Source: Lichenihabitans psoromatis (lineage in GTDB: Bacteria > Pseudomonadota > Alphaproteobacteria > Rhizobiales > Beijerinckiaceae). From it: a stretch of DNA of 64,000 nt. How positions within the stretch are numbered: position 1 is the first letter of the stretch; every line of letters begins with the position of its first letter. Where the stretch lies: NCBI RefSeq assembly GCF_004323635.1, contig NZ_CP036515.1:372001-436000 (forward strand), in the 5' to 3' direction. Shown in pieces: positions 1-64,000 of this stretch. Made by a program: the position numbers and the translations under genes. The notes under the pieces were generated by a model. It worked only from the letters and a program-made list of their open reading frames with translations. It did not search any database and was not told the DNA's origin.

Positions 1-3000
1 TCGTCGAATGGAACGTCGGGGCACGGCGGGTTCTCGGCTGGTCTCAGGAGGAGATCGTCGGCCAGGACATTCGGATCATCTTTACGCCGGAGGATCGCGA
101 GGCCGGCGTCCCCGAACGCGAGATGAGCACCGCCATCGAGGCGGGCCATGCGATGGACCTGCGATGGCACCTGCGCTCCGACGGATCTCGATTTTGGGCC
201 GATGGTCGGATGATGCCGCTGAAAACCATCAGCGGCGAGATCACCGGTTACCTCAAGATCCTGAAGGACGAAACCGGGCTGAAATCCTCCGAAATGCAGA
301 TTTCGGCGCATGGCAATGTTCTCCGTACCATCACCGACACGATCGATACGGCGATCATTCAGGTCGACGCATCCCATCATATCGTCTTCGTCAATCCGGC
401 TGCGGAACGGCTGCTCGGCTGGTCGGCAGCCGATCTCCACGGCCGGTCGTTCTACGACACGCTGTGCTTGTCGCCTGCCGCGGATGAGGCTGACACAAAG
501 GCGCTCCGCGATGTCCTGCAGACCGGCAAGGTCGTTCGCGACATCGAGGCGACGTTCGCGAGGCGTGACGGCACCCCAGCCTATCTGAGTTGCTCGAATA
601 CGCCGATCCTGGTCGACGGTCTCGTGGTCGGGGCCGTGATGGCGGCGCAGGATCGCTCGGCGCGCCACCATGCCGACGAGGCGAACCGAGCCGAGTTGCG
701 GAGACACGAAGCGCTCGCCGAGGTTCTCCGCGCGATAGAAGCGGGTGCAGGCGACCTCGACGCGATCGTGGCGGCTGTCGCCCATGGTGCCTTAAAGGTC
801 ATGCCGCAGGCGATGGGAGCCGCCGTCCAAATGGTCGAGGACGAGCATTGCGTCTATCGCGCTGTCGCCGATCCGGCTTTCGGCGCGGTCGGTCTGCGGC
901 TTCCGCTCGATCGAAGCCTTTCGGGAGCAAGCCTTGCGCTCGGGCGGCCGCTCATCAGCGACGATACGGAATGCGACGATCGCGTCGACCATGATCTCTG
1001 TCATCGGTACGGCATCCGCTCGATCATCGCGGTGCCGATCTCGAGACATGGCGTGTTCATCGGTGTCTTTGAGGCGACGGCGACGACGCCCCAGGCTTTC
1101 GGGCCGCGCGACGTTTTGGTGGCACAAATCCTGGTCGGCCATCTCTCGACGGGGTTTGCCCAGGTCGACGAAGCGCGGGCCTTGCGAAACATGCGTCAAA
1201 GCGAAGAGCGGCTGCAGCTGGCGCTTCACGCTTCGGAGACGATTGGCATCTGGGATTGGGATGTGGCCAATGATCTCTGCTATGCCGATCCTCGCTTCGC
1301 CCGCCTATTTTCGGTTGATCCCGCCGCAGCGGCCGCCGGCCTTCCCATGGCCGATTACGCCCCCGGCATCTTTCCCGACGATCGCGTCTGGATCGGCATA
1401 GCGGTCCGCAAGGCGCTCGCCGAAGGCAGCGATTACGCGATCGAGCATCGCGTTCAACTATCGGACGGGTCCATTCGCTGGCTCGCGGCGCGCGGCCATT
1501 GTTACAACGGGCCGGACGGTCGTCCGAGCCGTTTTCCAGGCGCTGTCGTCGATATCACGGAGCGCAAGCGGATCGAGACCTCGCTCCGTACCGCCGAAAC
1601 CAACGCGAAACTCGCGGTCCGCGCGGCTGGCCTCGGCTTGTGGGATTACGAGCCCGCGATCGACGTCATCACCTGGGATGATCGGTGTCGCGCGATTTTC
1701 GGCCTCGGCGCCGATGTCACGATGAGCATCGAACGCTTGATGAGCCATTTGACGCCGGCCGGACGCACCAATCTCCGCATGATCGTTCAAAACGCGTTGG
1801 CGGATGGACGGCTTGCCGATCAAGCGCATGAGTTCGAGATCCAGCGACCCGACGGCAGCGACGATCGCTGGATCGAAGTGTCGGCTCAGGCCTTCTTCAC
1901 TGACGGGCGCTGCAGCCGCATCATCGGGACGATCGGCGACATCACCGACCGCAAGCGCCTGGAAGCGGCTTTACGGGAAGACGAGCAGCGGTTTCGCTCA
2001 ATGGCCGAAACCATTCCGCAGCTGGCCTGGATGGCCGCACCGGACGGCAACATCTTTTGGTATAACGAGCGCTGGTTTGACTATACAGGCACGACGCTCG
2101 ACGAGGTGCGCGGCCAAGGATGGCGCATCGCCCATCATCCCGACATGGTCGACGATGTGGCAGATCGGCTCCACGCCTGTTTTCGCGACGGCACACCCTG
2201 GGAGGACACCTTTCTGCTGCGCGGGCGCGATGGCTCGTACCGCTGGTTCCTCTCGCGCGCGATGCCGATCCGCGAGGAGAATGGCACGATCCTCCGCTGG
2301 TTCGGGACCAATACCGACGTCGACGACCAGATTCGGGCGCGCGAGGCGCAAGTACGATTCGGCGAGGATCTCGAGCGGCAGGTCGCATCCCGCACGCAGG
2401 AACTCAGCCTCGCCAATGCACGATTGGTGGCCGAAATGGCCGACCGACAGCGTGCCGAGGACGCGCTCCGCCAATCTCAGAAGATGGAGGCGGTTGGGCA
2501 ACTCACCGGCGGCATCGCGCATGACTTCAACAATCTGCTGACCGGCATCACGGGCAGCCTGGACCTGATGCGAAAACGCATTGCCCAGGGCAGGATCGGG
2601 GAACTCGATCGCTACATGACGGCAGCGGGAACGTCGGCTCAACGCGCAGCCGCGCTCACGCATCGCCTGCTCGCCTTTGCGCGCCGCCAACCGCTGGACG
2701 CCAAGCCCGTCGACGCCAACGCACTTGTGGCCTCGATGGAGGATCTCTTCCAACGCACGCTCGGCGAAGCGATTGATATCAGCCTGCGCCTGTCGCCGGA
2801 TCTCTGGACCACGTTATGCGATCCGCATCAGCTCGAAAATGCGCTTCTGAACCTCGTCATCAATGCACGCGATGCGATGCCTGATGGCGGTATGTTGACG
2901 ATCGAGACCAACAATATCGAGATCGACGAGGCTGAAGCCCTGATCGATCCCGACCGACGGCCCGGGCAATATGTGACGTTGCAGGTCAGCGATACCGGCA

Positions 3001-3608
3001 TGGGCATGGAGCCGGACGTCATGGCTCGCATCTTCGAGCCGTTCTTCACCACCAAGCCGATCGGCCAGGGAACGGGGCTCGGCCTCTCGATGATCTATGG
3101 GTTCGCGCGCCAATCCGAAGGTCACGTCAGGGTCGAGTCGGCGCTTGGCCTCGGCACGACCTTCACGCTGATGGTGCCTCGCTTCGCCGGAGCGAGCCAA
3201 CCGAACGATCTCGCGTCACCCACCTCTCTTCCGGCGACGGCGGATGGCGAAACGGTTCTCGTGGTCGAGGACGATGCCGTGGTGCGCGCGCTCGTGCTCG
3301 ATGTGCTGCGCGAACTCGGGTACCAGACCCTTGAGGCTCCGGACGGCATGGGCGGTCTCTCGATCCTGCAGGGTCGGGCACGGGTCGATCTCGTCGTAAC
3401 GGACGTCGGCCTTCCCGGCCTGAATGGGCGTCAATTGGCCGAAATGGCACGCGCAAGCCGGCCGGGTCTGAAGGTGTTGTTCATCACGGGTTATGCCGAG
3501 AACGCCGCTTTCGGGCATGGCGCGCCCGACGCATCGATGCAGATGATCACCAAGCCATTCGCGATCAACGATCTCGCCACCAAGGTTCGCGAGATGCTGA
3601 CACAATAA
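1..3608 (+). CDS. Multi-PAS/GAF hybrid sensor histidine kinase (5' end outside window)
   Basis: The reading frame is open from base 3, and the codons before the first internal ATG (123) already encode PAS-like sequence (VEWNVGARRVLGWSQEEIVG), so the true start lies upstream. Domains in order: a partial PAS; a second PAS near base 310; a GAF-like segment near 700-1180; three more PAS/PAC units (about 1200-1570, 1590-1960, 1980-2330); a HisKA box with the phospho-acceptor His in IAHDFNN (codon at 2520); an HATPase domain (NLVINARDAMPDGG, DTGMGM, GTGLGLS); and a C-terminal receiver with acceptor Asp in TDVGLPG (codon at 3402) and Lys in KPF. No transmembrane segment is visible, so the visible part looks cytosolic. 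There is no DNA-binding output domain, so the receiver probably feeds a phosphorelay. No partner regulator is adjacent. Signal unknown. Confidence 0.93.
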   Translation, partial: VEWNVGARRVLGWSQEEIVGQDIRIIFTPEDREAGVPEREMSTAIEAGHAMDLRWHLRSDGSRFWADGRMMPLKTISGEITGYLKILKDETGLKSSEMQISAHGNVLRTITDTIDTAIIQVDASHHIVFVNPAAERLLGWSAADLHGRSFYDTLCLSPAADEADTKALRDVLQTGKVVRDIEATFARRDGTPAYLSCSNTPILVDGLVVGAVMAAQDRSARHHADEANRAELRRHEALAEVLRAIEAGAGDLDAIVAAVAHGALKVMPQAMGAAVQMVEDEHCVYRAVADPAFGAVGLRLPLDRSLSGASLALGRPLISDDTECDDRVDHDLCHRYGIRSIIAVPISRHGVFIGVFEATATTPQAFGPRDVLVAQILVGHLSTGFAQVDEARALRNMRQSEERLQLALHASETIGIWDWDVANDLCYADPRFARLFSVDPAAAAAGLPMADYAPGIFPDDRVWIGIAVRKALAEGSDYAIEHRVQLSDGSIRWLAARGHCYNGPDGRPSRFPGAVVDITERKRIETSLRTAETNAKLAVRAAGLGLWDYEPAIDVITWDDRCRAIFGLGADVTMSIERLMSHLTPAGRTNLRMIVQNALADGRLADQAHEFEIQRPDGSDDRWIEVSAQAFFTDGRCSRIIGTIGDITDRKRLEAALREDEQRFRSMAETIPQLAWMAAPDGNIFWYNERWFDYTGTTLDEVRGQGWRIAHHPDMVDDVADRLHACFRDGTPWEDTFLLRGRDGSYRWFLSRAMPIREENGTILRWFGTNTDVDDQIRAREAQVRFGEDLERQVASRTQELSLANARLVAEMADRQRAEDALRQSQKMEAVGQLTGGIAHDFNNLLTGITGSLDLMRKRIAQGRIGELDRYMTAAGTSAQRAAALTHRLLAFARRQPLDAKPVDANALVASMEDLFQRTLGEAIDISLRLSPDLWTTLCDPHQLENALLNLVINARDAMPDGGMLTIETNNIEIDEAEALIDPDRRPGQYVTLQVSDTGMGMEPDVMARIFEPFFTTKPIGQGTGLGLSMIYGFARQSEGHVRVESALGLGTTFTLMVPRFAGASQPNDLASPTSLPATADGETVLVVEDDAVVRALVLDVLRELGYQTLEAPDGMGGLSILQGRARVDLVVTDVGLPGLNGRQLAEMARASRPGLKVLFITGYAENAAFGHGAPDASMQMITKPFAINDLATKVREMLTQ

Positions 3609-3631
3609 AAAAGGCCGGCTTTCGCCGGCCT
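3607..3631 (-). terminator. Rho-independent terminator of ppa
   Basis: An 8-bp stem, AGGCCGGC (3612-3619) with GCCGGCCT (3624-3631), is preceded on the plus strand by a run of A (3607-3612). That gives a U run after the hairpin on the minus strand, so it best serves the leftward ppa gene. It also sits directly behind the rightward kinase stop codon. Confidence 0.75.
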
Positions 3632-3662
3632 CTAAAATCGCGATGGAGATCAAGTCCCCGCG

Positions 3663-4208
3663 TCAGCCCTTGGCGGCTTTCGCGGCCTTGGCGCGCTCGA
3701 TTCCCTGAAGGATCAACTCACGCGCCTCGGCGGCATCGCACCACCGGACGATCTTGACCCATTTATTAGGTTCGAGATCCTTGTAGTGCTGAAAGAAATG
3801 CTCGATCTGCTCAAGCGTGATCGCTGGCAAATCGGTATAGTTCAGCACTTTCTCATAGCGTCGCGTCAGCTTGTTGGCCGGAACCGCGATGATCTTCTCG
3901 TCGCCGCCGCCCTCGTCCTCCATGATGAGCGCCCCGACGACGCGGCACGCCATCACGGCGCCTGGAATGATCGCCCGCGTATTGGCCACGATCACGTCGC
4001 ATGGATCGCCATCATCAGACAGCGTATGCGGAATGAACCCATAATTCCCCGGATACCGCATGGCCGTGTAGAGAAAGCGATCGACCACGAGAGCGCCGGC
4101 TTCCTTGTCCATCTCGTATTTGATGGGCTCGCCGCCAATCGGCACCTCGATGATGACATTCACTTCATCGGGTGGATTCTTGCCGATCGATACGGCTTCG
4201 AGTTTCAT
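3663..4208 (-). CDS. ppa: Inorganic pyrophosphatase (family I)
   Basis: A 181-residue cytosolic soluble pyrophosphatase that hydrolyses PPi to phosphate and so pulls biosynthetic reactions forward. The family I signature DGDPCDV is present, with the usual upstream [11 protein letters not shown] segment and Lys/Tyr metal-phosphate residues (LTRRYEKV). Length fits bacterial hexameric enzymes (about 170-180 residues). An in-frame GTG lies two codons upstream (4214), but the ATG at 4208 has a GGAG seven bases ahead and matches the usual family N-terminus ([13 protein letters not shown]). It is convergent with the kinase gene, shares the hairpin at 3612-3631, and looks monocistronic. Confidence 0.95.
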
Positions 4209-4337
4209 CGTCACGCTCCGAATACGCCTAACAGACGGGCACTGCCCGAGGGGACCATAACCGTAGACGGCCTCAGTTAATAGACCACCTCGTCCGGCGA
4301 GCCGCCATTTGGCTTGAGCGTTCCAAAGCGTGCCGCT

Positions 4338-4844
4338 TCACTTGAAGCCAAATGCGACGCGGCCACGAACTTCGCTTCCAAACCGCTCCTCGGCCTCGCG
4401 AATGACCTGACCGCCGAGATGCCGATAGAACGACAATGCGCGTTCGTTGTCGGCCAGCGCCCAGACGAGCGTCGACGTATAGCCATGATTGGCAAGGTCC
4501 CGCCGCGCGGCGTCGAACAGACGACGGCCAAAGCCGAGCCCTTGAAATTCCGGCGCCAAGTAAAGCTCGAATAATTCGCCGCCATAGGGCATCGACGGCA
4601 CACGGTTGCGGCCGTAGCTCGCATAACCGGCAATCGATTCGTCAAAGTCGAGAACAGTGAGCCGGGTGCCTCGAACGATCGCCGTGTGCCACCATTTGGG
4701 CCCCCGGCGCGCGATCATTTTTTCGAGTTCCCGCCCAGGGATAATACCCCGGTAGGCGTCCCGCCAAGCCGCATCATGAACCTCGGCGATGTCGAAGGCA
4801 TCGCCGGTTCGAGCGCCTCTGATGGTGACCACAGTCTCGACCAT
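4338..4844 (-). CDS. GNAT-family N-acetyltransferase
   Basis: A 168-residue protein with the GNAT fold signature. An N-terminal alpha/beta segment (IRGARTGDAFDIAEVHDAAW) is followed by the acetyl-CoA pyrophosphate-binding motif A, LYLAPEFQGLGFGRRL (Q/RxxGxG/A pattern), and a C-terminal ALSFYRHLGG motif B. It should transfer an acetyl group from acetyl-CoA to an amine; the substrate cannot be told. It stands alone between ppa and the helicase gene on the same strand, and the ribosome-binding site is weak. The class is clear, the role is not. Confidence 0.85.
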   Translation of the reverse strand: MVETVVTIRGARTGDAFDIAEVHDAAWRDAYRGIIPGRELEKMIARRGPKWWHTAIVRGTRLTVLDFDESIAGYASYGRNRVPSMPYGGELFELYLAPEFQGLGFGRRLFDAARRDLANHGYTSTLVWALADNERALSFYRHLGGQVIREAEERFGSEVRGRVAFGFK

Positions 4845-4965
4845 GGCCGATGGTATGGCGGGCCGACGGCGGGAGGCAAGGCCTCACCGCCATTTTTTAT
4901 GCCGGTCCGTTACCTGCTCCGTGGCCCGGGCCGTGATCGACACGGACCGGACATCGAGACCGCGA

Positions 4966-6330
<1,365 letters not shown>

Positions 6331-6595
6331 GATATGGGGTTCTTTCGTGGAGTTCAGGACGCAGCGATGACGCCGATCGGACACGCAGCCAAACAAAGGC
6401 TGCGATCCGTGCACTTGCCCTTGCGTGAGCCGGGCCGTCGTCAGGGTGCTTCGGTCATCAAGCGCGGAGTTATGGAACTCCGTTCACGCGGCTTCGTGCG
6501 CCAAGCACGTCTTCTGACCCGGCGCTGCTATGCGCGTTACCGTGCGATAAGTCAATGCGAGGGGAACTCTCGCCCGCCGCCGTCGAGAGCTCGGA

Positions 6596-7159
6596 TCAGG
6601 GCTGGCTGGTCGCCGAGAGGTCGACATCGACATTCACCTCGAAGGCGACGTAATCGGCCGTCGTCCAAGCGCCCTGCCCCACACCAAAGGCAGTGCGGAT
6701 CACCTGGGCCTTACCGACCGCGTGAGCCGTGTTGCCGCTGATCGACAAGGTGAAGGGCAGCACCACCGGCTTGCTGATCCGACGGATCGTCAGGGTGCCG
6801 TCCGCCTCATAGGCGTCGCCGCCCTTGGGCTTGAAGCCTGTGGCCTCGAACGTGGCTTGCGGAAATGTCGTCACATCGAACCAGTCGGCGCCGGGCAGCG
6901 CTTCGTCCCGCTGCTGATCGCCCGTTTTGGCGCTGGCCATGTCGATCGTGACCAGAGCGTGAGCCGCCTCCGGCTTGGCGGGATCGAAGTCGATCGTCGC
7001 CTTGAAGGTCTTGAAGGTCCCAGAGAAGGGCTCGCCCGTCTGGGTCCCCGAAAACGTGATCTTGCTTTTGGCCGGATCGACCGTCCAGGTCGCGGCCGAG
7101 GCAGCGGTTCCGGACAACAACGCGATTGCGACGGCAGTCGAAAGCATGCGGAGCATCAT
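6596..7159 (-). CDS. yceI: YceI-family periplasmic lipid-binding-like protein
   Basis: A 187-residue exported protein with a clear Sec signal peptide (hydrophobic LSTAVAIALLSGTAASA, cleavage likely after ASA-A). It has the YceI beta-barrel pattern: TWTVDPAKSKITFSG near the start, ATIDFDPAKPEAA, and the terminal strand VAFEVNVDVDL. YceI proteins bind long isoprenoid or fatty molecules; the ligand here is unknown. The start at 7159 has GAGG seven bases upstream, lying inside the end of the cytochrome b561 gene whose stop is at 7161-7163. The pair is therefore probably translationally coupled. A cytochrome b561 next to yceI is a common pairing (yceJ-yceI in E. coli). Confidence 0.9.
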   Translation of the reverse strand: MMLRMLSTAVAIALLSGTAASAATWTVDPAKSKITFSGTQTGEPFSGTFKTFKATIDFDPAKPEAAHALVTIDMASAKTGDQQRDEALPGADWFDVTTFPQATFEATGFKPKGGDAYEADGTLTIRRISKPVVLPFTLSISGNTAHAVGKAQVIRTAFGVGQGAWTTADYVAFEVNVDVDLSATSQP

Positions 7160-7160
7160 G

Positions 7161-7772
7161 TCATGGCCTCGTGGTCGATCGCGCACCGAACCGGGGCAGC
7201 CCCGGGATCATGCGCTGCAAAATCGTATCCTGCTCGATGAAGTAGTGCCGCAAGGCCGCACCTGCGTGAAGGGCCACGAAAGCGATCAGAACGTAAGCCC
7301 CGTAGGCGTGGACCATTTCCAGTACAGAACCGACGGACTTCTTGCTGGCGGCCGGAAGGCTCGACAGAAAGCTTAGATGCGGCCAGGGCAGCACCCCGTA
7401 GAGGACGGTTGGAAGGTTGAACGGCGATGCGGAAACGAGCGCCCAGCCGACCAGTGGCAATCCGATCATGAAGGCATAGAGCACCACATGGGTGCCTTCA
7501 GCGGCTCCCCGCTCCCAGGCCGGCATCTCAGCCGGCAAGGTTGGAGGCCGATGGCTGAACCGCCAGACGAGGCGGAGCACAGCCAAGATCAAAATGGTGA
7601 GACCGACCGACTTATGGAGTTGATAGAGCCGAAACTTGTTAGCGGGTGCCAACGAGCCATGAACCATCAGGAGGCCCATCACCACCATGGCGAGGATCGC
7701 CAAACCGATGAGCCAGTGCAGCGCGATTGCCACGCTCGTATACCGTTGGCCGCGCTCGACGGATGCACTCAT
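7161..7772 (-). CDS. Cytochrome b561 family membrane protein
   Basis: A 203-residue four-helix membrane protein of the prokaryotic cytochrome b561 (YodB/YceJ) type. Four hydrophobic stretches are visible (about residues 15-37, 52-70, 92-112, 151-172). Candidate haem ligands lie in ALHW, LHKSVG, VHAYGAY and ALHAGAALRHYF. The expected role is electron transfer across the inner membrane between quinol and a periplasmic partner. It is the first gene of a two-gene unit with the downstream yceI (one base between stop and ATG), and another yceI gene lies just upstream on the same strand. What it reduces cannot be read from the sequence. Confidence 0.9.
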   Translation of the reverse strand: MSASVERGQRYTSVAIALHWLIGLAILAMVVMGLLMVHGSLAPANKFRLYQLHKSVGLTILILAVLRLVWRFSHRPPTLPAEMPAWERGAAEGTHVVLYAFMIGLPLVGWALVSASPFNLPTVLYGVLPWPHLSFLSSLPAASKKSVGSVLEMVHAYGAYVLIAFVALHAGAALRHYFIEQDTILQRMIPGLPRFGARSTTRP

Positions 7773-7797
7773 GGCTGGCTCGCCCGTTGCTGTGAAG

Positions 7798-7828
7798 AAA
7801 AAAGGGGATCGTCTTTGCCGATCCCCTT
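7798..7828 (-). terminator. Rho-independent terminator after the second yceI gene
   Basis: A 10-bp stem, AAGGGGATCG (7802-7811) with CGATCCCCTT (7819-7828), has a 7-base loop. The plus-strand A run at 7798-7803 gives a U tail on the minus strand. It separates the 7845-8447 gene from the cytochrome b561-yceI pair, so these are likely two transcription units. Confidence 0.85.
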
Positions 7829-7844
7829 CATGTCGCGTGTCGGT

Positions 7845-8447
7845 TTACTTGGCGTGTTCGAACGAGCCGCTGATGATCAGATCGACGTCGTCGCCGATGA
7901 GCGGCACGTAGGTCTTCACACCGAAGTCGCTGCGCTTGATCTTGCCCTTCGCTTCGAAGCCGGCCGTGTAGCTCTTGCTTAGCGGGTTCGTGCCAGCGTT
8001 GACGTAGGTCACGGCGAGCGTCACCGGCTTCGTCACGCCATGCAGCGTCAGGTCGCCGGTCACGTTGGCGGTGCTGGCGCCGGTCTTCGTCACCTTCGTG
8101 GATTTAAAGGTCGTGTCCGGGAACTTGGTGGCGTCCAGCCACTGGTCACCCTTCAACTCGTCCAGCAGCTTGGGGCTCGGGACCGAGACGCTCGCGGTCT
8201 TGATCGTCACGTCCAGCTTGCTGGCGTCGGGCTTCGCCGGGTCGAGATCGAGGGTGCCGGCCGTGTCGGTGAACGAGCCATAATAGGTGGTGAAACCCAT
8301 GTGGTTGACGCCGAACAGAACCTGCGTGTGGTTCGGATCGACATTGTATTTGCCGGCCTCGACCTTGGCGGGCTCAACTTTGGTCTGCGCCAAAGCCGGG
8401 ACGCTGAGCAGAGCCACGAGGCTCAGGGCGGATACGGTACGAAACAT
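7845..8447 (-). CDS. yceI: YceI-family exported protein (second copy)
   Basis: A 200-residue exported protein with a Sec signal peptide (MFRTVSALSLVALLSVPALA, cleavage near ALA-Q). The YceI fold is shown by YNVDPNHTQVLFGVNHMGF, GTLDLDPAKPDASK, a DVTI strand, TGDLTLHGVTKPVTL, and a C-terminal RSDFGVKTYVPLIGDDVDL. It differs clearly from the neighbouring YceI protein, so the two are old paralogues. The start at 8447 is preferred over the GTG codons at 8450 and 8468 because a GGAG lies 10 bases ahead of the ATG and the signal peptide begins there. The ligand is unknown. Confidence 0.9.
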   Translation of the reverse strand: MFRTVSALSLVALLSVPALAQTKVEPAKVEAGKYNVDPNHTQVLFGVNHMGFTTYYGSFTDTAGTLDLDPAKPDASKLDVTIKTASVSVPSPKLLDELKGDQWLDATKFPDTTFKSTKVTKTGASTANVTGDLTLHGVTKPVTLAVTYVNAGTNPLSKSYTAGFEAKGKIKRSDFGVKTYVPLIGDDVDLIISGSFEHAK

Positions 8448-8570
8448 CACAGGACTTCTCCAATGCACAACCGAGGGGCGAGCCCTCGTGAAGACGACTC
8501 TCGATAGCGCAATCGGACCATCGTCAAAATCACCAAAATTTCGCGAACTATCATCGGAATTTTAGATAGT

Positions 8571-9809
8571 TCAACCGCGCAGCTTGCGGTCGCGCTTGGC
8601 CAGCGTGCGAAGCCGCAGCGCATTCAACTTGATGAACCCGGCCGCGTCGCGATGGTCATAGGCCACCGCGCCCTCCTCGAAGGTCACAAGATCCTGATCG
8701 TAGAGCGAGTTGGGCGACGAGCGACCGACCAGAATCGTATTGCCCTTGTAGAGCTTGATGCGGACCTGGCCCGACACGTGGGTTTGGCTCTTGTCGATCA
8801 AGGCCTGCAGCATCTCGCGCTCGGGCGAGAACCAGAAGCCGTTGTAGATCAGCTCGGCATATTTCGGCATCAACTCGTCTTTGAGATGAGCCGCGCCACG
8901 ATCGAGCGTGATCGATTCGATGCCGCGATGCGCGACCGCCAGAATGGTGCCGCCTGGCGTCTCGTACATGCCGCGCGATTTCATCCCCACGAATCGATTC
9001 TCGACGAGATCGAGCCGACCGATGCCGTTGATGCGGGCAAGATCGTTGAGCTTCGCCAGCAACGTCGCTGGCGACAGCGCCTCGCCATCGACCGCGATGG
9101 GGTCACCCTTCTCGAAGTCGATCGTGATGTAGGTCGGCTTATCGGGGGCATCCTCTGGCGAGATGGTGCGGCTGTACACGTAATCCGGCACTTCCTCGGC
9201 GGGATCCTCCAGCACCTTCCCCTCGGACGACGCATGCAGGAGGTTGGCATCGACCGAGAACGGGGCATCGCCGCGCTTGTCCTTGGCGATCGGAATCTGG
9301 TTCTTCTCCGCAAACTCGAGCAACGCGCTGCGCGAGGTCAGATCCCATTCGCGCCAGGGGGCGATGACCTTGATGTCCGGCTCGAGTGCGTAATAGGCGA
9401 GCTCGTAACGCACCTGATCGTTACCCTTCCCGGTCGATCCGTGCGAAACGGCATCGGCGCCAAGCTTGCGGGCGATTTCGATCTGCTTCTTTGCGATCAG
9501 CGGCCGGGCGATGGACGTTCCGAGGAGATAAAGTCCCTCGTATTGCGCGTTGGCGCGGAACATCGGGAAGACATAATCGCGCACGAATTCCTCGCGGAGA
9601 TCCTCAATGAAGATGTGCTCCGGCTTGATGCCCAGCAGCAACGCCTTGTCGCGCGCCGGGCCAAGCTCCTCACCCTGGCCGAGATCGGCCGTGAAGGTGA
9701 TGACCTCGCAGCCATAGGTGGTCTGCAACCATTTCAGGATGATCGACGTGTCGAGACCGCCCGAATAGGCGAGCACGACGCGTTTAATGGCTTTGTCTTG
9801 GGTGGGCAT
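8571..9809 (-). CDS. argG: Argininosuccinate synthase
   Basis: A 412-residue enzyme that joins citrulline and aspartate using ATP to make argininosuccinate, the penultimate step of arginine synthesis. The N-type ATP pyrophosphatase P-loop [12 protein letters not shown] is at residues 11-22. Other family landmarks are [35 protein letters not shown], and the C-terminal [19 protein letters not shown]. Length is normal for the family. It sits alone on the minus strand, with 123 bases to the next gene downstream and about 90 bases to the hypothetical gene upstream. No obvious regulatory site was seen. Confidence 0.97.
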
Positions 9810-9900
9810 GCGGATTCCATCCTGAACCTGACAGTGGCGCGGGTCTTTCGACCTTATAGGCGGTGAAAAACCCGATGCAACCGCGCCCCTTACGCAACGC

Positions 9901-10299
9901 CTAACGGGTCCGGACTGTCATAGCGAAAGGATAGCCGGGTTCACCCTTTATGGCCAAACGCCGCACTTCTTCGCCAGCTCGCTGGAAAAGATCCCTGCCG
10001 CCCGAAGCCTCGTCGAGGATCGATTTCAGCTCTCCCTTGAGCGCGAGGGTATCGGGCGGCGGGCGATGACGCCCATCCGGCTTTCGCGTAAATTGCGTCG
10101 CCTGATCATCGGCAACCTGTCGGAGTTCCGATATCAACGCCGGGCTTGACTGGAAGCACTCGCGCGTGAGGCTCAAGTAAGCAATGAGTTCGGCTTTCGA
10201 GCCGAGACGATGAGCGATGTCCATCGCATCATCTTTCGCGACCTTCTCACCCAAAAAGAGCGAAAAGGCGCTGATGACAAGGTCAGGAGACAGCGACAA
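9901..10299 (-). CDS. Hypothetical protein overlapping the 3' end of the broken glycosyltransferase gene
   Basis: An unrecognised 132-residue protein, soluble and mostly helical in appearance, with a Pro/Arg-rich central stretch ([12 protein letters not shown]) and no signal peptide or motif I can name. The longest start is TTG at 10299, which overlaps the end of the glycosyltransferase frame (stop at 10283-10285) by 17 bases, with a weak GAGTC eight bases upstream. That overlap suggests it was the last gene of the glycosyltransferase operon and was translationally coupled to it. The IS element now sits between it and the rest of the operon, so its expression may be lost or altered. It may be a real small gene; confidence is moderate. 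Confidence 0.5.
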
Positions 10300-10507
10300 G
10301 TCGTTTGACTCCCTGGTCGTAAGCGGTCCGAAGGTCGGCTTCGATCATCTGCGCCATGATCTCGACTGTATATTTCTCCTCGAAGGACGCCCGAGCTCCC
10401 CTGCTCAGTCGGCTGAGGCGTTTGCCGTCCCGAGCAAGGTCAATCACCTTATCGCAATAGGCAGCATCGTCGCCGGGGGCCACCAGCACACCATTTTGAC
10501 CGTCCAC
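10283..10507 (-). pseudogene. C-terminal remnant of the IS-interrupted glycosyltransferase
   Basis: These bases encode the missing 74-residue end of the glycosyltransferase at 11713-13734 (DGQNGVLVAPGDDAAYCDKV and onward to the stop at 10283). Joining the two sides with one copy of the CAC duplication gives an unbroken reading frame (GGLKEVV-V-DGQNGVLVAPG), the typical end of a GT4 domain. The fragment has no start of its own and is separated from its N-terminus by the 1250-bp IS element, so it should not be translated. There is no visible decay in either half, which points to a recent insertion. Confidence 0.9.
10505..10507. repeat. Target-site duplication (CAC), left copy
   Basis: CAC immediately outside the left IS end matches CAC at 11758-11760 immediately outside the right end. 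A 3-bp duplication is typical of several IS3 subgroups. Confidence 0.8.
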
Positions 10508-10535
10508 TGGAGTGGGCCCCTTCCGGTGGACGGTT

Positions 10536-11420
10536 TTAAGCCGCCGACTTGACCGTCTGCCGGGTGAAGTAATCCTCGAACTGTTTTGGGCTGAGATAGC
10601 CGAGGGCAGAATGCAGCCTCGTAGCGTTGTAGGTCTCTTCGATGAAGCGGGGAAGGTGTTCGGCCACATCCTCGAACGTCTCGAAGGCCATCGGGTAGAC
10701 CGCCTCGACCTTGAGGGTCTTCATGAAGCTTTCGGCCTTGGCATTGTCGTATGGATTGCCACGTCTTCCCATAGATCCTTTGAGGCCGCGGGCCGCGAGT
10801 TCGTCGCGGTAGACCTTGGCAGCATATTGCGATCCTCGATCCGAGTGATGCACGCAACCGGACGACGGTTTGCGATCCACAACGGCAGCCCTCAGAGCCG
10901 CCAGGGTCAACCGGGCATCGATCGATCGGCTCATGGCATAGCCCACGACCCTTCTCGACCAGGCGTCGAGGACAATGGCAACGTAGACGAATGAGCCGAC
11001 CACTTGAACGTAGGTGATGTCGGCGACCCAGAGTTGGTCTGGCCCGTTCAGCGCCATGTCCTGTGTCAGATTGGCGAAGATGGGATGATCGTGATCACTG
11101 TCGGTCGTGATGGTTGTGCGCCGTCGGATCCGCGGTTGCAGGTCATGCTCGCGCATGAGCCGGCGGACCTTCTTGTGATTGACCACGAGACCCTGCTGCC
11201 CAAGAGCTGCTCGAACACGACGCCATCCGTAACGCTCGAACTCTTCGCAGATCCGCCACATCGCTTCGACAAGGGCGGTTTCGTCGACGGCAGCCACCGG
11301 CCCGTCATAGAACGTGGAGCGAGCAAGACCCATCAGCCGGCACCCCTCTGCGACAGACAAGCCGCAGGGCCTGCTAAGGACACGGGCACGCTTTTCGGCC
11401 GGAGAGATGCATGAGAAGCC
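10536..11420 (-). CDS. IS3-family transposase OrfB (DDE integrase domain)
   Basis: The catalytic half of the IS transposase. With its own ATG at 11360 it is 274 residues, but the frame is open upstream and encodes typical OrfB sequence ([20 protein letters not shown]), so it is probably made as an OrfAB fusion by -1 frameshifting; the coordinates cover that extended frame. After an HTH_21-like segment ([15 protein letters not shown]) come the rve core motifs VADITYV (first Asp), [11 protein letters not shown] (second Asp) and [12 protein letters not shown] (Glu), then a C-terminal [15 protein letters not shown]. It cuts and joins the IS ends. No stop or missing catalytic residue is seen. Confidence 0.95.
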
Positions 11421-11680
11421 CCCTTTAGAAAGTCCAGCTCGAGAGCCTGTTTTCCGACCAGCCGCTCAAGCGCTGCGATGCGCGCCTCATAGGCCTGCAG
11501 AAGGTCTGCCGCGCCCAGGTCCTGATCGAGCGCCCCCGCCTGAAACTTATCTACCCAGATCCGGATCAGGTTGCGTGACAGATCGTGGCGCTTGGCGAGA
11601 CCATGCAGGGTCTCGCCAGCCAGGTACTCCTGGACAACCTGTCGCTTGAATTCGACGCTGTGGGTTCGGTGTTGACTCAT
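11333..11680 (-). CDS. IS3-family OrfA (HTH, leucine-zipper protein)
   Basis: A 115-residue protein with an N-terminal helix-turn-helix of the HTH_Tnp_1 type ([20 protein letters not shown], then [12 protein letters not shown]) that should bind the IS ends. A leucine-zipper-like helix ([15 protein letters not shown]) should serve multimerisation. Its frame overlaps orfB in the -1 phase. The sequence A-AAG-GGG at 11426-11420 fits the X-XXY-YYZ slippery heptamer and lies just where OrfA similarity ends (ELDFLKG), so the last 27 residues or so are probably a non-functional tail when no shift occurs. Confidence 0.92.
11420..11426 (-). promoter_or_regulatory. Putative -1 programmed frameshift site of the IS
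   Basis: Read on the minus strand this is A-AAG-GGG in the orfA frame, matching the canonical X-XXY-YYZ slippery heptamer. A -1 shift here joins ELDFLKG of OrfA directly to [14 protein letters not shown] of OrfB. A stimulatory downstream structure was not worked out. Confidence 0.65.
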
Positions 11681-11712
11681 GGACTTTCATCTTTCGAAAG
11701 CCCGACCTCCGG

Positions 11713-13734
11713 TCAATCGACGATCGCCAACCTGTCCATTGTCAGGGGCCCACTCCACACGACCACCTCTTTTAGTCCGCCCACAGCAAAGCAGATCGGG
11801 ACCGAGCCGGCCGCCATCGCCTCGATCGCCACCAGGCCAAAGGATTCGTAGCGGCTCGGCATCAACACGATGTCGGTCGATGCGTAAAGGTCGTCCAGGT
11901 CGGACCGGGAGAGGAGCCCCTTGAAGATGACGCGTCGATCGGTGAACAGAGCCCCGTATCCAAGGCGACGAAGTTTTGCTGCGACGGCTCGGTCGACAAC
12001 GCCACCGACAAAAATACACTCGACATCTTCAACCTGTGCCAACAACGCGCAAATGGCGCGCGCCGCGACCTCGTAGCCTTTCCGCGCCTCAAACCGACCA
12101 ACGAAAGCGACTCGCAAGCTCTTCTTCCGGGCGGGGCGCGTCCGCGTCTCAAGAGGATCGAGAGTACCATGGACCGAATAGGTCACGTTCGGAGATGGAT
12201 TGACCGCGAAGACTTGAGCCAGGTCCGTCACGATGGCCCTCGAGTTGGCAAGAAGGAGAGGCGCGTTTCTGAACAAACGCTCTTCTTGTCGAATGATCTT
12301 CTCAACGTGATGGTGACTAAACAAGGGGCGAACGTGCCACTCGTCTTTAAATTGCTTAGCCAGACTATACGTGGTGTGGAGGCTGGTGACGCTGATGAGA
12401 TCCGGATCGTTTTCGACGCCGAGCCCCTCGAGATCCCAGATTGGCGCCGACACGATTTGGAGCCCGAATGACTTTAACTGACCAACGATGAGCCTGACCG
12501 CCGCGCTCCAGGCTGCAACATCGGATGGGACGTCGAATTCGGATTGCAGTTGCTCACCCAATGCTGGGTTCGGCAGGATTCGATGGATCCACATCTGATT
12601 GCGAAAAGCCGTCGACGCTTCTCCATGCGCTTCCGTGATGACATGCACATGGTGCCCCCGCCGCGCGAGACCACTCGCCAAAATAGACGTCCAGCGCGCA
12701 ATGCCCGTATCATTGTGTGGCGGAAACCCCCGGCTCACCAAGGCCACGCAAAGACCGGATACCGGACGATAGGGCAAAAATAGAGTCGACGGGTCGGCTA
12801 AACTTACATCGTCGTGGCGGCTGAGGCTTCCATTGGCAGCCGCGTCCCGTCCATCGGCAATCCCCATCTCGACGTCTCGATCCAGAGATGCCTTATGGCC
12901 CGGCGAAATCTCGTTGTGATCAAGATGCCACTGGTTCGATCGTAGTAATTCCAGCTTATAACGCTCCATTTCTTCTGCGACAGCATGAAGAGACATGCGG
13001 CTCCCATGTTTCATGGCAAAGTACGATTTACTTTTTACGGATGGGTAGAGCGTCTTGTGAATATGTCGACGGTCACGGAGATCACTCGGCGCATATTGGT
13101 GATAGACTAACGCAGTTGGCTCGTAGACAACCTGAAAACCAGCATCGACCAAGCGGACGCAAACGTCGGTCTCGTCAAGATAGTAAGCAAATGTTGGATC
13201 AAATCCGCCTATGATGCGCAGCGCGCTCCGGCGAAACGACGCGTTGGTGCCCAAGAGACTTGGATAATATGGCGAGTAGGGCAAACAGAGCGCTCGTTCG
13301 TCAAAATAACGCGAGACGTTGTAGGCATTGCCAACCCGATCGCAAATGGTTTTGCAGACTTGAAATTTACTTCCTGTATTGTCGAGCGTAAATCCACCCA
13401 CCGCTCCGACTTTTTCGTCGCCGTAATGCCTTGCCAAACTCTTCAGCCAGTTCGGATGTGGAACGGCGTCATCGTCGATGAATGCCACCACTTCACCGGA
13501 TGCCGCATTGATGCCTGCGTTTCGCGAAACAGAGAGATTTGCTTGATTGACCTCGACAATCTTTATCGATCCTTCATAGCCCCTCAAGACGTCACCGGTT
13601 CGATCACTCGACGGCCCCGCCACGACGATGATTTCGAAATTCTCGTAATCGACACCAGCAAAGGATGCGAGCGTATCTTCTAGAGTTTCACACCGGTTTA
13701 GCGTGTTGATCACAACGCTTATGGACACTTGCAT
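11713..13734 (-). pseudogene. IS-truncated two-domain (GT2 + GT4) glycosyltransferase
   Basis: The intact gene would encode about 730 residues; the present frame keeps about 658 native residues and then runs 15 codons into the IS. The N-terminal GT2 domain starts SISVVINTLNRCETLEDTL and carries the metal-binding FIDDDAVP (Asp about 87-89) and GGFDP. The C-terminal GT4 domain has FPPHNDTGIARWTSILASGL, FVGRFEARKGYEV and the E-x7-E motif in RYESFGLVAIEAMAAGSVP. The end of the GT4 fold lies beyond the IS (10283-10507). The GT2 half could still fold, but the GT4 half lacks the end of its sugar-nucleotide domain. The ATG at 13734 overlaps the upstream stop as TGATG; another ATG at 13749 is possible. 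The role is probably transfer of two sugars in surface polysaccharide assembly. Confidence 0.88.
11758..11760. repeat. Target-site duplication (CAC), right copy
   Basis: CAC directly outside the right IS end, identical to 10505-10507. It supplies the GTG (Val) codon shared by both halves of the interrupted glycosyltransferase frame. Confidence 0.8.
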
Positions 13735-14501
13735 CAAGACTTTCCCCATCCCGTCTCGGCAATTAGCTTCAATAAATCTCTATTATTGATCGTAAAATCC
13801 CGCTGCGTGATCAGCGATCGAGCATAGTCTCCACGGCTTGCAAAGCGGCGCATAGCGTCAAGGATAAGCCAATGATCGACATTGGTTCTATTCAGCAAGA
13901 CTTCGACGAGCGATCGGACGTCCACGACTCGAAGCGGAGTGTCGAGCGCCGCCGGCGAATGCTTGAACCAGAAGTGCGTGACACGATCGATCACTGAGAA
14001 ATCGATATGGTGTCCCGTTTGATGAGCCACATAAGCAAGATGTTCTTGAACAGCGTCCAAGCTCTCGCCGAGTGGTAACGATTGTCGGTAGAACAACTCC
14101 GCATCGAGGTACTTTTCTTGATCCTTGAGAGCATGAGCATATTGTACCATGTAGCCCGAATGGAGCGGATAGAGTTGCAACGCTTTCCAGTAAAAATACT
14201 CGGCCGATGCTGGATTTCCTGCGTCACGGGCTGCATCACCATCAGCGACCCTGGCCGCAAATGTCTTGTCGCCTGCCGAAAGCGAGAGCGTTAATTGTCG
14301 TCCGACGACCGGATCGGTCGCAGAAGTGGAGATCGCTCTGGCGCTTGTCGCGTGGCGGGGTGATCGAGCCATCAGCCCAACACGAAAGCGGCTGGTGAGC
14401 CAGGGGATCTTGGCCTCACTCGGAACGTGACGTCGACCTCTTAAATAACTGACGCCACTCTCGTATTTTTTCTTGTCGGGCTCACTTGCAATTTCAGTCA
14501 T
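13734..14501 (-). CDS. TPR-like hypothetical protein of the polysaccharide locus
   Basis: A 255-residue protein with no signal peptide. Residues about 80-150 form helix pairs resembling tetratricopeptide repeats (AARDAGNPASAEYFYWKALQLYP, split here by eye, then YAHALKDQEKYLDAELFYRQ), so a protein-protein interaction role is likely. The rest is not recognised. Its stop overlaps the glycosyltransferase ATG (TGATG at 13736-13732), so the two were coupled in one operon. Base composition is visibly less GC-rich than in the flanks, as for the neighbouring sulfotransferase, which hints at transfer of the whole locus. The ribosome-binding site at 14501 is weak. Confidence 0.65.
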   Translation of the reverse strand: MTEIASEPDKKKYESGVSYLRGRRHVPSEAKIPWLTSRFRVGLMARSPRHATSARAISTSATDPVVGRQLTLSLSAGDKTFAARVADGDAARDAGNPASAEYFYWKALQLYPLHSGYMVQYAHALKDQEKYLDAELFYRQSLPLGESLDAVQEHLAYVAHQTGHHIDFSVIDRVTHFWFKHSPAALDTPLRVVDVRSLVEVLLNRTNVDHWLILDAMRRFASRGDYARSLITQRDFTINNRDLLKLIAETGWGKS

Positions 14502-14762
14502 AGTCCATTTTCACGCTGATGGGGCCTGCCCGACCGGTCCGTGGGCGATGCTTGACGGGCCCGCAAAACCGCAAGCTGCGCATCAGGAATCGGCACGTCG
14601 ATGTGTCCCGGGAGGCAATATCGCGGCGACGTACATATTTCAATGGTTGTTATCGTCGTGATATACAACTTATACGAGAAATTGTCGTTACGGCCGGCTT
14701 AAGCTGGCGCCCGCCTTCCAGTCGCGACCTTGCGTCAAGATGCAAGGCTATTCGAGGATATG
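14502..14762. other. Divergent intergenic region of the polysaccharide locus
   Basis: This lies between the leftward TPR-like gene and the rightward sulfotransferase gene and should hold both promoters. It is AT-richer than its surroundings. One plausible rightward sigma-70-like promoter is listed separately. A short in-frame extension of the sulfotransferase frame up to a TTG at 14730 is less likely coding, because the PAPS-binding start lies at the ATG codons 14760/14763. Confidence 0.5.
14647..14675 (+). promoter_or_regulatory. Candidate promoter for the sulfotransferase gene
   Basis: TTGTTA (14647-14652), a 17-base spacer, then TTATAC (14670-14675), about 88 bases before the chosen start. 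It fits a sigma-70-type promoter in an AT-rich stretch; there is no experimental support. Confidence 0.4.
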
Positions 14763-15485
14763 ATGCTGGTTTTCTTGCATATGCACAAAGCAGGAGGAAG
14801 TGCGGTCGTGGCGGCGGCTCATCGATCCGGCCTCAAACTGCCCGCGGCCCATCAAAACGCCAACTTGATCGATGCACATGGGGGGCCGATTTACTTCGGT
14901 GATAAGTCTAAGTCTGCTCTAAAAGATATTTTCAAACAGCAGATCGACTCCGGTACCACATTCATGGCGATGGAGTGGGACTTCCCGAACATCGACAATC
15001 TACCAGACGATTTGGGGCTAAGGCTCTTTACTGTTCTGCGCGATCCGTTAGCGCGCGCCGTTTCGAATTACCGCATGGATAAGCTTAATGGCTGGGTCTC
15101 GAAGCGATCGACCTTTCCGTCTTACATGAATAATCATGGCCTTTATCGATCCGCCAATTATTATGTGAAAAAGCTGAACAATATCGGCTCGCGCGAACAA
15201 GTTCGACCAGAGCACTTGAGCTGCGCCCTTAATGCACTCAATCGGTTTGATCTGGTCTGCGTGCTCGAGCATCGCTCGATGGCATCAAACTTGGCGACAC
15301 TCGGGATTGGTTTCGACCCAAGTCACTACGTCAATGACTTGCAATCGACCCCCCTGTTTGGAGATTCGATTCGCGCCTTACTCGCGATTGATCCAGTCGA
15401 TGCGGCAGCTTTCGTGCGGCGGAATGCGGCTGACTACGCTTTATACCATCGATACGCGAAGATTACACAATTCAACATCGTATAA
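14763..15485 (+). CDS. Sulfotransferase-family protein
   Basis: About 240 residues. The N-terminal strand-loop LVFLHMHKAGGSAVV matches the 5'-phosphosulfate-binding loop of PAPS-dependent sulfotransferases, and TVLRDPLARAVSNYRM matches the 3'-phosphate motif (RDPxxRxxSxY). The pattern is closest to the Sulfotransfer_2/carbohydrate type. It probably adds sulfate from PAPS to a glycan made by the neighbouring glycosyltransferase locus. The start is taken at ATG 14763 with GAGG five bases upstream; ATG 14760 and TTG 14730 are alternatives. It is divergent from the TPR-like and glycosyltransferase genes and low in GC. The acceptor is unknown, and no PAPS synthesis genes are near. Confidence 0.75.
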   Translation: MLVFLHMHKAGGSAVVAAAHRSGLKLPAAHQNANLIDAHGGPIYFGDKSKSALKDIFKQQIDSGTTFMAMEWDFPNIDNLPDDLGLRLFTVLRDPLARAVSNYRMDKLNGWVSKRSTFPSYMNNHGLYRSANYYVKKLNNIGSREQVRPEHLSCALNALNRFDLVCVLEHRSMASNLATLGIGFDPSHYVNDLQSTPLFGDSIRALLAIDPVDAAAFVRRNAADYALYHRYAKITQFNIV

Positions 15486-15564
15486 ATGAGGACCAATCTT
15501 CAGACCGGCGTTAGAGACGGTGAATCATGGCCTTTGATGCCTGCAGGTTCATCGCGCCCCCCTC

Positions 15565-17358
15565 CTACTCCGCCGCCGCGGCGACCGGCTGACTGGGGCT
15601 GAACAGCCCGTCCCCCACGACCTTCATTTCCATCTGACGGTTGTGGAACGCCGCCAAGGTCGAACGATGTCCGACCGAGATCAGACCGACATTCGGGAGA
15701 TGGTCGACGATGGTCTTGTAGATCTCGGACTCGCCGGCCTCGTCCAAGGCCGAGGTGGCTTCGTCGAGCAGCAAAAAGTCGGGTTTCTCCAACAGCACAC
15801 GAGCGACGCCCAACCTTTGTTGTTCGCCGCCGGAGAGGCGCTGCGACCAGTTGCCGGCGTCGTCGAGTTCGGTCGCGAGCTTACCGAGGCCGACGGCCTG
15901 CAACGCCTCGCGTACGGCCGCATCGGGATAAGCCTGCAACGTTTTCGGATAGACGAGCGCCTGTCGCAGGGTGCCGAGCGGCAGATAGGTTCGCTGCGGG
16001 AGCACGAAGACCGACGCCGCGCTTGGGACTTCGATGCGCCCTTGGCCGAATGGCCAGATACCCGAAAGGGCGCGCAGCAGCGTCGTCTTACCCGAGCCGG
16101 AGCGGCCCGTCAGCAACACGCGATCGCCGCGACCGAGCGTGAGGTTGGCGGCGCCCGTCAACGGAGACTGGGTCGGCAGCATAACGACAAGATTGTCGGC
16201 CGAAAGGACGCCGGCGCCCCCGGCTTGGCGCGCGATATGGGGGGGCTGCGTGGCCGCTTCAGTTGCGAGTTGCATCGCTTCTTCGAAACCGACAAGACGC
16301 TGCACGACGGCTCGGTAATCAGCCAACGTGGCATAGGAATCCACGAACCACGTCAAACCATCTTGCACGCTACTGAACGTCGAGACCGCCTGCATCAGAA
16401 TCCCATAGGTCGCCTTGCCGAAGAAAAAGGCCGGGCCGAGCAGCAGATAGGGGAAGATCACCGAGAATTGGCCGAAGAAACTGGTGAACCAGTTGAGCTT
16501 CTTCTGGCGTTGAATGACACCATAGACATTGGCCAGGATCGACCCGTAGCGCTCGCCCAATTCGGCGCGCTCGGCCGGTTCGCCGCCCAAAAGCGCGATT
16601 TGCTCGCTATTCTCGCGAATGCGGGCCATGCCGAAACGGAAGTTCGCCTCGTAACGCTCCTGATCATATTTCAAGCGGATCAGCGGCCGCCCGATCAGAT
16701 GCGTCAGCAGGGTTCCGGCGGCCGCATAGAGGACGGCGAGCCAGATCAGATAGCCGGGGATGTTGAACGAGAGGCCGAAGCTGGTCATCGGGAACTGCTC
16801 GGACAATGTCCATAAGACGGTCAGGAAAATCCCGAGCCGCACGGTATTGCCGAAAAAGCCGATCCCGAGAACCATCGTCTGACCGACGAAGGAATGCACG
16901 TCCTCAGCGATACGCTGGTCGGGGTTGTCGGCCGGGCCGGTCACAAGGCGCAAGCGATAATGCTGCGCGGGCGCCAGCCAGCGGTCGACGAAGAAATCCG
17001 TCATCGACTTGCGCCAGCGGATCTGCAGCACCTGATTGATGTAACTCTTATAAACCGCAATGACGATGTAGATAATGGCCAGGATCGTGAAGATCTTGAA
17101 GCTGTCGAGGAACGCGCCCCAGTTCTTCTCCTGAATGGAATTGCCGAAGCCGACGTACCAGGAGTTGAATTGCTTCGCCATGTAGGAGAAGCCGATCTCG
17201 AGCAGCACCACCGCCGCGAGGAGGGATAACCCGATCACATTCTCGGGCATCTTGACCGGACCGATGACCCATAGCCTGATCTCTCCGGGCGAGCGCCGGA
17301 GAAAATAGGGATAGGCGAGCCGCCAGATATCTTTGAGGGCGGCGAAGAAGTTCGACAT
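15565..17358 (-). CDS. SbmA/BacA-like ABC transporter (fused permease and ATPase)
   Basis: A 597-residue half-transporter. The N-terminal membrane domain is of the ABC_membrane_2 type, with hydrophobic stretches about residues 35-57, 75-100, 160-185 and 210-235, and family wording such as SYINQVLQIRWRKSMTDFF, NPDQRIAEDV and SFGLSFNIPGYL. The C-terminal ATPase has Walker A GRSGSGKTTLL, signature LSGGEQQRLG, Walker B FLLLDEATSALDE and H-loop SVGHRS. All look intact, so it is an active pump. Relatives (YddA, SbmA/BacA) move peptides or very-long-chain lipids; which applies here is unclear. The start at 17358 has GGGAG six bases upstream. It diverges from the RpiR gene across 251 bases with no other gene. 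Confidence 0.85.
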   Translation of the reverse strand: MSNFFAALKDIWRLAYPYFLRRSPGEIRLWVIGPVKMPENVIGLSLLAAVVLLEIGFSYMAKQFNSWYVGFGNSIQEKNWGAFLDSFKIFTILAIIYIVIAVYKSYINQVLQIRWRKSMTDFFVDRWLAPAQHYRLRLVTGPADNPDQRIAEDVHSFVGQTMVLGIGFFGNTVRLGIFLTVLWTLSEQFPMTSFGLSFNIPGYLIWLAVLYAAAGTLLTHLIGRPLIRLKYDQERYEANFRFGMARIRENSEQIALLGGEPAERAELGERYGSILANVYGVIQRQKKLNWFTSFFGQFSVIFPYLLLGPAFFFGKATYGILMQAVSTFSSVQDGLTWFVDSYATLADYRAVVQRLVGFEEAMQLATEAATQPPHIARQAGGAGVLSADNLVVMLPTQSPLTGAANLTLGRGDRVLLTGRSGSGKTTLLRALSGIWPFGQGRIEVPSAASVFVLPQRTYLPLGTLRQALVYPKTLQAYPDAAVREALQAVGLGKLATELDDAGNWSQRLSGGEQQRLGVARVLLEKPDFLLLDEATSALDEAGESEIYKTIVDHLPNVGLISVGHRSTLAAFHNRQMEMKVVGDGLFSPSQPVAAAAE

Positions 17359-17609
17359 CGGCATCTCCCGCGAACGTCCCTCACGAGGGACGCTCGGGTT
17401 CGTGGATCTGGAATAAACGCTTTGCCTTTGCAAGAAAGCAAAATTGCGGGGGCGTGACACGTGAAGTTTCCGACACGTCGCCGCACCGCGGCGGCCGGCA
17501 ACTGCAACCCGGCGCGCATCGTCGTTCGTCGACGGGTTGCATTTGGACCATTTTTGGCCAGAACGGTGGCGAAGGCACCATGCGCCGGTCACACCGTCGA
17601 GGGTTGAAC
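17359..17609. other. Divergent intergenic region, ABC transporter / rpiR-type gene
   Basis: 251 bases without a convincing gene. Rightward frames run through it (an upstream ATG at 17580 is in the RpiR frame) but show no family similarity. It should carry the divergent promoters; ACACGTGAAGTTTCCGACACGT (split: ACACGTGAAG, TTTCCGACACGT) contains a repeated ACACGT and may be an operator. Confidence 0.35.
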
Positions 17610-18452
17610 ATGTCCGACGAAGACGTTGTCGAGATCGGACCCGCGGCACCGCGGAGCTTCGAGGGTCTGCGCGATGCCTTGCTGTCGCGCAAGAAGGGCC
17701 TGCCAAAGCGGCTGGCGCAGGTCGCTGCCTTCACGCTCGCCAATCCGGATGAGGTTGCGTTCGGCACGGCCGCCAGCATTGCCGAACAGGCGCAGGTCCA
17801 GCCATCCACCCTGATCCGCTTCGCTCAGGCGCTCGGCTACCAGGGTTTTTCCGACCTGCAGACGATTTTTCGCGATCGCTTGCGCGAGCGCGTACCGACC
17901 TATGAGGAGCGTCTGCAGGCGCTCCGGACCGGGCCGGAAACGGCGCGCGCTGCCGCCCTGTTCGAGGGATTCGCGGAGGCGGCGGAACGGTCGATCCGCG
18001 CCGTGCGGTCGCAAATCGACCCCGCCACCATCGAGCGCGCGGTCGACCGGTTGAGCAAGGCGGAAACCATCTATTTGATCGGGCAACGGCGGTCGTTTCC
18101 GGTGACGTCCTATATGAGCTATGCGCTCGGCAAGCTTGGCATTCGCAACGTCTTGATCGGGTCGGCGGTGGGCACCGATGCCGAAACCGCCTCCTTTGCG
18201 ACCCCGCGTGACGCGGCTTTGGCCGTCAGCTTCACGCCTTATGCCTCATCGGCCGTGATGCTGGCCCGGAAGATCGCGACGCGCGGTGCCGCCATGGTGG
18301 TGATTACCGACAGTCCCTTCAGCCCGATCGTTCCTGAGGATGGCATCTGGTTCGAGATCGTCGAGGCAGACTGTCAGGGTTTCCGGCCGATGTCGGCCAC
18401 CATGGTGCTGGCCATGACCTTGGCGGTGGCGGTCGCTGAGGCTCGGCTTTAA
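17610..18452 (+). CDS. MurR/RpiR-family transcriptional regulator
   Basis: A 280-residue regulator. The N-terminal HTH_6 domain contains FTLANPDEVAFGTAASIAEQ and STLIRFAQALGYQGFSDLQ. The C-terminal SIS domain binds a phosphosugar (ETIYLIGQRRSFPVTSYMSY, FTPYASSAVMLARKIATRGA, VVITDSPFSPI). It probably senses a phosphosugar and controls nearby sugar genes; the AGE and SDR genes next to it are the natural candidates. The start at 17610 has GAGGG six bases upstream; an ATG at 17580 is possible. Its stop overlaps the convergent AGE stop inside TTTAAA (18448-18453), leaving no room for a terminator between them. Confidence 0.9.
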   Translation: MSDEDVVEIGPAAPRSFEGLRDALLSRKKGLPKRLAQVAAFTLANPDEVAFGTAASIAEQAQVQPSTLIRFAQALGYQGFSDLQTIFRDRLRERVPTYEERLQALRTGPETARAAALFEGFAEAAERSIRAVRSQIDPATIERAVDRLSKAETIYLIGQRRSFPVTSYMSYALGKLGIRNVLIGSAVGTDAETASFATPRDAALAVSFTPYASSAVMLARKIATRGAAMVVITDSPFSPIVPEDGIWFEIVEADCQGFRPMSATMVLAMTLAVAVAEARL

Positions 18453-19714
18453 ATCGGCCCGGCTGGCAGTTGCTCGGCGGCACCGATCACGCTGAGCAGC
18501 CCGCCGGTCGCCGGAAACAACGGGATCAGATAGGCCTGCAGCGTGTGATAGATGTCCGGCTTGCCGGTAAACAGCGTCGATTTGGGCTTGAGGTCCGCAT
18601 CGAGTTGCGGTCGCCACCCGGCATGCGACGGATCGATCAGGTTGGCGGCGCTCCAATCCCAGATCGCGCGATACCACGTCTCGTAGAAGGGATCGTCGGC
18701 ATTGGCCCCGATGAACGAGGCGGCTGCGATTCCCTCGCAAGCCGGCCACCAGATCTTGTCGGTCACGAGGGGGTTACGGTCGAAATCGAGCGTGTAGAAG
18801 AAACCGCCGCGCGTGCGGTCCCATCCCTGGTTGATTGCATTGTGGAACAAAGCCGATGCGGCCTCAGGCATCCAATCGTGCCGGCGCCCTCCGGCGATCC
18901 ATAATTGAAGGATGAGACGGCTCCATTCCAGCCAGTGGCCGGGCGTTGTTCCGGCCGGGCGGAACATCTCGGAACCCGCATAATCCCGATTGACCTCCCA
19001 GTTTTCCGAGAAATGTTCGGGCAAGGTCCAGGCATGTCTGGCTGTGATGCGCCGAATCAGCAGATCGGCGATCGACTCGGCCATAACGAGATATTGCCCG
19101 TCACCCGTCGCCTCGTGGGCCGCCATGAGGGCTTCGGTCAGGTGCATGTTGGAGTTCTGGCCACGGTAGGTGTCGATCGGCGTCCAATCGGCTGAGAATT
19201 CCTCCGCCGCTGCCCCGTGCTGCGGCTCCCAGAACTTGTCCCGCAGCACCTGTGTGACGTCGGCCAGGAGGCGGTCTGCGTCGGGGTGCCCCACCGTCTT
19301 GGCGCTGGCGGCCGCCAACAGCACGAAGGCATGTCCATAGGCCTGTTTGGTGGCATCGACCGGACCTTTGTCGTCGACGCTCCAAAAATAGCCTCCCTCG
19401 ACTGCATCGCGATGGGCTGACCAAAGATAGGCCATGCCATGGTCGACAATGGCTGCGGCCCCTGGGTGGCCGAGCAGATGGGCGACCGAATAACAGTAGA
19501 TCATTCGCGTGGTGACATGGATCGCGCGGATGTTCGAACCGGACGCATCGCGGATCGGCGCTCCGTGCTCATCGAGTTCGAAGAAGCCGCCACGCGGATT
19601 GATGGTGTCGTGCGCAAACGCGTCGAGCAGCCCATGCGCCTGGCCGAGCAACCACTGGCGATGATAAGAGCTCGAAGCCCACGGTCGCAACACGCGCCCC
19701 TCCTGGTTCAACAT
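18449..19714 (-). CDS. AGE-family sugar epimerase/isomerase
   Basis: A 421-residue (alpha/alpha)6-barrel enzyme of the N-acylglucosamine 2-epimerase family, which also includes mannose/sulfoquinovose-type aldose-ketose isomerases and cellobiose 2-epimerase. Family landmarks are WLLGQAHGLLDAFAHDTINP, RMIYCYSVAHLLG, GGYFWSVDD, KQAYGHAFVLLAAA, NMHLTEALMAAHEATGD, PGHWLEWSRLIL and KIWWPACEGIAA. The catalytic His residues of the family are placed in the NMHLTEA, PGHWLEW and C-terminal YHTLQAYL segments. The start at 19714 has GGAG nine bases upstream; an ATG 13 codons earlier (19753) is possible. It is divergent from the SDR gene. The exact sugar is not determined. Confidence 0.85.
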   Translation of the reverse strand: MLNQEGRVLRPWASSSYHRQWLLGQAHGLLDAFAHDTINPRGGFFELDEHGAPIRDASGSNIRAIHVTTRMIYCYSVAHLLGHPGAAAIVDHGMAYLWSAHRDAVEGGYFWSVDDKGPVDATKQAYGHAFVLLAAASAKTVGHPDADRLLADVTQVLRDKFWEPQHGAAAEEFSADWTPIDTYRGQNSNMHLTEALMAAHEATGDGQYLVMAESIADLLIRRITARHAWTLPEHFSENWEVNRDYAGSEMFRPAGTTPGHWLEWSRLILQLWIAGGRRHDWMPEAASALFHNAINQGWDRTRGGFFYTLDFDRNPLVTDKIWWPACEGIAAASFIGANADDPFYETWYRAIWDWSAANLIDPSHAGWRPQLDADLKPKSTLFTGKPDIYHTLQAYLIPLFPATGGLLSVIGAAEQLPAGPI

Positions 19715-19789
19715 CTTCGCCGTCTCCCTACCCTTCGAGTGCGCCAGGACCATAACCCTGGGGAGATCTATGCAACGAGGAGGTCCTTG

Positions 19790-20521
19790 GTGGAACCCAT
19801 TTTGATCGTCGGCGGCGCCGGCGGTATCGGCAGCGCCATCGCGCGGCGCTTGACCCAGCGCGGTGAGACCGTCGTGCTGATCGGCCGCGACGCCGCCAAG
19901 CTCGAGGCGGTCGGGCAAGAGCTCGGCGTCACGACCCGGCAGCTCGACGTCACCGATGCCGGGGCTGTGCAATCCACCATCACGGACATCATCTCGGCTG
20001 GCCCGATCAAGGGGCTCGTCTATGCGGTCGGGACCATCACGGTAAAGCCGCTGCAGTCTCTCACGACGGCGGAATTCGACATGGATTTCCGGGTCAACGC
20101 GCTCGGTGCCGCCCTGACGATCCAGGCCGCCGCGCCCGCCCTCAAGGCTGCGCATGGAGATGCCTCGATCGTGCTGTTTTCCTCCGTTGCGGCCACGCAG
20201 GGCTTTTCGGGCCATGCCTCGATCGGCATGGCCAAAGCGGCGGTGGAGGGGCTGGCCCGTTCGCTGGCGACCGAATTCGCCCCCAAGGTGCGGGTCAATT
20301 GCATTGCCCCATCGCTGACCCGAACGCCCCTCGCGGCGCCGCTGACGCGGAACGAGGCGCTTGCCAAGGCGGTCGCCGATCTGCATGCGCTGCGACGGCT
20401 GGGCGAGCCCGATGACATCGCCGCCCTGGCGGCGTTTCTTCTGTCCGAAGACGCCGGCTGGATCACCGGCCAGGTGATCGGAGTCGATGGGGGTCGCTCG
20501 ACTTTACGGACGAAAGGCTAG
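19790..20521 (+). CDS. SDR-family protein lacking the catalytic tyrosine
   Basis: A 243-residue Rossmann-fold short-chain dehydrogenase/reductase. The cofactor motif GGAGGIGSA is at residues 8-16, RQLDVTD and YAVGTI follow, the catalytic-position Ser is in FSSVAA (S132), and the C-terminus ends DAGWITGQVIGVDGG. Where YxxxK is expected the sequence reads IGMAK (I145, K149), so the proton-donating Tyr is replaced by Ile while Ser and Lys remain. Activity may therefore be altered or absent. The start is GTG at 19790, with GAGGAGG (19777-19783) six bases ahead; TTG at 19787 is a close alternative. It is divergent from the AGE gene, suggesting a shared regulatory region of about 75 bases. Confidence 0.85.
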   Translation: MEPILIVGGAGGIGSAIARRLTQRGETVVLIGRDAAKLEAVGQELGVTTRQLDVTDAGAVQSTITDIISAGPIKGLVYAVGTITVKPLQSLTTAEFDMDFRVNALGAALTIQAAAPALKAAHGDASIVLFSSVAATQGFSGHASIGMAKAAVEGLARSLATEFAPKVRVNCIAPSLTRTPLAAPLTRNEALAKAVADLHALRRLGEPDDIAALAAFLLSEDAGWITGQVIGVDGGRSTLRTKG

Positions 20522-20527
20522 GTCGCC

Positions 20528-21439
20528 TCAAATCGCGTAGTCGGCACCCCTGCGTGGCGCATCGGCGGCCGCTACCTGCATCAGCGCGGTTTCGGCCGCT
20601 GTGATGGACCGCTCTTTGTGACGCAACATGGTGAAGTGCCGACGCGGCAGCGCAAATCGCACTTCGGCCAGCGTTCCGGCACGCAGCGCCAAGGCGGCCA
20701 CAAGCCGCGACAGCACGCTCGCTTCGGGGCCGGTCTCAATGGCGGTTCGCACGGCTTCGTTGGACGGAAGTTCCAGCCGCACCGTCAGTCGGTCCGGATC
20801 AACGCCGAAGCCGCGCAAAGCCTCCTCGAAGCGGGAGCGCGTACCCGACCCCGGCTCCCGCAAGACCCACCCGGTGTCGATCAGGTCCTGCGGGGCGATG
20901 CTGCGTCGGCTCGCCCAGGGATGGCGCGGCCCGACCACCATGATCAGTTCATCGTCGGCCACGGCGCGACTTGCGAGCGCCGGATCGTCGACGTCGCCCT
21001 CGACGAAGCCGAGATCCACTGTTCCGTCGCGAACCATCGTGGCCACACGGGCGGTGTTGTCGATCGTGAGATGCAGGTCGACGCCCGGATGAGCCTTGCG
21101 GAACAGCTGCATCTTCTCGGGTAGCCAATAGTTGCCGATGGTTTGGCTTGCGGCCAGCGCCAACGAACCGCGCTTGAGGCCGGCGAGATCCGATAACACC
21201 AACTCGGCCGCCTTTGCGCGGGCCAGGACGGCACGAGCCTCGACCAGAAAGAGACGGCCCGCGTCCGTCAGCGCGATGCGGCGCCCGACGCGGTCGAACA
21301 GCTTGGTGGCGTAGCGTTCCTCCAGCGCCGCGACGGCCGCACTGACAGCGGATTGCGTCAGGTTCAGCTCACCCGCCGCCTGCGTGACATGCTCGCGGCT
21401 CGCGACCGCGATGAAGATCCGAAGCTGTTCGAGAGTCAT
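20528..21439 (-). CDS. LysR-family transcriptional regulator
   Basis: A 303-residue LysR regulator. The N-terminal winged HTH is MTLEQLRIFIAVASREHVTQ followed by AAGELNLTQSAVSAAVAALE. The type 2 periplasmic-binding-like effector domain begins near residue 88 (LALAASQTIGNYWLP) and includes a VDLGFVEGDVDDPAL segment. It lies directly downstream of, and co-directional with, the YeiH-type gene, the same pairing as yeiE-yeiH in enterobacteria, so it probably controls that transporter in response to a sulfur or anionic effector. The effector is not known. The start at 21439 coincides with the conserved N-terminus; longer in-frame extensions run antisense-like through the permease gene and are not credible. 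Confidence 0.92.
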   Translation of the reverse strand: MTLEQLRIFIAVASREHVTQAAGELNLTQSAVSAAVAALEERYATKLFDRVGRRIALTDAGRLFLVEARAVLARAKAAELVLSDLAGLKRGSLALAASQTIGNYWLPEKMQLFRKAHPGVDLHLTIDNTARVATMVRDGTVDLGFVEGDVDDPALASRAVADDELIMVVGPRHPWASRRSIAPQDLIDTGWVLREPGSGTRSRFEEALRGFGVDPDRLTVRLELPSNEAVRTAIETGPEASVLSRLVAALALRAGTLAEVRFALPRRHFTMLRHKERSITAAETALMQVAAADAPRRGADYAI

Positions 21440-21477
21440 ACCGGTCCGGCGGTCGTCAGAACCCGCAACCTCGCAGG

Positions 21478-22536
21478 TCAGGCGATACCGAGCAACCGGA
21501 TCAAACCGAGACTGATGCCGCCGAGCGCCAGGAGCGAGACCACGACCGCTGCCGTGACCCGCAATCCCGCCCGAGCCACAACCCGCACGTCGACCCCAAG
21601 CCCGAGCGCCGCCATGGACACGATCGTGAGCCAGTTGGCGAGGGTGGACATCGGCGCCAGGGCCGCGCCGGGAACCAGGCCGGAACTCCGTGCCGCCACA
21701 AGGGCCAGAAAGCCGATGATGAACCAGGGGACGAGCTTTGCGATCGACAGGCGGGGCGGCGCGACCCCGGCAGCTCCGGCATGGCGCGACAGATGGCCCG
21801 CGCCGAGCGAGAGCACCAGCATGACCGGGCCGAGCATCAGCACGCGGACCAATTTGACGAGCGTTCCGATTTGTACGCTGAGAGCGCCGATCGGCGCCGT
21901 GGCGGCGATCACCTGCGGCACGGCATAGACCGTGAGCCCGGCCAGAACGCCATATTGGAGCTTGCTCATTCCCAGCACGGGGACCAACAGCGGCAGGCCG
22001 ATTACCACCAGAACGCCGAGAACCGCCGTGAAGCCGATCGAAGCCGCGATATCGTCGCTTTCGGCACCGATGACGGGCGCGGTGGCGGCAATGGCCGAGT
22101 TGCCGCAAATGGAGTTGCCGCACGCCACCAGGATGGCCATCCGGCACGGGAGGCCGAGGACACGGCCGATCATGTAGCTGATGCCGATCGCCATCACGAC
22201 GACGCCGGCGATCCCGAACAACAGACCCGGACCGGCCGCCACGATGGTGCCGATGCTGAGCGAAGCGCCGAGCAGCATGACCGCGATTTCGAGCAGGGTC
22301 TTGGCGCTGAAGGCGATGCCGGGAAGCCACCGCTCCGGTGGCGTCCACAACGTCCGCACCACCGTGCCGATCAGAATGGCGAGCACGAGCGATTCCAGCC
22401 ACGCCCGCCCGAATAGCCGTTCCTCTCCGGTCTGCGCCACGAAGGCCAGCAGCGTCACGAGACCACAAAGCGCAAGCCCCGGAAGGAGGCGGCCGACATG
22501 GTGAGAGGCGGAAAGGACGGACGGATGAACGGACAT
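21478..22536 (-). CDS. YeiH/UPF0324-family membrane protein (putative sulfate/anion exporter)
   Basis: A 352-residue protein of about ten hydrophobic helices of the YeiH (Cons_hypoth698) family. Landmarks are RWLPGIAFSAKTLLEIAVML, LLGASLSIGTI, LVACGNSICGNSAIAATAPV (two Cys and the conserved Gly-Asn-Ser repeat), YAVPQVIAATAPIG and MAALGLGVDVRVV. The family is annotated as putative sulfate exporter, but transport has rarely been proven. The start at 22536 has GAGG eight bases ahead. It forms an apparent two-gene unit with the downstream LysR gene (38 bases). Upstream to 22721 is a non-coding region with the divergent start of the aa3 subunit IV gene. Confidence 0.85.
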   Translation of the reverse strand: MSVHPSVLSASHHVGRLLPGLALCGLVTLLAFVAQTGEERLFGRAWLESLVLAILIGTVVRTLWTPPERWLPGIAFSAKTLLEIAVMLLGASLSIGTIVAAGPGLLFGIAGVVVMAIGISYMIGRVLGLPCRMAILVACGNSICGNSAIAATAPVIGAESDDIAASIGFTAVLGVLVVIGLPLLVPVLGMSKLQYGVLAGLTVYAVPQVIAATAPIGALSVQIGTLVKLVRVLMLGPVMLVLSLGAGHLSRHAGAAGVAPPRLSIAKLVPWFIIGFLALVAARSSGLVPGAALAPMSTLANWLTIVSMAALGLGVDVRVVARAGLRVTAAVVVSLLALGGISLGLIRLLGIA

Positions 22537-22721
22537 GGGCGCAACCTCGATGCCGCATTTTGCATTTTCCGACCGTTCGATCCAACGCGTAGCTCTTCTG
22601 GTTCTGATCGATAAAATCGAACGAAGATGACGCGACCCCTCCATCCAATTTGCAGCCGGCGTTGCTCCCCTTGCGAAGTTCGGATATGGCCAAGACAAAG
22701 GCGATAATGTTGGGGTGGATG

Positions 22722-22871
22722 ATGGCCAATTCGGATGATGTCCCGATGGACAGCCGGTATATGGATTATGCCGAGCACGAGCGCACCTACGTCGGCTTTC
22801 TCTGGGCCGCGAAATGGGGCACGATCGTGGTCGCGGTCATTCTCCTGCTTCTCGCCTTCTTCCTCGTCTGA
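22722..22871 (+). CDS. aa3-type cytochrome c oxidase subunit IV
   Basis: A 49-residue protein. The N-terminal acidic segment contains MDYAEHERTYVGFL, the signature of the alphaproteobacterial aa3 oxidase subunit IV family, followed by one transmembrane helix (WGTIVVAVILLLLAFFLV). It is a small accessory subunit of the aa3 oxidase, whose catalytic subunits are not in this window. ATG codons at 22719 and 22722 are both possible, with a G-rich GGGGTGG just upstream. In many related genomes this small gene stands in front of pntA, as here (117 bases), so it may share the transcript. Confidence 0.85.
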   Translation: MANSDDVPMDSRYMDYAEHERTYVGFLWAAKWGTIVVAVILLLLAFFLV

Positions 22872-22988
22872 TCGATCCGACGCGACCCCTCTGGCGGCGC
22901 GTCACCCCCTGCCCGAATGGCCGATCACAGGCCAAAGGCGTCGCTTGTGCCCTTGCTCTCGCCGGCATCGGCTCATCGGAGGAACCCT

Positions 22989-24128
22989 ATGCGTATCGCC
23001 GTGCCGGCCGAATCCGACCCGACCGAGCCGCGCGTCGGCGCGACACCCGACACGATCCGCAAATTCATCGCCCTCGGCGCGAGCGTGGCGGTGCAGAGCG
23101 GCGCCGGCACGAAAGCTGGTATCCCCGACCGCGACTTCGAGGCGGCCGGCGCGACGCTGGAACCCGATGCTGCAGGAACCTTGCGGGATGCCGATATCGT
23201 GCTGAAGGTTCGGCGCCCCGACGGGGCCGACCTCGCCAACATCAAGCGCAACGCCATCGTGGTCGGCATCATGGATCCCTACGGGCAGGATGAAGCTCTG
23301 CGGATCATGGCTGAGGCCGGCGTGACCGGCTTTTCCATGGAGCTGATGCCCCGGATCACGCGCGCGCAGGTCATGGACGTGCTCTCGAGCCAGGCCAATC
23401 TCGCCGGCTATCGCTCGGTCATCGATGCGGCCGAGCAATATGGCCGCGCCCTGCCGATGATGATGACCGCCGCCGGCACGGTTCCGGCAGCCCGCATCTT
23501 CATCATGGGGGTCGGGGTCGCGGGACTGCAGGCGATCGCAACGGCACGGCGCCTCGGCGCGATCGTGACCGCGACGGACGTCCGCCCGGCCACCAAGGAG
23601 CAGGTGGAGTCGCTCGGCGCAAAATTCGTTGCCGTCGAGGACGACGAGTTCAAACAGGCCGAGACGTCCGGTGGCTACGCCAAGGAGATGTCAGACGGCT
23701 ACAAGCAGAAGCAGGCGGCCTTGGTGGCGGCCCATATCGCCAAGCAGGACATCGTCATCACGACGGCGCTGATTCCCGGTCGTCCGGCGCCACGTCTCGT
23801 TACGGCCGCCATGGTGCAATCCATGCGCCCGGGATCGGTGATCCTCGATCTCGCGGTCGAGCGTGGTGGCAATTGCGAATTGTCCCGGCCTGGCGAGGTC
23901 GTCGACCACGACGGCGTGAAGATCGTCGGCTACCTGAACGTGCCAGGACGGCTCGCCGCCACGGCCTCCAGCCTCTACGCGCGCAATCTCTACGCTTTCG
24001 TCGAAACGCTGATCGACAAGACCAGCAAGACGGTCGCGGTGAACTGGGACGACGATCTCGTAAAAGCCACCTGCCTGACGCGGGACGGCGCCATCGTCCA
24101 CCCGAACTTCCAGCCCAAGGCGGCCTGA
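22989..24128 (+). CDS. pntAA: Proton-translocating NAD(P) transhydrogenase subunit alpha 1 (NAD-binding)
   Basis: A 379-residue soluble domain dI of transhydrogenase, which binds NAD(H). It starts MRIAVPAESDPTEPRVGATP (alanine dehydrogenase/PNT N-terminal fold), has the Rossmann motif IMGVGVAGLQAIATARRLGA with a following TDVRP, and the mobile-loop region SGGYAKEMSDGY. The family Gln/Arg contact residues lie in SSQANLAGYRSV. It works with PntAB and PntB at the inner membrane, using proton inflow to reduce NADP with NADH. The start at 22989 has GGAGGA just upstream. The three-gene split (alpha1, alpha2, beta) is the form known from Rhodospirillum and other alphaproteobacteria. Confidence 0.95.
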   Translation: MRIAVPAESDPTEPRVGATPDTIRKFIALGASVAVQSGAGTKAGIPDRDFEAAGATLEPDAAGTLRDADIVLKVRRPDGADLANIKRNAIVVGIMDPYGQDEALRIMAEAGVTGFSMELMPRITRAQVMDVLSSQANLAGYRSVIDAAEQYGRALPMMMTAAGTVPAARIFIMGVGVAGLQAIATARRLGAIVTATDVRPATKEQVESLGAKFVAVEDDEFKQAETSGGYAKEMSDGYKQKQAALVAAHIAKQDIVITTALIPGRPAPRLVTAAMVQSMRPGSVILDLAVERGGNCELSRPGEVVDHDGVKIVGYLNVPGRLAATASSLYARNLYAFVETLIDKTSKTVAVNWDDDLVKATCLTRDGAIVHPNFQPKAA

Positions 24129-24130
24129 GG

Positions 24131-24154
24131 CAAGCTGCTCCTCGGAGCAGCTTG
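24131..24154 (+). repeat. Perfect hairpin between pntAA and pntAB
   Basis: CAAGCTGCTC (24131-24140), a CTCG loop and GAGCAGCTTG (24145-24154) form a perfect 10-bp stem beginning two bases after the pntAA stop. No T run follows, so it is more likely an mRNA-processing or stabilising structure than a terminator. Confidence 0.6.
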
Positions 24155-24230
24155 AACATAAGACGATGTGGCACGGGTGTGCCGGGGATGCCGGTTATTT
24201 TGCCGGACAAGATCAAGCCTAGAGGGCAGC

Positions 24231-24680
24231 ATGGCCGTCGATACCGCCCAGCAACTCTACGACAAGGCGCAGGCTGCTGCCGCGGCGGCCCAGCAATCGG
24301 CCGATGCGGCTCATAGCTATGCGGCACAGCTGGCCGATCTGGCCGGCGCCGGAGCGCATGCGGCCTCTGGCGGCGCGATCGACCCCTTCGTGTTCCGCCT
24401 CGCGATCTTCGCCATGGCGGTCTTCGTCGGCTATTACGTGGTCTGGTCGGTGACGCCGGCGCTCCACACGCCTCTGATGTCTGTTACCAATGCGGTGTCG
24501 TCCGTCATCGTGGTGGGCGCTTTGCTGTTGATCGGCGTCGACACCGGCGAGGGTCATGCGGCCGGCGCCTGGGCGGCGCGCATTTTCGGGTTCTTCGCGC
24601 TCATTCTCGCCTCGGTCAACATCTTCGGCGGCTTCCTCGTCACCGAGCGGATGCTATCGATGTACAAGAAGAAGGGCTGA
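24231..24680 (+). CDS. pntAB: NAD(P) transhydrogenase subunit alpha 2 (membrane)
   Basis: A 149-residue membrane part of the alpha subunit. An Ala/Gln-rich soluble N-terminus ([20 protein letters not shown]) probably forms a helix or linker. Three to four transmembrane helices follow ([54 protein letters not shown]), ending in a positively charged [24 protein letters not shown] is a conserved PNT segment in the proton channel. It has GAGGG before the ATG and is followed after 4 bases by pntB. Confidence 0.93.
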
Positions 24681-24684
24681 CCCG

Positions 24685-26085
24685 ATGACCGACAGCATCG
24701 CAGCCATTCTCTACCTCGTCTCCGGCATCCTCTTCATCCTGGCGTTGCGCGGCCTGTCGTCGCCCGCCACGTCGCGTCGCGGCAACCTCTACGGCATGGT
24801 CGGCATGGGCCTTGCGGTCCTCACGACATTGCTGCTGCGACCACCAGCAGACGCGGTGAGCTGGCTGATGGTGATCGCCGGCATCGCGATCGGCGGCGGC
24901 ATCGGAGCCTGGCGGGCCCGCACCGTGCAGATGACCGCGATGCCTCAGCTCATCGCCTTCTTCCATGCGCTGGTGGGCTTTGCGGCCGTGATCGTGGCGG
25001 CCGGCGCGCTTTATGCGCCGCAAGCGTTCGGCATCGGGACGCCAGGCGCGATCCATGGAGCGAGCCTCGTCGAAATGTCGATCGGCGCCGCCATTGGCGC
25101 CATCACGTTCACGGGATCGATCATCGCATTCTTGAAGCTCGATGGCCGCATGTCCGGCAAGCCGATCATGCTGCCACAGCGTCACGCCATCAACATCGCG
25201 CTCGCGGTGCTTCTGGTGGTGCTGATCGCGACGTTTGTGACGACGGTCAGCAGCCTCGCGTTCTGGGCGATCGTGATCGTGGCCTTGGCGCTCGGCGGCC
25301 TCATCATCGTGCCGATCGGCGGCGCCGACATGCCGGTCGTCGTGTCGATGCTGAACTCTTATTCGGGCTGGGCCGCCGCCGGCATCGGGTTCACGCTCGG
25401 CAATCTCGCCCTCATCATCACCGGCGCGCTGGTTGGCTCGTCCGGCGCCATCCTCAGCTACATCATGTGCAAAGCGATGAATCGCTCCTTCATCTCCGTC
25501 ATCCTCGGCGGCTTTGGTGGCGATTCGGCTGTCGCCAGCGGAAGCGTGGAGACGCGTCCGGTCAAGCAGGGGTCGGCGGAAGACGCCGCCTACATCATGA
25601 AGAATGCCGCGACTGTCATCATCGTGCCGGGCTACGGTATGGCGGTGGCGCAGGCGCAGCACGCCTTGCGCGAGATGGCCGATACGCTGAAGCGCGAAGG
25701 CGTCGACGTGAAATATGCGATCCATCCGGTGGCGGGGCGCATGCCGGGCCATATGAACGTGCTGCTGGCCGAGGCGAGCGTTCCCTACGACGAGGTGTTC
25801 GAGCTCGAGGACATCAACTCGGAATTCGCCCAGGCCGACGTCGCCTTCGTGATCGGGGCGAACGACGTCACGAATCCGGCGGCCAAGACCGACAAGACAT
25901 CCCCGATTTACGGGATGCCGATTCTCGATGTCGAGAGAGCCAAGACGGTTCTGTTCATCAAGCGCGGCATGGCGGCGGGCTATGCCGGCGTCGAGAACGA
26001 GCTGTTTTTCCGCGACAATACGATGATGCTGTTCGCCGATGCCAAGAAAATGGTGGAGAATATCGTCAAAGCTCTCGCGGCGTGA
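24685..26085 (+). CDS. pntB: NAD(P) transhydrogenase subunit beta
   Basis: A 466-residue subunit with about eight or nine N-terminal transmembrane helices (residues 1-255) carrying the proton path, and a C-terminal NADP(H)-binding domain III. Conserved landmarks are MPVVVSMLNSYSGWAAAGIG, GSSGAILSYIMCKAMNRS and, in domain III, VPGYGMAVAQAQHALREM (the unusual Rossmann loop), IHPVAGRMPGHMNVLLAEA, VIGANDVTNPAA and KRGMAAGYAGVENELF. Length and motifs are normal, so the complex should be active. It is the last gene of the pnt unit; 179 bases separate it from chvE and no clear terminator was seen. Confidence 0.95.
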   Translation: MTDSIAAILYLVSGILFILALRGLSSPATSRRGNLYGMVGMGLAVLTTLLLRPPADAVSWLMVIAGIAIGGGIGAWRARTVQMTAMPQLIAFFHALVGFAAVIVAAGALYAPQAFGIGTPGAIHGASLVEMSIGAAIGAITFTGSIIAFLKLDGRMSGKPIMLPQRHAINIALAVLLVVLIATFVTTVSSLAFWAIVIVALALGGLIIVPIGGADMPVVVSMLNSYSGWAAAGIGFTLGNLALIITGALVGSSGAILSYIMCKAMNRSFISVILGGFGGDSAVASGSVETRPVKQGSAEDAAYIMKNAATVIIVPGYGMAVAQAQHALREMADTLKREGVDVKYAIHPVAGRMPGHMNVLLAEASVPYDEVFELEDINSEFAQADVAFVIGANDVTNPAAKTDKTSPIYGMPILDVERAKTVLFIKRGMAAGYAGVENELFFRDNTMMLFADAKKMVENIVKALAA

Positions 26086-26156
26086 TGCGATAAATTCTGG
26101 ACTCCGACAACGCAGGCCATTCACAATAGCGAGAAAAGATCATCGCCTGAGCGATT

Positions 26157-26185
26157 TTGCGCTGGGACCGAGATGGCAATATAGT
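26157..26185 (+). promoter_or_regulatory. Candidate chvE promoter
   Basis: TTGCGC (26157-26162), a 17-base spacer, then TATAGT (26180-26185), about 80 bases before the chvE start. An inverted repeat GGCGAT-N8-ATCGCC (26195-26214) lies just downstream and could be an operator. This is read by eye only. Confidence 0.4.
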
Positions 26186-26264
26186 ATGATGAGTGGCGAT
26201 CGAGTGATATCGCCGAGCGACAGACGACGGGGCGCCGAACGGGGCGTCGACAAGGGAGAGAAAC

Positions 26265-27338
26265 GTGACGATTAAAACAACGCTTGTGGCCTTAGCGATC
26301 GGCGCGATGGCGCTGTCCAGCACGATGCTGACCCCCGCTTTCGCCGCCAAGGGCGACAAGATCGGTGTCGCGATGCCGACGAAGTCATCCGCCCGTTGGA
26401 TCGACGACGGCAACAACATGGTGGCGCAGCTGAAGGCCAAGGGCTACGAGCCCGACCTGCAATATGCCGACGACGATATCCCGAACCAGCTCGCCCAGAT
26501 CGAGAACATGGTCACCAAGGGCGCCAAGGTGCTGGTGATTGCGTCCATCGATGGCACGACCCTCTCGGACGTGTTGGCCAAGGCGCATGACGCCGGCGTT
26601 AAGGTCATCGCCTACGATCGCCTGATCAAGGGTTCACCGAACGTCGACTATTATGCCACCTTCGATAACTTCAAGGTCGGTGTGCTTCAGGGCACCAGCA
26701 TCGTCGACAAGCTCGGCCTCAAGGACGGCAAGGGTCCGTTCAACATCGAATTGTTCGGCGGCTCGCCCGACGACAACAATGCCTACTTCTTCTACGATGG
26801 CGCCATGTCGGTGCTGCAGCCCTACATCGACAGCAAGAAGCTCGTGATCCAGAGCGGCCAGACCGGCATGAAGCAGGTGTCGACCCTGCGTTGGGACGCA
26901 TCGGTGGCACAGTCGCGCATGGATAACCTGCTGAGCGCCTATTACACCGGCAAGCACGTCGATGCGGTTCTCTCCCCTTACGACGGTCTGTCGATCGGTA
27001 TCCTGTCGTCGCTGAAGGGCGTCGGCTACGGCAGCGGCGGCAATGCCTTCCCGATCGTGACCGGCCAGGATTGCGAAGTGCAGTCGGTGAAGTCGATCAT
27101 CGCAGGCGAGCAGACGTCCAGCATCTACAAGGACACGCGCGAACTCGCCAAGGTCGTGGTCAACATGGTGGATGCGCTGGAAACCGGCAGCAAGCCGGAG
27201 ATCAACGACGCGAAAACCTACGACAACGGTAAGAAGGTGGTTCCGTCCTTCCTGCTGAACCCGGTCCTGGTCGACAAGGCCAACTGGAAGCAGGTCCTCG
27301 TCGACGGCGGATATTACAAGGCATCGCAGCTTCAGTAA
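26265..27338 (+). CDS. chvE: ChvE-type periplasmic monosaccharide-binding protein
   Basis: A 357-residue exported sugar-binding protein with a Sec signal peptide ([13 protein letters not shown], then AKGDK). The body matches the Agrobacterium ChvE family closely: [96 protein letters not shown]. It should deliver aldoses such as galactose, arabinose, glucose or xylose to GguAB; in Agrobacterium ChvE also modulates VirA chemosensing. The start is GTG at 26265 with GGGAGAG just upstream. No GbpR-like regulator is adjacent. The gene is separated from gguA by a strong hairpin. Confidence 0.93.
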
Positions 27339-27371
27339 GCTCTGATCACCCACGACGATTTCGATCGGCAT

Positions 27372-27395
27372 CCGTGCGGGCGCAGGCCCGCACGG
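27372..27395 (+). repeat. Intercistronic hairpin chvE-gguA
   Basis: CCGTGCGGGC (27372-27381) pairs with GCCCGCACGG (27386-27395) around a GCAG loop, followed by a T-rich but interrupted TTTCATTGGTTTT. Such hairpins after binding-protein genes usually protect the upstream mRNA or partly terminate, keeping the binding protein in excess over the membrane subunits. Confidence 0.6.
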
Positions 27396-27428
27396 TTTCA
27401 TTGGTTTTAGGGCTAAAAAGGTCGTTGC

Positions 27429-28961
27429 ATGAGTGCGATCCTTGAGATGCGCGGGATCACCAAGACGTTTCCAGGCGTCAAGGCGCTCGATAACGTCAAC
27501 CTGGCGGTGCAGGCAGGCGAGATCCACGCGCTCGTCGGTGAAAACGGAGCCGGCAAATCCACCTTGATGAAGGTGCTCAGCGGCGTTTATCCGTTCGGCT
27601 CCTACGACGGCGACATCTTCTACGAGGGTCAACTCAGCAAGTTTCGGGATATTTCCGAAAGCGAGCACCTCGGCATCATCATCATTCACCAGGAGCTCGC
27701 CCTGGTGCCGCTCCTGTCGATCGCCGAAAACATCTTCCTCGGCAACGAGACGGCTCGGTTTGGCGTCATCGACTGGGATCTGGCTTTCGAGCGAACCCGC
27801 GCCTTGCTGAAGACCGTCGGGCTGGATGAAAATCCAGAGACGCTCATCACCAATCTCGGCGTCGGGAAACAGCAGCTTGTCGAAATCGCCAAGGCTCTGT
27901 CCAAGAAGGTCAAGCTGCTGATCCTGGATGAGCCGACGGCAAGCTTGAACGAGAAGGATAGCGACGCGCTTTTGGCGCTGCTTCTGGAGTTCAAAGCGCA
28001 GGGCATCTCGTCGATCCTGATCTCGCACAAGCTGAACGAGATTTCGAAAGTCGCGGACCAGATTACGATCCTGCGCGATGGCACGACGGTCGAGACGCTG
28101 AATTGTCACCAGCAGGACATCAACGAAGATCGCATCATTCAGGGGATGGTGGGCCGCGACATGGCGCATCGCTATCCCCCGCGAACGCCGAAAATCGGCG
28201 AGCGGCTGCTTGAGGTCGCCAATTGGAGCGCTCATCACCAAAACCATGCCGATCGGCTGGTGGTGAAAAACATCAATTTCTACATCAAGCGCGGCGAGAT
28301 CGTCGGCATCGCGGGCCTTATGGGCGCTGGCCGGACCGAATTGGCCATGAGCCTCTTCGGCAAGTCCTATGGTCAGGGCATTAGCGGCTCGGTGAAGCTC
28401 GACGGCAAAGAGATCGACGTCAGCACCATCGACAAGGCGATCGCGGCCGGCATTGCCTATGTGACCGAGGATCGGAAGCAGCTCGGCCTCGTGCTGGACG
28501 AGAACATTACCAAGAACACCACGCTGGCGAACCTGCCTGGCGTGTCGTCGCTGACCGTCATCGATCAGGATCGTGAATATGCGATCGCGTCCGATTATCG
28601 GACCAAGCTGAACATCCGCTCGTTCGGCGTCGAACAGCAGACCGTCAATCTCAGCGGCGGCAATCAGCAGAAGGTGGTGCTCAGCAAATGGCTGTTCACC
28701 AAACCCGAGGTTCTGATCCTCGATGAGCCGACGCGGGGTATCGACGTCGGTGCCAAATATGAGATTTACGCGATCATCAACCAATTGGCCGATGATGGGC
28801 GAGGTGTGCTGATGATCTCGTCCGAAATGCCCGAATTGCTCGGCATGTGCGATCGCATCTACGTCATGAATGAAGGCCGTTTCGTCGGTGAGTTCACGGC
28901 GGCCGAGGCGTCACAAGAAAACATCATGCGTGCCATCATGCGCTCGAAGGAACTCCATTGA
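27429..28961 (+). CDS. gguA: Multiple-monosaccharide ABC importer ATPase, GguA/MmsA-like
   Basis: A 510-residue CUT2-type ATPase with two nucleotide-binding domains in tandem. Domain 1: Walker [11 protein letters not shown]-loop HQELALVP, a degenerate signature [12 protein letters not shown], Walker [13 protein letters not shown]-loop SHKL. Domain 2: a degenerate Walker [12 protein letters not shown], signature [15 protein letters not shown], Walker [19 protein letters not shown]. The degenerate second P-loop is normal for this class (compare XylG, RbsA). It powers uptake of the sugar bound by ChvE. Its stop overlaps the gguB start as TGATG. Confidence 0.93.
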
Positions 28962-30235
28962 TGAGCAGGATTACGGCAGACGAAGGCCTGCAACCGGTTG
29001 CACCCGTTCCCACCGCGAAGACCGATCCGGGCACTCCGGGCTGGCGCGGCGTGCTGAAGCGCGGCAATTTCCGGGATTATGGTTTGTTGATCGCGCTTGC
29101 GGTCATCATGATCTTTTTCGAGATCAAGACGAACGGCGTGCTGTTCCAGCCGCTGAATCTCACCAACCTCATCCTGCAAAACAGCTACGTCGTCGTGATG
29201 GCGCTCGGCATGCTGCTGGTGATCGTGGCCGGCCATATCGACCTGTCGATCGGCTCCGTCGTGGGCTTCGTTGGCGCGCTCGCTGCGGTGCTGATGGTTC
29301 AGGGCCTGCATATCGGGCTCGATTTCATCGGCATCCCGATCGGCATCGACATTCCGCAGATGAACTACATCCCGGCCACGCTCATCTGCCTCGTCGTGGG
29401 CGGTCTGGTTGGCGCGGCGCAGGGATATTGGGTCGCCTATTTCAAGATCCCGAGCTTCATCGTCACTCTCGCGGGCATGCTCGTGTTCCGTGGATTGACG
29501 CTCGCGGTGCTGAACGGCGCCTCGGTCGGCCCGTTCCCGGACTTTTTCCAGCTGCTATCGAAGGGCTTCATCCCGAATTTTGCAGGCCCCTATACGTCCT
29601 TGCTGATCGGCGCGGTGCTGTTCTTGATCCTGCTTGGCGTCAGCCTGCGACGCCGGATGAACCGGCAAAGTCACGGCGTCGTGGTCGAGTCGATGGGCGC
29701 TTTCGCGCTTCGCAATGGCGTCATTGGCGTGGCGTTGCTCGGTTTCGCCTATCAGATGAGCGCTTATCGTGGCCTGCCGAACGTGCTGATCATCATGTTC
29801 GTGCTGATCATGCTGTATCGCTTCGTCACCAACCAGACCACGATCGGCCGACGCATCTACGCGCTCGGCGGCAATGCCAAAGCCGCCAAGCTGTCTGGCA
29901 TCAAGACCGAGCGGTTGACCTTCCTGACCTTCGTCAACATGGGCGTGTTGGCCGGGCTCGCCGGCATGATCTTCGCGGCACGCCTCAACACCGCGACCCC
30001 CAAGGGCGGTCTCGGCTTCGAACTCGACGTGATCGCAGCCTGTTTCATCGGTGGTGCATCGGCCGCTGGCGGCGTCGGTAAGGTCACCGGCGTCGTCATC
30101 GGGGCCTTCATCATCGGCGTGATGAACAACGGCATGTCGATCCTCGGCATCGGTATCGACTATCAGCAGGTCATCAAGGGCTTGGTGTTGCTCGGCGCCG
30201 TCTGCCTCGACGTCTACAACAAGAACAAAGGCTGA
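28961..30235 (+). CDS. gguB: Multiple-monosaccharide ABC importer permease, GguB/MmsB-like
   Basis: A 424-residue inner-membrane permease of the CUT2/BPD_transp_2 family with roughly ten or more helices. Typical segments are MALGMLLVIVAGHIDLSIGS, AAQGYWVAYFKIPSFIVTLA, GRRIYALGGNAKAAKLSGI and AACFIGGASAAGGVGKVTG. A TTG in frame one codon earlier exists, but the ATG at 28961 overlaps the gguA stop (TGATG) and is preferred. It completes the chvE-gguA-gguB importer. It ends 35 bases from the convergent DUF1203 gene, with no clear terminator. Confidence 0.92.
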   Translation: MSRITADEGLQPVAPVPTAKTDPGTPGWRGVLKRGNFRDYGLLIALAVIMIFFEIKTNGVLFQPLNLTNLILQNSYVVVMALGMLLVIVAGHIDLSIGSVVGFVGALAAVLMVQGLHIGLDFIGIPIGIDIPQMNYIPATLICLVVGGLVGAAQGYWVAYFKIPSFIVTLAGMLVFRGLTLAVLNGASVGPFPDFFQLLSKGFIPNFAGPYTSLLIGAVLFLILLGVSLRRRMNRQSHGVVVESMGAFALRNGVIGVALLGFAYQMSAYRGLPNVLIIMFVLIMLYRFVTNQTTIGRRIYALGGNAKAAKLSGIKTERLTFLTFVNMGVLAGLAGMIFAARLNTATPKGGLGFELDVIAACFIGGASAAGGVGKVTGVVIGAFIIGVMNNGMSILGIGIDYQQVIKGLVLLGAVCLDVYNKNKG

Positions 30236-30270
30236 GCGGCACCGAACCGCTGGCGGAGACCACCGACCTC

Positions 30271-30738
30271 TTAGTTGCGGTCGATTCGCGCGGCGTAGCA
30301 GCCGAAGGTCGCGTAATGGGCCTGAATGTAAGCGACGGACGGCAGCGCCATTAGCCGTTCGATCGCGATTTCGGCCTCGCCTCCGTCGGCCAACATGGCA
30401 TCGACCAGCATATTGTCTTGGCCGAAGCCCCGAAGCGAGAGCATCCGAGCTCTGAGCGCCGGTGGAATCGCGTCAACAGCCTCGTATCGATGGCTTTCGC
30501 CTTCGAGCACGAAGATTGCGTGGCTCGCGCGATAAGGGGTGTCGGCTGGTTGGTGAACGTAGTTCAGCAGCAAAACATCTTCACCGGGTCGGGCATCGCG
30601 AAGCTCGATCCTGTCCGGCATCCCGGATACTTCGGTCGCGCGAAAACGGATGATGCCCTGCCGCGCGAGATCGGCCTCGCCAAGGCCGAAAAGAGGCCTG
30701 AAGAGGTCCGGCGACAAACCGGTTATTCTGAATGACAT
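30271..30738 (-). CDS. DUF1203 domain protein
   Basis: A 155-residue protein covering the whole DUF1203 family length. It starts MSFRITGL and has the family's segments RIELRDARPGEDVLLLNYVH, SPYRAS-like (TPYRASHAIFVLEGES) and VAYIQAHYATFGCYAARI. Function is unknown; the family is found widely in proteobacteria as a small cytosolic protein. The start at 30738 has GGAG seven bases upstream; an ATG 12 codons earlier is without a comparable site. It stands alone, convergent with gguB and divergent from the hydrolase gene. Confidence 0.8.
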   Translation of the reverse strand: MSFRITGLSPDLFRPLFGLGEADLARQGIIRFRATEVSGMPDRIELRDARPGEDVLLLNYVHQPADTPYRASHAIFVLEGESHRYEAVDAIPPALRARMLSLRGFGQDNMLVDAMLADGGEAEIAIERLMALPSVAYIQAHYATFGCYAARIDRN

Positions 30739-30901
30739 GGTTGTTCTCCGCAGATCGAGACCAACCAGTCGCATGACGGCTCCGGTCGAAAACTCCGTTT
30801 CTTGCGGTCAATAGGGCCCAAGAGCGGCCGATGCGACGGAGCAGATTGTGTTTTGTGGAAGAGTGCGCGATCGTTGATGACTGCTTCAGCGGGACACGAC
30901 G

Positions 30902-32224
30902 ATGTCGCTGGCCGAGTTTTTCACAGCCGCTTGGGCTGACCGTTGGCCAGGACTGGTGCCGAACGCGCCATCGCGAGGTTTAACAGACTGGTCCTCGCCG
31001 CCGGCGGATGCGAGCTACGACCTATACATCGTCGAATTCGACGACCAAGGCCGCCCCTTCGAGCCGCAGGCGATCGACCGCATCATCGATCGTATCGATC
31101 TCACGACAAGCGATAGTGATCCGCTGATCATCGTCTTCGTTCACGGCTGGAAGCATAGCGCCGCCGACAGCGACGAAAACATGGAAAGCTTCAAGAGGCT
31201 TCTTCATGCGAGCGGTCACATCGAGCAGCTCCGCGCCGTCCCGGGAGCAAGGCCACGGCGCATCGTGGGGGTTTACGTCGGTTGGCGGGGACTGACATTT
31301 CACTGGCTTCAGATCGCACAGAATTTCACGTTCTTCGGCCGCAGCGAGGGCGCGCTTCGGGTCGCGCTCGGATCGGTCCGCGAACTTTTTGGCCGCCTCA
31401 GCCATATCCGCAACCGATCGATCGCGACCCATTCAGGGGCACGCCTCGTTCTGGCCGGGCATAGTTTCGGCGGCTTGATCGTCTACTCCGCGGTCGCTGA
31501 ATATTTGATCGGAAGCCTCGCTGCGGCGGATTCTGCAAGCGAACTCGTCAAGCCGTTCGGCGATCTCGTGTTGCTGATCAACCCGGCTTTCGAGGCGGCG
31601 CGTTACCTGCCGGTCCACGCCATGCTGCAGGCGCGGGCCTTTGCGCCGGGTCAGCAGCCTGTCTTTATGAGCATCACGGCCAGCAACGATCTTGCGACCG
31701 GCATGGCTTTTCCGGCTGGGCGCCTCTTTTGGCCCTACAAAGGGGCATCCACCAATGCGCTGGAACGCCAAGCTCGCGTCAACACGATGGGTCACGTGCC
31801 CTGGATGCGAACGCATGTCGTTTCCATGGGAACCGTGCAGCATCCAAAAGCCGGGAATGGACAGGGTCGTTTCGCCGATCTCCCAACGCTTGACGACGAC
31901 GACCGTAGCCGCTTGCTCAGCGCCGAGGATGCCGCATTTCGCGCCTTCCGGGATCGCTATACCGGACCGGATGGACGACTCGTCGCCGGGTGGACCCGCA
32001 CCTATAGCGCCGGAGCGGTTCTCCGGCAGACCGGGCCATCCAACATCGGCACCCCTGACCCGGAGTCGGCGGGCTCAGCCCCCGATAATCCATTCTGGGT
32101 CATCGAGGCTGCCCCCGAGATCGTCGATGGACACAACGGCATCTTCAAGATGGTGTTTCTGGATTTCCTGAGACAGGCGTTCGACGATACGATCCGCGCG
32201 CAAACGCCCGGCGAGACGCGCTAA
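30902..32224 (+). CDS. Alpha/beta-hydrolase-fold protein of unknown substrate
   Basis: A 440-residue protein without a signal peptide. The core fold is visible: strand IIVFVHGWKHS (oxyanion-hole HGW motif) near residue 78-88, and the nucleophile elbow LVLAGHSFGGLIVYSAVAEY with GHSFG around residues 188-192 (Ser nucleophile). The acid and His of the triad are less certain; a C-terminal GHNG motif is one candidate for the His. The middle (KGASTNALERQARVNTMGHV) and the Asp/Glu-rich later part match no family I can name. Enzymes with a VHGW plus GHSFGG arrangement are esterase- or lipase-like. It stands alone, 67 bases from the convergent RND gene, and has no recognisable partner. Confidence 0.6.
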   Translation: MSLAEFFTAAWADRWPGLVPNAPSRGLTDWSSPPADASYDLYIVEFDDQGRPFEPQAIDRIIDRIDLTTSDSDPLIIVFVHGWKHSAADSDENMESFKRLLHASGHIEQLRAVPGARPRRIVGVYVGWRGLTFHWLQIAQNFTFFGRSEGALRVALGSVRELFGRLSHIRNRSIATHSGARLVLAGHSFGGLIVYSAVAEYLIGSLAAADSASELVKPFGDLVLLINPAFEAARYLPVHAMLQARAFAPGQQPVFMSITASNDLATGMAFPAGRLFWPYKGASTNALERQARVNTMGHVPWMRTHVVSMGTVQHPKAGNGQGRFADLPTLDDDDRSRLLSAEDAAFRAFRDRYTGPDGRLVAGWTRTYSAGAVLRQTGPSNIGTPDPESAGSAPDNPFWVIEAAPEIVDGHNGIFKMVFLDFLRQAFDDTIRAQTPGETR

Positions 32225-32291
32225 GCATTCTTGCAACACGCTCGTTGGCCGGGCGCTGTGCTAGCCGCGAGTCGGGCCGACGCAGCCGCCG

Positions 32292-35200
32292 TTACGATGC
32301 CGGAGCGACGGGCGCCGGATGCTGGCCGTCGGCATCGTCGGCAACCCGCTTCGACCCATATTTGACGTCCGGATCGATGCCGCGACGTCGGTCGATCCAC
32401 TCCGAGAAATACTGGAACGTCACATAGAGCATCGGGATCACAAAGATGCCGATAAGGCTGGCCGCGATCATGCCGGCAAAGATAGGCGTCCCGACGTCAC
32501 GCCGGCTGACCGATGCTGCGCCATGGGCGATCACGAGCGGGACGAGCCCGAGCACGAAGGCGATCGAGGTCATGATGACGGCGCGGAAACGCATGCTCGC
32601 GCCGGCGATCGCCGAATCGATAATCGAATGTCCGGCCTCGCGTTGCTCCTTGGCGAATTCGACGATCAGAATGCCGTTCTTGGCCGCCAGCGCGATCAAC
32701 ACCACCAGACCGACCTGCGCGTAGAGATCGAGCACCAGACCACCCACGATGATGCCGATGAAGGCCCCGAACACACCGACCGCGACGGAGAGCAGCACCG
32801 GGATCGGGATGATCCAGCTTTCATAAAGGCTGACCAGAAACAGGTAGGCGAAGAGAATCGCTAGCCCGAGCACGACGCTGGTTTGTCCGTTGGCTTGATA
32901 TTCCTGATAGGCCGTGCCGGTCCATTCGTAGCTATAGCCGTTCGGCAGAGTCTTGTTCGACGTCTCCGCCATGGCCGCGAGGGCTGCGCCGGATGAAACG
33001 CCCGCAGCCGGACTGCCCTGGATCGGGATCGCGCGATAGTTGTTGTAGCGCGTGATCACCTGCGGCCCTTGCACGACTCGCAGCGAGGCGAGCGATCGCA
33101 ATGGCACGTCCGCGCCTTGCTTGTTCTTGACGTAGAGCTGCCAGATCGACTCGATGTCTCGCCGATCCTTGGCTTCACCCTCGATATTGACCTGCCAGGT
33201 ACGGCCGTAGAGGTTGAAGTTGTTGATGTAGGTGCCGCCCAGCGAGGATTGCAGCACGTTAAAGATATCGCCGATATTGACCCCGAGCGCGCTGGCTTTT
33301 TCGCGGTCGATGTCGAGGTAAAGGGATGGGTTGGAGGCCGTGAACGTCGTGAAGACGCGGGCGAGCTGCTTGTCGCCGTTGGCGGCCGCCACTAGCCCCT
33401 GCGCGACATTGCCCATCACGGCCGGATCCTGACCTTCGAGCGCTTCGAGATCATATTCGAAGCCGCCGCCGGTCGACAGACCGATGATCGGCGGCAGGTT
33501 GAACGCGATCACGTTGCCGGTGCGGATCTGCTGCGCGGCCCCGAACACACGACCGATCATCGCCTGAACGGAATCCGCCGCCGCGGTCCGGTCCTCGAAG
33601 GGTTTGAGGCGCACCACCATGAAGCCGGCGTTCGGCTCACTCACGCTGTCGAGGAACGAGAATCCGATGACCGAGAAGGTGTCGGCGACCTGCGGCATCT
33701 TCAGCAGCATGTCTTCCATCGTCTTCACGGTTTCGCTCGTGCGCGACACAGACGCGCCATCCGGAAGCTGAATCACGACGAAGAAGGCGCCTTGATCTTC
33801 CTCAGGTAGAAACCCGGTCGGCGTTCGCGCGGCCGCAAAGTAGATGCCGACCGCGAACCCGCCGATGATCAGCAGGCTGATCACGCTGAATCGGACCAGC
33901 CGCTTCACCACAGATGTGTAGCCATGCCGCGTCTTATCGATCCCGCCCAGCACCTTCCCCATGATGCCACCCTTGTGGCTGCCAGGGCGAAGAAAGACGC
34001 CGCAGAGCGCGGGCGAAAGCGTCAAAGCATTGACGGCCGAGATCAACATCGCGATCGAGATCGTCACGGCGCATTGGCGAAAGAGGATGCCGGTCAAGCC
34101 CGGAATAAAGGCGATGGGTACGAACACCGACAGCAACACCAGCGTGATCGCGATGATCGGCGCCGTGATCTCCCCCATGGCCTTCTTGGTGGCCTGTTTC
34201 GGCGTGAGGCTCGGGTCCTCTTCCATGACCCGTTCGACATTCTCGACCACCACGATCGCGTCGTCGACCACGATGCCGATGGCCAGCACCATCGCGAGCA
34301 GCGACACCGTATTGGCCGAATAGCCAATGACCAGAAGCACCGCGAACGTCCCGATCAGGCTCACCGGCACCGCGACCGCCGGAATGATCGTGGCGCGGAA
34401 GTTGCCCAGGAACAGGAACACCACGATCACGACCAGAACGAAGGCTTCGGCAATCGTCTTCAGCACCTCGTGGATCGTGTCGGTCACGAAGGTCGTCGAG
34501 TCATAAACGGTCTTGTATTTCAGACCCTCGGGGAATCGCGGCGACAGTTTGGCCAGCGTCGCGTTGACGGCGGCTGCGGTCTGCACCGCATTGGCACCCG
34601 GCGACAGATAGATGCCGAGCGCCACGGCGGGCTTTCCGTCGAGCCGGCTGAAATTGTCGGAATTCTGGGCGCCCATTTCGACGCGCGCCACATCGCTGAC
34701 GCGGAGCAGCGATCCATCCGGGTTGGCTCGAACCACGATCGCGCCAAACTCCTCCGGCGTGGTCAAACGGCCCTTTGTCTGAAGGTTGAATTGGAACTGC
34801 TGATCGTTGTCGATCGGTTGAGCGCCGATGCGTCCAACCGGAGCCTGGACGTTTTGCGACTCGATCGCGTTGATGATTTCAGAGGGCGCCATGCCGAGAT
34901 TGTTCAAACGCTGGACGTCGAACCAGATCCGCATGGAATATTTGAGCTTGCCAAACAGCGAAGCCTGACCAACACCGGGCGTCCGCGACAACTCATCGAG
35001 CACGTTGATGGTGGCGTAATTCGTGATGAAGAGCGGGTCTTGCTGACCGTTGTCGCTATAGAACATCATGAATTGCAGGACCGCCGACGAGCGCTTCTGC
35101 ACCGTCAGACCCTGCAGCTGCACCTCGCTCGGCAACTGGGACAAGGCGGTCTGGACGCGGTTGTTGACGTTGACCGTGTCGATGTTCGGATCCGACCCCA

Positions 35201-35489
35201 GCGCGAACGATACCGTCAGATTGTAACTGCCATCGTTGCCGCTCGACGACTTCATGTAGAGCATCTGGTCGACGCCGACGATCTGCGCTTCCAGCGGCTG
35301 CGCCACCGCGCTTTCGACGACCGAGGCCGACGCACCGGGATAGTTGGCGGTCACCTGAACCTGGGGCGGCACGATATCGGGAAATTGCGAGACCGGGATG
35401 CGGGTCAGCGCCAAGCCGCCCGCGATCGTGATGATGATCGCGATCACGATGGCGAGCCGGGGGCGATCGACGAAGACGGAAGAGATCAT
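32292..35489 (-). CDS. RND efflux transporter, HAE1 (AcrB/MexB) family
   Basis: A 1065-residue inner-membrane drug/proton antiporter of normal length. A first helix follows the N-terminus ([20 protein letters not shown]), and large periplasmic loops carry the porter domain ([19 protein letters not shown]). The helix 4 proton-relay pair is in [20 protein letters not shown] (two Asp), and the helix 10 Lys in [19 protein letters not shown]. These mark an active HAE1 pump for hydrophobic compounds. It lies downstream of the membrane-fusion gene with 79 bases between. No outer-membrane channel and no TetR/MarR regulator gene lie beside it, so the pump must use a channel encoded elsewhere. Confidence 0.95.
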
Positions 35490-35568
35490 GGCGTGAAGAT
35501 CCGGCGGGGCAGCGGGCGTGCGAAGCCGCCCTGATCGCGATGGAAGAGGTGGACGGGCGTGAGCGCCG

Positions 35569-36729
35569 TCACGGAGCCGGTTTCTGAGCCTGTTCGGCTG
35601 CCGTCGGCGCGGCCGGCGCCGGTGCCACGGTTTGACCCGGCTTGACCTTCTGAATGCCTTCCACCACGACCGACTGGCCCTCTTTCAGTCCCGCGATCAC
35701 GCCCGCCATCGTTGGGGTCGACTGCCCAAGCTTGATCTGCGTCTTGATGGCCTTGTTGTCGTCGCCCACCACATAGACCGAGTCGCCGAGTTGATCGGTC
35801 ATGATGGCGGCGCGCGGAACCGACAGCACCTCGACGGGTTGAACACCCTCGAGCAGGACTTGGATAAACTCGCCGTCGACGAGTTCGCGTGTGACCGACC
35901 CCTCCGTCTGCTGCGCCAGCGGCGGATTGGCGATGGTGCCGCGTAAGGTGATCGTGTCGGTCGACGCCGCGATCGTGTTGTCGACGAAATTGACGTTGCC
36001 GATCTGCGAATAGGTACGGCCATCGGGCAGAATGATCCTGATCTGAACCGCGGCCGTGCCCTTCCCCGCGTAACGCGAGCGGAGCTCGAGGGCACTGCGG
36101 ACCGAGATCGGGAATACGACATACATCGGATCCTGCCGCACGATGGTGGCCAGCGTGCCGCTGCTCGGACTGACGACGTTACCGGCCGTGATCGCGGTGC
36201 GGCCGATCTTGCCGTCGATCGGCGCCGCGATCGTCGTATAGCCGAGCTGGATCTGCGAGGTCCGCAGATTGGCTTTGGCGGCGAGCAACTGGCCCTGAAG
36301 ATTGCCCTGATTGGCCTTTGCGGTATCGACGTTGGATTGTTGTCCGGCCGGCGAACTCAGGAGCGTCGTCGCACGCTCCAAAACGATGTTGGCGTTTTGC
36401 AGTTGCGCCTGGATCTGATCGATCGTGGCCTGTTTGGCGGCCACATCGGCTTCGAAAGGCGGCCGCTCGAGACGATAGAGCACGTCCCCCTTCTTGACCT
36501 CCTGGCCTTCCTTGAACACGATCTGGTCGATGAAGGCGGTCACGCGAGCCACGAGGTTGACCTGCTCGACGGCCTGGATGCGGCCGATGAAGCGCTCGGT
36601 CTCCACGATCGGGATTTTGCCGACCTTGACAATACCGACGGCCGGCGGAGGCGCGGCAGGCGCCTGGGCGTGGGCGACGCCCGTCAGGAGCAAAGCCGAC
36701 ACACCAACAATCGTAAGCAAACGGACCAT
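35569..36729 (-). CDS. RND efflux membrane-fusion (periplasmic adaptor) protein
   Basis: A 386-residue adaptor with a signal peptide ([20 protein letters not shown]; no lipobox Cys, so probably a Sec-exported protein). Order of parts: a barrel-sandwich half ([20 protein letters not shown]), an alpha-helical hairpin ([20 protein letters not shown]), the second lipoyl half ([18 protein letters not shown]), beta-barrel and membrane-proximal domains, and a Pro/Ala-rich tail. It links the RND pump to an outer-membrane channel. The start at 36729 has GAGG five bases ahead; the longer in-frame start lacks signal-peptide character. It is the promoter-proximal gene of the two-gene efflux unit. Confidence 0.93.
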
Positions 36730-36945
36730 CAAGACCTCGTTACGAGAACGAACCGGTTTGACCGGGCGGACGAGCACATTCAGCGCGTCGCAAAACCATG
36801 AGATCCCGGCAGGACACTCGGGCATCACCCCCGCCCCTCACGCCTTGGCGGAGCGAAGGATCACCTGCCTCCTCTTGACCTGATCACCATTCCGGCCACC
36901 GGTAAAATCTTACGACGCCCGGCTGCTTTCGCATTTTCGACCGCC

Positions 36946-36972
36946 AAAGAAAAGCCCCGCCGAAGCGGGGCT
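36946..36972 (-). terminator. Rho-independent terminator of the GCG_CRPN gene
   Basis: AGCCCCGC (36953-36960) pairs with GCGGGGCT (36965-36972) around a CGAA loop, and the plus-strand A-rich AAAGAAAA (36946-36953) gives a U tail on the minus strand. Confidence 0.8.
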
Positions 36973-36992
36973 CAAGGGATCGGTGATCAGCC

Positions 36993-37283
36993 TTAGCGGC
37001 AGACGCGGCGCGGCCCATACGGGGTCTCGCGGATAAAGCAACGCCGTCCGCCGTAGTAAGGGCGCGGACCGTAGAAGGGCCGCGCGTAGACCGGGCCGCC
37101 ATTGCCTTTGCAATAGCCATAGTTGGAACGATGACCGAATGGTCCGCAACCATCACGAACCAAGGTCACCGCGGGAGCATCGCCGAGTTGCAACGCATTG
37201 CTGAGCGGCATCGCTTCGGCGCCAACCGCCCCGAGGCCGAACATCATTACGGCTGCGGCCGCCAATCCAAGGGTCTTGCGCAT
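36993..37283 (-). CDS. Small secreted GCG_CRPN-type protein
   Basis: A 96-residue exported protein. Signal peptide: GLAAAAVMMFGLGAVGAEA. The mature part has LVRDGCGPFGHRSNYGYCKG, the GCG prefix of the GCG_CRPN family (Cys-Gly-Pro motif before Arg/Pro/Asn/Tyr-rich repeats), followed by an Arg/Tyr/Gly-rich tail (RPFYGPRPYYGGRRCF). Four Cys suggest disulfides in the periplasm. The family is widespread and of unknown function in Methylobacterium/Beijerinckia-type bacteria. The start at 37283 has AAGG seven bases upstream. It is a single-gene unit with its own terminator. Confidence 0.75.
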   Translation of the reverse strand: MRKTLGLAAAAVMMFGLGAVGAEAMPLSNALQLGDAPAVTLVRDGCGPFGHRSNYGYCKGNGGPVYARPFYGPRPYYGGRRCFIRETPYGPRRVCR

Positions 37284-37531
37284 AATTACACCTTTCTTGC
37301 TCTGATCGGGTGCGCCCCGGTCGAGCCTAAGCTCCACACCCATAACACCGCAACCGGGCCTCTTGGTTCCCCGACGCGCCTGCGGTCGCGCGAAAGGTGC
37401 TTAAAAGTTTCTCAATTTTGGGGCTGTCGCAGGCGCATCGCCGCAAGCCCGCACCTTGAATTGACCACGAGCCGTGGCTTGATAAGACAAGGTGCCGGGT
37501 TGTCCGCGCCATCGCCCTCCCGAGAGCTCCC

Positions 37532-39613
37532 GTGTCTAATCTTCCGACCACCACCGCTATGCGCCAGCCCTCCGACAACCCATTCTTTGCCGAATGGGAC
37601 ACGCCTTTCGGCATTGCGCCCTTTCATGACATCCGGCCAGAGCATTTCGTCCCGGCCTTCGAGCGCGGCATGGCCGAGAATGCTGCCGATATCGCGGCCA
37701 TCGTTGCTGACCCGACAGCGCCGAGTTTCGACAACACGATCAAGCCGCTGGAACGGGCGGGCCTGCTTCTCAGCCGCGTCAACCGCGTGTTCTGGAACCT
37801 GACGGGGGCCAACACCAATCCGGCGTTGCAGGCCATCGAACGGGAGATTTCTCCGGTCCTGGCCAAGCACTATCAGGCCATCACCATGGATCAGGGCCTG
37901 TTTGCGCGTGTCGAGGCGGTGGACCGTCTGCGCGGCACGCTCGACCTCGATGAAGAGCAGGCGCGGGTCCTCGATCTCACGATCGAGGGTTTCGTGCGCG
38001 GCGGCGCAAAGCTCGATGCGAACGACAGGCAGAAGCTGACCGCCATCGTCGAACGTTTGGCGGTGCTCGGCACGTCGTTCAGCCAAAATGTCCTGGCGGA
38101 CGAAAAAGCCTATGAGCTCGTCCTCGAGGGCGAAGCGGATCTTGCCGGCCTCCCCCCTGCCCTGCGGGATGCCGCCGCACAAGCCGCGACCGAACGCGGT
38201 CACCCCGGTGGTTCCGTCATCACGCTCTCGCGGTCGCTGGTGGTGCCGTTCCTTCAATTCTCAAGCCGCCGCGACCTCCGCGAGAAGGCTTATGCGGCAT
38301 GGACCAAGCGCGGCGAAAACGCCGACCAACATGATAACCGCGCCATCGTGGCCGAAACCGTCAAACTCCGCGCCGAGCGTGCGGCTCTCCTCGGGTTTCC
38401 GAGCTTTGCGCATTACAAGCTCGACGACACGATGGCGAAAACTCCTGACGCGGTTCGCGATCTTCTCGACCGGGTCTGGATCAAAGCGCGGGAGCGGGCC
38501 GAGGTCGAGGCGAAAGATCTTGAAGCCACGATCGCCGCGGAAGGTGGCAATTTCGCCCTCGCCGGGCATGACTGGCGCTACTATTCGGAGAAGGTGCGCC
38601 ACGCCCGCTATGACATCGACGATGCCGAGGTCCGCGCCTATTTCGCGCTTGATAATATCATCGCGGCGGCCTTCGACACCGCACATCGGCTGTTCGGGCT
38701 GACGTTCACCGAGCGCCGCGACGTTCCGGTCTACCATCCGGACGTGCGCGCCTTCGATGTCACCGACGGCGATGGGCACCATGTCGCGTTGTTTCTCGGT
38801 GACTATTTCGCCCGATCGTCGAAGCGCAGCGGTGCGTGGAACTCCGGGTTCCGCGTCCAGGAGCGGATGGACGGCGAGGTGAGGCCGATCGTCGTCAACG
38901 TCATGAATTTCGCCAAGGGCGGGCAGGACGAACCGAGCCTGCTCAACATCGACGATGCGCGAACGCTCTTCCATGAATTCGGCCATGCGCTGCACTGCAT
39001 GTTGTCCGACGTGACCTATCCGTCGATCGCGGGCACTAGCGTGTCGCGCGACTTCGTCGAATTCCCCTCGCAACTCTACGAGCACTGGATCATGCAGCCG
39101 ACGGTGTTGAAGCGTTTCGCGCGCCATGCCGTCACGGGCGAGCCGATCCCCGATCACCTGATCGAGCGGATCAAGCAAGCCCGCAACTTCAACCAGGGTT
39201 TCGCCACGGTCGAATATTGCGCCTCGGCCTATGTGGATCTCGACTTCCATCTGCTGTCGCCAGAGGCGGCCGCCGCCGTCGATGCCGGACAATTCGAGCG
39301 GGACAGTCTCGCTCAAATCGGGATGCCGACCGCCATCGTGATGCGCCATCGCACGCCCCACTTTTCCCATGTGTTCTCCGGCGACGGCTATTCGGCCGGA
39401 TATTATTCCTATCTCTGGTCAGAAGTGCTTGATGCCGACGGCTTCGGGGCGTTCGAGGAAGCCGGCGACATTTTCGATCCGACTGTCGCCAAGAAGCTCC
39501 GCGACTATGTCTATGCGGCGGGGTCGCGGCGCGATCCGGCCGAAGCCTATCGGTTGTTCCGGGGGCGCATGCCCGATCCGGCGACGCTGCTTGAGAAGCG
39601 TGGACTGAGCTGA
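37532..39613 (+). CDS. M3-family peptidase (oligopeptidase A / peptidyl-dipeptidase Dcp type)
   Basis: A 693-residue cytosolic zinc metallopeptidase. The thimet-oligopeptidase catalytic motif HEFGHALH is at residues 481-488 (two Zn ligands and the catalytic Glu), with the third ligand expected in the downstream acidic segment near SRDFVEFPSQLYEHW. The typical N-terminus (NPFFAEWDTPFGIAPFHDI) and the M3 C-terminal HFSHVFSGDGYSAGYYSYLW are present. It degrades short peptides and signal-peptide fragments. GTG at 37532, preceded by GAGAG, is used; ATG at 37559 is a possible later start. The next gene (helicase) follows after 43 bases on the same strand. Confidence 0.93.
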   Translation: MSNLPTTTAMRQPSDNPFFAEWDTPFGIAPFHDIRPEHFVPAFERGMAENAADIAAIVADPTAPSFDNTIKPLERAGLLLSRVNRVFWNLTGANTNPALQAIEREISPVLAKHYQAITMDQGLFARVEAVDRLRGTLDLDEEQARVLDLTIEGFVRGGAKLDANDRQKLTAIVERLAVLGTSFSQNVLADEKAYELVLEGEADLAGLPPALRDAAAQAATERGHPGGSVITLSRSLVVPFLQFSSRRDLREKAYAAWTKRGENADQHDNRAIVAETVKLRAERAALLGFPSFAHYKLDDTMAKTPDAVRDLLDRVWIKARERAEVEAKDLEATIAAEGGNFALAGHDWRYYSEKVRHARYDIDDAEVRAYFALDNIIAAAFDTAHRLFGLTFTERRDVPVYHPDVRAFDVTDGDGHHVALFLGDYFARSSKRSGAWNSGFRVQERMDGEVRPIVVNVMNFAKGGQDEPSLLNIDDARTLFHEFGHALHCMLSDVTYPSIAGTSVSRDFVEFPSQLYEHWIMQPTVLKRFARHAVTGEPIPDHLIERIKQARNFNQGFATVEYCASAYVDLDFHLLSPEAAAAVDAGQFERDSLAQIGMPTAIVMRHRTPHFSHVFSGDGYSAGYYSYLWSEVLDADGFGAFEEAGDIFDPTVAKKLRDYVYAAGSRRDPAEAYRLFRGRMPDPATLLEKRGLS

Positions 39614-39656
39614 GCGTGGCAAAACGGGATGGCGCCTCGCGCCGACGAGGCTCGCC

Positions 39657-40751
39657 ATGAAATGGTCCCCCGAGCAGGATGCGGCGCTGCAAGCCGTATC
39701 GGCGTGGTTGAAAAGCGGCGAAAACCAGGTCTTCCGCCTCTTTGGCTATGCGGGAACCGGGAAGACGACGCTGGCCCGGACGCTGGCGGCGGATGTTGAC
39801 GGCGACGTGGCCTTCGGCGCCTTCACCGGCAAGGCCGCTCTGGTGCTGCGCCACAAGGGATGTGAGAACGCCTCAACCATTCACAGCCTGATCTACCGCA
39901 CGCGCGAGGCCGATACCGACACCCCCTCCTTCGTCCTCAACAAGGAAAGTGCGGCCGCCAAAGCCTCGCTGATCATCATCGACGAATGTTCGATGGTGGA
40001 CGAGGATCTCGCCCGCGATCTCCTGTCGTTCGGAACGCCGGTTCTGGTGCTGGGCGATCCGGCGCAGATCCCGCCCGTCAAGGGCGGCGGCTATTTCACC
40101 GATGCCGAGCCCGACGCCATGCTGACGGAGGTGCACCGACAGGCGGCCGACAACCCGATCATCGCTTTGTCGATGCAGATCCGCGAAGGCGGACGGCTGA
40201 CGCCGGGCGCTTACGGAGAGAGCCGTGTGATCCGGCGCGATCAACTCGGAGCCGCCATGGTGACGCGGGCCGACCAATTGCTGGTCGGCACCAACAAGTC
40301 GCGGCGGTCGTTCAACAAGCGAATGCGCGAGTTGCTGGGGTTCACCCATGCGATGCCGGAGGTCGGCGAGAAGCTCGTTTGTCTTCGCAACGATAAGAAA
40401 AAGGGCCTCCTGAACGGTGGGACCTGGCTTGTCGACTCCCTTCAACCGATGCGCGGCACTAAGCTCAAGATGACGGTGTCGCCGGAGGAAGAGCGGGGCA
40501 AAAAGGCCGTCAAGATCAGCGTGCTTCCGGCCTATTTCGAGGGCAAGGAGGACGAACTCTCGATGGCGGTGCGGCGCGAATCGGACGAATTCGACTACGG
40601 CTACGCCTTGACGGTCCATAAGGCGCAAGGCTCACAGTGGAATTCGGTCGTGCTCTTCGACGAGAGCTATGCGTTTCGGGAGCATCGGAGCCGCTGGCTC
40701 TATACCGGCCTGACCCGCGCGGCCGAAAAGATCATCGTGGTGGTCGACTAG
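39657..40751 (+). CDS. Small ATP-dependent DNA helicase, RecD2/Dda-like SF1B
   Basis: A 364-residue helicase. SF1 motifs: an N-terminal Q-like EQDAALQAV, Walker A GYAGTGKTT at residues 30-38, motif Ia FTGKAALVLR, Walker B IIIDECSMVDE, motif III LVLGDPAQIPPV, motif IV near GTNKSRRSFNKRMRELLG, and motif VI YGYALTVHKAQGSQW followed by YTGLTRAAEK. This is the compact Dda/phage-type architecture without the N-terminal RecD2 extension. The likely role is 5'-3' unwinding in DNA repair or replication restart. It sits 43 bases behind the M3 peptidase gene and may share its promoter; no phage genes surround it. Confidence 0.85.
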   Translation: MKWSPEQDAALQAVSAWLKSGENQVFRLFGYAGTGKTTLARTLAADVDGDVAFGAFTGKAALVLRHKGCENASTIHSLIYRTREADTDTPSFVLNKESAAAKASLIIIDECSMVDEDLARDLLSFGTPVLVLGDPAQIPPVKGGGYFTDAEPDAMLTEVHRQAADNPIIALSMQIREGGRLTPGAYGESRVIRRDQLGAAMVTRADQLLVGTNKSRRSFNKRMRELLGFTHAMPEVGEKLVCLRNDKKKGLLNGGTWLVDSLQPMRGTKLKMTVSPEEERGKKAVKISVLPAYFEGKEDELSMAVRRESDEFDYGYALTVHKAQGSQWNSVVLFDESYAFREHRSRWLYTGLTRAAEKIIVVVD

Positions 40752-40908
40752 GACCAGATTGCCCGGGCCCACTCGTTCGGGCCGCCCTGATGGCTGCAAT
40801 GGCGAGGCTTCAAGGGCTGCAACTCGCTCCGGCTCCGCACGTTGACGATCAAACGGGGCGCATCTCGCCCTCTCGTCACAGGGTGGTGACACCCTCTCGG
40901 AGCCTTTC

Positions 40909-41733
40909 ATGTCGGTCTTTACAAATGCGGTTCGGCCCCTCGTGGTCGCCGTTTCTTTCGCAGTTGCGGCGGCGGCTGCCGTCGGCTCGATCACTCCGGC
41001 CAACGCTCAAATTCTGCCGCATGGGGGCGGCGGCGGTTTTCACGGGGGGAGCGGTGGTTTCCATGGGGGGAGTGCAGGCTTTCACGGTGGCGGTCAGCGC
41101 TTTGGCGGCATGCAAGGGGCTGCCCCGTCTGGCCAAAACTTCGGCGGTGGCACCGTCAATCGGGGCGGCGGATCGCGCCCGCTGACGATCGGCGGAGCAC
41201 AACGTCCGAATCAGGGCTTTGGCCGAGGCGGGTTCGGACGAGGCGGTTACGCTGGTGGTTACCATGGCGGCTACGGCGATCGTCGCGGCTATGGCGACCG
41301 TCGCGGCTATGGCTATGCCGGGCTAGGAGCCCTGGGTGGCTTTGGTTTGGGATACGGCCTCGCTGGCGGATATGGCTACGACGACGATGCCTATGGCTAC
41401 GGCTATGGAAGCTCATTCGATGGCATCGGTCCCGGCTATGCCGATGGCACGACCTTCTATGGACAGGGATATGGCCCTGGCGATGTCTATGGCGGCAATC
41501 CAGACGCCTTGATTCAGGACGCACCACGCACGATCGCAGGTTACACGCCCGGCCCGGCGCAAGTCGGACCGGCCCATAACTCCGTTCAAGATGATGAGGA
41601 GCGGACCGCGATCGGCAATGCATGCCGGACGCCGGTTAAAACCTGCGATTTGTATGAACCCGCACAGATCGGCGGCGGCTGCTCCTGCAAAGTGGCGGGC
41701 AGATCTCGCGCTCGTGGCGCGGTTGTGCAGTGA
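40909..41733 (+). CDS. Gly/Tyr/His-rich secreted protein with Cys tail
   Basis: A 274-residue exported protein. Sec signal peptide about residues 1-33 (VVAVSFAVAAAAAVGSITP, then ANA-Q). The mature N-part is low-complexity: a 7-residue repeat GGFHGGS, then GYGDRRG repeats and long Gly/Tyr stretches. The C-terminal third is a compact conserved-looking segment with four Cys (NACRTPVKTC, LYEPAQIGGGCSCKV). Such Gly-rich mature parts suggest a structural, surface or metal-binding (His) role. I do not recognise a named family. It is followed by 292 bases without a gene. Confidence 0.65.
   Translation: MSVFTNAVRPLVVAVSFAVAAAAAVGSITPANAQILPHGGGGGFHGGSGGFHGGSAGFHGGGQRFGGMQGAAPSGQNFGGGTVNRGGGSRPLTIGGAQRPNQGFGRGGFGRGGYAGGYHGGYGDRRGYGDRRGYGYAGLGALGGFGLGYGLAGGYGYDDDAYGYGYGSSFDGIGPGYADGTTFYGQGYGPGDVYGGNPDALIQDAPRTIAGYTPGPAQVGPAHNSVQDDEERTAIGNACRTPVKTCDLYEPAQIGGGCSCKVAGRSRARGAVVQ
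41035..41094 (+). repeat. 21-bp coding tandem repeat (GGFHGGS-type)
   Basis: About three in-frame copies of a 21-bp unit encoding GGFHGGS, GGFHGGS and AGFHGGG-like variants. Copies differ by a few silent or conservative changes. Confidence 0.75.
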
Positions 41734-42025
41734 CTGTTAAGCATCAGTCCACGTCAATCTTGGAAAAACTGTGACAAGGCCGATTGTGACGCTTGATTGT
41801 CGGTGCGTCGTCGTCATCTTACCGGCGCGGTCACGTCAATGTGTAACCATGAAAACGCCTGATTGACCAAACCGATCGCGGTGCAACTTTTGTGCTTCAC
41901 GTGCGTTCGCTTGGTGGGTTAAGCGTCAGCTTGACAGGTACGTCTCGAACAGGCGGCTTGTATGATGCGGCAGGCACTTTCGGTACGACGTAACCTGCAA
42001 TGTTTTTGAACAGAAGGGGTTTAAC
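41734..42025. other. Intergenic region before the 42026 gene
   Basis: 292 bases between two secreted-protein genes. No convincing gene on either strand (leftward frames reach in, but they are shadows of the 42026 gene). It is AT-richer near 41870-42000 and should contain the promoter of the 42026 gene. No clear operator was found. Confidence 0.4.
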
Positions 42026-42661
42026 ATGAAGAATTCGAAGCTCGTTATGGCCGGCGTGGCTCTTGCCTTCCTTTCGGGCGGTGTCGCTTCTGCTTTCGCA
42101 CAGGGCGCTCCCGATGACGTTTCCGGCGTCAAGAGTCGCAAGATGCATGTGCACGGCCAGGCCGCTCGCACCAACGTGAAGACCGAAGCTGGCTATCGTC
42201 CGCTCACGGTCGGCGCTCCCCGCGTTGCTCGCGTCCCGACCCCGGCTGAGTCCGTCAACGGTCTCGGCGCAGCTGTTGCTTCGCCCTTTAACGGCATTGC
42301 GGCTGTTGGCGGCCCGATCGGCGTTGGCGGTTCGGTGATCGGCGGCGCCATCGGCGGCGCGACCTCGATCGCGACGGCTCCCCTCGGCGCATTGCTCGGC
42401 GCCCCGGTCGGTATCTCGAATGACTTGGCTCCCCCGCTGCCGATCAAGGCTCGTTATGCTCACACCGGTCCGGTGACGACGACCCTCGACGACGGCTACG
42501 CTCAGGAAGTGCCGGTTGATCGTTCGGGCCCGATCTACATGATCGACAACGGCGGCAAGGATCGCACCGTGACCCCGTTCACGCTTCTGATCTTCCCGGT
42601 CACGGGCGCTGTCTCAGCTCTGACCTCGCCGCTGCGTCCGGCTCCGGTCGTCGCTCACTAA
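42026..42661 (+). CDS. Exported hypothetical protein with Gly/Ala-rich middle
   Basis: A 211-residue protein with a clear signal peptide (LVMAGVALAFLSGGVASAFA, cleavage near AFA-Q). Residues about 78-135 form a Gly/Ala/Pro-rich low-complexity stretch (VGGPIGVGGSVIGGAIGGA) that could be a membrane-inserting or glycine-zipper segment. The C-terminal part is unremarkable (FTLLIFPVTGAVSALTSPL). No family is recognised. It is flanked by a gap upstream and a strong terminator downstream, so it is probably expressed alone. Confidence 0.6.
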   Translation: MKNSKLVMAGVALAFLSGGVASAFAQGAPDDVSGVKSRKMHVHGQAARTNVKTEAGYRPLTVGAPRVARVPTPAESVNGLGAAVASPFNGIAAVGGPIGVGGSVIGGAIGGATSIATAPLGALLGAPVGISNDLAPPLPIKARYAHTGPVTTTLDDGYAQEVPVDRSGPIYMIDNGGKDRTVTPFTLLIFPVTGAVSALTSPLRPAPVVAH

Positions 42662-42686
42662 GCTCACTTTACTGAGCTGACATTAG

Positions 42687-42717
42687 AAGGGCTGGCGTTT
42701 CGCCAGCCCTTTTTTTG
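42687..42717 (+). terminator. Rho-independent terminator
   Basis: An 11-bp stem AAGGGCTGGCG (42687-42697) with CGCCAGCCCTT (42701-42711), a TTT loop and a T run to 42717. It clearly ends the 42026-42661 transcript. Confidence 0.92.
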
Positions 42718-42740
42718 TCGAAGAGCGACATGCGCCGCCG

Positions 42741-44411
42741 CTAGAATAGTCCTTCGGTTTCGCCATCGACGACCCGAATGTCGAGTGCGGCCGGGCGACG
42801 CGGTAGTCCCGGCATCGTTCTGACATCGCCGCAGAGCGCCACCACGAAACCCGCGCCGGCCATCAATCTGAAACCCGTGATCGGGACGATATGGCCCGTC
42901 GGTGCGCCGCGGATCGTCGGATCCACGCTAAAACTATAGGGCGTCTTGGCGATACAGACCGGCAAATGGCCCGCTCCGGACGCTTCGATCGCTTCAAGCT
43001 GTTTGACGGCGGAGGATGTCATCTCGATATCGGCCGCGCCGTAGACCGTTCGTGCAACGACCCGCACCTTCTCGGCCAAGGGAAGAGCGTCGGCATAGGA
43101 CAACTGCAACGTTCCAGGTTTGACCTCGACGCGCTCCACAACGGCTGCGGCGAGCGCCTCGATACCGGCCGACCCCTCGGCCCAATGTCGGCAGAGGATA
43201 GCATCCGTGCCCAGTCGCTCACGGCACAATGCCTGAAGCATGTCGACCTCTGCGGCCGTATCGGTCCCGAAATGGTTGATCGCAACGAGAGGATCAAAGC
43301 CGAACGTCCGCAGGTTGCCGACATGGCGCTGGAGATTAGCAAATCCGTGCTCGACCGCCGCGACATCGTCGCGCTCGAGGGCATCCTTGGCGACGCCACC
43401 GTGCATTTTCAGCGCCCGCACCGTCGCCACGATGACGACGGCAGAGGGTGCGAGTCCCGCGCTGCGACACTTGATGTTGAAAAACTTCTCCGCTCCAAGG
43501 TCGGCGCCGAAACCGGCCTCGGTCACGACGTAATCGGCAAGCGACAGCCCGGCCCGCGTCGCGATCACCGAATTGCATCCATGTGCGATATTGGCGAACG
43601 GGCCGCCGTGGACGATGGCCGGGGTTCCCTCCAACGTCTGCACGAGATTCGGCCGCAAGGCGTCCTTGAGCAGCGCCGTCATGGCGCCGGTGGCGCCGAG
43701 ATCAGCCACCGTGATCGGCGTCCCATCGTTGGTCGCGGCCACGACGATGCGGCTCAATCGCCGCTCGAGATCATCGAGGTCCTGCGCGAGGCAGAAGACC
43801 GCCATGACTTCGGACGCGACTGTGATGTCAAATCCGTCCTCGCGGGGATAGCCGTTCGATGGACCGCCGAGAGACGATACGATCGACCGCAAGGCGCGGT
43901 CGTTCATGTCGACCGCCCGTCGCCAGACGATGCGGCGCGCGTCGATCCCGAGCGCATTGCCCCAATAGATGTGATTGTCGATCATGGCGGCCAGCAAATT
44001 ATGGGCGCTGGTGATCGCGTGGAAATCGCCGGTGAAATGCAGGTTGATATGTTCCATCGGAGCGACTTGGGCGTGGCCACCGCCGGTCGCGCCGCCCTTC
44101 TGACCGAAGCACGGACCGAGCGAGGGTTCACGCAAACAGACGATGGCGCTCTTGCCGAGACGCCTGAGGCCATCGGCAAGGCCGATCGTGGTCGTGGTTT
44201 TGCCTTCGCCGGCCGGCGTCGGACTGATGGCCGTCACCAGGATCAGCTTGGCGTTAGGTCGCTCGGGGCGGTCGGCCAAGGCTTGCGGCGTCAGTTTTGC
44301 GATGAACCGGCCATAGGGATGCAGCGCTTCATCCGGGACGCCAAGGCGTGCGCCGATCTCCGTGATCGGGCGGAGAGGATAGAGGCGGGCAATCTCGAGA
44401 TCGGACGACAT
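42741..44411 (-). CDS. fhs: Formate-tetrahydrofolate ligase
   Basis: A 556-residue enzyme that joins formate and tetrahydrofolate with ATP to give 10-formyl-THF. Conserved landmarks are [20 protein letters not shown] (P-loop-like), [49 protein letters not shown] and, near the end, [13 protein letters not shown] and [13 protein letters not shown]. The start at 44411 has AAGGGA upstream; an earlier in-frame ATG adds 20 residues outside family similarity. It is divergent from hemA, and no other one-carbon genes are near. It supplies C1 units for purines or for assimilation of formate or other C1 sources. Confidence 0.95.
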
Positions 44412-44717
44412 GCGGGTCCCTTTAGCTCTGGCGAGATCGCGTGCATCGTTGCGCGTCTCGTCCCCTGACATCGCGCGCAGTTGCGTCGAGCCGCAACGGC
44501 GTAGCGTCGATTAACGTGGCGGTCCGATCCTGTCGCGCCTTTTCTGGCTAAGACCCGAGCGCCGCCTCAGAGAGGCCCGCGTGGTGGCTTGCTTAGGACA
44601 ATCTGTCCGTCGTAAACCTGCCACAGACGATTTATCTCAGATCCACGTTTCGAGGGCAGCCTCCCGGGAGTCACGTCCTCCGGCCTGCCGTCTCCATCAA
44701 CGCGGCAAGGTCCTCCT
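44412..44717. other. Divergent intergenic region fhs / hemA
   Basis: 306 bases without a gene. Both promoters should be here. The inverted repeat GGACA-ATC-TGTCC (44596-44608) is the clearest candidate operator; GTTGCG/CGCAAC (5-6 bp) farther left is weaker. I did not find a convincing -35/-10 pair or an FNR/CRP box. A hemA ribosome-binding site AAGG lies 6 bases before the ATG. Confidence 0.4.
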
Positions 44718-45953
44718 ATGCGGTACCGGCATTATTTCGATGAGGCTCTGGATCGTCTGAGATCAGAGCGCCGATACCGCGTTTTCGCGGATTTGGCCCG
44801 CGACGTTGACCGCATGCCGCAAGCCGATCTCTGGATAGGGGGCACGGCCCGTCCCGTGACCGTGTGGTGCTCGAACGACTATCTCGGCATGGGTCGCCAT
44901 CCGGACGTGATCGCGGCCATGCAGGCGGCCGTTGCGCGATATGGGGCCGGGGCCGGTGGAACGCGCAACATTTCCGGCAACAGCCATCCTGTCGTCGACC
45001 TCGAGCGGGACTTGGCCGATCTGCACGGTAAGGAGGCGGCGCTCGTTTTTACCTCCGGCTGGATCTCGAACCTCGCGGCCTTATCGACGGTGGCGCAACT
45101 GCTTCCAGATTGCCTGATCCTATCGGACGCCTGGAACCACAATTCCATGATCGAGGGCATTCGCCGTTCGGGTCGCGACAAGCAGATCTTCCGGCACAAC
45201 GATCTCGCGCATCTCGAGCAATTGTTGCGCGACACGGATGTGAACCGCCCGAAGCTGATCGTCTTTGAAAGCCTGTATTCGATGGACGGCGATCTCTCTC
45301 CGATCGCCGGAGTCGCGGCCTTGGCGCGACGCTACAATGCGATGACCTATCTCGACGAGGTCCATGCGGTTGGGCTCTACGGTGCGCGCGGTGGCGGCAT
45401 CGCCGAGCGAGACGGCGTCATGGGGGAGATCGACATCATCGAGGGTACGTTGGCCAAGGGGTACGGCACGCTCGGGGGCTATGTGGCAGCCGATGCATCC
45501 ATCGTCGATGCGATCCGGAGCTATGCCCCGTCGTTCATTTTTACGACCGCGCTGCCGCCGGCCGTTGCTTGCGCGGCCCGCGCGGCGGTGCAGCATTTAA
45601 AGACCTCCTCGGTCGAGCGGACGATGCATCAACGTCAGGTGGCGCTGACCAAGGCCGCGCTTGTGGCCGCCGATCTGCCCGTGATGCAGAACCGGTCGCA
45701 TATCGTGCCGTTGTTCGTCGGCGACGCCGAGCGCTGCAAGGCCGCATCCGATATGCTTCTCGATCAGCACAATATCTACATCCAGCCGATCAACTATCCG
45801 ACGGTGGCGCGCGGGACCGAGCGGCTCCGCATCACCCCGACACCGTTGCATACGGCTCAGCATGTCGCGGCGCTCACGACCGCCTTGACCGACGTGTGGG
45901 AGCGCCTCGATCTGCCGACGGCGGCGCGCTACAACGCCCACGCAGCCGAGTAG
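44718..45953 (+). CDS. hemA: 5-aminolevulinate synthase
   Basis: A 411-residue PLP enzyme that condenses glycine and succinyl-CoA to 5-aminolevulinate, the first step of haem synthesis by the C4 route used in alphaproteobacteria. It has the HemA-type N-terminus [20 protein letters not shown], the substrate segment [40 protein letters not shown] and the PLP Lys in EGTLAKGYG (K247). The residue after the Lys is Gly where family members usually have Ala, a mild change. Length is normal. It abuts the convergent kinase gene with no bases between stop codons, so transcription may read through both. Confidence 0.9.
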
Positions 45954-48941
45954 TTAGACCGGAGGCCCCGCCTCGCGATCCTCCGGGGGTCGCGCCGCAT
46001 CCTGTTCATCGGCGCCCCGGTCGTTGGCATAATGCGTATGTTCGAGGACCCGGAGCTCGTTGGCGATATCCTTCAGGCTCGTTTCGCCCTTGCTCAGCAC
46101 CCGATCCGCCGCCGCCAACCGCTTGCGCTCGGCGTTGCTGATGTCGCGCGCGCTGAGAACCACGACCGGAATATCCTCGCCAAACGGCGTCTTGCGGAGG
46201 GCATCCAGAAACACGAACCCATCCATCACCGGCATCGTCAGATCGAGCAGGATCAGGCGCGGCCTCGCGACGGCGACACGCTCGAGCGCCTCGGCCCCGT
46301 TGGCGGCCTCTTGAACGGTCCATCCATTCTTTTCGAGCACGGACCGGAGCCTCTCTCGCGCGCCCCTGTCGTCGTCGACCACCAGAACGTCACCCTCGTG
46401 GTCGTGAAAACGATCCATGATGTGGCTGAGGCTGCTCCAATCCACCGGCTTGGCGAGATGCTCGTCGGCGCCGAGTGAGGCCGCCAGCCCATTGTCGGAC
46501 ACGAAGGTGATCATCACGACGGGCACGCCCGCGAGATCCGGGTCTCTCTTGAGCGCGCTCAAGACCGACCAGCCGTCCATTTGCGGCATCATGACATCGA
46601 GCAGGATCGCGCGCGGCTTCAAAGCTTTGGCACGTTCGAGCCCTTGCCGGCCATCGGAAGCCGTCTCGACAGCGAAATTCTGTCGCTCGAGGAAGCGGCT
46701 CATGAGGTCACGTTGCGCGGGATCGTCGTCGATCACGAGAATGAGATCTCGCGTTCCGGCATCGGCGGGACGCGCCTCGGCGGCATTGTCGGCCGTCTCG
46801 TCAAATTCCGGCCGGACCGGCATGATGGCGGGAATGCGGAGCGAGAAGGTCGTGCCTTCGCCCGCAATGCTGTCGACCGAAATGTCGCCACCCATGAGGC
46901 GGCTGAACGCGCGGCTGATGGCCAGACCGAGCCCCGTTCCGCCGAACCGTCGCGTCGTCGTCTCGTCGGCCTGCGAGAAGCGCGCGAACAGTCGCTGCAA
47001 CTGCTCGGGCGTCATGCCGATGCCGGTATCGATCACGCGGAACGTGACCCAATCGGCCCCGCCTTGCTGCTCGCGCGAGACCGCCAGTTTGATCGTGCCG
47101 TTCTCGGTGAATTTTGCCGCATTGCTCAACAGATTGAACAGACATTGCCGCAGCTTGACGACGTCGGTCGTCATCGCGCCAAGATCCGGATCGAGCTCGA
47201 GCAGCGCCACGTTGTTCTTCTGCTTCACCAGAGCATCGACGGTCGAGACCACGTCGGTCGCCAGCGTCGCGACGTCGATATCCTCGGCAAACACATCCAT
47301 GCGATTGGCTTCGATTTTTGACAGATCGAGCACGTCATTGATAAGACTGAGCAGGTGGCGGGCGTTGGATTTGATCTTGCCGAGATCGGCCAGAAGGCTC
47401 GCCTCGCCGAGTTCCTCGACCTCCTCCTCCAGCATCTCGCAATAGCCGATGACGGCCGATAGCGGGGTGCGGAGCTCATGGCTCATATTGGCCAGAAACA
47501 CGCTCTTGGCCCGGTTTGCGGCCTCTGCCGCATCGCGCGCTGCCGAAAGCTCGATCTCCGCTTCCTTGCGCTCACTGACATCCGTATGTGACCCGATCCA
47601 TTCGCGGATGCCTCCCGCGGGGTCGAGGATGGGCGCCGCGCTGACGTCCATGTGACGCCACGTCCCGTCGTGCCGCCGCAGGCGATGCTCCAGCGTGAAC
47701 GGGACGCCAGCGCCGATCGCCGCCTCCCACCCATGTTGGGTGCGAAGCCGGTCGTCCGGATGCACCGCATCCAACCAACCCCACAGCATGGACGCCTCGG
47801 GCTCCTGGCCCGTGAAGGCTTGCCATTCGGGCTGCGCCTTGATGAAAGCGCCGGCCGCATCGGTAATCCAGATCATCGAGGAACTGGATTGGGTCAGCGT
47901 GCGGAACCGCTCCTCGCTCTCGCGTAGCCACCGTTCCGCCCGCTTGCGGGAGGTCACGTCGGTGATCACCATCCCGACACCCGCCCGGCTCTTGGCTTTG
48001 GCGCTCGGCGCAACGGCGCTGGCCAGCGGATAGAAGCTGACCTGATACTCGCGGATATCCTTGCTGTTGTTGGTGCTCTGCGCCTGCACTTCGACATTGG
48101 AAATCGGGCGCCCCCCCTCGACCACCGCTTGCAGGCGGTCGGTGAGCACATCGCGCAATTGCGGCATGACATCCCAGATGCTGGCCCCCAAGGCCGCGCT
48201 CAAAGCCCGTTCGCTCATCTTGGCGAGCGCGCCATTGATCTGCTCGACTCGCAGCGACGCGTCGAGAAAGCCGAGCCCGACCGGTGCATTTTCGAAGACG
48301 CCCGCCAGCAAGGCACTGCTTCTGAGATGCTCGCGACGGCGCTTCAACGCGATGTAAGCCGCGATGCCGAACGCCAGCAGCGTCGATATCAGCGAAACCA
48401 CCCGCAAGAACGAGGTCCATTGTTGAAGACCGTTTTCCATCCGGCCGATCGACGCGGTCGCGCTCAGCTGCAGATCCGCAACTTCGCCGCGCACCTGATC
48501 CATCAGGGCTTTGCCACGCCCGTTCCGGACGGCCGCCATCGCCGCATCGCGCCCCTGGGTTCGAAGGATTTCGATCCCCTTGCCGGCGCTATCCAGCCGC
48601 TGCCGTGCGAGGTCGATGAGTTTGTCGGCCCGTTCTCCGACCAGCCGATGCAAGGCCGCCGTATCGGCTTCGAAGGCAGGGATCGCCGCCGTATAGGGAG
48701 AGAGATACGGCTCTTCGCCGGTGAGAAGAAAGCCGCGTTGGCCCGTTTCGGCATCTTTTAGGGTCGAAAGAACCCGTTCGGCCCGCAACACGACAGCATT
48801 GTCATGCGCGATCCGGTCGGCTTGGCGGACGTCGAGCCAATAATCCCAACCCGCTGTGACCACCGCGATGGCCAGGAAGATGCCGGCCGCGATGCTCAAG
48901 GCCCGCGTGTGGTTCCCCGTTCGTCCGTCCTCAGCCAGCAT
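45954..48941 (-). CDS. CHASE3 hybrid sensor histidine kinase with two receivers
   Basis: A 995-residue membrane sensor. Order: TM1 (ALSIAAGIFLAIAVVTAGWD), a periplasmic CHASE3 domain (RVLSTLKDAETGQRGFLLTG), TM2 (FLRVVSLISTLLAFGIAAYI), two PAS domains (LLAGVFENAPVGLGFLDASL; RFRTLTQSSSSMIWITDAAG), HisKA with acceptor His in NMSHELRTPLSAV, HATPase (NLLSNAAKF, DTGIGM, GGTGLGLAISR), receiver 1 (VIDDDPAQ, LLDVMMPQMDGW) and receiver 2 (VVDDDRGA, LLDLTMPVMDGF). It should sense a periplasmic or membrane cue and pass phosphate via a relay. No response-regulator gene is adjacent. The start at 48941 has GGGGAG four bases upstream; an earlier in-frame start only adds a non-family segment. Confidence 0.92.
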   Translation of the reverse strand: MLAEDGRTGNHTRALSIAAGIFLAIAVVTAGWDYWLDVRQADRIAHDNAVVLRAERVLSTLKDAETGQRGFLLTGEEPYLSPYTAAIPAFEADTAALHRLVGERADKLIDLARQRLDSAGKGIEILRTQGRDAAMAAVRNGRGKALMDQVRGEVADLQLSATASIGRMENGLQQWTSFLRVVSLISTLLAFGIAAYIALKRRREHLRSSALLAGVFENAPVGLGFLDASLRVEQINGALAKMSERALSAALGASIWDVMPQLRDVLTDRLQAVVEGGRPISNVEVQAQSTNNSKDIREYQVSFYPLASAVAPSAKAKSRAGVGMVITDVTSRKRAERWLRESEERFRTLTQSSSSMIWITDAAGAFIKAQPEWQAFTGQEPEASMLWGWLDAVHPDDRLRTQHGWEAAIGAGVPFTLEHRLRRHDGTWRHMDVSAAPILDPAGGIREWIGSHTDVSERKEAEIELSAARDAAEAANRAKSVFLANMSHELRTPLSAVIGYCEMLEEEVEELGEASLLADLGKIKSNARHLLSLINDVLDLSKIEANRMDVFAEDIDVATLATDVVSTVDALVKQKNNVALLELDPDLGAMTTDVVKLRQCLFNLLSNAAKFTENGTIKLAVSREQQGGADWVTFRVIDTGIGMTPEQLQRLFARFSQADETTTRRFGGTGLGLAISRAFSRLMGGDISVDSIAGEGTTFSLRIPAIMPVRPEFDETADNAAEARPADAGTRDLILVIDDDPAQRDLMSRFLERQNFAVETASDGRQGLERAKALKPRAILLDVMMPQMDGWSVLSALKRDPDLAGVPVVMITFVSDNGLAASLGADEHLAKPVDWSSLSHIMDRFHDHEGDVLVVDDDRGARERLRSVLEKNGWTVQEAANGAEALERVAVARPRLILLDLTMPVMDGFVFLDALRKTPFGEDIPVVVLSARDISNAERKRLAAADRVLSKGETSLKDIANELRVLEHTHYANDRGADEQDAARPPEDREAGPPV

Positions 48942-49173
48942 CCAGCTCCCCGATGTGAGATAGGCCAGCGCCGCGAGCCATGCTGGCCGACCGCCGACGG
49001 AGTTTACGTTCGATCCGCAAACTACGCTTCTTGTCTGAAGAAGTCGCCTCGCTTGCCGCTCGGAGGTCGCAGATCGAATTGGTGCAGTGCCAAATCGAAT
49101 TCGGCTTGACGACCATCGCGCGCTGTGAAAATTTTTACAGCAGAAAAGAAATTTTACACGGGAGCATGATGGT
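48942..49173. other. Regulatory region before the SorC/EryD-like gene
   Basis: 232 bases. The right half is AT-rich and holds the palindrome listed at 49124-49139 plus a half-site, probably the autoregulatory and operon operator. Promoter elements for both divergent genes must lie here; no gene was recognised. Confidence 0.5.
49124..49159 (+). promoter_or_regulatory. Candidate SorC-family operator
   Basis: TGTGAAAATTTTTACA (49124-49139) is an almost perfect inverted repeat (TGTGAAA against TTTTACA). A second half-site AAATTTTACAC (49149-49159) lies 10 bases further. The pair stands 15-50 bases before the regulator's start in otherwise GC-rich DNA, as expected for an autoregulated polyol operon. 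Confidence 0.5.
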
Positions 49174-50151
49174 TTGGCCTTGGCCTGGAACATGTCGTCA
49201 ATCGAGGATGATGAAAGCTTGGCAACCCGCGCCGCCTGGCTTCATTTCATCGGCGGTTTGACGCAGGGCGAAGTCGCCACCCGCATGAACATACAAAGCG
49301 TCAAAGCCCATCGGCTCATCGCCCGCGCCAACCGCGACGGGTTGATCCGCGTGTTCATCGATGGCGAGGTGGCCGAATGTGTCGCACTCGAAGACAAGCT
49401 TCGGTCCCTGTATGGACTGGCGCTCTGCGAGGTTGCGCCGACCGTCGATCTCGATCCGTTGCCGCTCCGCTCGCTCGGCATGCTGGGCGCCCGCTTTCTC
49501 CGGGCGGCCCTGGAAAAGCGCGATGATCCGGTGATCGGCCTCGGACATGGGCGAACGCTGGCGGCCTGCATCAACCAATTGCCCCGCACCAAGGCCGGCG
49601 GCACGCGCTTTGTGTCGCTGCTCGGCGGGTTTACGCGAAAATTCGAGGCGAACCCCTTCGACGTCATCAATCGCGTCGCGGAACGCACCGACGCCGAGAC
49701 CTACGTGATGCCGTTGCCGTTCGTGCTGAACTCAGCCGAGGATCGGGCCATCCTCATGGCGCAAAAAGGCATTGAAGCGGTGTTCGACCTCGCGCGCGAG
49801 GCGTCGCTGAAATTTGTCGGCATCGGCACGACGGACGGCGGCGATGCATCGCTGACGGCCTCAGGCATGATCGAGCGCTGCGAGATGACCGCCATCAAGC
49901 AGGCCGGCGCCAGAGGTGAAATTCTTGGCCATTTCTTCGACGATCGGGGCAAGCGGGTCGAGACGGATCTGTCAGCCCGGACCATGTCGCTGTCGTTCGA
50001 GGATCTTGCGCGCGGCAAATTGGTCGCGGTGGCGGGGGGACAGGCCAAACCGGCCGCGATCCGCGCCATTCTGGCCAGTGGGCTGCTGCATGGCCTTTTG
50101 ACCGACGAACGAACGGCGCGCAGCCTCGTCGATCTCTCGCCGGACCCGTAA
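49174..50151 (+). CDS. SorC-family sugar-binding transcriptional regulator, EryD-like
   Basis: A 325-residue regulator. The N-terminal HTH is LTQGEVATRMNIQSVKAHRL; the C-terminal sugar-binding domain (phosphosugar-sensing SorC fold) has VIGLGHGRTLAACIN, SLLGGFTRKFEANPFDVI, KFVGIGTTDGG and LLTDERTA. The sequence strongly resembles EryD, the erythritol-operon repressor, in wording and length (my recollection of the family, no alignment run). The start is TTG at 49174 with GGGAG nine bases ahead; an internal ATG at 49192 has only a weak site. It precedes, in the same direction, the transporter-kinase operon across 112 bases with an inverted-repeat structure. It probably releases the operon when a phosphorylated polyol binds. 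Confidence 0.85.
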   Translation: MALAWNMSSIEDDESLATRAAWLHFIGGLTQGEVATRMNIQSVKAHRLIARANRDGLIRVFIDGEVAECVALEDKLRSLYGLALCEVAPTVDLDPLPLRSLGMLGARFLRAALEKRDDPVIGLGHGRTLAACINQLPRTKAGGTRFVSLLGGFTRKFEANPFDVINRVAERTDAETYVMPLPFVLNSAEDRAILMAQKGIEAVFDLAREASLKFVGIGTTDGGDASLTASGMIERCEMTAIKQAGARGEILGHFFDDRGKRVETDLSARTMSLSFEDLARGKLVAVAGGQAKPAAIRAILASGLLHGLLTDERTARSLVDLSPDP

Positions 50152-50208
50152 GGGTTCGGTTGCTCGTCCGGACCGGTGGTCCGGGCAGTCGTCCGGGTCA
50201 ACGAACCC
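50152..50208. promoter_or_regulatory. Nested inverted repeats between regulator and operon
   Basis: An outer pair GGGTTCG (50152-50158) with CGAACCC (50202-50208) encloses an inner hairpin CCGGACC-GGT-GGTCCGG (50168-50184). It begins directly after the regulator stop codon. It could be a structured transcript element or an operator for the downstream genes; no T run follows, so it is not a normal terminator. Confidence 0.5.
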
Positions 50209-50263
50209 TCGACGATCAAAAACAAGAAACGATTCCAAGGGTCGAACCACAAGGACGGACACC

Positions 50264-51703
50264 ATGCACGATAAAGAGAAAGATCTATTCGAGGCCTTTA
50301 CCAAGAAGCGCCTCAGCCGCCGCGAATTGATGGACCGGACGGCGAAATTGGGGATCGGCGCTGCGGCAGCTCACTCGCTGCTCGGCCTCGCCTCGACCAA
50401 CGCGATGGCGGCCGATTTCGATTGGAAAGCCAATAAGGGCAAGACGATCCGGCTGCTGCTCAACAAACATCCCTATGCCGACGCCATGATCGCCGACATT
50501 GAATCCTTCAAGACATTGACCGGCATGAACGTCACCTACGACGTGTTCCCGGAAGACGTCTATTTCGACAAGGTGGTGGCGGCCCTCTCCTCGAAATCCG
50601 ACCAGTATGATGCGTTCATGACCGGCGCCTACCAGACCTGGACCTACGGCCCCGCCGGCTGGATCGAAGATCTGAAGCCCTATATCGAGAGTGCCGACAA
50701 GACCAACCCCAACTATAGGTGGGACGATGTGCTGCCGGGCCTCCGCGCCTCGACAGCCTGGAACGGCGTCCCCGGTGCGGCGCTCGGCTCGGCGGATGCC
50801 AAGCAATGGTGCATTCCGTGGGGCTACGAGATGAACAGCCTCACCTACAATAAGAAGATGTTCGACAAGCTCGGCATGAAGCCGCCGAACAACATGGCCG
50901 AACTGATGGACGGCGCCGCCAAATTCCAGAAGGACGCAGGCGGCCCCTATGGCGTAGGCGTGCGCGGATCGCGCTCCTGGGCCACCATCCATCCGGGTTT
51001 CCTCTCGGCCTATACGAATTTCGGCCAAAAGGATTTCACGGTCACGGACGGTAAGCTCAAGGCCGCCATGAACACCAAGGAGTCCAAGGCGTTCCATGCC
51101 GATTGGGTCAAGATGATCCAGGATTCCGGCCCCAAGAACTGGTCGACCTATACCTGGTATCAGGTCGGAACCGACCTCGGCGCAGGCGCGTCGGGCATGA
51201 TCTACGACGCCGACATCCTCGGTTATTTCATGAACGGCGGCGACAATAAGGAAGCCGGCAGCCTCGGCTTCCATGCCTTTGCGCCCAACCCGGCCGCCAA
51301 GGCGCCGACCCCGAATGTGTGGATCTGGTCCCTCGCCATGTCGAGCTTCGGCAAGCAGAAGGATGCCACCTGGGCGTTCATGCAATGGGCGTCCTCGGTC
51401 GAACACGGCATGTTCGGCGCGCGGAAGATGGACTTCGTGAACCCCGTCCGCGCATCGGTCGCGGCCGACGGCGAATGGCGCACCAAGATCAATAAGAGCT
51501 ATCCCGGCTACATCGACCAGCTCGATGCCTCAGCGCCGGGTGCCAAGATCTACTTCACGGCACAGCCCTTGTTCTCCGATCTCACCACCGAATGGGCCTC
51601 GACCCTGCAGCAGATGGTGTCGAAGGAGATCCCGGTCGACGAAGGCCTCGACAAGCTCGCGGCCAGCACCGACCAGCAACTGAAGGATGCCGGGCTCGGC
51701 TAA
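50264..51703 (+). CDS. Extracellular solute-binding protein (family 1) with Tat-like signal
   Basis: A 479-residue periplasmic binding protein. The N-terminus carries a twin-arginine-type signal (KKRLSRRELMDRTAKLGIGA, hydrophobic, then NAMAADF), so it is probably folded before export. The body follows the family-1 binding fold: IRLLLNKHPYADAMIADIES, KVVAALSSKSDQYDAF, CIPWGYEMNSLTYNKKMFDK, and Trp-rich segments (WSTYTWYQVG) suited to stacking on a sugar or polyol. It starts the importer operon with two CUT1-type permeases and two ATPases, as in glycerol- or polyol-type transporters of rhizobia. The ligand cannot be told from sequence; a polyol is likely from context. Confidence 0.92.
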   Translation: MHDKEKDLFEAFTKKRLSRRELMDRTAKLGIGAAAAHSLLGLASTNAMAADFDWKANKGKTIRLLLNKHPYADAMIADIESFKTLTGMNVTYDVFPEDVYFDKVVAALSSKSDQYDAFMTGAYQTWTYGPAGWIEDLKPYIESADKTNPNYRWDDVLPGLRASTAWNGVPGAALGSADAKQWCIPWGYEMNSLTYNKKMFDKLGMKPPNNMAELMDGAAKFQKDAGGPYGVGVRGSRSWATIHPGFLSAYTNFGQKDFTVTDGKLKAAMNTKESKAFHADWVKMIQDSGPKNWSTYTWYQVGTDLGAGASGMIYDADILGYFMNGGDNKEAGSLGFHAFAPNPAAKAPTPNVWIWSLAMSSFGKQKDATWAFMQWASSVEHGMFGARKMDFVNPVRASVAADGEWRTKINKSYPGYIDQLDASAPGAKIYFTAQPLFSDLTTEWASTLQQMVSKEIPVDEGLDKLAASTDQQLKDAGLG

Positions 51704-51724
51704 GCCGGAAAGCTCCATGATCGA

Positions 51725-51751
51725 GAACGAGGGGACGCCGTCCCCTCGTTC
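51725..51751 (+). repeat. Hairpin 1 after the binding-protein gene
   Basis: GAACGAGGGGAC (51725-51736) pairs perfectly with GTCCCCTCGTTC (51740-51751) around GCC. No T run follows. It probably protects the binding-protein mRNA end or reduces downstream transcription. Confidence 0.65.
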
Positions 51752-51795
51752 CGACACTGCTCCGGGTCGGTCGCATGTGCCGCTCCTTCGACGTT

Positions 51796-51821
51796 GGTCG
51801 GCTGCGCTGAAGCAGCCGACC
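51796..51821 (+). repeat. Hairpin 2 after the binding-protein gene
   Basis: GGTCGGCTGC (51796-51805) pairs with GCAGCCGACC (51812-51821) around a 6-base loop. Together with hairpin 1 it makes a two-hairpin spacer before the first permease gene. Confidence 0.6.
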
Positions 51822-51853
51822 GCGACGCTTCGTTCATTCGCCAAGGACCCGCC

Positions 51854-52783
51854 ATGTCCACGCTCGCCGAAACCGCGCCGCCGCGCCGCAAGGGCTCCTC
51901 GCCCGCGTTCCGGCGCGCCCTTCCCTACCTGCTCAGTATGCCGGCGTTGCTCGTCTGCGTGGCCGTGCTCGTCCCCTTCGTGACGGCTGTCTATTATTCG
52001 ATGCTGCGATACAGGCTGAACCTGCCGAGCATGAAGGGCTTCATCTGGTTCGGCAATTACATCGGCTTCCTCGGCGATAGCGAGTTTTGGAACACTGTCT
52101 ATGTGTCGCTCGCCTACACGGTGCTGACCGTGGTGGTGGAGCTCCTGCTCGGCCTTGGCATCGCGTTGCTGCTCCGCAAACAAAGCCGCATCAACAACTT
52201 CATCTCGATCATGCTGCTGCTTCCGCTGATGACGGCGCCCGCCATCGCGGCGCTGATGTGGAAGCTCATGACCAACCCGAATTTCGGAGTCTTGTCCTAT
52301 CTGGTCAGCCTCGTCGGCCTGAGTGACTTCCGCTGGGCCTCGAGCCCGACGACGGCGCTCTTCACCGTCGTGCTTGTCGATACCTGGGTCTACACCCCAT
52401 TCATCATGATCCTGTTGCTGGCGGGCCTACGCTCGCTGCCGCCGCAGCCGTTCGAGGCCGCGGCGCTCGACGGTGTACCGACCAGCTTTGTGTTTTTTCG
52501 CATCACGCTGCCGATGCTAACCCCCTACATCATCACGGCGGTGCTGTTCCGGCTTCTCGACAGCATCCAGCAATTCGACATCATCTATGCCATGACGCAA
52601 GGCGGCCCAGGCAATCGGCTGATGGTCTTCCAAGTCGAGTCCTACCTGCAGTTCTTCCAATATACGAACGTCGGCAAATCGGCCGCGATGCTGATGATCC
52701 TGTGGGCCATCACCTATTTCCTGTCGAACGTCTTCATCAAGAACTGGCTGAAACTGCGCGAACGCGCTCGCGGCCACGCGTAA
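51854..52783 (+). CDS. ABC importer permease 1 (MalF-like)
   Basis: A 309-residue inner-membrane permease of the BPD_transp_1 type with about six transmembrane helices (first near residues 23-45). The EAA loop that docks on the ATPase is EAAALDGVPTSFVFFRITLP, followed by LTPYIITAVLFRLLDSIQQF. It forms the heterodimeric channel with permease 2. The start at 51854 has AAGGA seven bases before the ATG. The gene is separated from the binding-protein gene by 150 bases with two hairpins, and from permease 2 by 14 bases. Confidence 0.93.
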   Translation: MSTLAETAPPRRKGSSPAFRRALPYLLSMPALLVCVAVLVPFVTAVYYSMLRYRLNLPSMKGFIWFGNYIGFLGDSEFWNTVYVSLAYTVLTVVVELLLGLGIALLLRKQSRINNFISIMLLLPLMTAPAIAALMWKLMTNPNFGVLSYLVSLVGLSDFRWASSPTTALFTVVLVDTWVYTPFIMILLLAGLRSLPPQPFEAAALDGVPTSFVFFRITLPMLTPYIITAVLFRLLDSIQQFDIIYAMTQGGPGNRLMVFQVESYLQFFQYTNVGKSAAMLMILWAITYFLSNVFIKNWLKLRERARGHA

Positions 52784-52797
52784 GGGAGGCAAAACCT

Positions 52798-53655
52798 ATG
52801 GATCACTCATCGCCTCTCGTCCGCGTGCTCAAGAGCATCGCCCTGACTTTGATCGTGCTGTTCTTCATGTTTCCGATCGTCTGGATCTTCTTGATGTCGT
52901 TCCAGAACAACGACACGATCCTGCGTATTCCGCCGAGCCTCTTCTTCCAGCCGACGCTCGGCAATTACACCGCGCTGATCTCGGGCAAGCTGCAAAGCAG
53001 CGCCGGCACGCTCGACATTCCGTTCATGCATAATCTCCTCAACAGCGTGATCCTCTCGACCGTCTCGGTCGGCATCGCTTTGGTGCTGGGCGTGCCGGCC
53101 GCCTATGCGTTCGCGCGGTTCAAATTCATCGGCAAGGAAGATATCGCCTTCACGCTGCTGTCGTTCCGCTTCGCGCCGCCGCTTCTCGTGCTGCTGCCGC
53201 TCTCCCTGTATTTTCAGGAGATCCACCTCAGCGACACCTATATCGGTCTGATTTGGGTTTATCAGTTGATCGCTCTGCCGCTGATCCTTTGGATCGTGCG
53301 GGGCTATTTCGAAGATATCAGCCCCGATATCGAAAGTGCCTATCGCGTGTCCGGTCATAATTGGTGGCAGGCTCTGACCAAGATCGCGATCCCGCTCGCC
53401 GGCCCCGGCATCGCGGCGGCTGGGCTGCTGTCTTTCATCTTCTGTTGGAACAACTTTGTGTTCGCGCTGATCTTGGCCTCGGCCGACAAGCAGCCCGTCA
53501 CGGTGGGAGCGCTCGCCTTCGTGACCGCATCCGGCATTCAATATGGACAGATCGCGGCCGCCATCGTGCTCTCGGTCACGCCGACGTTGCTGCTGGCTCT
53601 CTACGCTCAGCGCTATCTCGTCGAAGGCTTGTCGCTCGGCGCGGTGAAAGGTTGA
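52798..53655 (+). CDS. ABC importer permease 2 (MalG-like)
   Basis: A 285-residue inner-membrane permease with about six helices (IALTLIVLFFMFPIVWIFLM first) and an EAA loop variant, ESAYRVSGHNWWQALTKIAI-PLAGPG, where Ser replaces the first Ala. RFAPPLLVLLPLSLYFQEIH and the C-terminal ALYAQRYLVEGLSLGAVKG are typical of the MalG side. The ribosome-binding site is GGGAGG, about seven bases ahead of 52798. Two bases separate its stop from the first ATPase gene, so the subunits are made together. Confidence 0.92.
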   Translation: MDHSSPLVRVLKSIALTLIVLFFMFPIVWIFLMSFQNNDTILRIPPSLFFQPTLGNYTALISGKLQSSAGTLDIPFMHNLLNSVILSTVSVGIALVLGVPAAYAFARFKFIGKEDIAFTLLSFRFAPPLLVLLPLSLYFQEIHLSDTYIGLIWVYQLIALPLILWIVRGYFEDISPDIESAYRVSGHNWWQALTKIAIPLAGPGIAAAGLLSFIFCWNNFVFALILASADKQPVTVGALAFVTASGIQYGQIAAAIVLSVTPTLLLALYAQRYLVEGLSLGAVKG

Positions 53656-53657
53656 CC

Positions 53658-54779
53658 ATGGCCCAGCTCGAACTCTCAGGCCTCACCAAGACGTTCAAGA
53701 CCGGCACAGCGGTCGATGCGGTCGCGCTCAGGGTGGATCGCGGCGAGATCGTCGCGATTTTCGGCCCCTCCGGGGCCGGCAAGACGGTTCTGCTCCGTCT
53801 GATCGCCGGCATCGAAGAGCCGGATGGCGGATCGGTTCATATCGCCGGGCGCGATGTGACGACCGACAGCCCGGAAGCGCGCGGCATCGGCATGGCGTTT
53901 CAGAATTTCGCGCTGTTCCCGCATATGTCGGCTTACGCCAATGTCGCGTCGGGCCTCACCGCGACCGACACGCCGAAAGATCAGATCTATACGCGCGTCC
54001 AGGCCATCGCCAAGATGCTCAAGATCGACCATGTGCTCGGCCACAGCCCGCGCGAGCTATCGAACGGCCAGAAGCAGCGCACCGCCTTGGCGCGCGCCCT
54101 CGTGGCCGAACCCGAACTGCTGCTGCTCGACGATCCGTTGCGGAACGTCGACGCCAAGCTGCGCTACGAAATGCGCCTCGAATTACCCAACCTGCTGCGC
54201 CGCTACAACGCGACCGCGCTCTATGTGACGCAGGACTATAAGGAGGCGATGGCGCTGGCCGACCGAATCGTCGTGATGCTGAACGGCAAAGTCGCTCAGA
54301 TCGCTGATTCGGAAGAGGTCTACAACGCCCCGGCCAGCGTCGAGATCGCGCGATTGTTCGGTGATCCGACCATCAACCTGCTCCCCTGCGAGCCGACCCG
54401 CAACGGAGCCGGCCTGACGGTCACGATCGCCAACACGCGCGTGCACATCGGCGACGGCTTCGACATGAAACCGGGGCAAGCCTGCATCTTGGGGATGCGG
54501 CCGGAGGATCTCGTGTTGCACGATGGCGCGGCCGATGACGCGATCCCAGTCGACGTTCTGGCGGTCACGCCGCTCAACGAGCGTTACGTGTTTCTCGTCA
54601 AAACGCTCGATGGCCGCGAATTGCTCGCCTCGTCGGGAGACCCTGCCAGCGCCGACCGCGCCCATGGTCGTGCCTATCTGACGATCGACCCCACGGCCGT
54701 CCTGCTGTTCGACGGCGCCAGCGGCACTCGCATGGCTCGCACAACGCCGACCGCCGCAACGGCCGGGAGGCTCCGATGA
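53658..54779 (+). CDS. ABC importer ATPase A, with substituted catalytic residues
   Basis: A 373-residue ATPase of the MalK/UgpC type with a C-terminal TOBE-like regulatory part. Walker A GPSGAGKT (residues 36-43) and Q82 in AFQNFALFP are intact. The signature is LSNGQ (134-138), Gly replaced by Asn at the third position. Walker B reads LLLLDDP, where the catalytic Glu is Asp (D159), and the H-loop reads VTQDYKEA (Q192 instead of His). Asp can sometimes substitute; loss of the His usually lowers ATPase activity. The partner ATPase B keeps both, so the pair makes one weak and one strong site. It overlaps ATPase B by ATGA. Confidence 0.92.
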   Translation: MAQLELSGLTKTFKTGTAVDAVALRVDRGEIVAIFGPSGAGKTVLLRLIAGIEEPDGGSVHIAGRDVTTDSPEARGIGMAFQNFALFPHMSAYANVASGLTATDTPKDQIYTRVQAIAKMLKIDHVLGHSPRELSNGQKQRTALARALVAEPELLLLDDPLRNVDAKLRYEMRLELPNLLRRYNATALYVTQDYKEAMALADRIVVMLNGKVAQIADSEEVYNAPASVEIARLFGDPTINLLPCEPTRNGAGLTVTIANTRVHIGDGFDMKPGQACILGMRPEDLVLHDGAADDAIPVDVLAVTPLNERYVFLVKTLDGRELLASSGDPASADRAHGRAYLTIDPTAVLLFDGASGTRMARTTPTAATAGRLR

Positions 54780-55903
54780 CCGATACCGCCCTGGCTCTGA
54801 CCGGCGTCAACAAGCTTTATCACCGGCGCGGCAAGGGGCCGGTTCACGCTGTTCGCCAACTCGACATGGATATCGCCAAAGGCGAGATTGTGGCCCTGCT
54901 TGGCTCGTCCGGCTGCGGCAAAACCTCGACGTTGCGCATGGTGGCGGGTTTCGAGGAGGTCTCGTCCGGCACAATCACCCTGGCGGGCCGGTCGATCAAT
55001 GCGTTGCCGCCAGCCAAGCGCAACGTCGCCATGGCGTTCGAGGGCTACTCGCTTTATCCGCCACTGACGGTGCGAGAGAACATCGCCTTCGCGCTGAAGA
55101 GCGCCAAGGTCTCGCGCGACGAAACCGATAAGCGCGTGGCTGAGATTGCGGCCCTGGTCGAGATCGAGTCGATTCTCGATCGCTACCCATCGTCGATCTC
55201 GGGGGGGCAACAACAACGTGCCTCGCTGGCGCGCGCGCTGGTCCGCAAGGCCGATCTCTACCTGCTCGACGAGCCCATGGGACAACTCGAGCCACAGTTG
55301 CGATCGGTTTTGCGCGGCCGCATCAAGAGCCTGCTGAACCAGAACGGGATGACCGCCATCTTCGTGACCCACGACCAGACCGAGGCCAATGCGCTGGCCG
55401 ACCGGATCGCCGTCATGGAAGGCGGCATCCTGCAGCAATTCGCCAGCCAAAAGGATCTGAAGGATCGGCCCGCCAATCTGTTCGTCGCGACCTTCATCGG
55501 AGAACCACCGATGAACGTGTTCGACGCCCATGTGGTCGAGACCGGCGGCATCGCCCGGCTCGCGATCGAAAACGGCCCCGTGCTCGACTTCGGAGGCGTG
55601 GGCCTCACACCGGCGGTTCGCGCTGCGGTCGGCCATCGGACCAAAATCGTGGTCGGCGTCCGGCCCCACAAGGTGAAGATCGGCTCGGGAGCCTTTTCGG
55701 CCAAGATCGTTTCGAACCAGTGGCTCGGCGACCAGACGCATGTGGCGGCCGAGGTGGCCGGCAAGCTGCTCGTTTCGGTGACGAGCGAGCGGGTCAGGAC
55801 CAAGCTCGGCACCGTGACGCCGTTCGGCGTTGAGGCCGCCGACCTGCATCTCTTCGATCCAGGGACCGGCCAAGCGCTGGCGCATGGGATGACGCCGGCA
55901 TGA
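54776..55903 (+). CDS. ABC importer ATPase B
   Basis: A 375-residue MalK-type ATPase. Walker A GSSGCGKT (residues 43-50), canonical signature ISGGQQQR (141-148), Walker B LYLLDEPMGQLE with the catalytic Glu (E166), and H199 in FVTHDQTEA. The Q-loop residue is Glu (E89 in MAFEGYSLYP), and the D-loop Asp is Glu (GQLEPQ). The C-terminal TOBE-like region (VVGVRPHKVKIG) is present. With ATPase A it must form a heterodimer, unlike the homodimer of most CUT1 importers. Its start overlaps the ATPase A stop and its stop overlaps the EryA-like start, both as ATGA. Confidence 0.92.
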   Translation: MTDTALALTGVNKLYHRRGKGPVHAVRQLDMDIAKGEIVALLGSSGCGKTSTLRMVAGFEEVSSGTITLAGRSINALPPAKRNVAMAFEGYSLYPPLTVRENIAFALKSAKVSRDETDKRVAEIAALVEIESILDRYPSSISGGQQQRASLARALVRKADLYLLDEPMGQLEPQLRSVLRGRIKSLLNQNGMTAIFVTHDQTEANALADRIAVMEGGILQQFASQKDLKDRPANLFVATFIGEPPMNVFDAHVVETGGIARLAIENGPVLDFGGVGLTPAVRAAVGHRTKIVVGVRPHKVKIGSGAFSAKIVSNQWLGDQTHVAAEVAGKLLVSVTSERVRTKLGTVTPFGVEAADLHLFDPGTGQALAHGMTPA

Positions 55904-57468
55904 TCCGTGATCTCCTGATCGGGATCGATGCCGGCACCTCCGTCATCAAGTCGGTCGCGTTCACGCGACGGGGCGAGCAGATCGCCTGTTTCGCGCTGCC
56001 CAACACATACGAGAGCATCGACGGCGTTGGGGCCGAGCAGGACATGGCCCGCACGTGGAGCGACACCGCCGCGACGCTGCGGGGGCTGGCCGGGCTGGTG
56101 CCCGATCTCGAGCGCCGCACGGCCGCCATCGCGGTGACGGCGCAAGGAGATGGCACGTGGCTGATCGACGACGACGGACGGCCGGTCGCGCCCGCGTGGT
56201 TATGGCTCGATGCGCGAGCGGGCGACATCGCCCAGACGATCCGGGATGCGCCAGAGGGTCGTGCGATCTTCGAGCGGACCGGATCGGGCGTGAATGCCTG
56301 CCAGCAAGGCACCCAACTCCTGTGGCTGAAGCGCCACCGGCCCGATGTGGTGGCGCGCGCCGCGACAGCGCTGCATTGTAAGGACTGGCTCTACTTCAAG
56401 CTGACCGGCGTGCGGGCCTGCGATCCATCCGAAAGCATCTTCACCTACGGCAACATGCGGACCCGTGCCGTCGACCCCGCGGTGGTGGCAGCCCTCGGCT
56501 TGACCGACGAGGCACGGCTGATCCCGCCCATCGTCGATGGCATGCGCGAGGTCGGAGAACTGACCGACGTCGCGGCGCGCGAGATCGGCTTCGAGCCCGG
56601 GCTGCCGATCGTGCTCGGCTATGTCGATGTCATCACGACCATTCTCGGCGCCGGCCTGTTCGATCCCGAGGCGCAAGCGGGCTGCACCGTCATCGGCTCG
56701 ACCGGCATGCACGCGCGGCTGGCATCCTCGATCGACGATGTCGTGCTCAACCCGGACTGCACCGGCTACACGATGGCGTTTCCGATCGCCGGAGCCTTCG
56801 CGCAACTGCAGTCCAACATGGCCTCGACCATCAACATTGACTGGTTGCTCGACCTCGCGCGCGGCGTTCTCAGCGACCATGATGTCTCGATCTCGCGGCG
56901 CGATCTTCTGGCCGGCGTCGATGCGCGCGTGCTCAGCGCCGAACCCGGAAGCCTGATCTTCCATCCCTACATCTCGGAAGCGGGGGAGCGCGGCCCGTTC
57001 GTCGACCCGACCGCACGGGCGCAATTCCTCGGCCTGTCGGTGCGGCACGGCTACAGCGACCTGATGCGTGCCGTCTTCGAGGGGCTCGCCTTCGCGGCGC
57101 GCGATTGCTACGCCGTAATGGGCGGCGTTCCGGCCGAAATCCGGGTGACCGGGGGCGCGGCGCGCAGCAAGGCCATGCGGACCATCATGGGCGGGGTGCT
57201 CGGCGCCCGGATCAGAACCAGCAGCCGCGAAGAAGCGGGCGCGGCCGGCGTCGCCATGATCGCGGCGGTCGCGCTCGGCTTCTACCCCGATCTGTCGGCC
57301 TGTGCGGAGGATTGGGTGCGCCCGCTGTTGCAACCCGCGCTCGACCCCGACCCGATCCTGGTCGACCGCTACGATCGCCTGTTCCCCGCCTATGTGGCGG
57401 GACGAAAGGCCAGCGCGCCCGTTTGGCATGCGCTGCACGAACAACGGAGAGAGCGTCATCATGGGTAA
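55900..57468 (+). CDS. eryA: FGGY-family polyol kinase, EryA (erythritol kinase)-like
   Basis: A 522-residue kinase. The N-terminal ATP/sugar motif is LIGIDAGTSVIKSVAF; others are TAQGDGTWLID, CQQGTQLLWLKRH, LHCKDWLYFKLTGVRACDPS, GYVDVITTILGAG, CTVIGSTGMHARL, NMASTINIDWLLDLA, PYISEAGERGPFVDP and the second FGGY motif RVTGGAARSKAMR. From memory these and the length fit erythritol kinase (EryA) much better than glycerol or xylulose kinases. It should phosphorylate a tetritol or similar polyol with ATP, trapping it. The symbol is used for the family, since the substrate has not been shown. Its stop lies 8 bases into the next gene. Confidence 0.75.
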   Translation: MIRDLLIGIDAGTSVIKSVAFTRRGEQIACFALPNTYESIDGVGAEQDMARTWSDTAATLRGLAGLVPDLERRTAAIAVTAQGDGTWLIDDDGRPVAPAWLWLDARAGDIAQTIRDAPEGRAIFERTGSGVNACQQGTQLLWLKRHRPDVVARAATALHCKDWLYFKLTGVRACDPSESIFTYGNMRTRAVDPAVVAALGLTDEARLIPPIVDGMREVGELTDVAAREIGFEPGLPIVLGYVDVITTILGAGLFDPEAQAGCTVIGSTGMHARLASSIDDVVLNPDCTGYTMAFPIAGAFAQLQSNMASTINIDWLLDLARGVLSDHDVSISRRDLLAGVDARVLSAEPGSLIFHPYISEAGERGPFVDPTARAQFLGLSVRHGYSDLMRAVFEGLAFAARDCYAVMGGVPAEIRVTGGAARSKAMRTIMGGVLGARIRTSSREEAGAAGVAMIAAVALGFYPDLSACAEDWVRPLLQPALDPDPILVDRYDRLFPAYVAGRKASAPVWHALHEQRRERHHG

Positions 57469-58501
57469 GGTCATCGCCATCGTGGGCGACCGTTTCATGC
57501 TGCCTTCGGTCTTCGCCGACAAGATCGTGGCGGCCTGCGGCAACGACCAGACGATCCGCACCCTCGAACAGCCCTGGCCGGACGTGCCGATGGAGCATGG
57601 CTATGCGGGCTCTGCGTTGAGCGGACTGAAGGAATATCTTGGCGACCCGGACGAGATCGTCGCGTTCGTCGGCGATGCCGAATTGTTCGTCACCCATCTG
57701 TCGCCCCTGTCGGGCGCCATGATGGATCGGATGCCGGCGCTGAAATTCGTCGCCGTGTCGCGCGGCGGTCCCGTCAACATCGACATGACGGCGGCCCGCG
57801 AGCGCGGCATCAAGGTGGTCAACACCCCCGGCCGCAACGCCAGCGCGGTCGCGGAATTCGCGATCGGCGCCATTCTGTCGGAAACCCGGATGATCCGCGC
57901 CGGGCATGAAGCGCTGCGCCAGGGTATTTGGCGCGGTGAACTCTACCGGGCCGACACGACCGGCCGGGAACTTAACGAGATGACGGTCGGCATCATCGGC
58001 TATGGCGCGATCGGCAGCCGCGTCGTCAAACTGCTGAAGGCCTTCGGATGCAAAATTCTGGTGGCCGATCCCTATGTGCAGATCAGTGCCGCCGACAAAG
58101 CCGATGGCGTCGAGCATGTCGGGCTCGAGACGTTGCTGGAGCAATCCGACGTCATCACGCTCCATTCGCGGGTCACGCCGGAAACGACGGGCTTTATCGG
58201 CCGCGATGCCTTCGCGCGGATGCGGCCCGGCACCATCTTCGTCAACACGGCGCGCGGCCCGATGGTCGATTACGACGCGCTCTACGATGTTTTGGCGAGC
58301 GGCCATCTGCGCGGCGCCATGCTGGAGACATTCGCGGTCGAGCCGGTGCCGCCCGATTGGCCGCTGCTCAAGCTGCCGAACGTCACGCTGACGCCGCATA
58401 TCGCGGGCGCCTCGGTCCGGACCGTGACTTATGCGGCCGAACAGGCCGCCGAGGATGTGCGACGCTATATCAAGGGCGAGCCGCTGCTCAACCTCTGCTA
58501 A
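57461..58501 (+). CDS. D-2-hydroxyacid-dehydrogenase-family protein (phosphoglycerate-dehydrogenase-like)
   Basis: A 346-residue NAD(P)-binding protein of the D-isomer-specific 2-hydroxyacid dehydrogenase family. The C-terminal Rossmann part has VGIIGYGAIGSRVVKLL, the catalytic Arg in FVNTARGPMVDYDAL, the Glu in LETFAVEPVP and the His in LTPHIAGAS. The N-terminal part (VAFVGDAELFVTHLSPLSG) is the substrate domain. It could reduce or oxidise an alpha-keto or hydroxy acid derived from the polyol; no such enzyme is part of the known erythritol operon, so its role is open. The ATG at 57461 overlaps the kinase stop by 8 bases with GGAGAGA upstream. Confidence 0.85.
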   Translation: MGKVIAIVGDRFMLPSVFADKIVAACGNDQTIRTLEQPWPDVPMEHGYAGSALSGLKEYLGDPDEIVAFVGDAELFVTHLSPLSGAMMDRMPALKFVAVSRGGPVNIDMTAARERGIKVVNTPGRNASAVAEFAIGAILSETRMIRAGHEALRQGIWRGELYRADTTGRELNEMTVGIIGYGAIGSRVVKLLKAFGCKILVADPYVQISAADKADGVEHVGLETLLEQSDVITLHSRVTPETTGFIGRDAFARMRPGTIFVNTARGPMVDYDALYDVLASGHLRGAMLETFAVEPVPPDWPLLKLPNVTLTPHIAGASVRTVTYAAEQAAEDVRRYIKGEPLLNLC

Positions 58502-58535
58502 CAGACGCGGCAACTTGGGTGAAGGATGGCGCCTC

Positions 58536-60038
58536 ATGGTGGATTACGGCACGATCGATCTCGCGATCATCGGTGGAGGCATCAACGGAGCCGGGATCGC
58601 GCGGGATGCGGCCGGCCGTGGCTTGAAGACCCTGCTGTGCGAGAAGGGCGATCTCGCCGAAGGCACCAGTTCGCGCTCCGGTAAGCTCGTCCACGGCGGC
58701 TTACGTTATCTCGAATATTACGAGTTCCGGCTGGTGCGCGAGGCGCTGATCGAACGGGAGGTGCTGATGCGCGCCGCGCCGCACATCATCTGGCCGATGC
58801 GCTTCGTGCTGCCCCATTCGCCCGAACAGCGCGCCGCCTGGATGGTTCGATTGGGGCTGTTTCTCTACGATCACCTCGGGGGCCGCAAACTGCTTCCCCC
58901 CTCGCGTCGCATCAATCTTCGGCGCGATCCGGAGGGGAAATCGATCAAGCCCGCCTACAAGACAGCTTTCGAATATTCCGATTGCTGGGTCGACGACGCG
59001 CGCCTTGTGATCCTCAACGCCCTCGACGCTAAGTTGCGCGGCGCGACAGTGCTGCCGCGAACGGCCGCCACTTCCGCACGGCGCATCGATGGTTTCTGGC
59101 AGATCGAGATGCGCGGGCAGGACGGCACGACCAGCACGGTCAAGGCGCGCGCCCTGATCAATGCGGCCGGCCCCTGGGTCGAGGATGTTCTTGGCCGCAT
59201 CGCAGGGCGTAACAGCCAGTATAAGGTTCGGCTCGTCAAAGGCAGCCATATCGTGGTGCCGAAATTCTGGGACGGGCCGCAGGCCTACCTGCTGCAGAAC
59301 GACGACAAGCGCGTGATTTTCGTAAACCCCTATGAGGGTGACCTCTGCCTCATCGGCACGACCGACATCCCCTATGAGGGTCGACCCGAAGACGTCGCGA
59401 TCGAGCTGAAGGAGATCGAGTATCTGCTGCGGGTCGTGAACCGCTACGCCGTGAAGCCGCTCACCAAGGCTGACATCCGCCACAGCTTTTCGGGCGTGCG
59501 TCCGCTCTACGACAATAACGCGGAAGCCAATGCATCGGCCGTGACGCGCGACTACGTGTTCGAAGTGGACGAGCCCGAGAACCAGGCGCCCATGCTGTCG
59601 GTCTTCGGCGGCAAGATCACGACATTTCGCAAACTCGCCGAACATGCGCTCGACAAACTCGCCACGACCTTCCCGGCCGCCGGGAAAGCCTGGACCGCGA
59701 AGGAAGCGCTGCCGGGCGGCGACATCAAAGATGCCAATTTCAACGCATTCCTTGCGACGCTGCAGGCCGAGACGCCCTGGCTGCCGCCCGCCTTGGCCGA
59801 ACATTACGCGCATCTTTACGGAACGCGGGCGCGCGAGTTGCTGACAGGCGCGACCAGGCTCAACGATCTCGGCCGGCACTTCGGCGGCCTGCTGTATCAG
59901 CGCGAAGCGGAATTCCTGCAGCGTACCGAATGGGCCAAGACATCGGCCGACATCCTGCAACGCCGCACCAAACACAGCCTGCATATGACGCCATCCGAGC
60001 GTCAAGACTTCGAACACTGGATGGATGCCGCCGCATGA
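58536..60038 (+). CDS. eryB: GlpD/EryB-type FAD-dependent polyol-phosphate dehydrogenase
   Basis: A 500-residue FAD enzyme. The FAD-binding motif LAIIGGGINGAGIARDAAGR is at the start, with TSSRSGKLVHGGLRYLEYYE and the C-terminal LSVFGGKITTFRKLAEHALD. This is the glycerol-3-phosphate dehydrogenase/EryB class that oxidises a polyol phosphate and passes electrons to quinone at the inner membrane. Beside an EryA-like kinase, oxidation of a tetritol phosphate to the ketose phosphate is the best guess, but GlpD on glycerol-3-phosphate remains possible. GAAGGA lies about ten bases before the ATG, and the stop overlaps the next ATG (ATGA). Confidence 0.75.
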   Translation: MVDYGTIDLAIIGGGINGAGIARDAAGRGLKTLLCEKGDLAEGTSSRSGKLVHGGLRYLEYYEFRLVREALIEREVLMRAAPHIIWPMRFVLPHSPEQRAAWMVRLGLFLYDHLGGRKLLPPSRRINLRRDPEGKSIKPAYKTAFEYSDCWVDDARLVILNALDAKLRGATVLPRTAATSARRIDGFWQIEMRGQDGTTSTVKARALINAAGPWVEDVLGRIAGRNSQYKVRLVKGSHIVVPKFWDGPQAYLLQNDDKRVIFVNPYEGDLCLIGTTDIPYEGRPEDVAIELKEIEYLLRVVNRYAVKPLTKADIRHSFSGVRPLYDNNAEANASAVTRDYVFEVDEPENQAPMLSVFGGKITTFRKLAEHALDKLATTFPAAGKAWTAKEALPGGDIKDANFNAFLATLQAETPWLPPALAEHYAHLYGTRARELLTGATRLNDLGRHFGGLLYQREAEFLQRTEWAKTSADILQRRTKHSLHMTPSERQDFEHWMDAAA

Positions 60039-61081
60039 TGCAGCTTCGCGAGACATCGCCCGAAAGCCTCGCCTTGGCGGCGCTCGCGGTCCGCGTCGGG
60101 TCCGATCCGTCGCTGGTTCAGGGTCCGGGGGGCAACGTCTCGATCAAGATCGACGGCGTTCTCTGGGTGAAAGCCTCCGGCACGTGGCTGGCCGAGGCTG
60201 AAACACGCGACATCATGGTGCCGGTCGCGCTCGAGCCGCTGCTCGACGCGTTGAAACGCAATGACCCGGCCTGTGAGACGAGCGTCGATTTCGTCCGGCA
60301 GGACCTCAACGACAACAAGCTTCGTCCCTCGATCGAGACGACCCTACACGCCGTGCTGCCGCAGCGGATCGTGGTTCACGTCCATTGCGTCGAGACACTC
60401 GCGCATGCGGTCCGCTCCGACGTGCGCGACCGCGTGGCGGCTCCGCTCGCGGGTCTGCCCTATGTGGTCGTGCCTTATGCGCGGCCGGGCGTGCCGCTTA
60501 CTCAGGCGATCGTCGCGGAACTGAAGCCGGACACCACCATCCTTGTGCTGGCAAACCACGGCCTCGTGGTGGCGGCCGACACCGTTGAGGAGGCCGATGC
60601 CCTCCTGACCGAGGTGGTGCGCCGCCTGCGCGTCCCGAAAAAGCCGGCGAGCCCCGCCGATGATGCGACGCTCGCGGCGCTGGCGGAGGGCACCGCCTAT
60701 GAGATCGCCGATGCGGCGCTGCATGGGCTCGGCGTGGAGGCGAGCGTGTGTCGCCTCGCGGCCGGCGGCTCGCTCTACCCCGATCATGTGATCTTTCTCG
60801 GACCCTCGATCATCACGTCACAGCCCGGCGAAAGCGTCGCCGAGGCTATCGCGCGCTCCGGCCGTACCAATCCGCCGATGCTGGTCGTACCCGGCGCGGG
60901 CGTGCTGTTCCGCAAGGACGCGACACCCGCCATGCGGGCGCTCGGCGGCTGCCTCGCCGACGTCATGTCGCGCCTGCCCGCCGACGCGCCGCTGGCCTAT
61001 CTGACCCATGACGACGAAGCCGCCCTGCTCGGCTGGGACGCGGAGAAATATCGTCAGGCGCTCGACCGGACACCGGCATGA
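60035..61081 (+). CDS. Class II aldolase/adducin-family protein, long form
   Basis: A 348-residue protein, longer than FucA or AraD (about 215-230). The N-terminal 230 residues form the class II aldolase domain: the phosphate/glycine segment GPGGNVSIKIDG, the catalytic Glu in SIETTLHAVL (E101), Zn ligands in VVHVHCVETL (H115, H117) and H175 in LVLANHGLVV. The last 115 residues (TSQPGESVAEAIARSG, VLFRKDATPAMRALGG) form an extra domain I do not recognise. It probably cleaves a ketose phosphate into DHAP and an aldehyde, or epimerises it. It overlaps eryB by ATGA and the next gene by ATGA, so it is part of the operon. Confidence 0.8.
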   Translation: MMQLRETSPESLALAALAVRVGSDPSLVQGPGGNVSIKIDGVLWVKASGTWLAEAETRDIMVPVALEPLLDALKRNDPACETSVDFVRQDLNDNKLRPSIETTLHAVLPQRIVVHVHCVETLAHAVRSDVRDRVAAPLAGLPYVVVPYARPGVPLTQAIVAELKPDTTILVLANHGLVVAADTVEEADALLTEVVRRLRVPKKPASPADDATLAALAEGTAYEIADAALHGLGVEASVCRLAAGGSLYPDHVIFLGPSIITSQPGESVAEAIARSGRTNPPMLVVPGAGVLFRKDATPAMRALGGCLADVMSRLPADAPLAYLTHDDEAALLGWDAEKYRQALDRTPA

Positions 61082-62373
61082 CGAACGCCGATCGGCCGGC
61101 CGACACTCTCGTCCTCGGCATTGATATCGGCACGTCGGGCGTCAGGATCGTCGCGATCGACGCCTCGGATCGTGTCGTGGCAAGCGCCGCCGTGCCGATG
61201 GCGCCCCCCGACCGAGTCGGGGCACGGATCACCCAGGACCCGGAGGTCTGGTGGACTGCGACCGAGACGGCATTGCACCAGATCCTCGGGACGATCGATA
61301 TCGCATGCGTGCGTGCCATCGCGGTTGACGGAACCTCCGGCACGGTGCTGGCGGTCGACGAGGCCGGTCAGCCGATCGGCAGGGCCAGCCTCTACAACGA
61401 TACGTGCCCGCCCGAGATCGTGGCCCGCATCGGCGGCGTGGCGCCCGACGGCAATGCCGCGCGGGGCGCGACCTCGGCGCTCGGCCGAGCCTTGGCGCTT
61501 CAGGATCAGCCCGGGACCGTTCGTATTCTGCACCAGGCCGATTGGATCGCGGCGCGGTTGACGGGGCGGTTCGGCACCTCCGACGAGAACAACGCCTTGA
61601 AGACCGGTTATGACCCGGTCGAGCGGTGCTGGCCGGACTGGATCGCCGCCACCGGTCTCCGGATCGGTCTGTTGCCGAAGGTTGTGGCGGCCGGAACGCC
61701 GATCGGCCCGATCGCGGCAGAGGCCGAAGCAGCCTTCGGGCTCGAACCGACGACCCTGGTCGTGGCCGGCACGACGGATGGCTGCGCGGCCTTTCTGGCG
61801 ACAGGGGCTACAGGTCTCGGCGAGGGCGTCACATCGCTCGGCTCGACGCTGGTCCTGAAGCTTCTCTGCGATGCCCCGATCTTCGCGCCTGCCTATGGCA
61901 TCTACAGCCACCGGATCGGCGACATGTGGCTTGCGGGCGGCGCCTCGAACAGCGGCGGAACGGCCCTGCTCGGCTTCTTCACGGCCGAGCGAATGCGCGC
62001 TCTCGAACCGGAGCTCGATGCCGACACGCCGACCGGCCTCGATTATTATCCCCTGCCCGGCCCCGGAGAACGATTCCCGATCAACGACCCGGCGCTGCCG
62101 TCTCGTTGCGAACCGCGCCCCGCGTCGGACGCGACCTTCTTCCAAGGGCTTCTCGAAGGCGTCGCGGCGGTCGAAGCGCTTGGCTATCGTCGGCTTGCCG
62201 AACTCGGCGGGCCGCCGCTCGTGTCGATCCGCACCGTCGGCGGCGGGGCCAACAATGCAGCGTGGTCGCGCATCCGATCCCGCCTGACGGGCGTTGCTTT
62301 GCTGCCCCCAGCGCATGCGGAGGCGGCCTGCGGCGCGGCATGGCTCGCCCGCCGCGGATTGAATACGGCCTGA
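61078..62373 (+). CDS. FGGY-family kinase, D-ribulokinase-like
   Basis: A 431-residue kinase. Motifs: LVLGIDIGTSGVRIVAID, AIAVDGTSGTVL, RILHQADWIAARLTGRF, TSDENNALKTGYDPVERCW, TLVVAGTTDGCAAFLATGA, VTSLGSTLVLKLL, GIYSHRIGDMWLAGGASNSG and YYPLPGPGERFPI, ending with TVGGGANNAAW. This set fits the plant/cyanobacterial-type D-ribulose kinases better than xylulokinase or ribulokinase AraB (remembered pattern, no search). It should phosphorylate a keto-sugar, a second ATP step besides EryA in this operon. It starts by ATGA overlap with the aldolase gene; 25 bases separate it from the HAD gene. Confidence 0.75.
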   Translation: MTNADRPADTLVLGIDIGTSGVRIVAIDASDRVVASAAVPMAPPDRVGARITQDPEVWWTATETALHQILGTIDIACVRAIAVDGTSGTVLAVDEAGQPIGRASLYNDTCPPEIVARIGGVAPDGNAARGATSALGRALALQDQPGTVRILHQADWIAARLTGRFGTSDENNALKTGYDPVERCWPDWIAATGLRIGLLPKVVAAGTPIGPIAAEAEAAFGLEPTTLVVAGTTDGCAAFLATGATGLGEGVTSLGSTLVLKLLCDAPIFAPAYGIYSHRIGDMWLAGGASNSGGTALLGFFTAERMRALEPELDADTPTGLDYYPLPGPGERFPINDPALPSRCEPRPASDATFFQGLLEGVAAVEALGYRRLAELGGPPLVSIRTVGGGANNAAWSRIRSRLTGVALLPPAHAEAACGAAWLARRGLNTA

Positions 62374-62398
62374 GACACGGCAAGAGGATCGAAACGGT

Positions 62399-63253
62399 AT
62401 GACGATGTCGACGTTCATCGATGGTCTCGACGAGATCATGACCCGCTTCGATGCTTTTCTGATCGACCAATATGGCGTCATGCATGATGGCAAGACGCCC
62501 TATCCAGGTGCGGTCGAGGCGATGTCGCGGCTGACGGCAGCTGGCAAGATCGTCATCGTGCTAACCAATTCGGGCAAACGCACCGGCCCCAACATGGCCC
62601 GCATCGAGGCGATCGGCTTTCCGCGATCGAGTTATTCGTCGCTGGTCAGTTCGGGTGAGGTCACGTGGCAGGGCTTGCGGACGGGAGCGTTCGGCGAGCC
62701 TTTCGAAGCCGGGTGCCGGGTCCACATCATTGGCAAACAGGGCGACGATTATGGCCTCGACGGCCTCGACCTGATTGTCGTGGCCGAACCCGAAAGCGCG
62801 GATTTCATCGTCATGGCGGGCAGCGACTGTCCCCGGACCAGCCTCGACCATTACAGCAACATGTTGGTAGCGGCGGCAGCGCGTCACGTCCCGGCGCTCT
62901 GCGCCAATCCCGATCGCATGATGCTGACGAGCGAGGGGCCGCAGCCCTCGTCCGGCGCCATCGCGGCAATCTACGAGACCCTTGGCGGCCGTGTAACCTA
63001 TGTCGGAAAGCCGTTCGGTGCGATTTATCGGCACGCCGCCAAGAGCGTCGGCAATGATCCGGCCCGCGTTCTCTGTATCGGTGATAGCCTTGAGCATGAC
63101 GTGCTGGGAGGTGAGAGCGCCGGGTTCAAGACTGCGCTGGTCCGAACCGGCCTTCTGCAAGACATCGACGATGCGACCTTACGCGACATGCTGGCGGCAA
63201 CCTCGCATAAGCCCACCTATGTGCTGCCTACCTTAAGTCTTACCTCACGATAG
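62399..63253 (+). CDS. HAD-superfamily hydrolase, class IIA
   Basis: A 284-residue phosphatase-like protein. Motif I is FLIDQYGVMHDG (nucleophile D23; the usual second acidic residue at +2 is Tyr25), and motif IV is CIGDSLEHDVLGG. The IIA cap (after GKIVIVLTNSGKRTG, motif II Ser/Thr) lies in the middle. The pattern fits the TIGR01459 class of HAD-IIA proteins. It may dephosphorylate a damaged or dead-end sugar phosphate from the operon (metabolite repair) or regulate flux. ATG 62399 with AAGAGGA about 13 bases ahead, or ATG 62405, is the start. It is the last gene of the operon; no terminator is clear. Confidence 0.8.
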   Translation: MTMSTFIDGLDEIMTRFDAFLIDQYGVMHDGKTPYPGAVEAMSRLTAAGKIVIVLTNSGKRTGPNMARIEAIGFPRSSYSSLVSSGEVTWQGLRTGAFGEPFEAGCRVHIIGKQGDDYGLDGLDLIVVAEPESADFIVMAGSDCPRTSLDHYSNMLVAAAARHVPALCANPDRMMLTSEGPQPSSGAIAAIYETLGGRVTYVGKPFGAIYRHAAKSVGNDPARVLCIGDSLEHDVLGGESAGFKTALVRTGLLQDIDDATLRDMLAATSHKPTYVLPTLSLTSR

Positions 63254-63441
63254 ACCCCTCCGGTCGGTCACGTCGGCGGCGGGATGTCGCGCAAGATGCG
63301 TGGACCTAAGCGGAGCGTCCTCGCGTTCGACATCTAGATTGGAATGGTTCGCAACAGCGGCCATTGCCCGACGCTAGCCCTTTCTTCTTGGGAATATGTC
63401 CCGAAGGCTTGCGCTCCCGCCGGTACACGACGAGGAACATC

Positions 63442-64000
63442 ATGAGTCTCGACGACGATACGCCGTTCGGCGTCACACGCCGGCAAGTGATCGAGGGTGG
63501 CGCGGCCTTTGCGGTCCTCGGTTTTGTCCGCCCCGGCTTCGCGGCCGAAGTGAACCCGGTGGCGCCTCCTGTTCTGCCGACAGACCCCGGTCTCTCAACG
63601 ATGGCTGTCCGGTTGACGGTCAATGGCAGCGACAAGGCCTTGAATCTCGATACGAGAACCACGCTTCTTGACGCGTTGCGCGAGCATCTCGGTTTGACCG
63701 GCTCGAAGAAGGGTTGCGATCACGGCCAGTGTGGCGCCTGCACGGTGCTGGTCAACGGACGACGGATCAACTCCTGCCTGAGCCTCGCGGCGATGCATGA
63801 GGACGATAAAATCACGACGATCGAGGGTTTCGCCAAGGGTGATGTGCTGCATCCGCTGCAAGCGGCCTTCGTCCATCACGACGGATTCCAATGCGGCTAT
63901 TGCACCCCAGGTCAGATCTGCTCTGCGGCCGGCATGTTGAGCGAGCATAAGGCCGGAATGCCGAGCGTCGTGACGGCCGATCTCACGCAGGATCCAGCAC
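63442..64000 (+). CDS. 2Fe-2S subunit of a molybdenum hydroxylase (PaoA/YagT-like; 3' end outside window)
   Basis: At least 186 residues, cut by the right edge. The N-terminus has a Tat signal ([20 protein letters not shown]), unlike most small hydroxylase subunits, so it is exported like PaoA/YagT of E. coli. The plant-type 2Fe-2S motif is [13 protein letters not shown] with C92, C97, C100 and C112; the second cluster begins CGYCTPGQ (C151, C154). The partner FAD and molybdopterin subunits should follow. It likely oxidises an aldehyde or purine; an aldehyde from the neighbouring operon is only a guess. GAGGA lies five bases before the ATG. 188 bases separate it from the HAD gene. Confidence 0.9.

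Follow-up and report, generated by a model that had tools for sequence, protein, structure and literature searches.

A locus of S. meliloti for erythritol, adonitol (ribitol) and L-arabitol was described by Geddes, Hausner and Oresnik (2013; PMC3599248), with eryABCDR, mptABCDE, lalA, rbtABC, fucA1, tpiB and rpiB given as its genes, and the import of polyols by MptABCDE and their phosphorylation by EryA are reported for this organism in work that the paper cites. According to its Table 2, the group 3 loci (Bradyrhizobium ORS278/BTAi1, Acidiphilium and Verminephrobacter) have EryA, EryB, EryD, MptABCDE, LalA and RbtABC and are without EryC and TpiB. The classical eryABCD loci of Brucella and R. 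leguminosarum form group 2. In the Brucella pathway the C4 product is converted by EryC, TpiB and RpiB to erythrose-4-phosphate. In our literature search no reaction assignment was found for rbtA, lalA, rbtB or rbtC.

The locus of Lichenihabitans psoromatis studied here is very probably of the S. meliloti type, judging from sequence homology, with erythritol, ribitol and L-arabitol as its substrate class, and it probably serves both erythritol and the pentitols. In the window (the whole stretch of 64,000 nucleotides that was analysed), the ORF listing and Pfam place twelve intact genes at positions 49192-63253, all on the plus strand. An EryD-like regulator with a SorC/DeoR-type sugar-binding domain (49192..50151; PF04198, 210 bits) is followed by an ABC importer composed of an MptA-like polyol-binding protein (50264..51703; PF01547), MptB-like and MptC-like permeases (51854..52783 and 52798..53655; both PF00528) and MptD-like and MptE-like ATPases (53658..54779, PF00005; 54776..55903, PF00005 and TOBE_2). 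Next come an EryA-like polyol kinase of the FGGY type (kinase 1; 55900..57468), RbtA, of the D-2-hydroxyacid dehydrogenase family (57461..58501; PF02826/PF00389), and EryB, a GlpD-like FAD polyol-phosphate dehydrogenase (58536..60038). The operon ends with LalA, of the class II aldolase family with a C-terminal extension (60035..61081; PF00596), RbtB, a D-ribulokinase-like FGGY kinase (kinase 2; 61078..62373), and RbtC, of the HAD-IIA family (62399..63253). The names RbtA, LalA, RbtB and RbtC are putative and were taken from gene order, gene number and the lalA-rbtBC suboperon mentioned in PMC3599248. An earlier note on this DNA had proposed a single-strand operon of regulator, importer and enzymes, including an aldolase and a D-ribulokinase-like second kinase, and all the genes it named are indeed present and intact. 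Its statement that most of them overlap is correct between the first ATPase gene and kinase 2, a stretch in which five of the six junctions overlap, but not for the whole operon, where overlaps of 4, 4, 8, 4 and 4 bases occur at five of 11 junctions and the remaining six are gaps of 2 to 150 bases.

All 12 proteins match the locus of S. meliloti Ak57 (L099) in the same order, with best pieces 42-84% identical. EryD and EryA are both 57% and EryB 67% identical; the importer, in the same gene order, shows 70% for MptA, 73% for MptB, 84% over 174 aa for MptC, 56% for MptD and 58% for MptE; the remaining values are 71% for RbtA, 54% for LalA, 52% for RbtB and 42% (168 aa) for RbtC. The reference carries no gene annotation for mptA, mptC and rbtC, which were matched in pieces, and the Ak57 locus may therefore not be intact. 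The MptA alignment holds 15 of 24 sequences, and no other result rests on it. In comparison with three group 2 references from Rhizobium and Shinella (L100-L102), identities are 51-53% for EryA, 64-65% for EryB and 52-56% for the regulator. These loci also carry EryC, TpiB and RpiB, but they gave no match to RbtA, LalA, RbtC or MptABC, whereas the present operon has LalA/RbtABC and MptABCDE.

None of eryC, eryH and rpiB is found among the ORFs of window positions 46000-64000, as had been noticed before. However, the aldolase and second kinase had been taken to stand instead of the isomerases, which is not supported, as EryC, TpiB and RpiB are encoded beside the operon. They are absent from the window because they sit just beyond its edge: the last stop codon of the operon lies at C1:435253 and the end of the window at C1:436000, while the same genome encodes TpiB (EryH) at C1:439370-440146 on the minus strand, EryC at C1:440174-441133 on the minus strand and RpiB (EryI) at about C1:441282-441749 on the plus strand (53%, 63% and 69% identical to S. 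meliloti, respectively). The earlier note had itself raised the case of these genes lying just outside the window in the same unit; they do lie there, 4.1 to 6.5 kb past the end of the operon, but not in the same unit, eryC and tpiB being on the opposite strand. Three aldehyde-oxidoreductase-like genes separate the operon from EryC and TpiB. These PaoABC-like genes were considered as a part of the system and probably are not, a PaoC homologue being present in none of 80 relative loci.

The closeness of EryC, TpiB and RpiB to the operon is a feature in common with the S. meliloti locus. The present locus differs from it in having eryC-tpiB and rpiB split off behind the three intervening genes, in the absence of fucA1 from the operon and in that no match to EryR was found in C1:433000-449000; both Roseobacter members of group 1 are likewise given without EryR in Table 2 of PMC3599248. 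The earlier proposal, a new path for tetritols or pentitols with the aldolase and kinase 2 in place of the isomerases, could draw on the position of the latter outside both window and operon, but it is highly improbable, given the isomerases beside the operon and the publication of the same gene set for S. meliloti and Bradyrhizobium (PMC3599248), with the predicted set of Bradyrhizobium ORS278 listed as BRADO4794-4804 in PMC3899966. That the route is undescribed, as had been supposed, is not supported, and the suggestion of a pentitol substrate agrees with the published erythritol/adonitol/L-arabitol locus. What the locus contributes is one more genome of the published type; it is no undescribed variant and, a few unproven enzyme steps aside, it is ordinary.

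EryA, EryB, EryD, MptABCDE, LalA and RbtABC are common to this genome and to group 3 of Geddes et al., while EryC and TpiB are found only in the former. It might be argued that the locus is likewise for pentitols only, that erythritol is no substrate and that the nearby EryC, TpiB and RpiB belong elsewhere, since eryC and tpiB lie on the opposite strand, at least 4.1 kb off and behind three aldehyde-oxidoreductase-like genes, and since EryC is missing from four of the order sample's 26 genomes with EryA, all four of which carry LalA and RbtB. Nevertheless, the three isomerase-pathway genes stand together beside the operon with 53-69% identity to those of S. meliloti, and EryA is present in 20 of the 21 genomes with EryC among 249 genomes of the order, so that this possibility appears rather unlikely and a locus for both erythritol and pentitols is preferred. 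The joint occurrence of LalA and RbtB also speaks for the preferred reading: of the same 249 genomes, 29 carry LalA, 25 carry RbtB and 23 carry both. Against it, at the limits used, RbtB is absent from six of the 29 and LalA from two of the 25. These samples employed different E-value limits and scored the best few candidates per genome, and the 249 genomes were taken as identical across samples because their handles agree.

The core of EryD, EryA and EryB named in the earlier note is supported by the homology to the S. meliloti locus and by the trees. Kinase 1 forms one group with its counterparts from S. meliloti-type and classical ery loci (support 100/100), and in a second tree, which includes named E. 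coli kinases, it stands apart from GlpK, XylB, RhaB, FucK and AraB; the first tree was built without glycerol kinase. A placement of kinase 1 with glycerol or xylulose kinases, which the earlier note had named as counter-evidence, was looked for in this tree and not seen. With respect to EryB, its score of 805 bits on the NCBIfam glycerol-3-phosphate dehydrogenase model PRK13369 (cut-off 352) would by itself suit a glycerol operon, with glycerol as the substrate of both this enzyme and the FGGY kinase. This score was dropped as proof of such an activity because it cannot separate EryB from GlpD: the classical EryB of L101 scores higher, with 870 bits. Moreover, EryB of the operon falls outside the housekeeping GlpD clade (clade support 98/100), and a separate GlpD is encoded at C1:1429240 of the same genome, together with a kinase at C1:1420226 that groups with E. 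coli GlpK. A glycerol operon was rejected by the kinase and EryB trees, and we see next to no chance for it. The second GlpD-like genes of L100, L101 and L102 lie far outside the EryB clade and were left out of the EryB counts.

By analogy with S. meliloti, MptABCDE would import erythritol, ribitol and L-arabitol and EryA would then phosphorylate all three. EryB, from the chemistry of GlpD and EryB, would oxidise the polyol phosphate at the position adjacent to its phosphate and give a ketose-1-phosphate. The C4 product may then proceed to erythrose-4-phosphate through EryC, TpiB and RpiB, whose genes lie a little past the window edge, and the C5 products may be routed through the lalA-rbtABC module. 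From stereochemistry, ribitol is expected to yield D-ribulose-1-phosphate, from which RbtC would free D-ribulose for rephosphorylation by RbtB to D-ribulose-5-phosphate; L-arabitol would yield L-xylulose-1-phosphate, which LalA would cleave, 4-epimerisation being less likely. As drawn, the C5 steps through EryB, RbtC, RbtB and LalA are tentative, with a little over one chance in three by our estimate. In its favour, a review (PMC6443609) gives FucI-FucK-FucA for D-ribulose-1-phosphate, and rhaA, rhaB and rhaD are listed in a figure legend there that covers the L-xylulose-1-phosphate pathway.

RbtB matches the D-ribulose kinase SePSK (5htn) with 309 bits, its best match outside SePSK/AtXK-1 being 69.5 bits, and it keeps the catalytic or D-ribulose-contacting residues D8, T11, S72, K163 and D221 of SePSK, with S222 replaced by G (our numbering); our best guess is that it is a D-ribulokinase. 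LalA is best regarded as a putative class II aldolase. H115, H117, H175 and E101 are invariant in the 40 homologues aligned, out of 79 usable sequences, and their active-site role was read from an alignment with AraD, FucA and RhaD. LalA has Glu as do FucA and RhaD, and the RhaD-ADH homologue L051 has Asp as does the epimerase AraD, so that this position does not discriminate between aldolase and epimerase. RbtC scores 223 bits on TIGR01459 (cut-off 103.75). In HAD phosphatases the second Asp of the DxD motif I serves as general acid/base, and this residue is missing from RbtC, whose motif I reads DQYG and not DxDG; DQ[FYL]G occurs in 69 of 70 pattern matches over 82 loci. Despite lacking the usual catalytic acid, RbtC would, as our best guess, dephosphorylate a ketose-1-phosphate.

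No role for RbtA follows from the proposed C5 steps. The known substrates of the 2-hydroxyacid dehydrogenase family are mostly acids, and RbtA homologues keep the NTARG motif (63 of 65) and the TPHI motif (64 of 65) as in these dehydrogenases, which argues against its acting on a polyol phosphate. On the other hand, among the 80 relative loci RbtA is present in all 57 that hold EryA, as opposed to none of the three classical ery loci (L100-L102). Thus RbtA, and not EryB, might oxidise the pentitol phosphate, EryB being for erythritol only, a change of one step that is compatible with the identity of the locus. Of 62 loci with EryA, six are without EryB, and in these six EryC is not in view either, although two of them (L046 and L151) have less than 5 kb downstream, as does L033 among the other loci scored without EryC. 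Four of the six genomes have a second, classical eryB-eryC locus, from which EryB could act in trans, but the two others do not: one has only a glp-clade GlpD (G120) and the other gave no match at 1e-60 (G291). Conversely, EryB is present without EryC in view in 15 of the 62. These counts are of loci and not of independent events, and the Fisher value takes no account of kinship; L008 and L150 are apparently the same locus, with the same RbtB coordinates, and L099 is a near copy of L013. Taken together, we regard oxidation by RbtA as possible but doubtful. Still less likely is a pentitol route that moves the phosphate, in which EryA would form a pentitol-1-phosphate, RbtA oxidise it, RbtC remove the phosphate and RbtB rephosphorylate at O-5 to give ribulose-5-phosphate. 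If such a route were true, an enzyme of the 2-hydroxyacid dehydrogenase family would act on a polyol phosphate and a HAD protein would work without the canonical acid/base Asp. Among the testable predictions that the sequences offer are those on the unusual active site of the HAD protein and on the part of a 2-hydroxyacid dehydrogenase in polyol use.

In favour of the proposed reading of the locus, RbtB is encoded elsewhere in all nine genomes examined from 11 polyol loci without rbtB. The lalA-rbtB-rbtC unit also occurs beside L-rhamnose genes and on two metagenome contigs labelled as Verrucomicrobia (L029 and L048).

The locus belongs to an already known type of polyol operon. Its 12 intact genes all lie on the + strand at 49192-63253, with overlaps of 4 or 8 bases at 5 of the 11 junctions and gaps of 2-150 bases at the other 6, which confirms the operon as observed in the earlier note. 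According to domain searches, a SorC-type regulator (EryD), a solute-binding protein, two permeases and two ATPases are followed by the enzyme genes: FGGY kinase 1, a protein of the D-2-hydroxyacid dehydrogenase family, a GlpD-like flavoprotein, a class II aldolase of 348 residues, FGGY kinase 2 and a HAD-IIA protein. Counterparts of all 12 genes occur in identical order on pSymB of S. meliloti Ak57. The core reading as an EryD-EryA-EryB polyol operon was good; the idea that the route is undescribed cannot be upheld, as the published S. meliloti locus for erythritol, adonitol (ribitol) and L-arabitol (PMC3599248) has the same gene set. The Ak57 locus has further genes, for a small FucA-like aldolase, EryC, a DeoR regulator, a second triose-phosphate isomerase and RpiB; 14 of its 17 genes are annotated, and mptA, mptC and rbtC lack annotation and align piecewise. 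S. meliloti 4H41 and S. medicae keep the same order in the available stretch, which stops short of the regulator. A 2011 table in PMC3899966 gives BRADO4794-4804 of Bradyrhizobium ORS278 the same predicted functions except EryB. Upstream of the operon in the window, a histidine-kinase-like protein (judged by eye) is encoded at 45954-49193 on the - strand; its longest frame starts within the EryD start codon and leaves no space between the divergent genes, and the real start may be further in.

Kinase 1 fell into a 14-row group (100/100) with kinases from S. meliloti-type loci and from three classical ones in a 29-row FGGY tree. As this tree held no glycerol kinase, a second one of 21 rows was built with E. 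coli GlpK, XylB, RhaB, FucK and AraB. The EryA group again took kinase 1 (9 rows, 100/100), which speaks against a place with the glycerol or xylulose kinases; E. coli GlpK and XylB each paired with a different kinase of the window's genome (100/100 and 100/99). The three loci (L100-L102) are considered classical because EryA, EryB, EryC, TpiB and RpiB match in a row, with no match for RbtA, LalA or RbtC. In a 27-row tree the housekeeping glp clade (98/100) excluded the GlpD-like enzyme, which was placed among EryB rows whose inner branching is mostly unresolved. Its 805 bits on the NCBIfam glycerol-3-phosphate dehydrogenase model are no evidence for glycerol, since one classical EryB (from L101) scores 870. 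Another FGGY kinase lies beside a distant GlpD-like flavoprotein (568 aa) at 1987609-1990568 of the same contig, with about 30% identity to EryA and EryB, and similar pairs adjoin the classical loci.

In the genome that the window comes from, EryC (63%) was located at contig positions 440174-441088 (-) and TpiB (54%) at 439394-440134 (-). Within contig positions 433000-449000, with concordant Pfam results, the operon is followed by three aldehyde-oxidoreductase-like genes, then TpiB (-), EryC (-) and RpiB (+); EryR had no match there. Of these genes, only the beginning of the first oxidoreductase gene falls before 64000 and the rest lies past it, and thus the isomerases, which the earlier note took to be replaced by the aldolase and kinase 2, were missing because the window ended too early. 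The oxidoreductase genes between the operon and eryC-tpiB (contig positions 435442-439359, of which 63442-64000 lies in the window) are PaoABC-like, below curated cut-offs, and none of the best 80 loci from 484 relatives showed a PaoC homologue.

The Brucella erythritol pathway is the sequence EryB, EryC, TpiB and RpiB, and here the erythritol branch would probably take the same course. With L-erythritol-4-phosphate taken as the product of EryA, the pentitol products can be predicted from stereochemistry: provided that the same end of each molecule is used by EryA and EryB, ribitol would give D-ribulose-1-phosphate and L-arabitol L-xylulose-1-phosphate. This reasoning depends on that EryA product, contrary to a table in PMC3245297, which gives D-erythritol-4-phosphate. 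For the erythritol pathway, the set eryA, B, C, H and I is named in PMC10190533. Import by MptABCDE and phosphorylation by EryA are the predicted first steps; for S. meliloti, MptABCDE transport and EryA use of all three polyols (erythritol, ribitol and L-arabitol) are reported in PMC3599248, citing a 2012 paper.

From gene order, gene number and a remark in the same paper that lalA and rbtBC adjoin each other elsewhere in Mesorhizobium genomes (Geddes, Hausner and Oresnik 2013, PMC3599248), we infer that rbtA, lalA, rbtB and rbtC encode the dehydrogenase, aldolase, kinase 2 and HAD protein. The literature searched, which misses most subscription journals, assigned no reactions to them. RbtB aligns with the D-ribulose kinase SePSK across nearly its full length and keeps 5 of 6 residues checked from PMC4880283. 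LalA keeps three His and one Glu that align with positions in the active sites of FucA and RhaD. RbtC is a TIGR01459 member without the second Asp of HAD motif I, which counts against it being an ordinary phosphatase; its family reads DQ[FYL]G, not DxDG, in 69 of 70 pattern matches (82 loci), and the position is Trp in 6nq4, the closest solved relative, and Asp in pyridoxal phosphatase.

Genome contigs of relatives were scanned with the aldolase, and among the best 80 loci of 484 relatives the EryA-like kinase was present in 57, each time with the hydroxyacid dehydrogenase. With the Ak57 locus and L149-L152 added, 62 of 85 loci had EryA, 56 of them with EryB and 41 with EryC. All six without EryB also lacked EryC in view (Fisher p 0.0009, for related loci, two of the six cut short). 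Four of these six genomes have a separate eryB-eryC locus, another (G120) only a glp-clade GlpD, and G291 no match at 1e-60. EryB and EryC thus behave as an erythritol module, and the remaining pentitol operons show no dehydrogenase other than RbtA, a pattern that is no more than suggestive.

Among 249 genomes of the order (limits of 1e-40 for LalA and RbtB, 1e-100 for EryA, 1e-60 for EryC), 29 carried LalA, 25 RbtB and 23 both; 26 carried EryA, 21 EryC and 20 both. EryC, LalA and RbtB accompany EryA in 12 of the 26, including the window's genome, EryC only in 8, LalA and RbtB only in 4, and none of the three in 2; LalA and RbtB occur without EryA in 7 genomes, LalA without RbtB in 6 and RbtB without LalA in 2. 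This distribution agrees with the three published groups of polyol loci, with leftovers. Among the best 80 loci, 11 had EryA and LalA without rbtB, and RbtB was elsewhere in all 9 genomes checked from these; rbtB was in 67 and rbtC in 66, always together except in L046, which stops inside rbtB. Several loci of Mesorhizobium and Aminobacter have the lalA-rbtB-rbtC triad away from the polyol operon. In one Aminobacter locus (L098:13962-19467) the triad immediately precedes rhaI, rhaM and a FucA-like aldolase, and in two Aestuariivirga loci (L056, L073) its homologues are accompanied by importer genes and a regulator of the SorC type; L056, with no EryB match, has a protein resembling NAD glycerol-3-phosphate dehydrogenase by eye.
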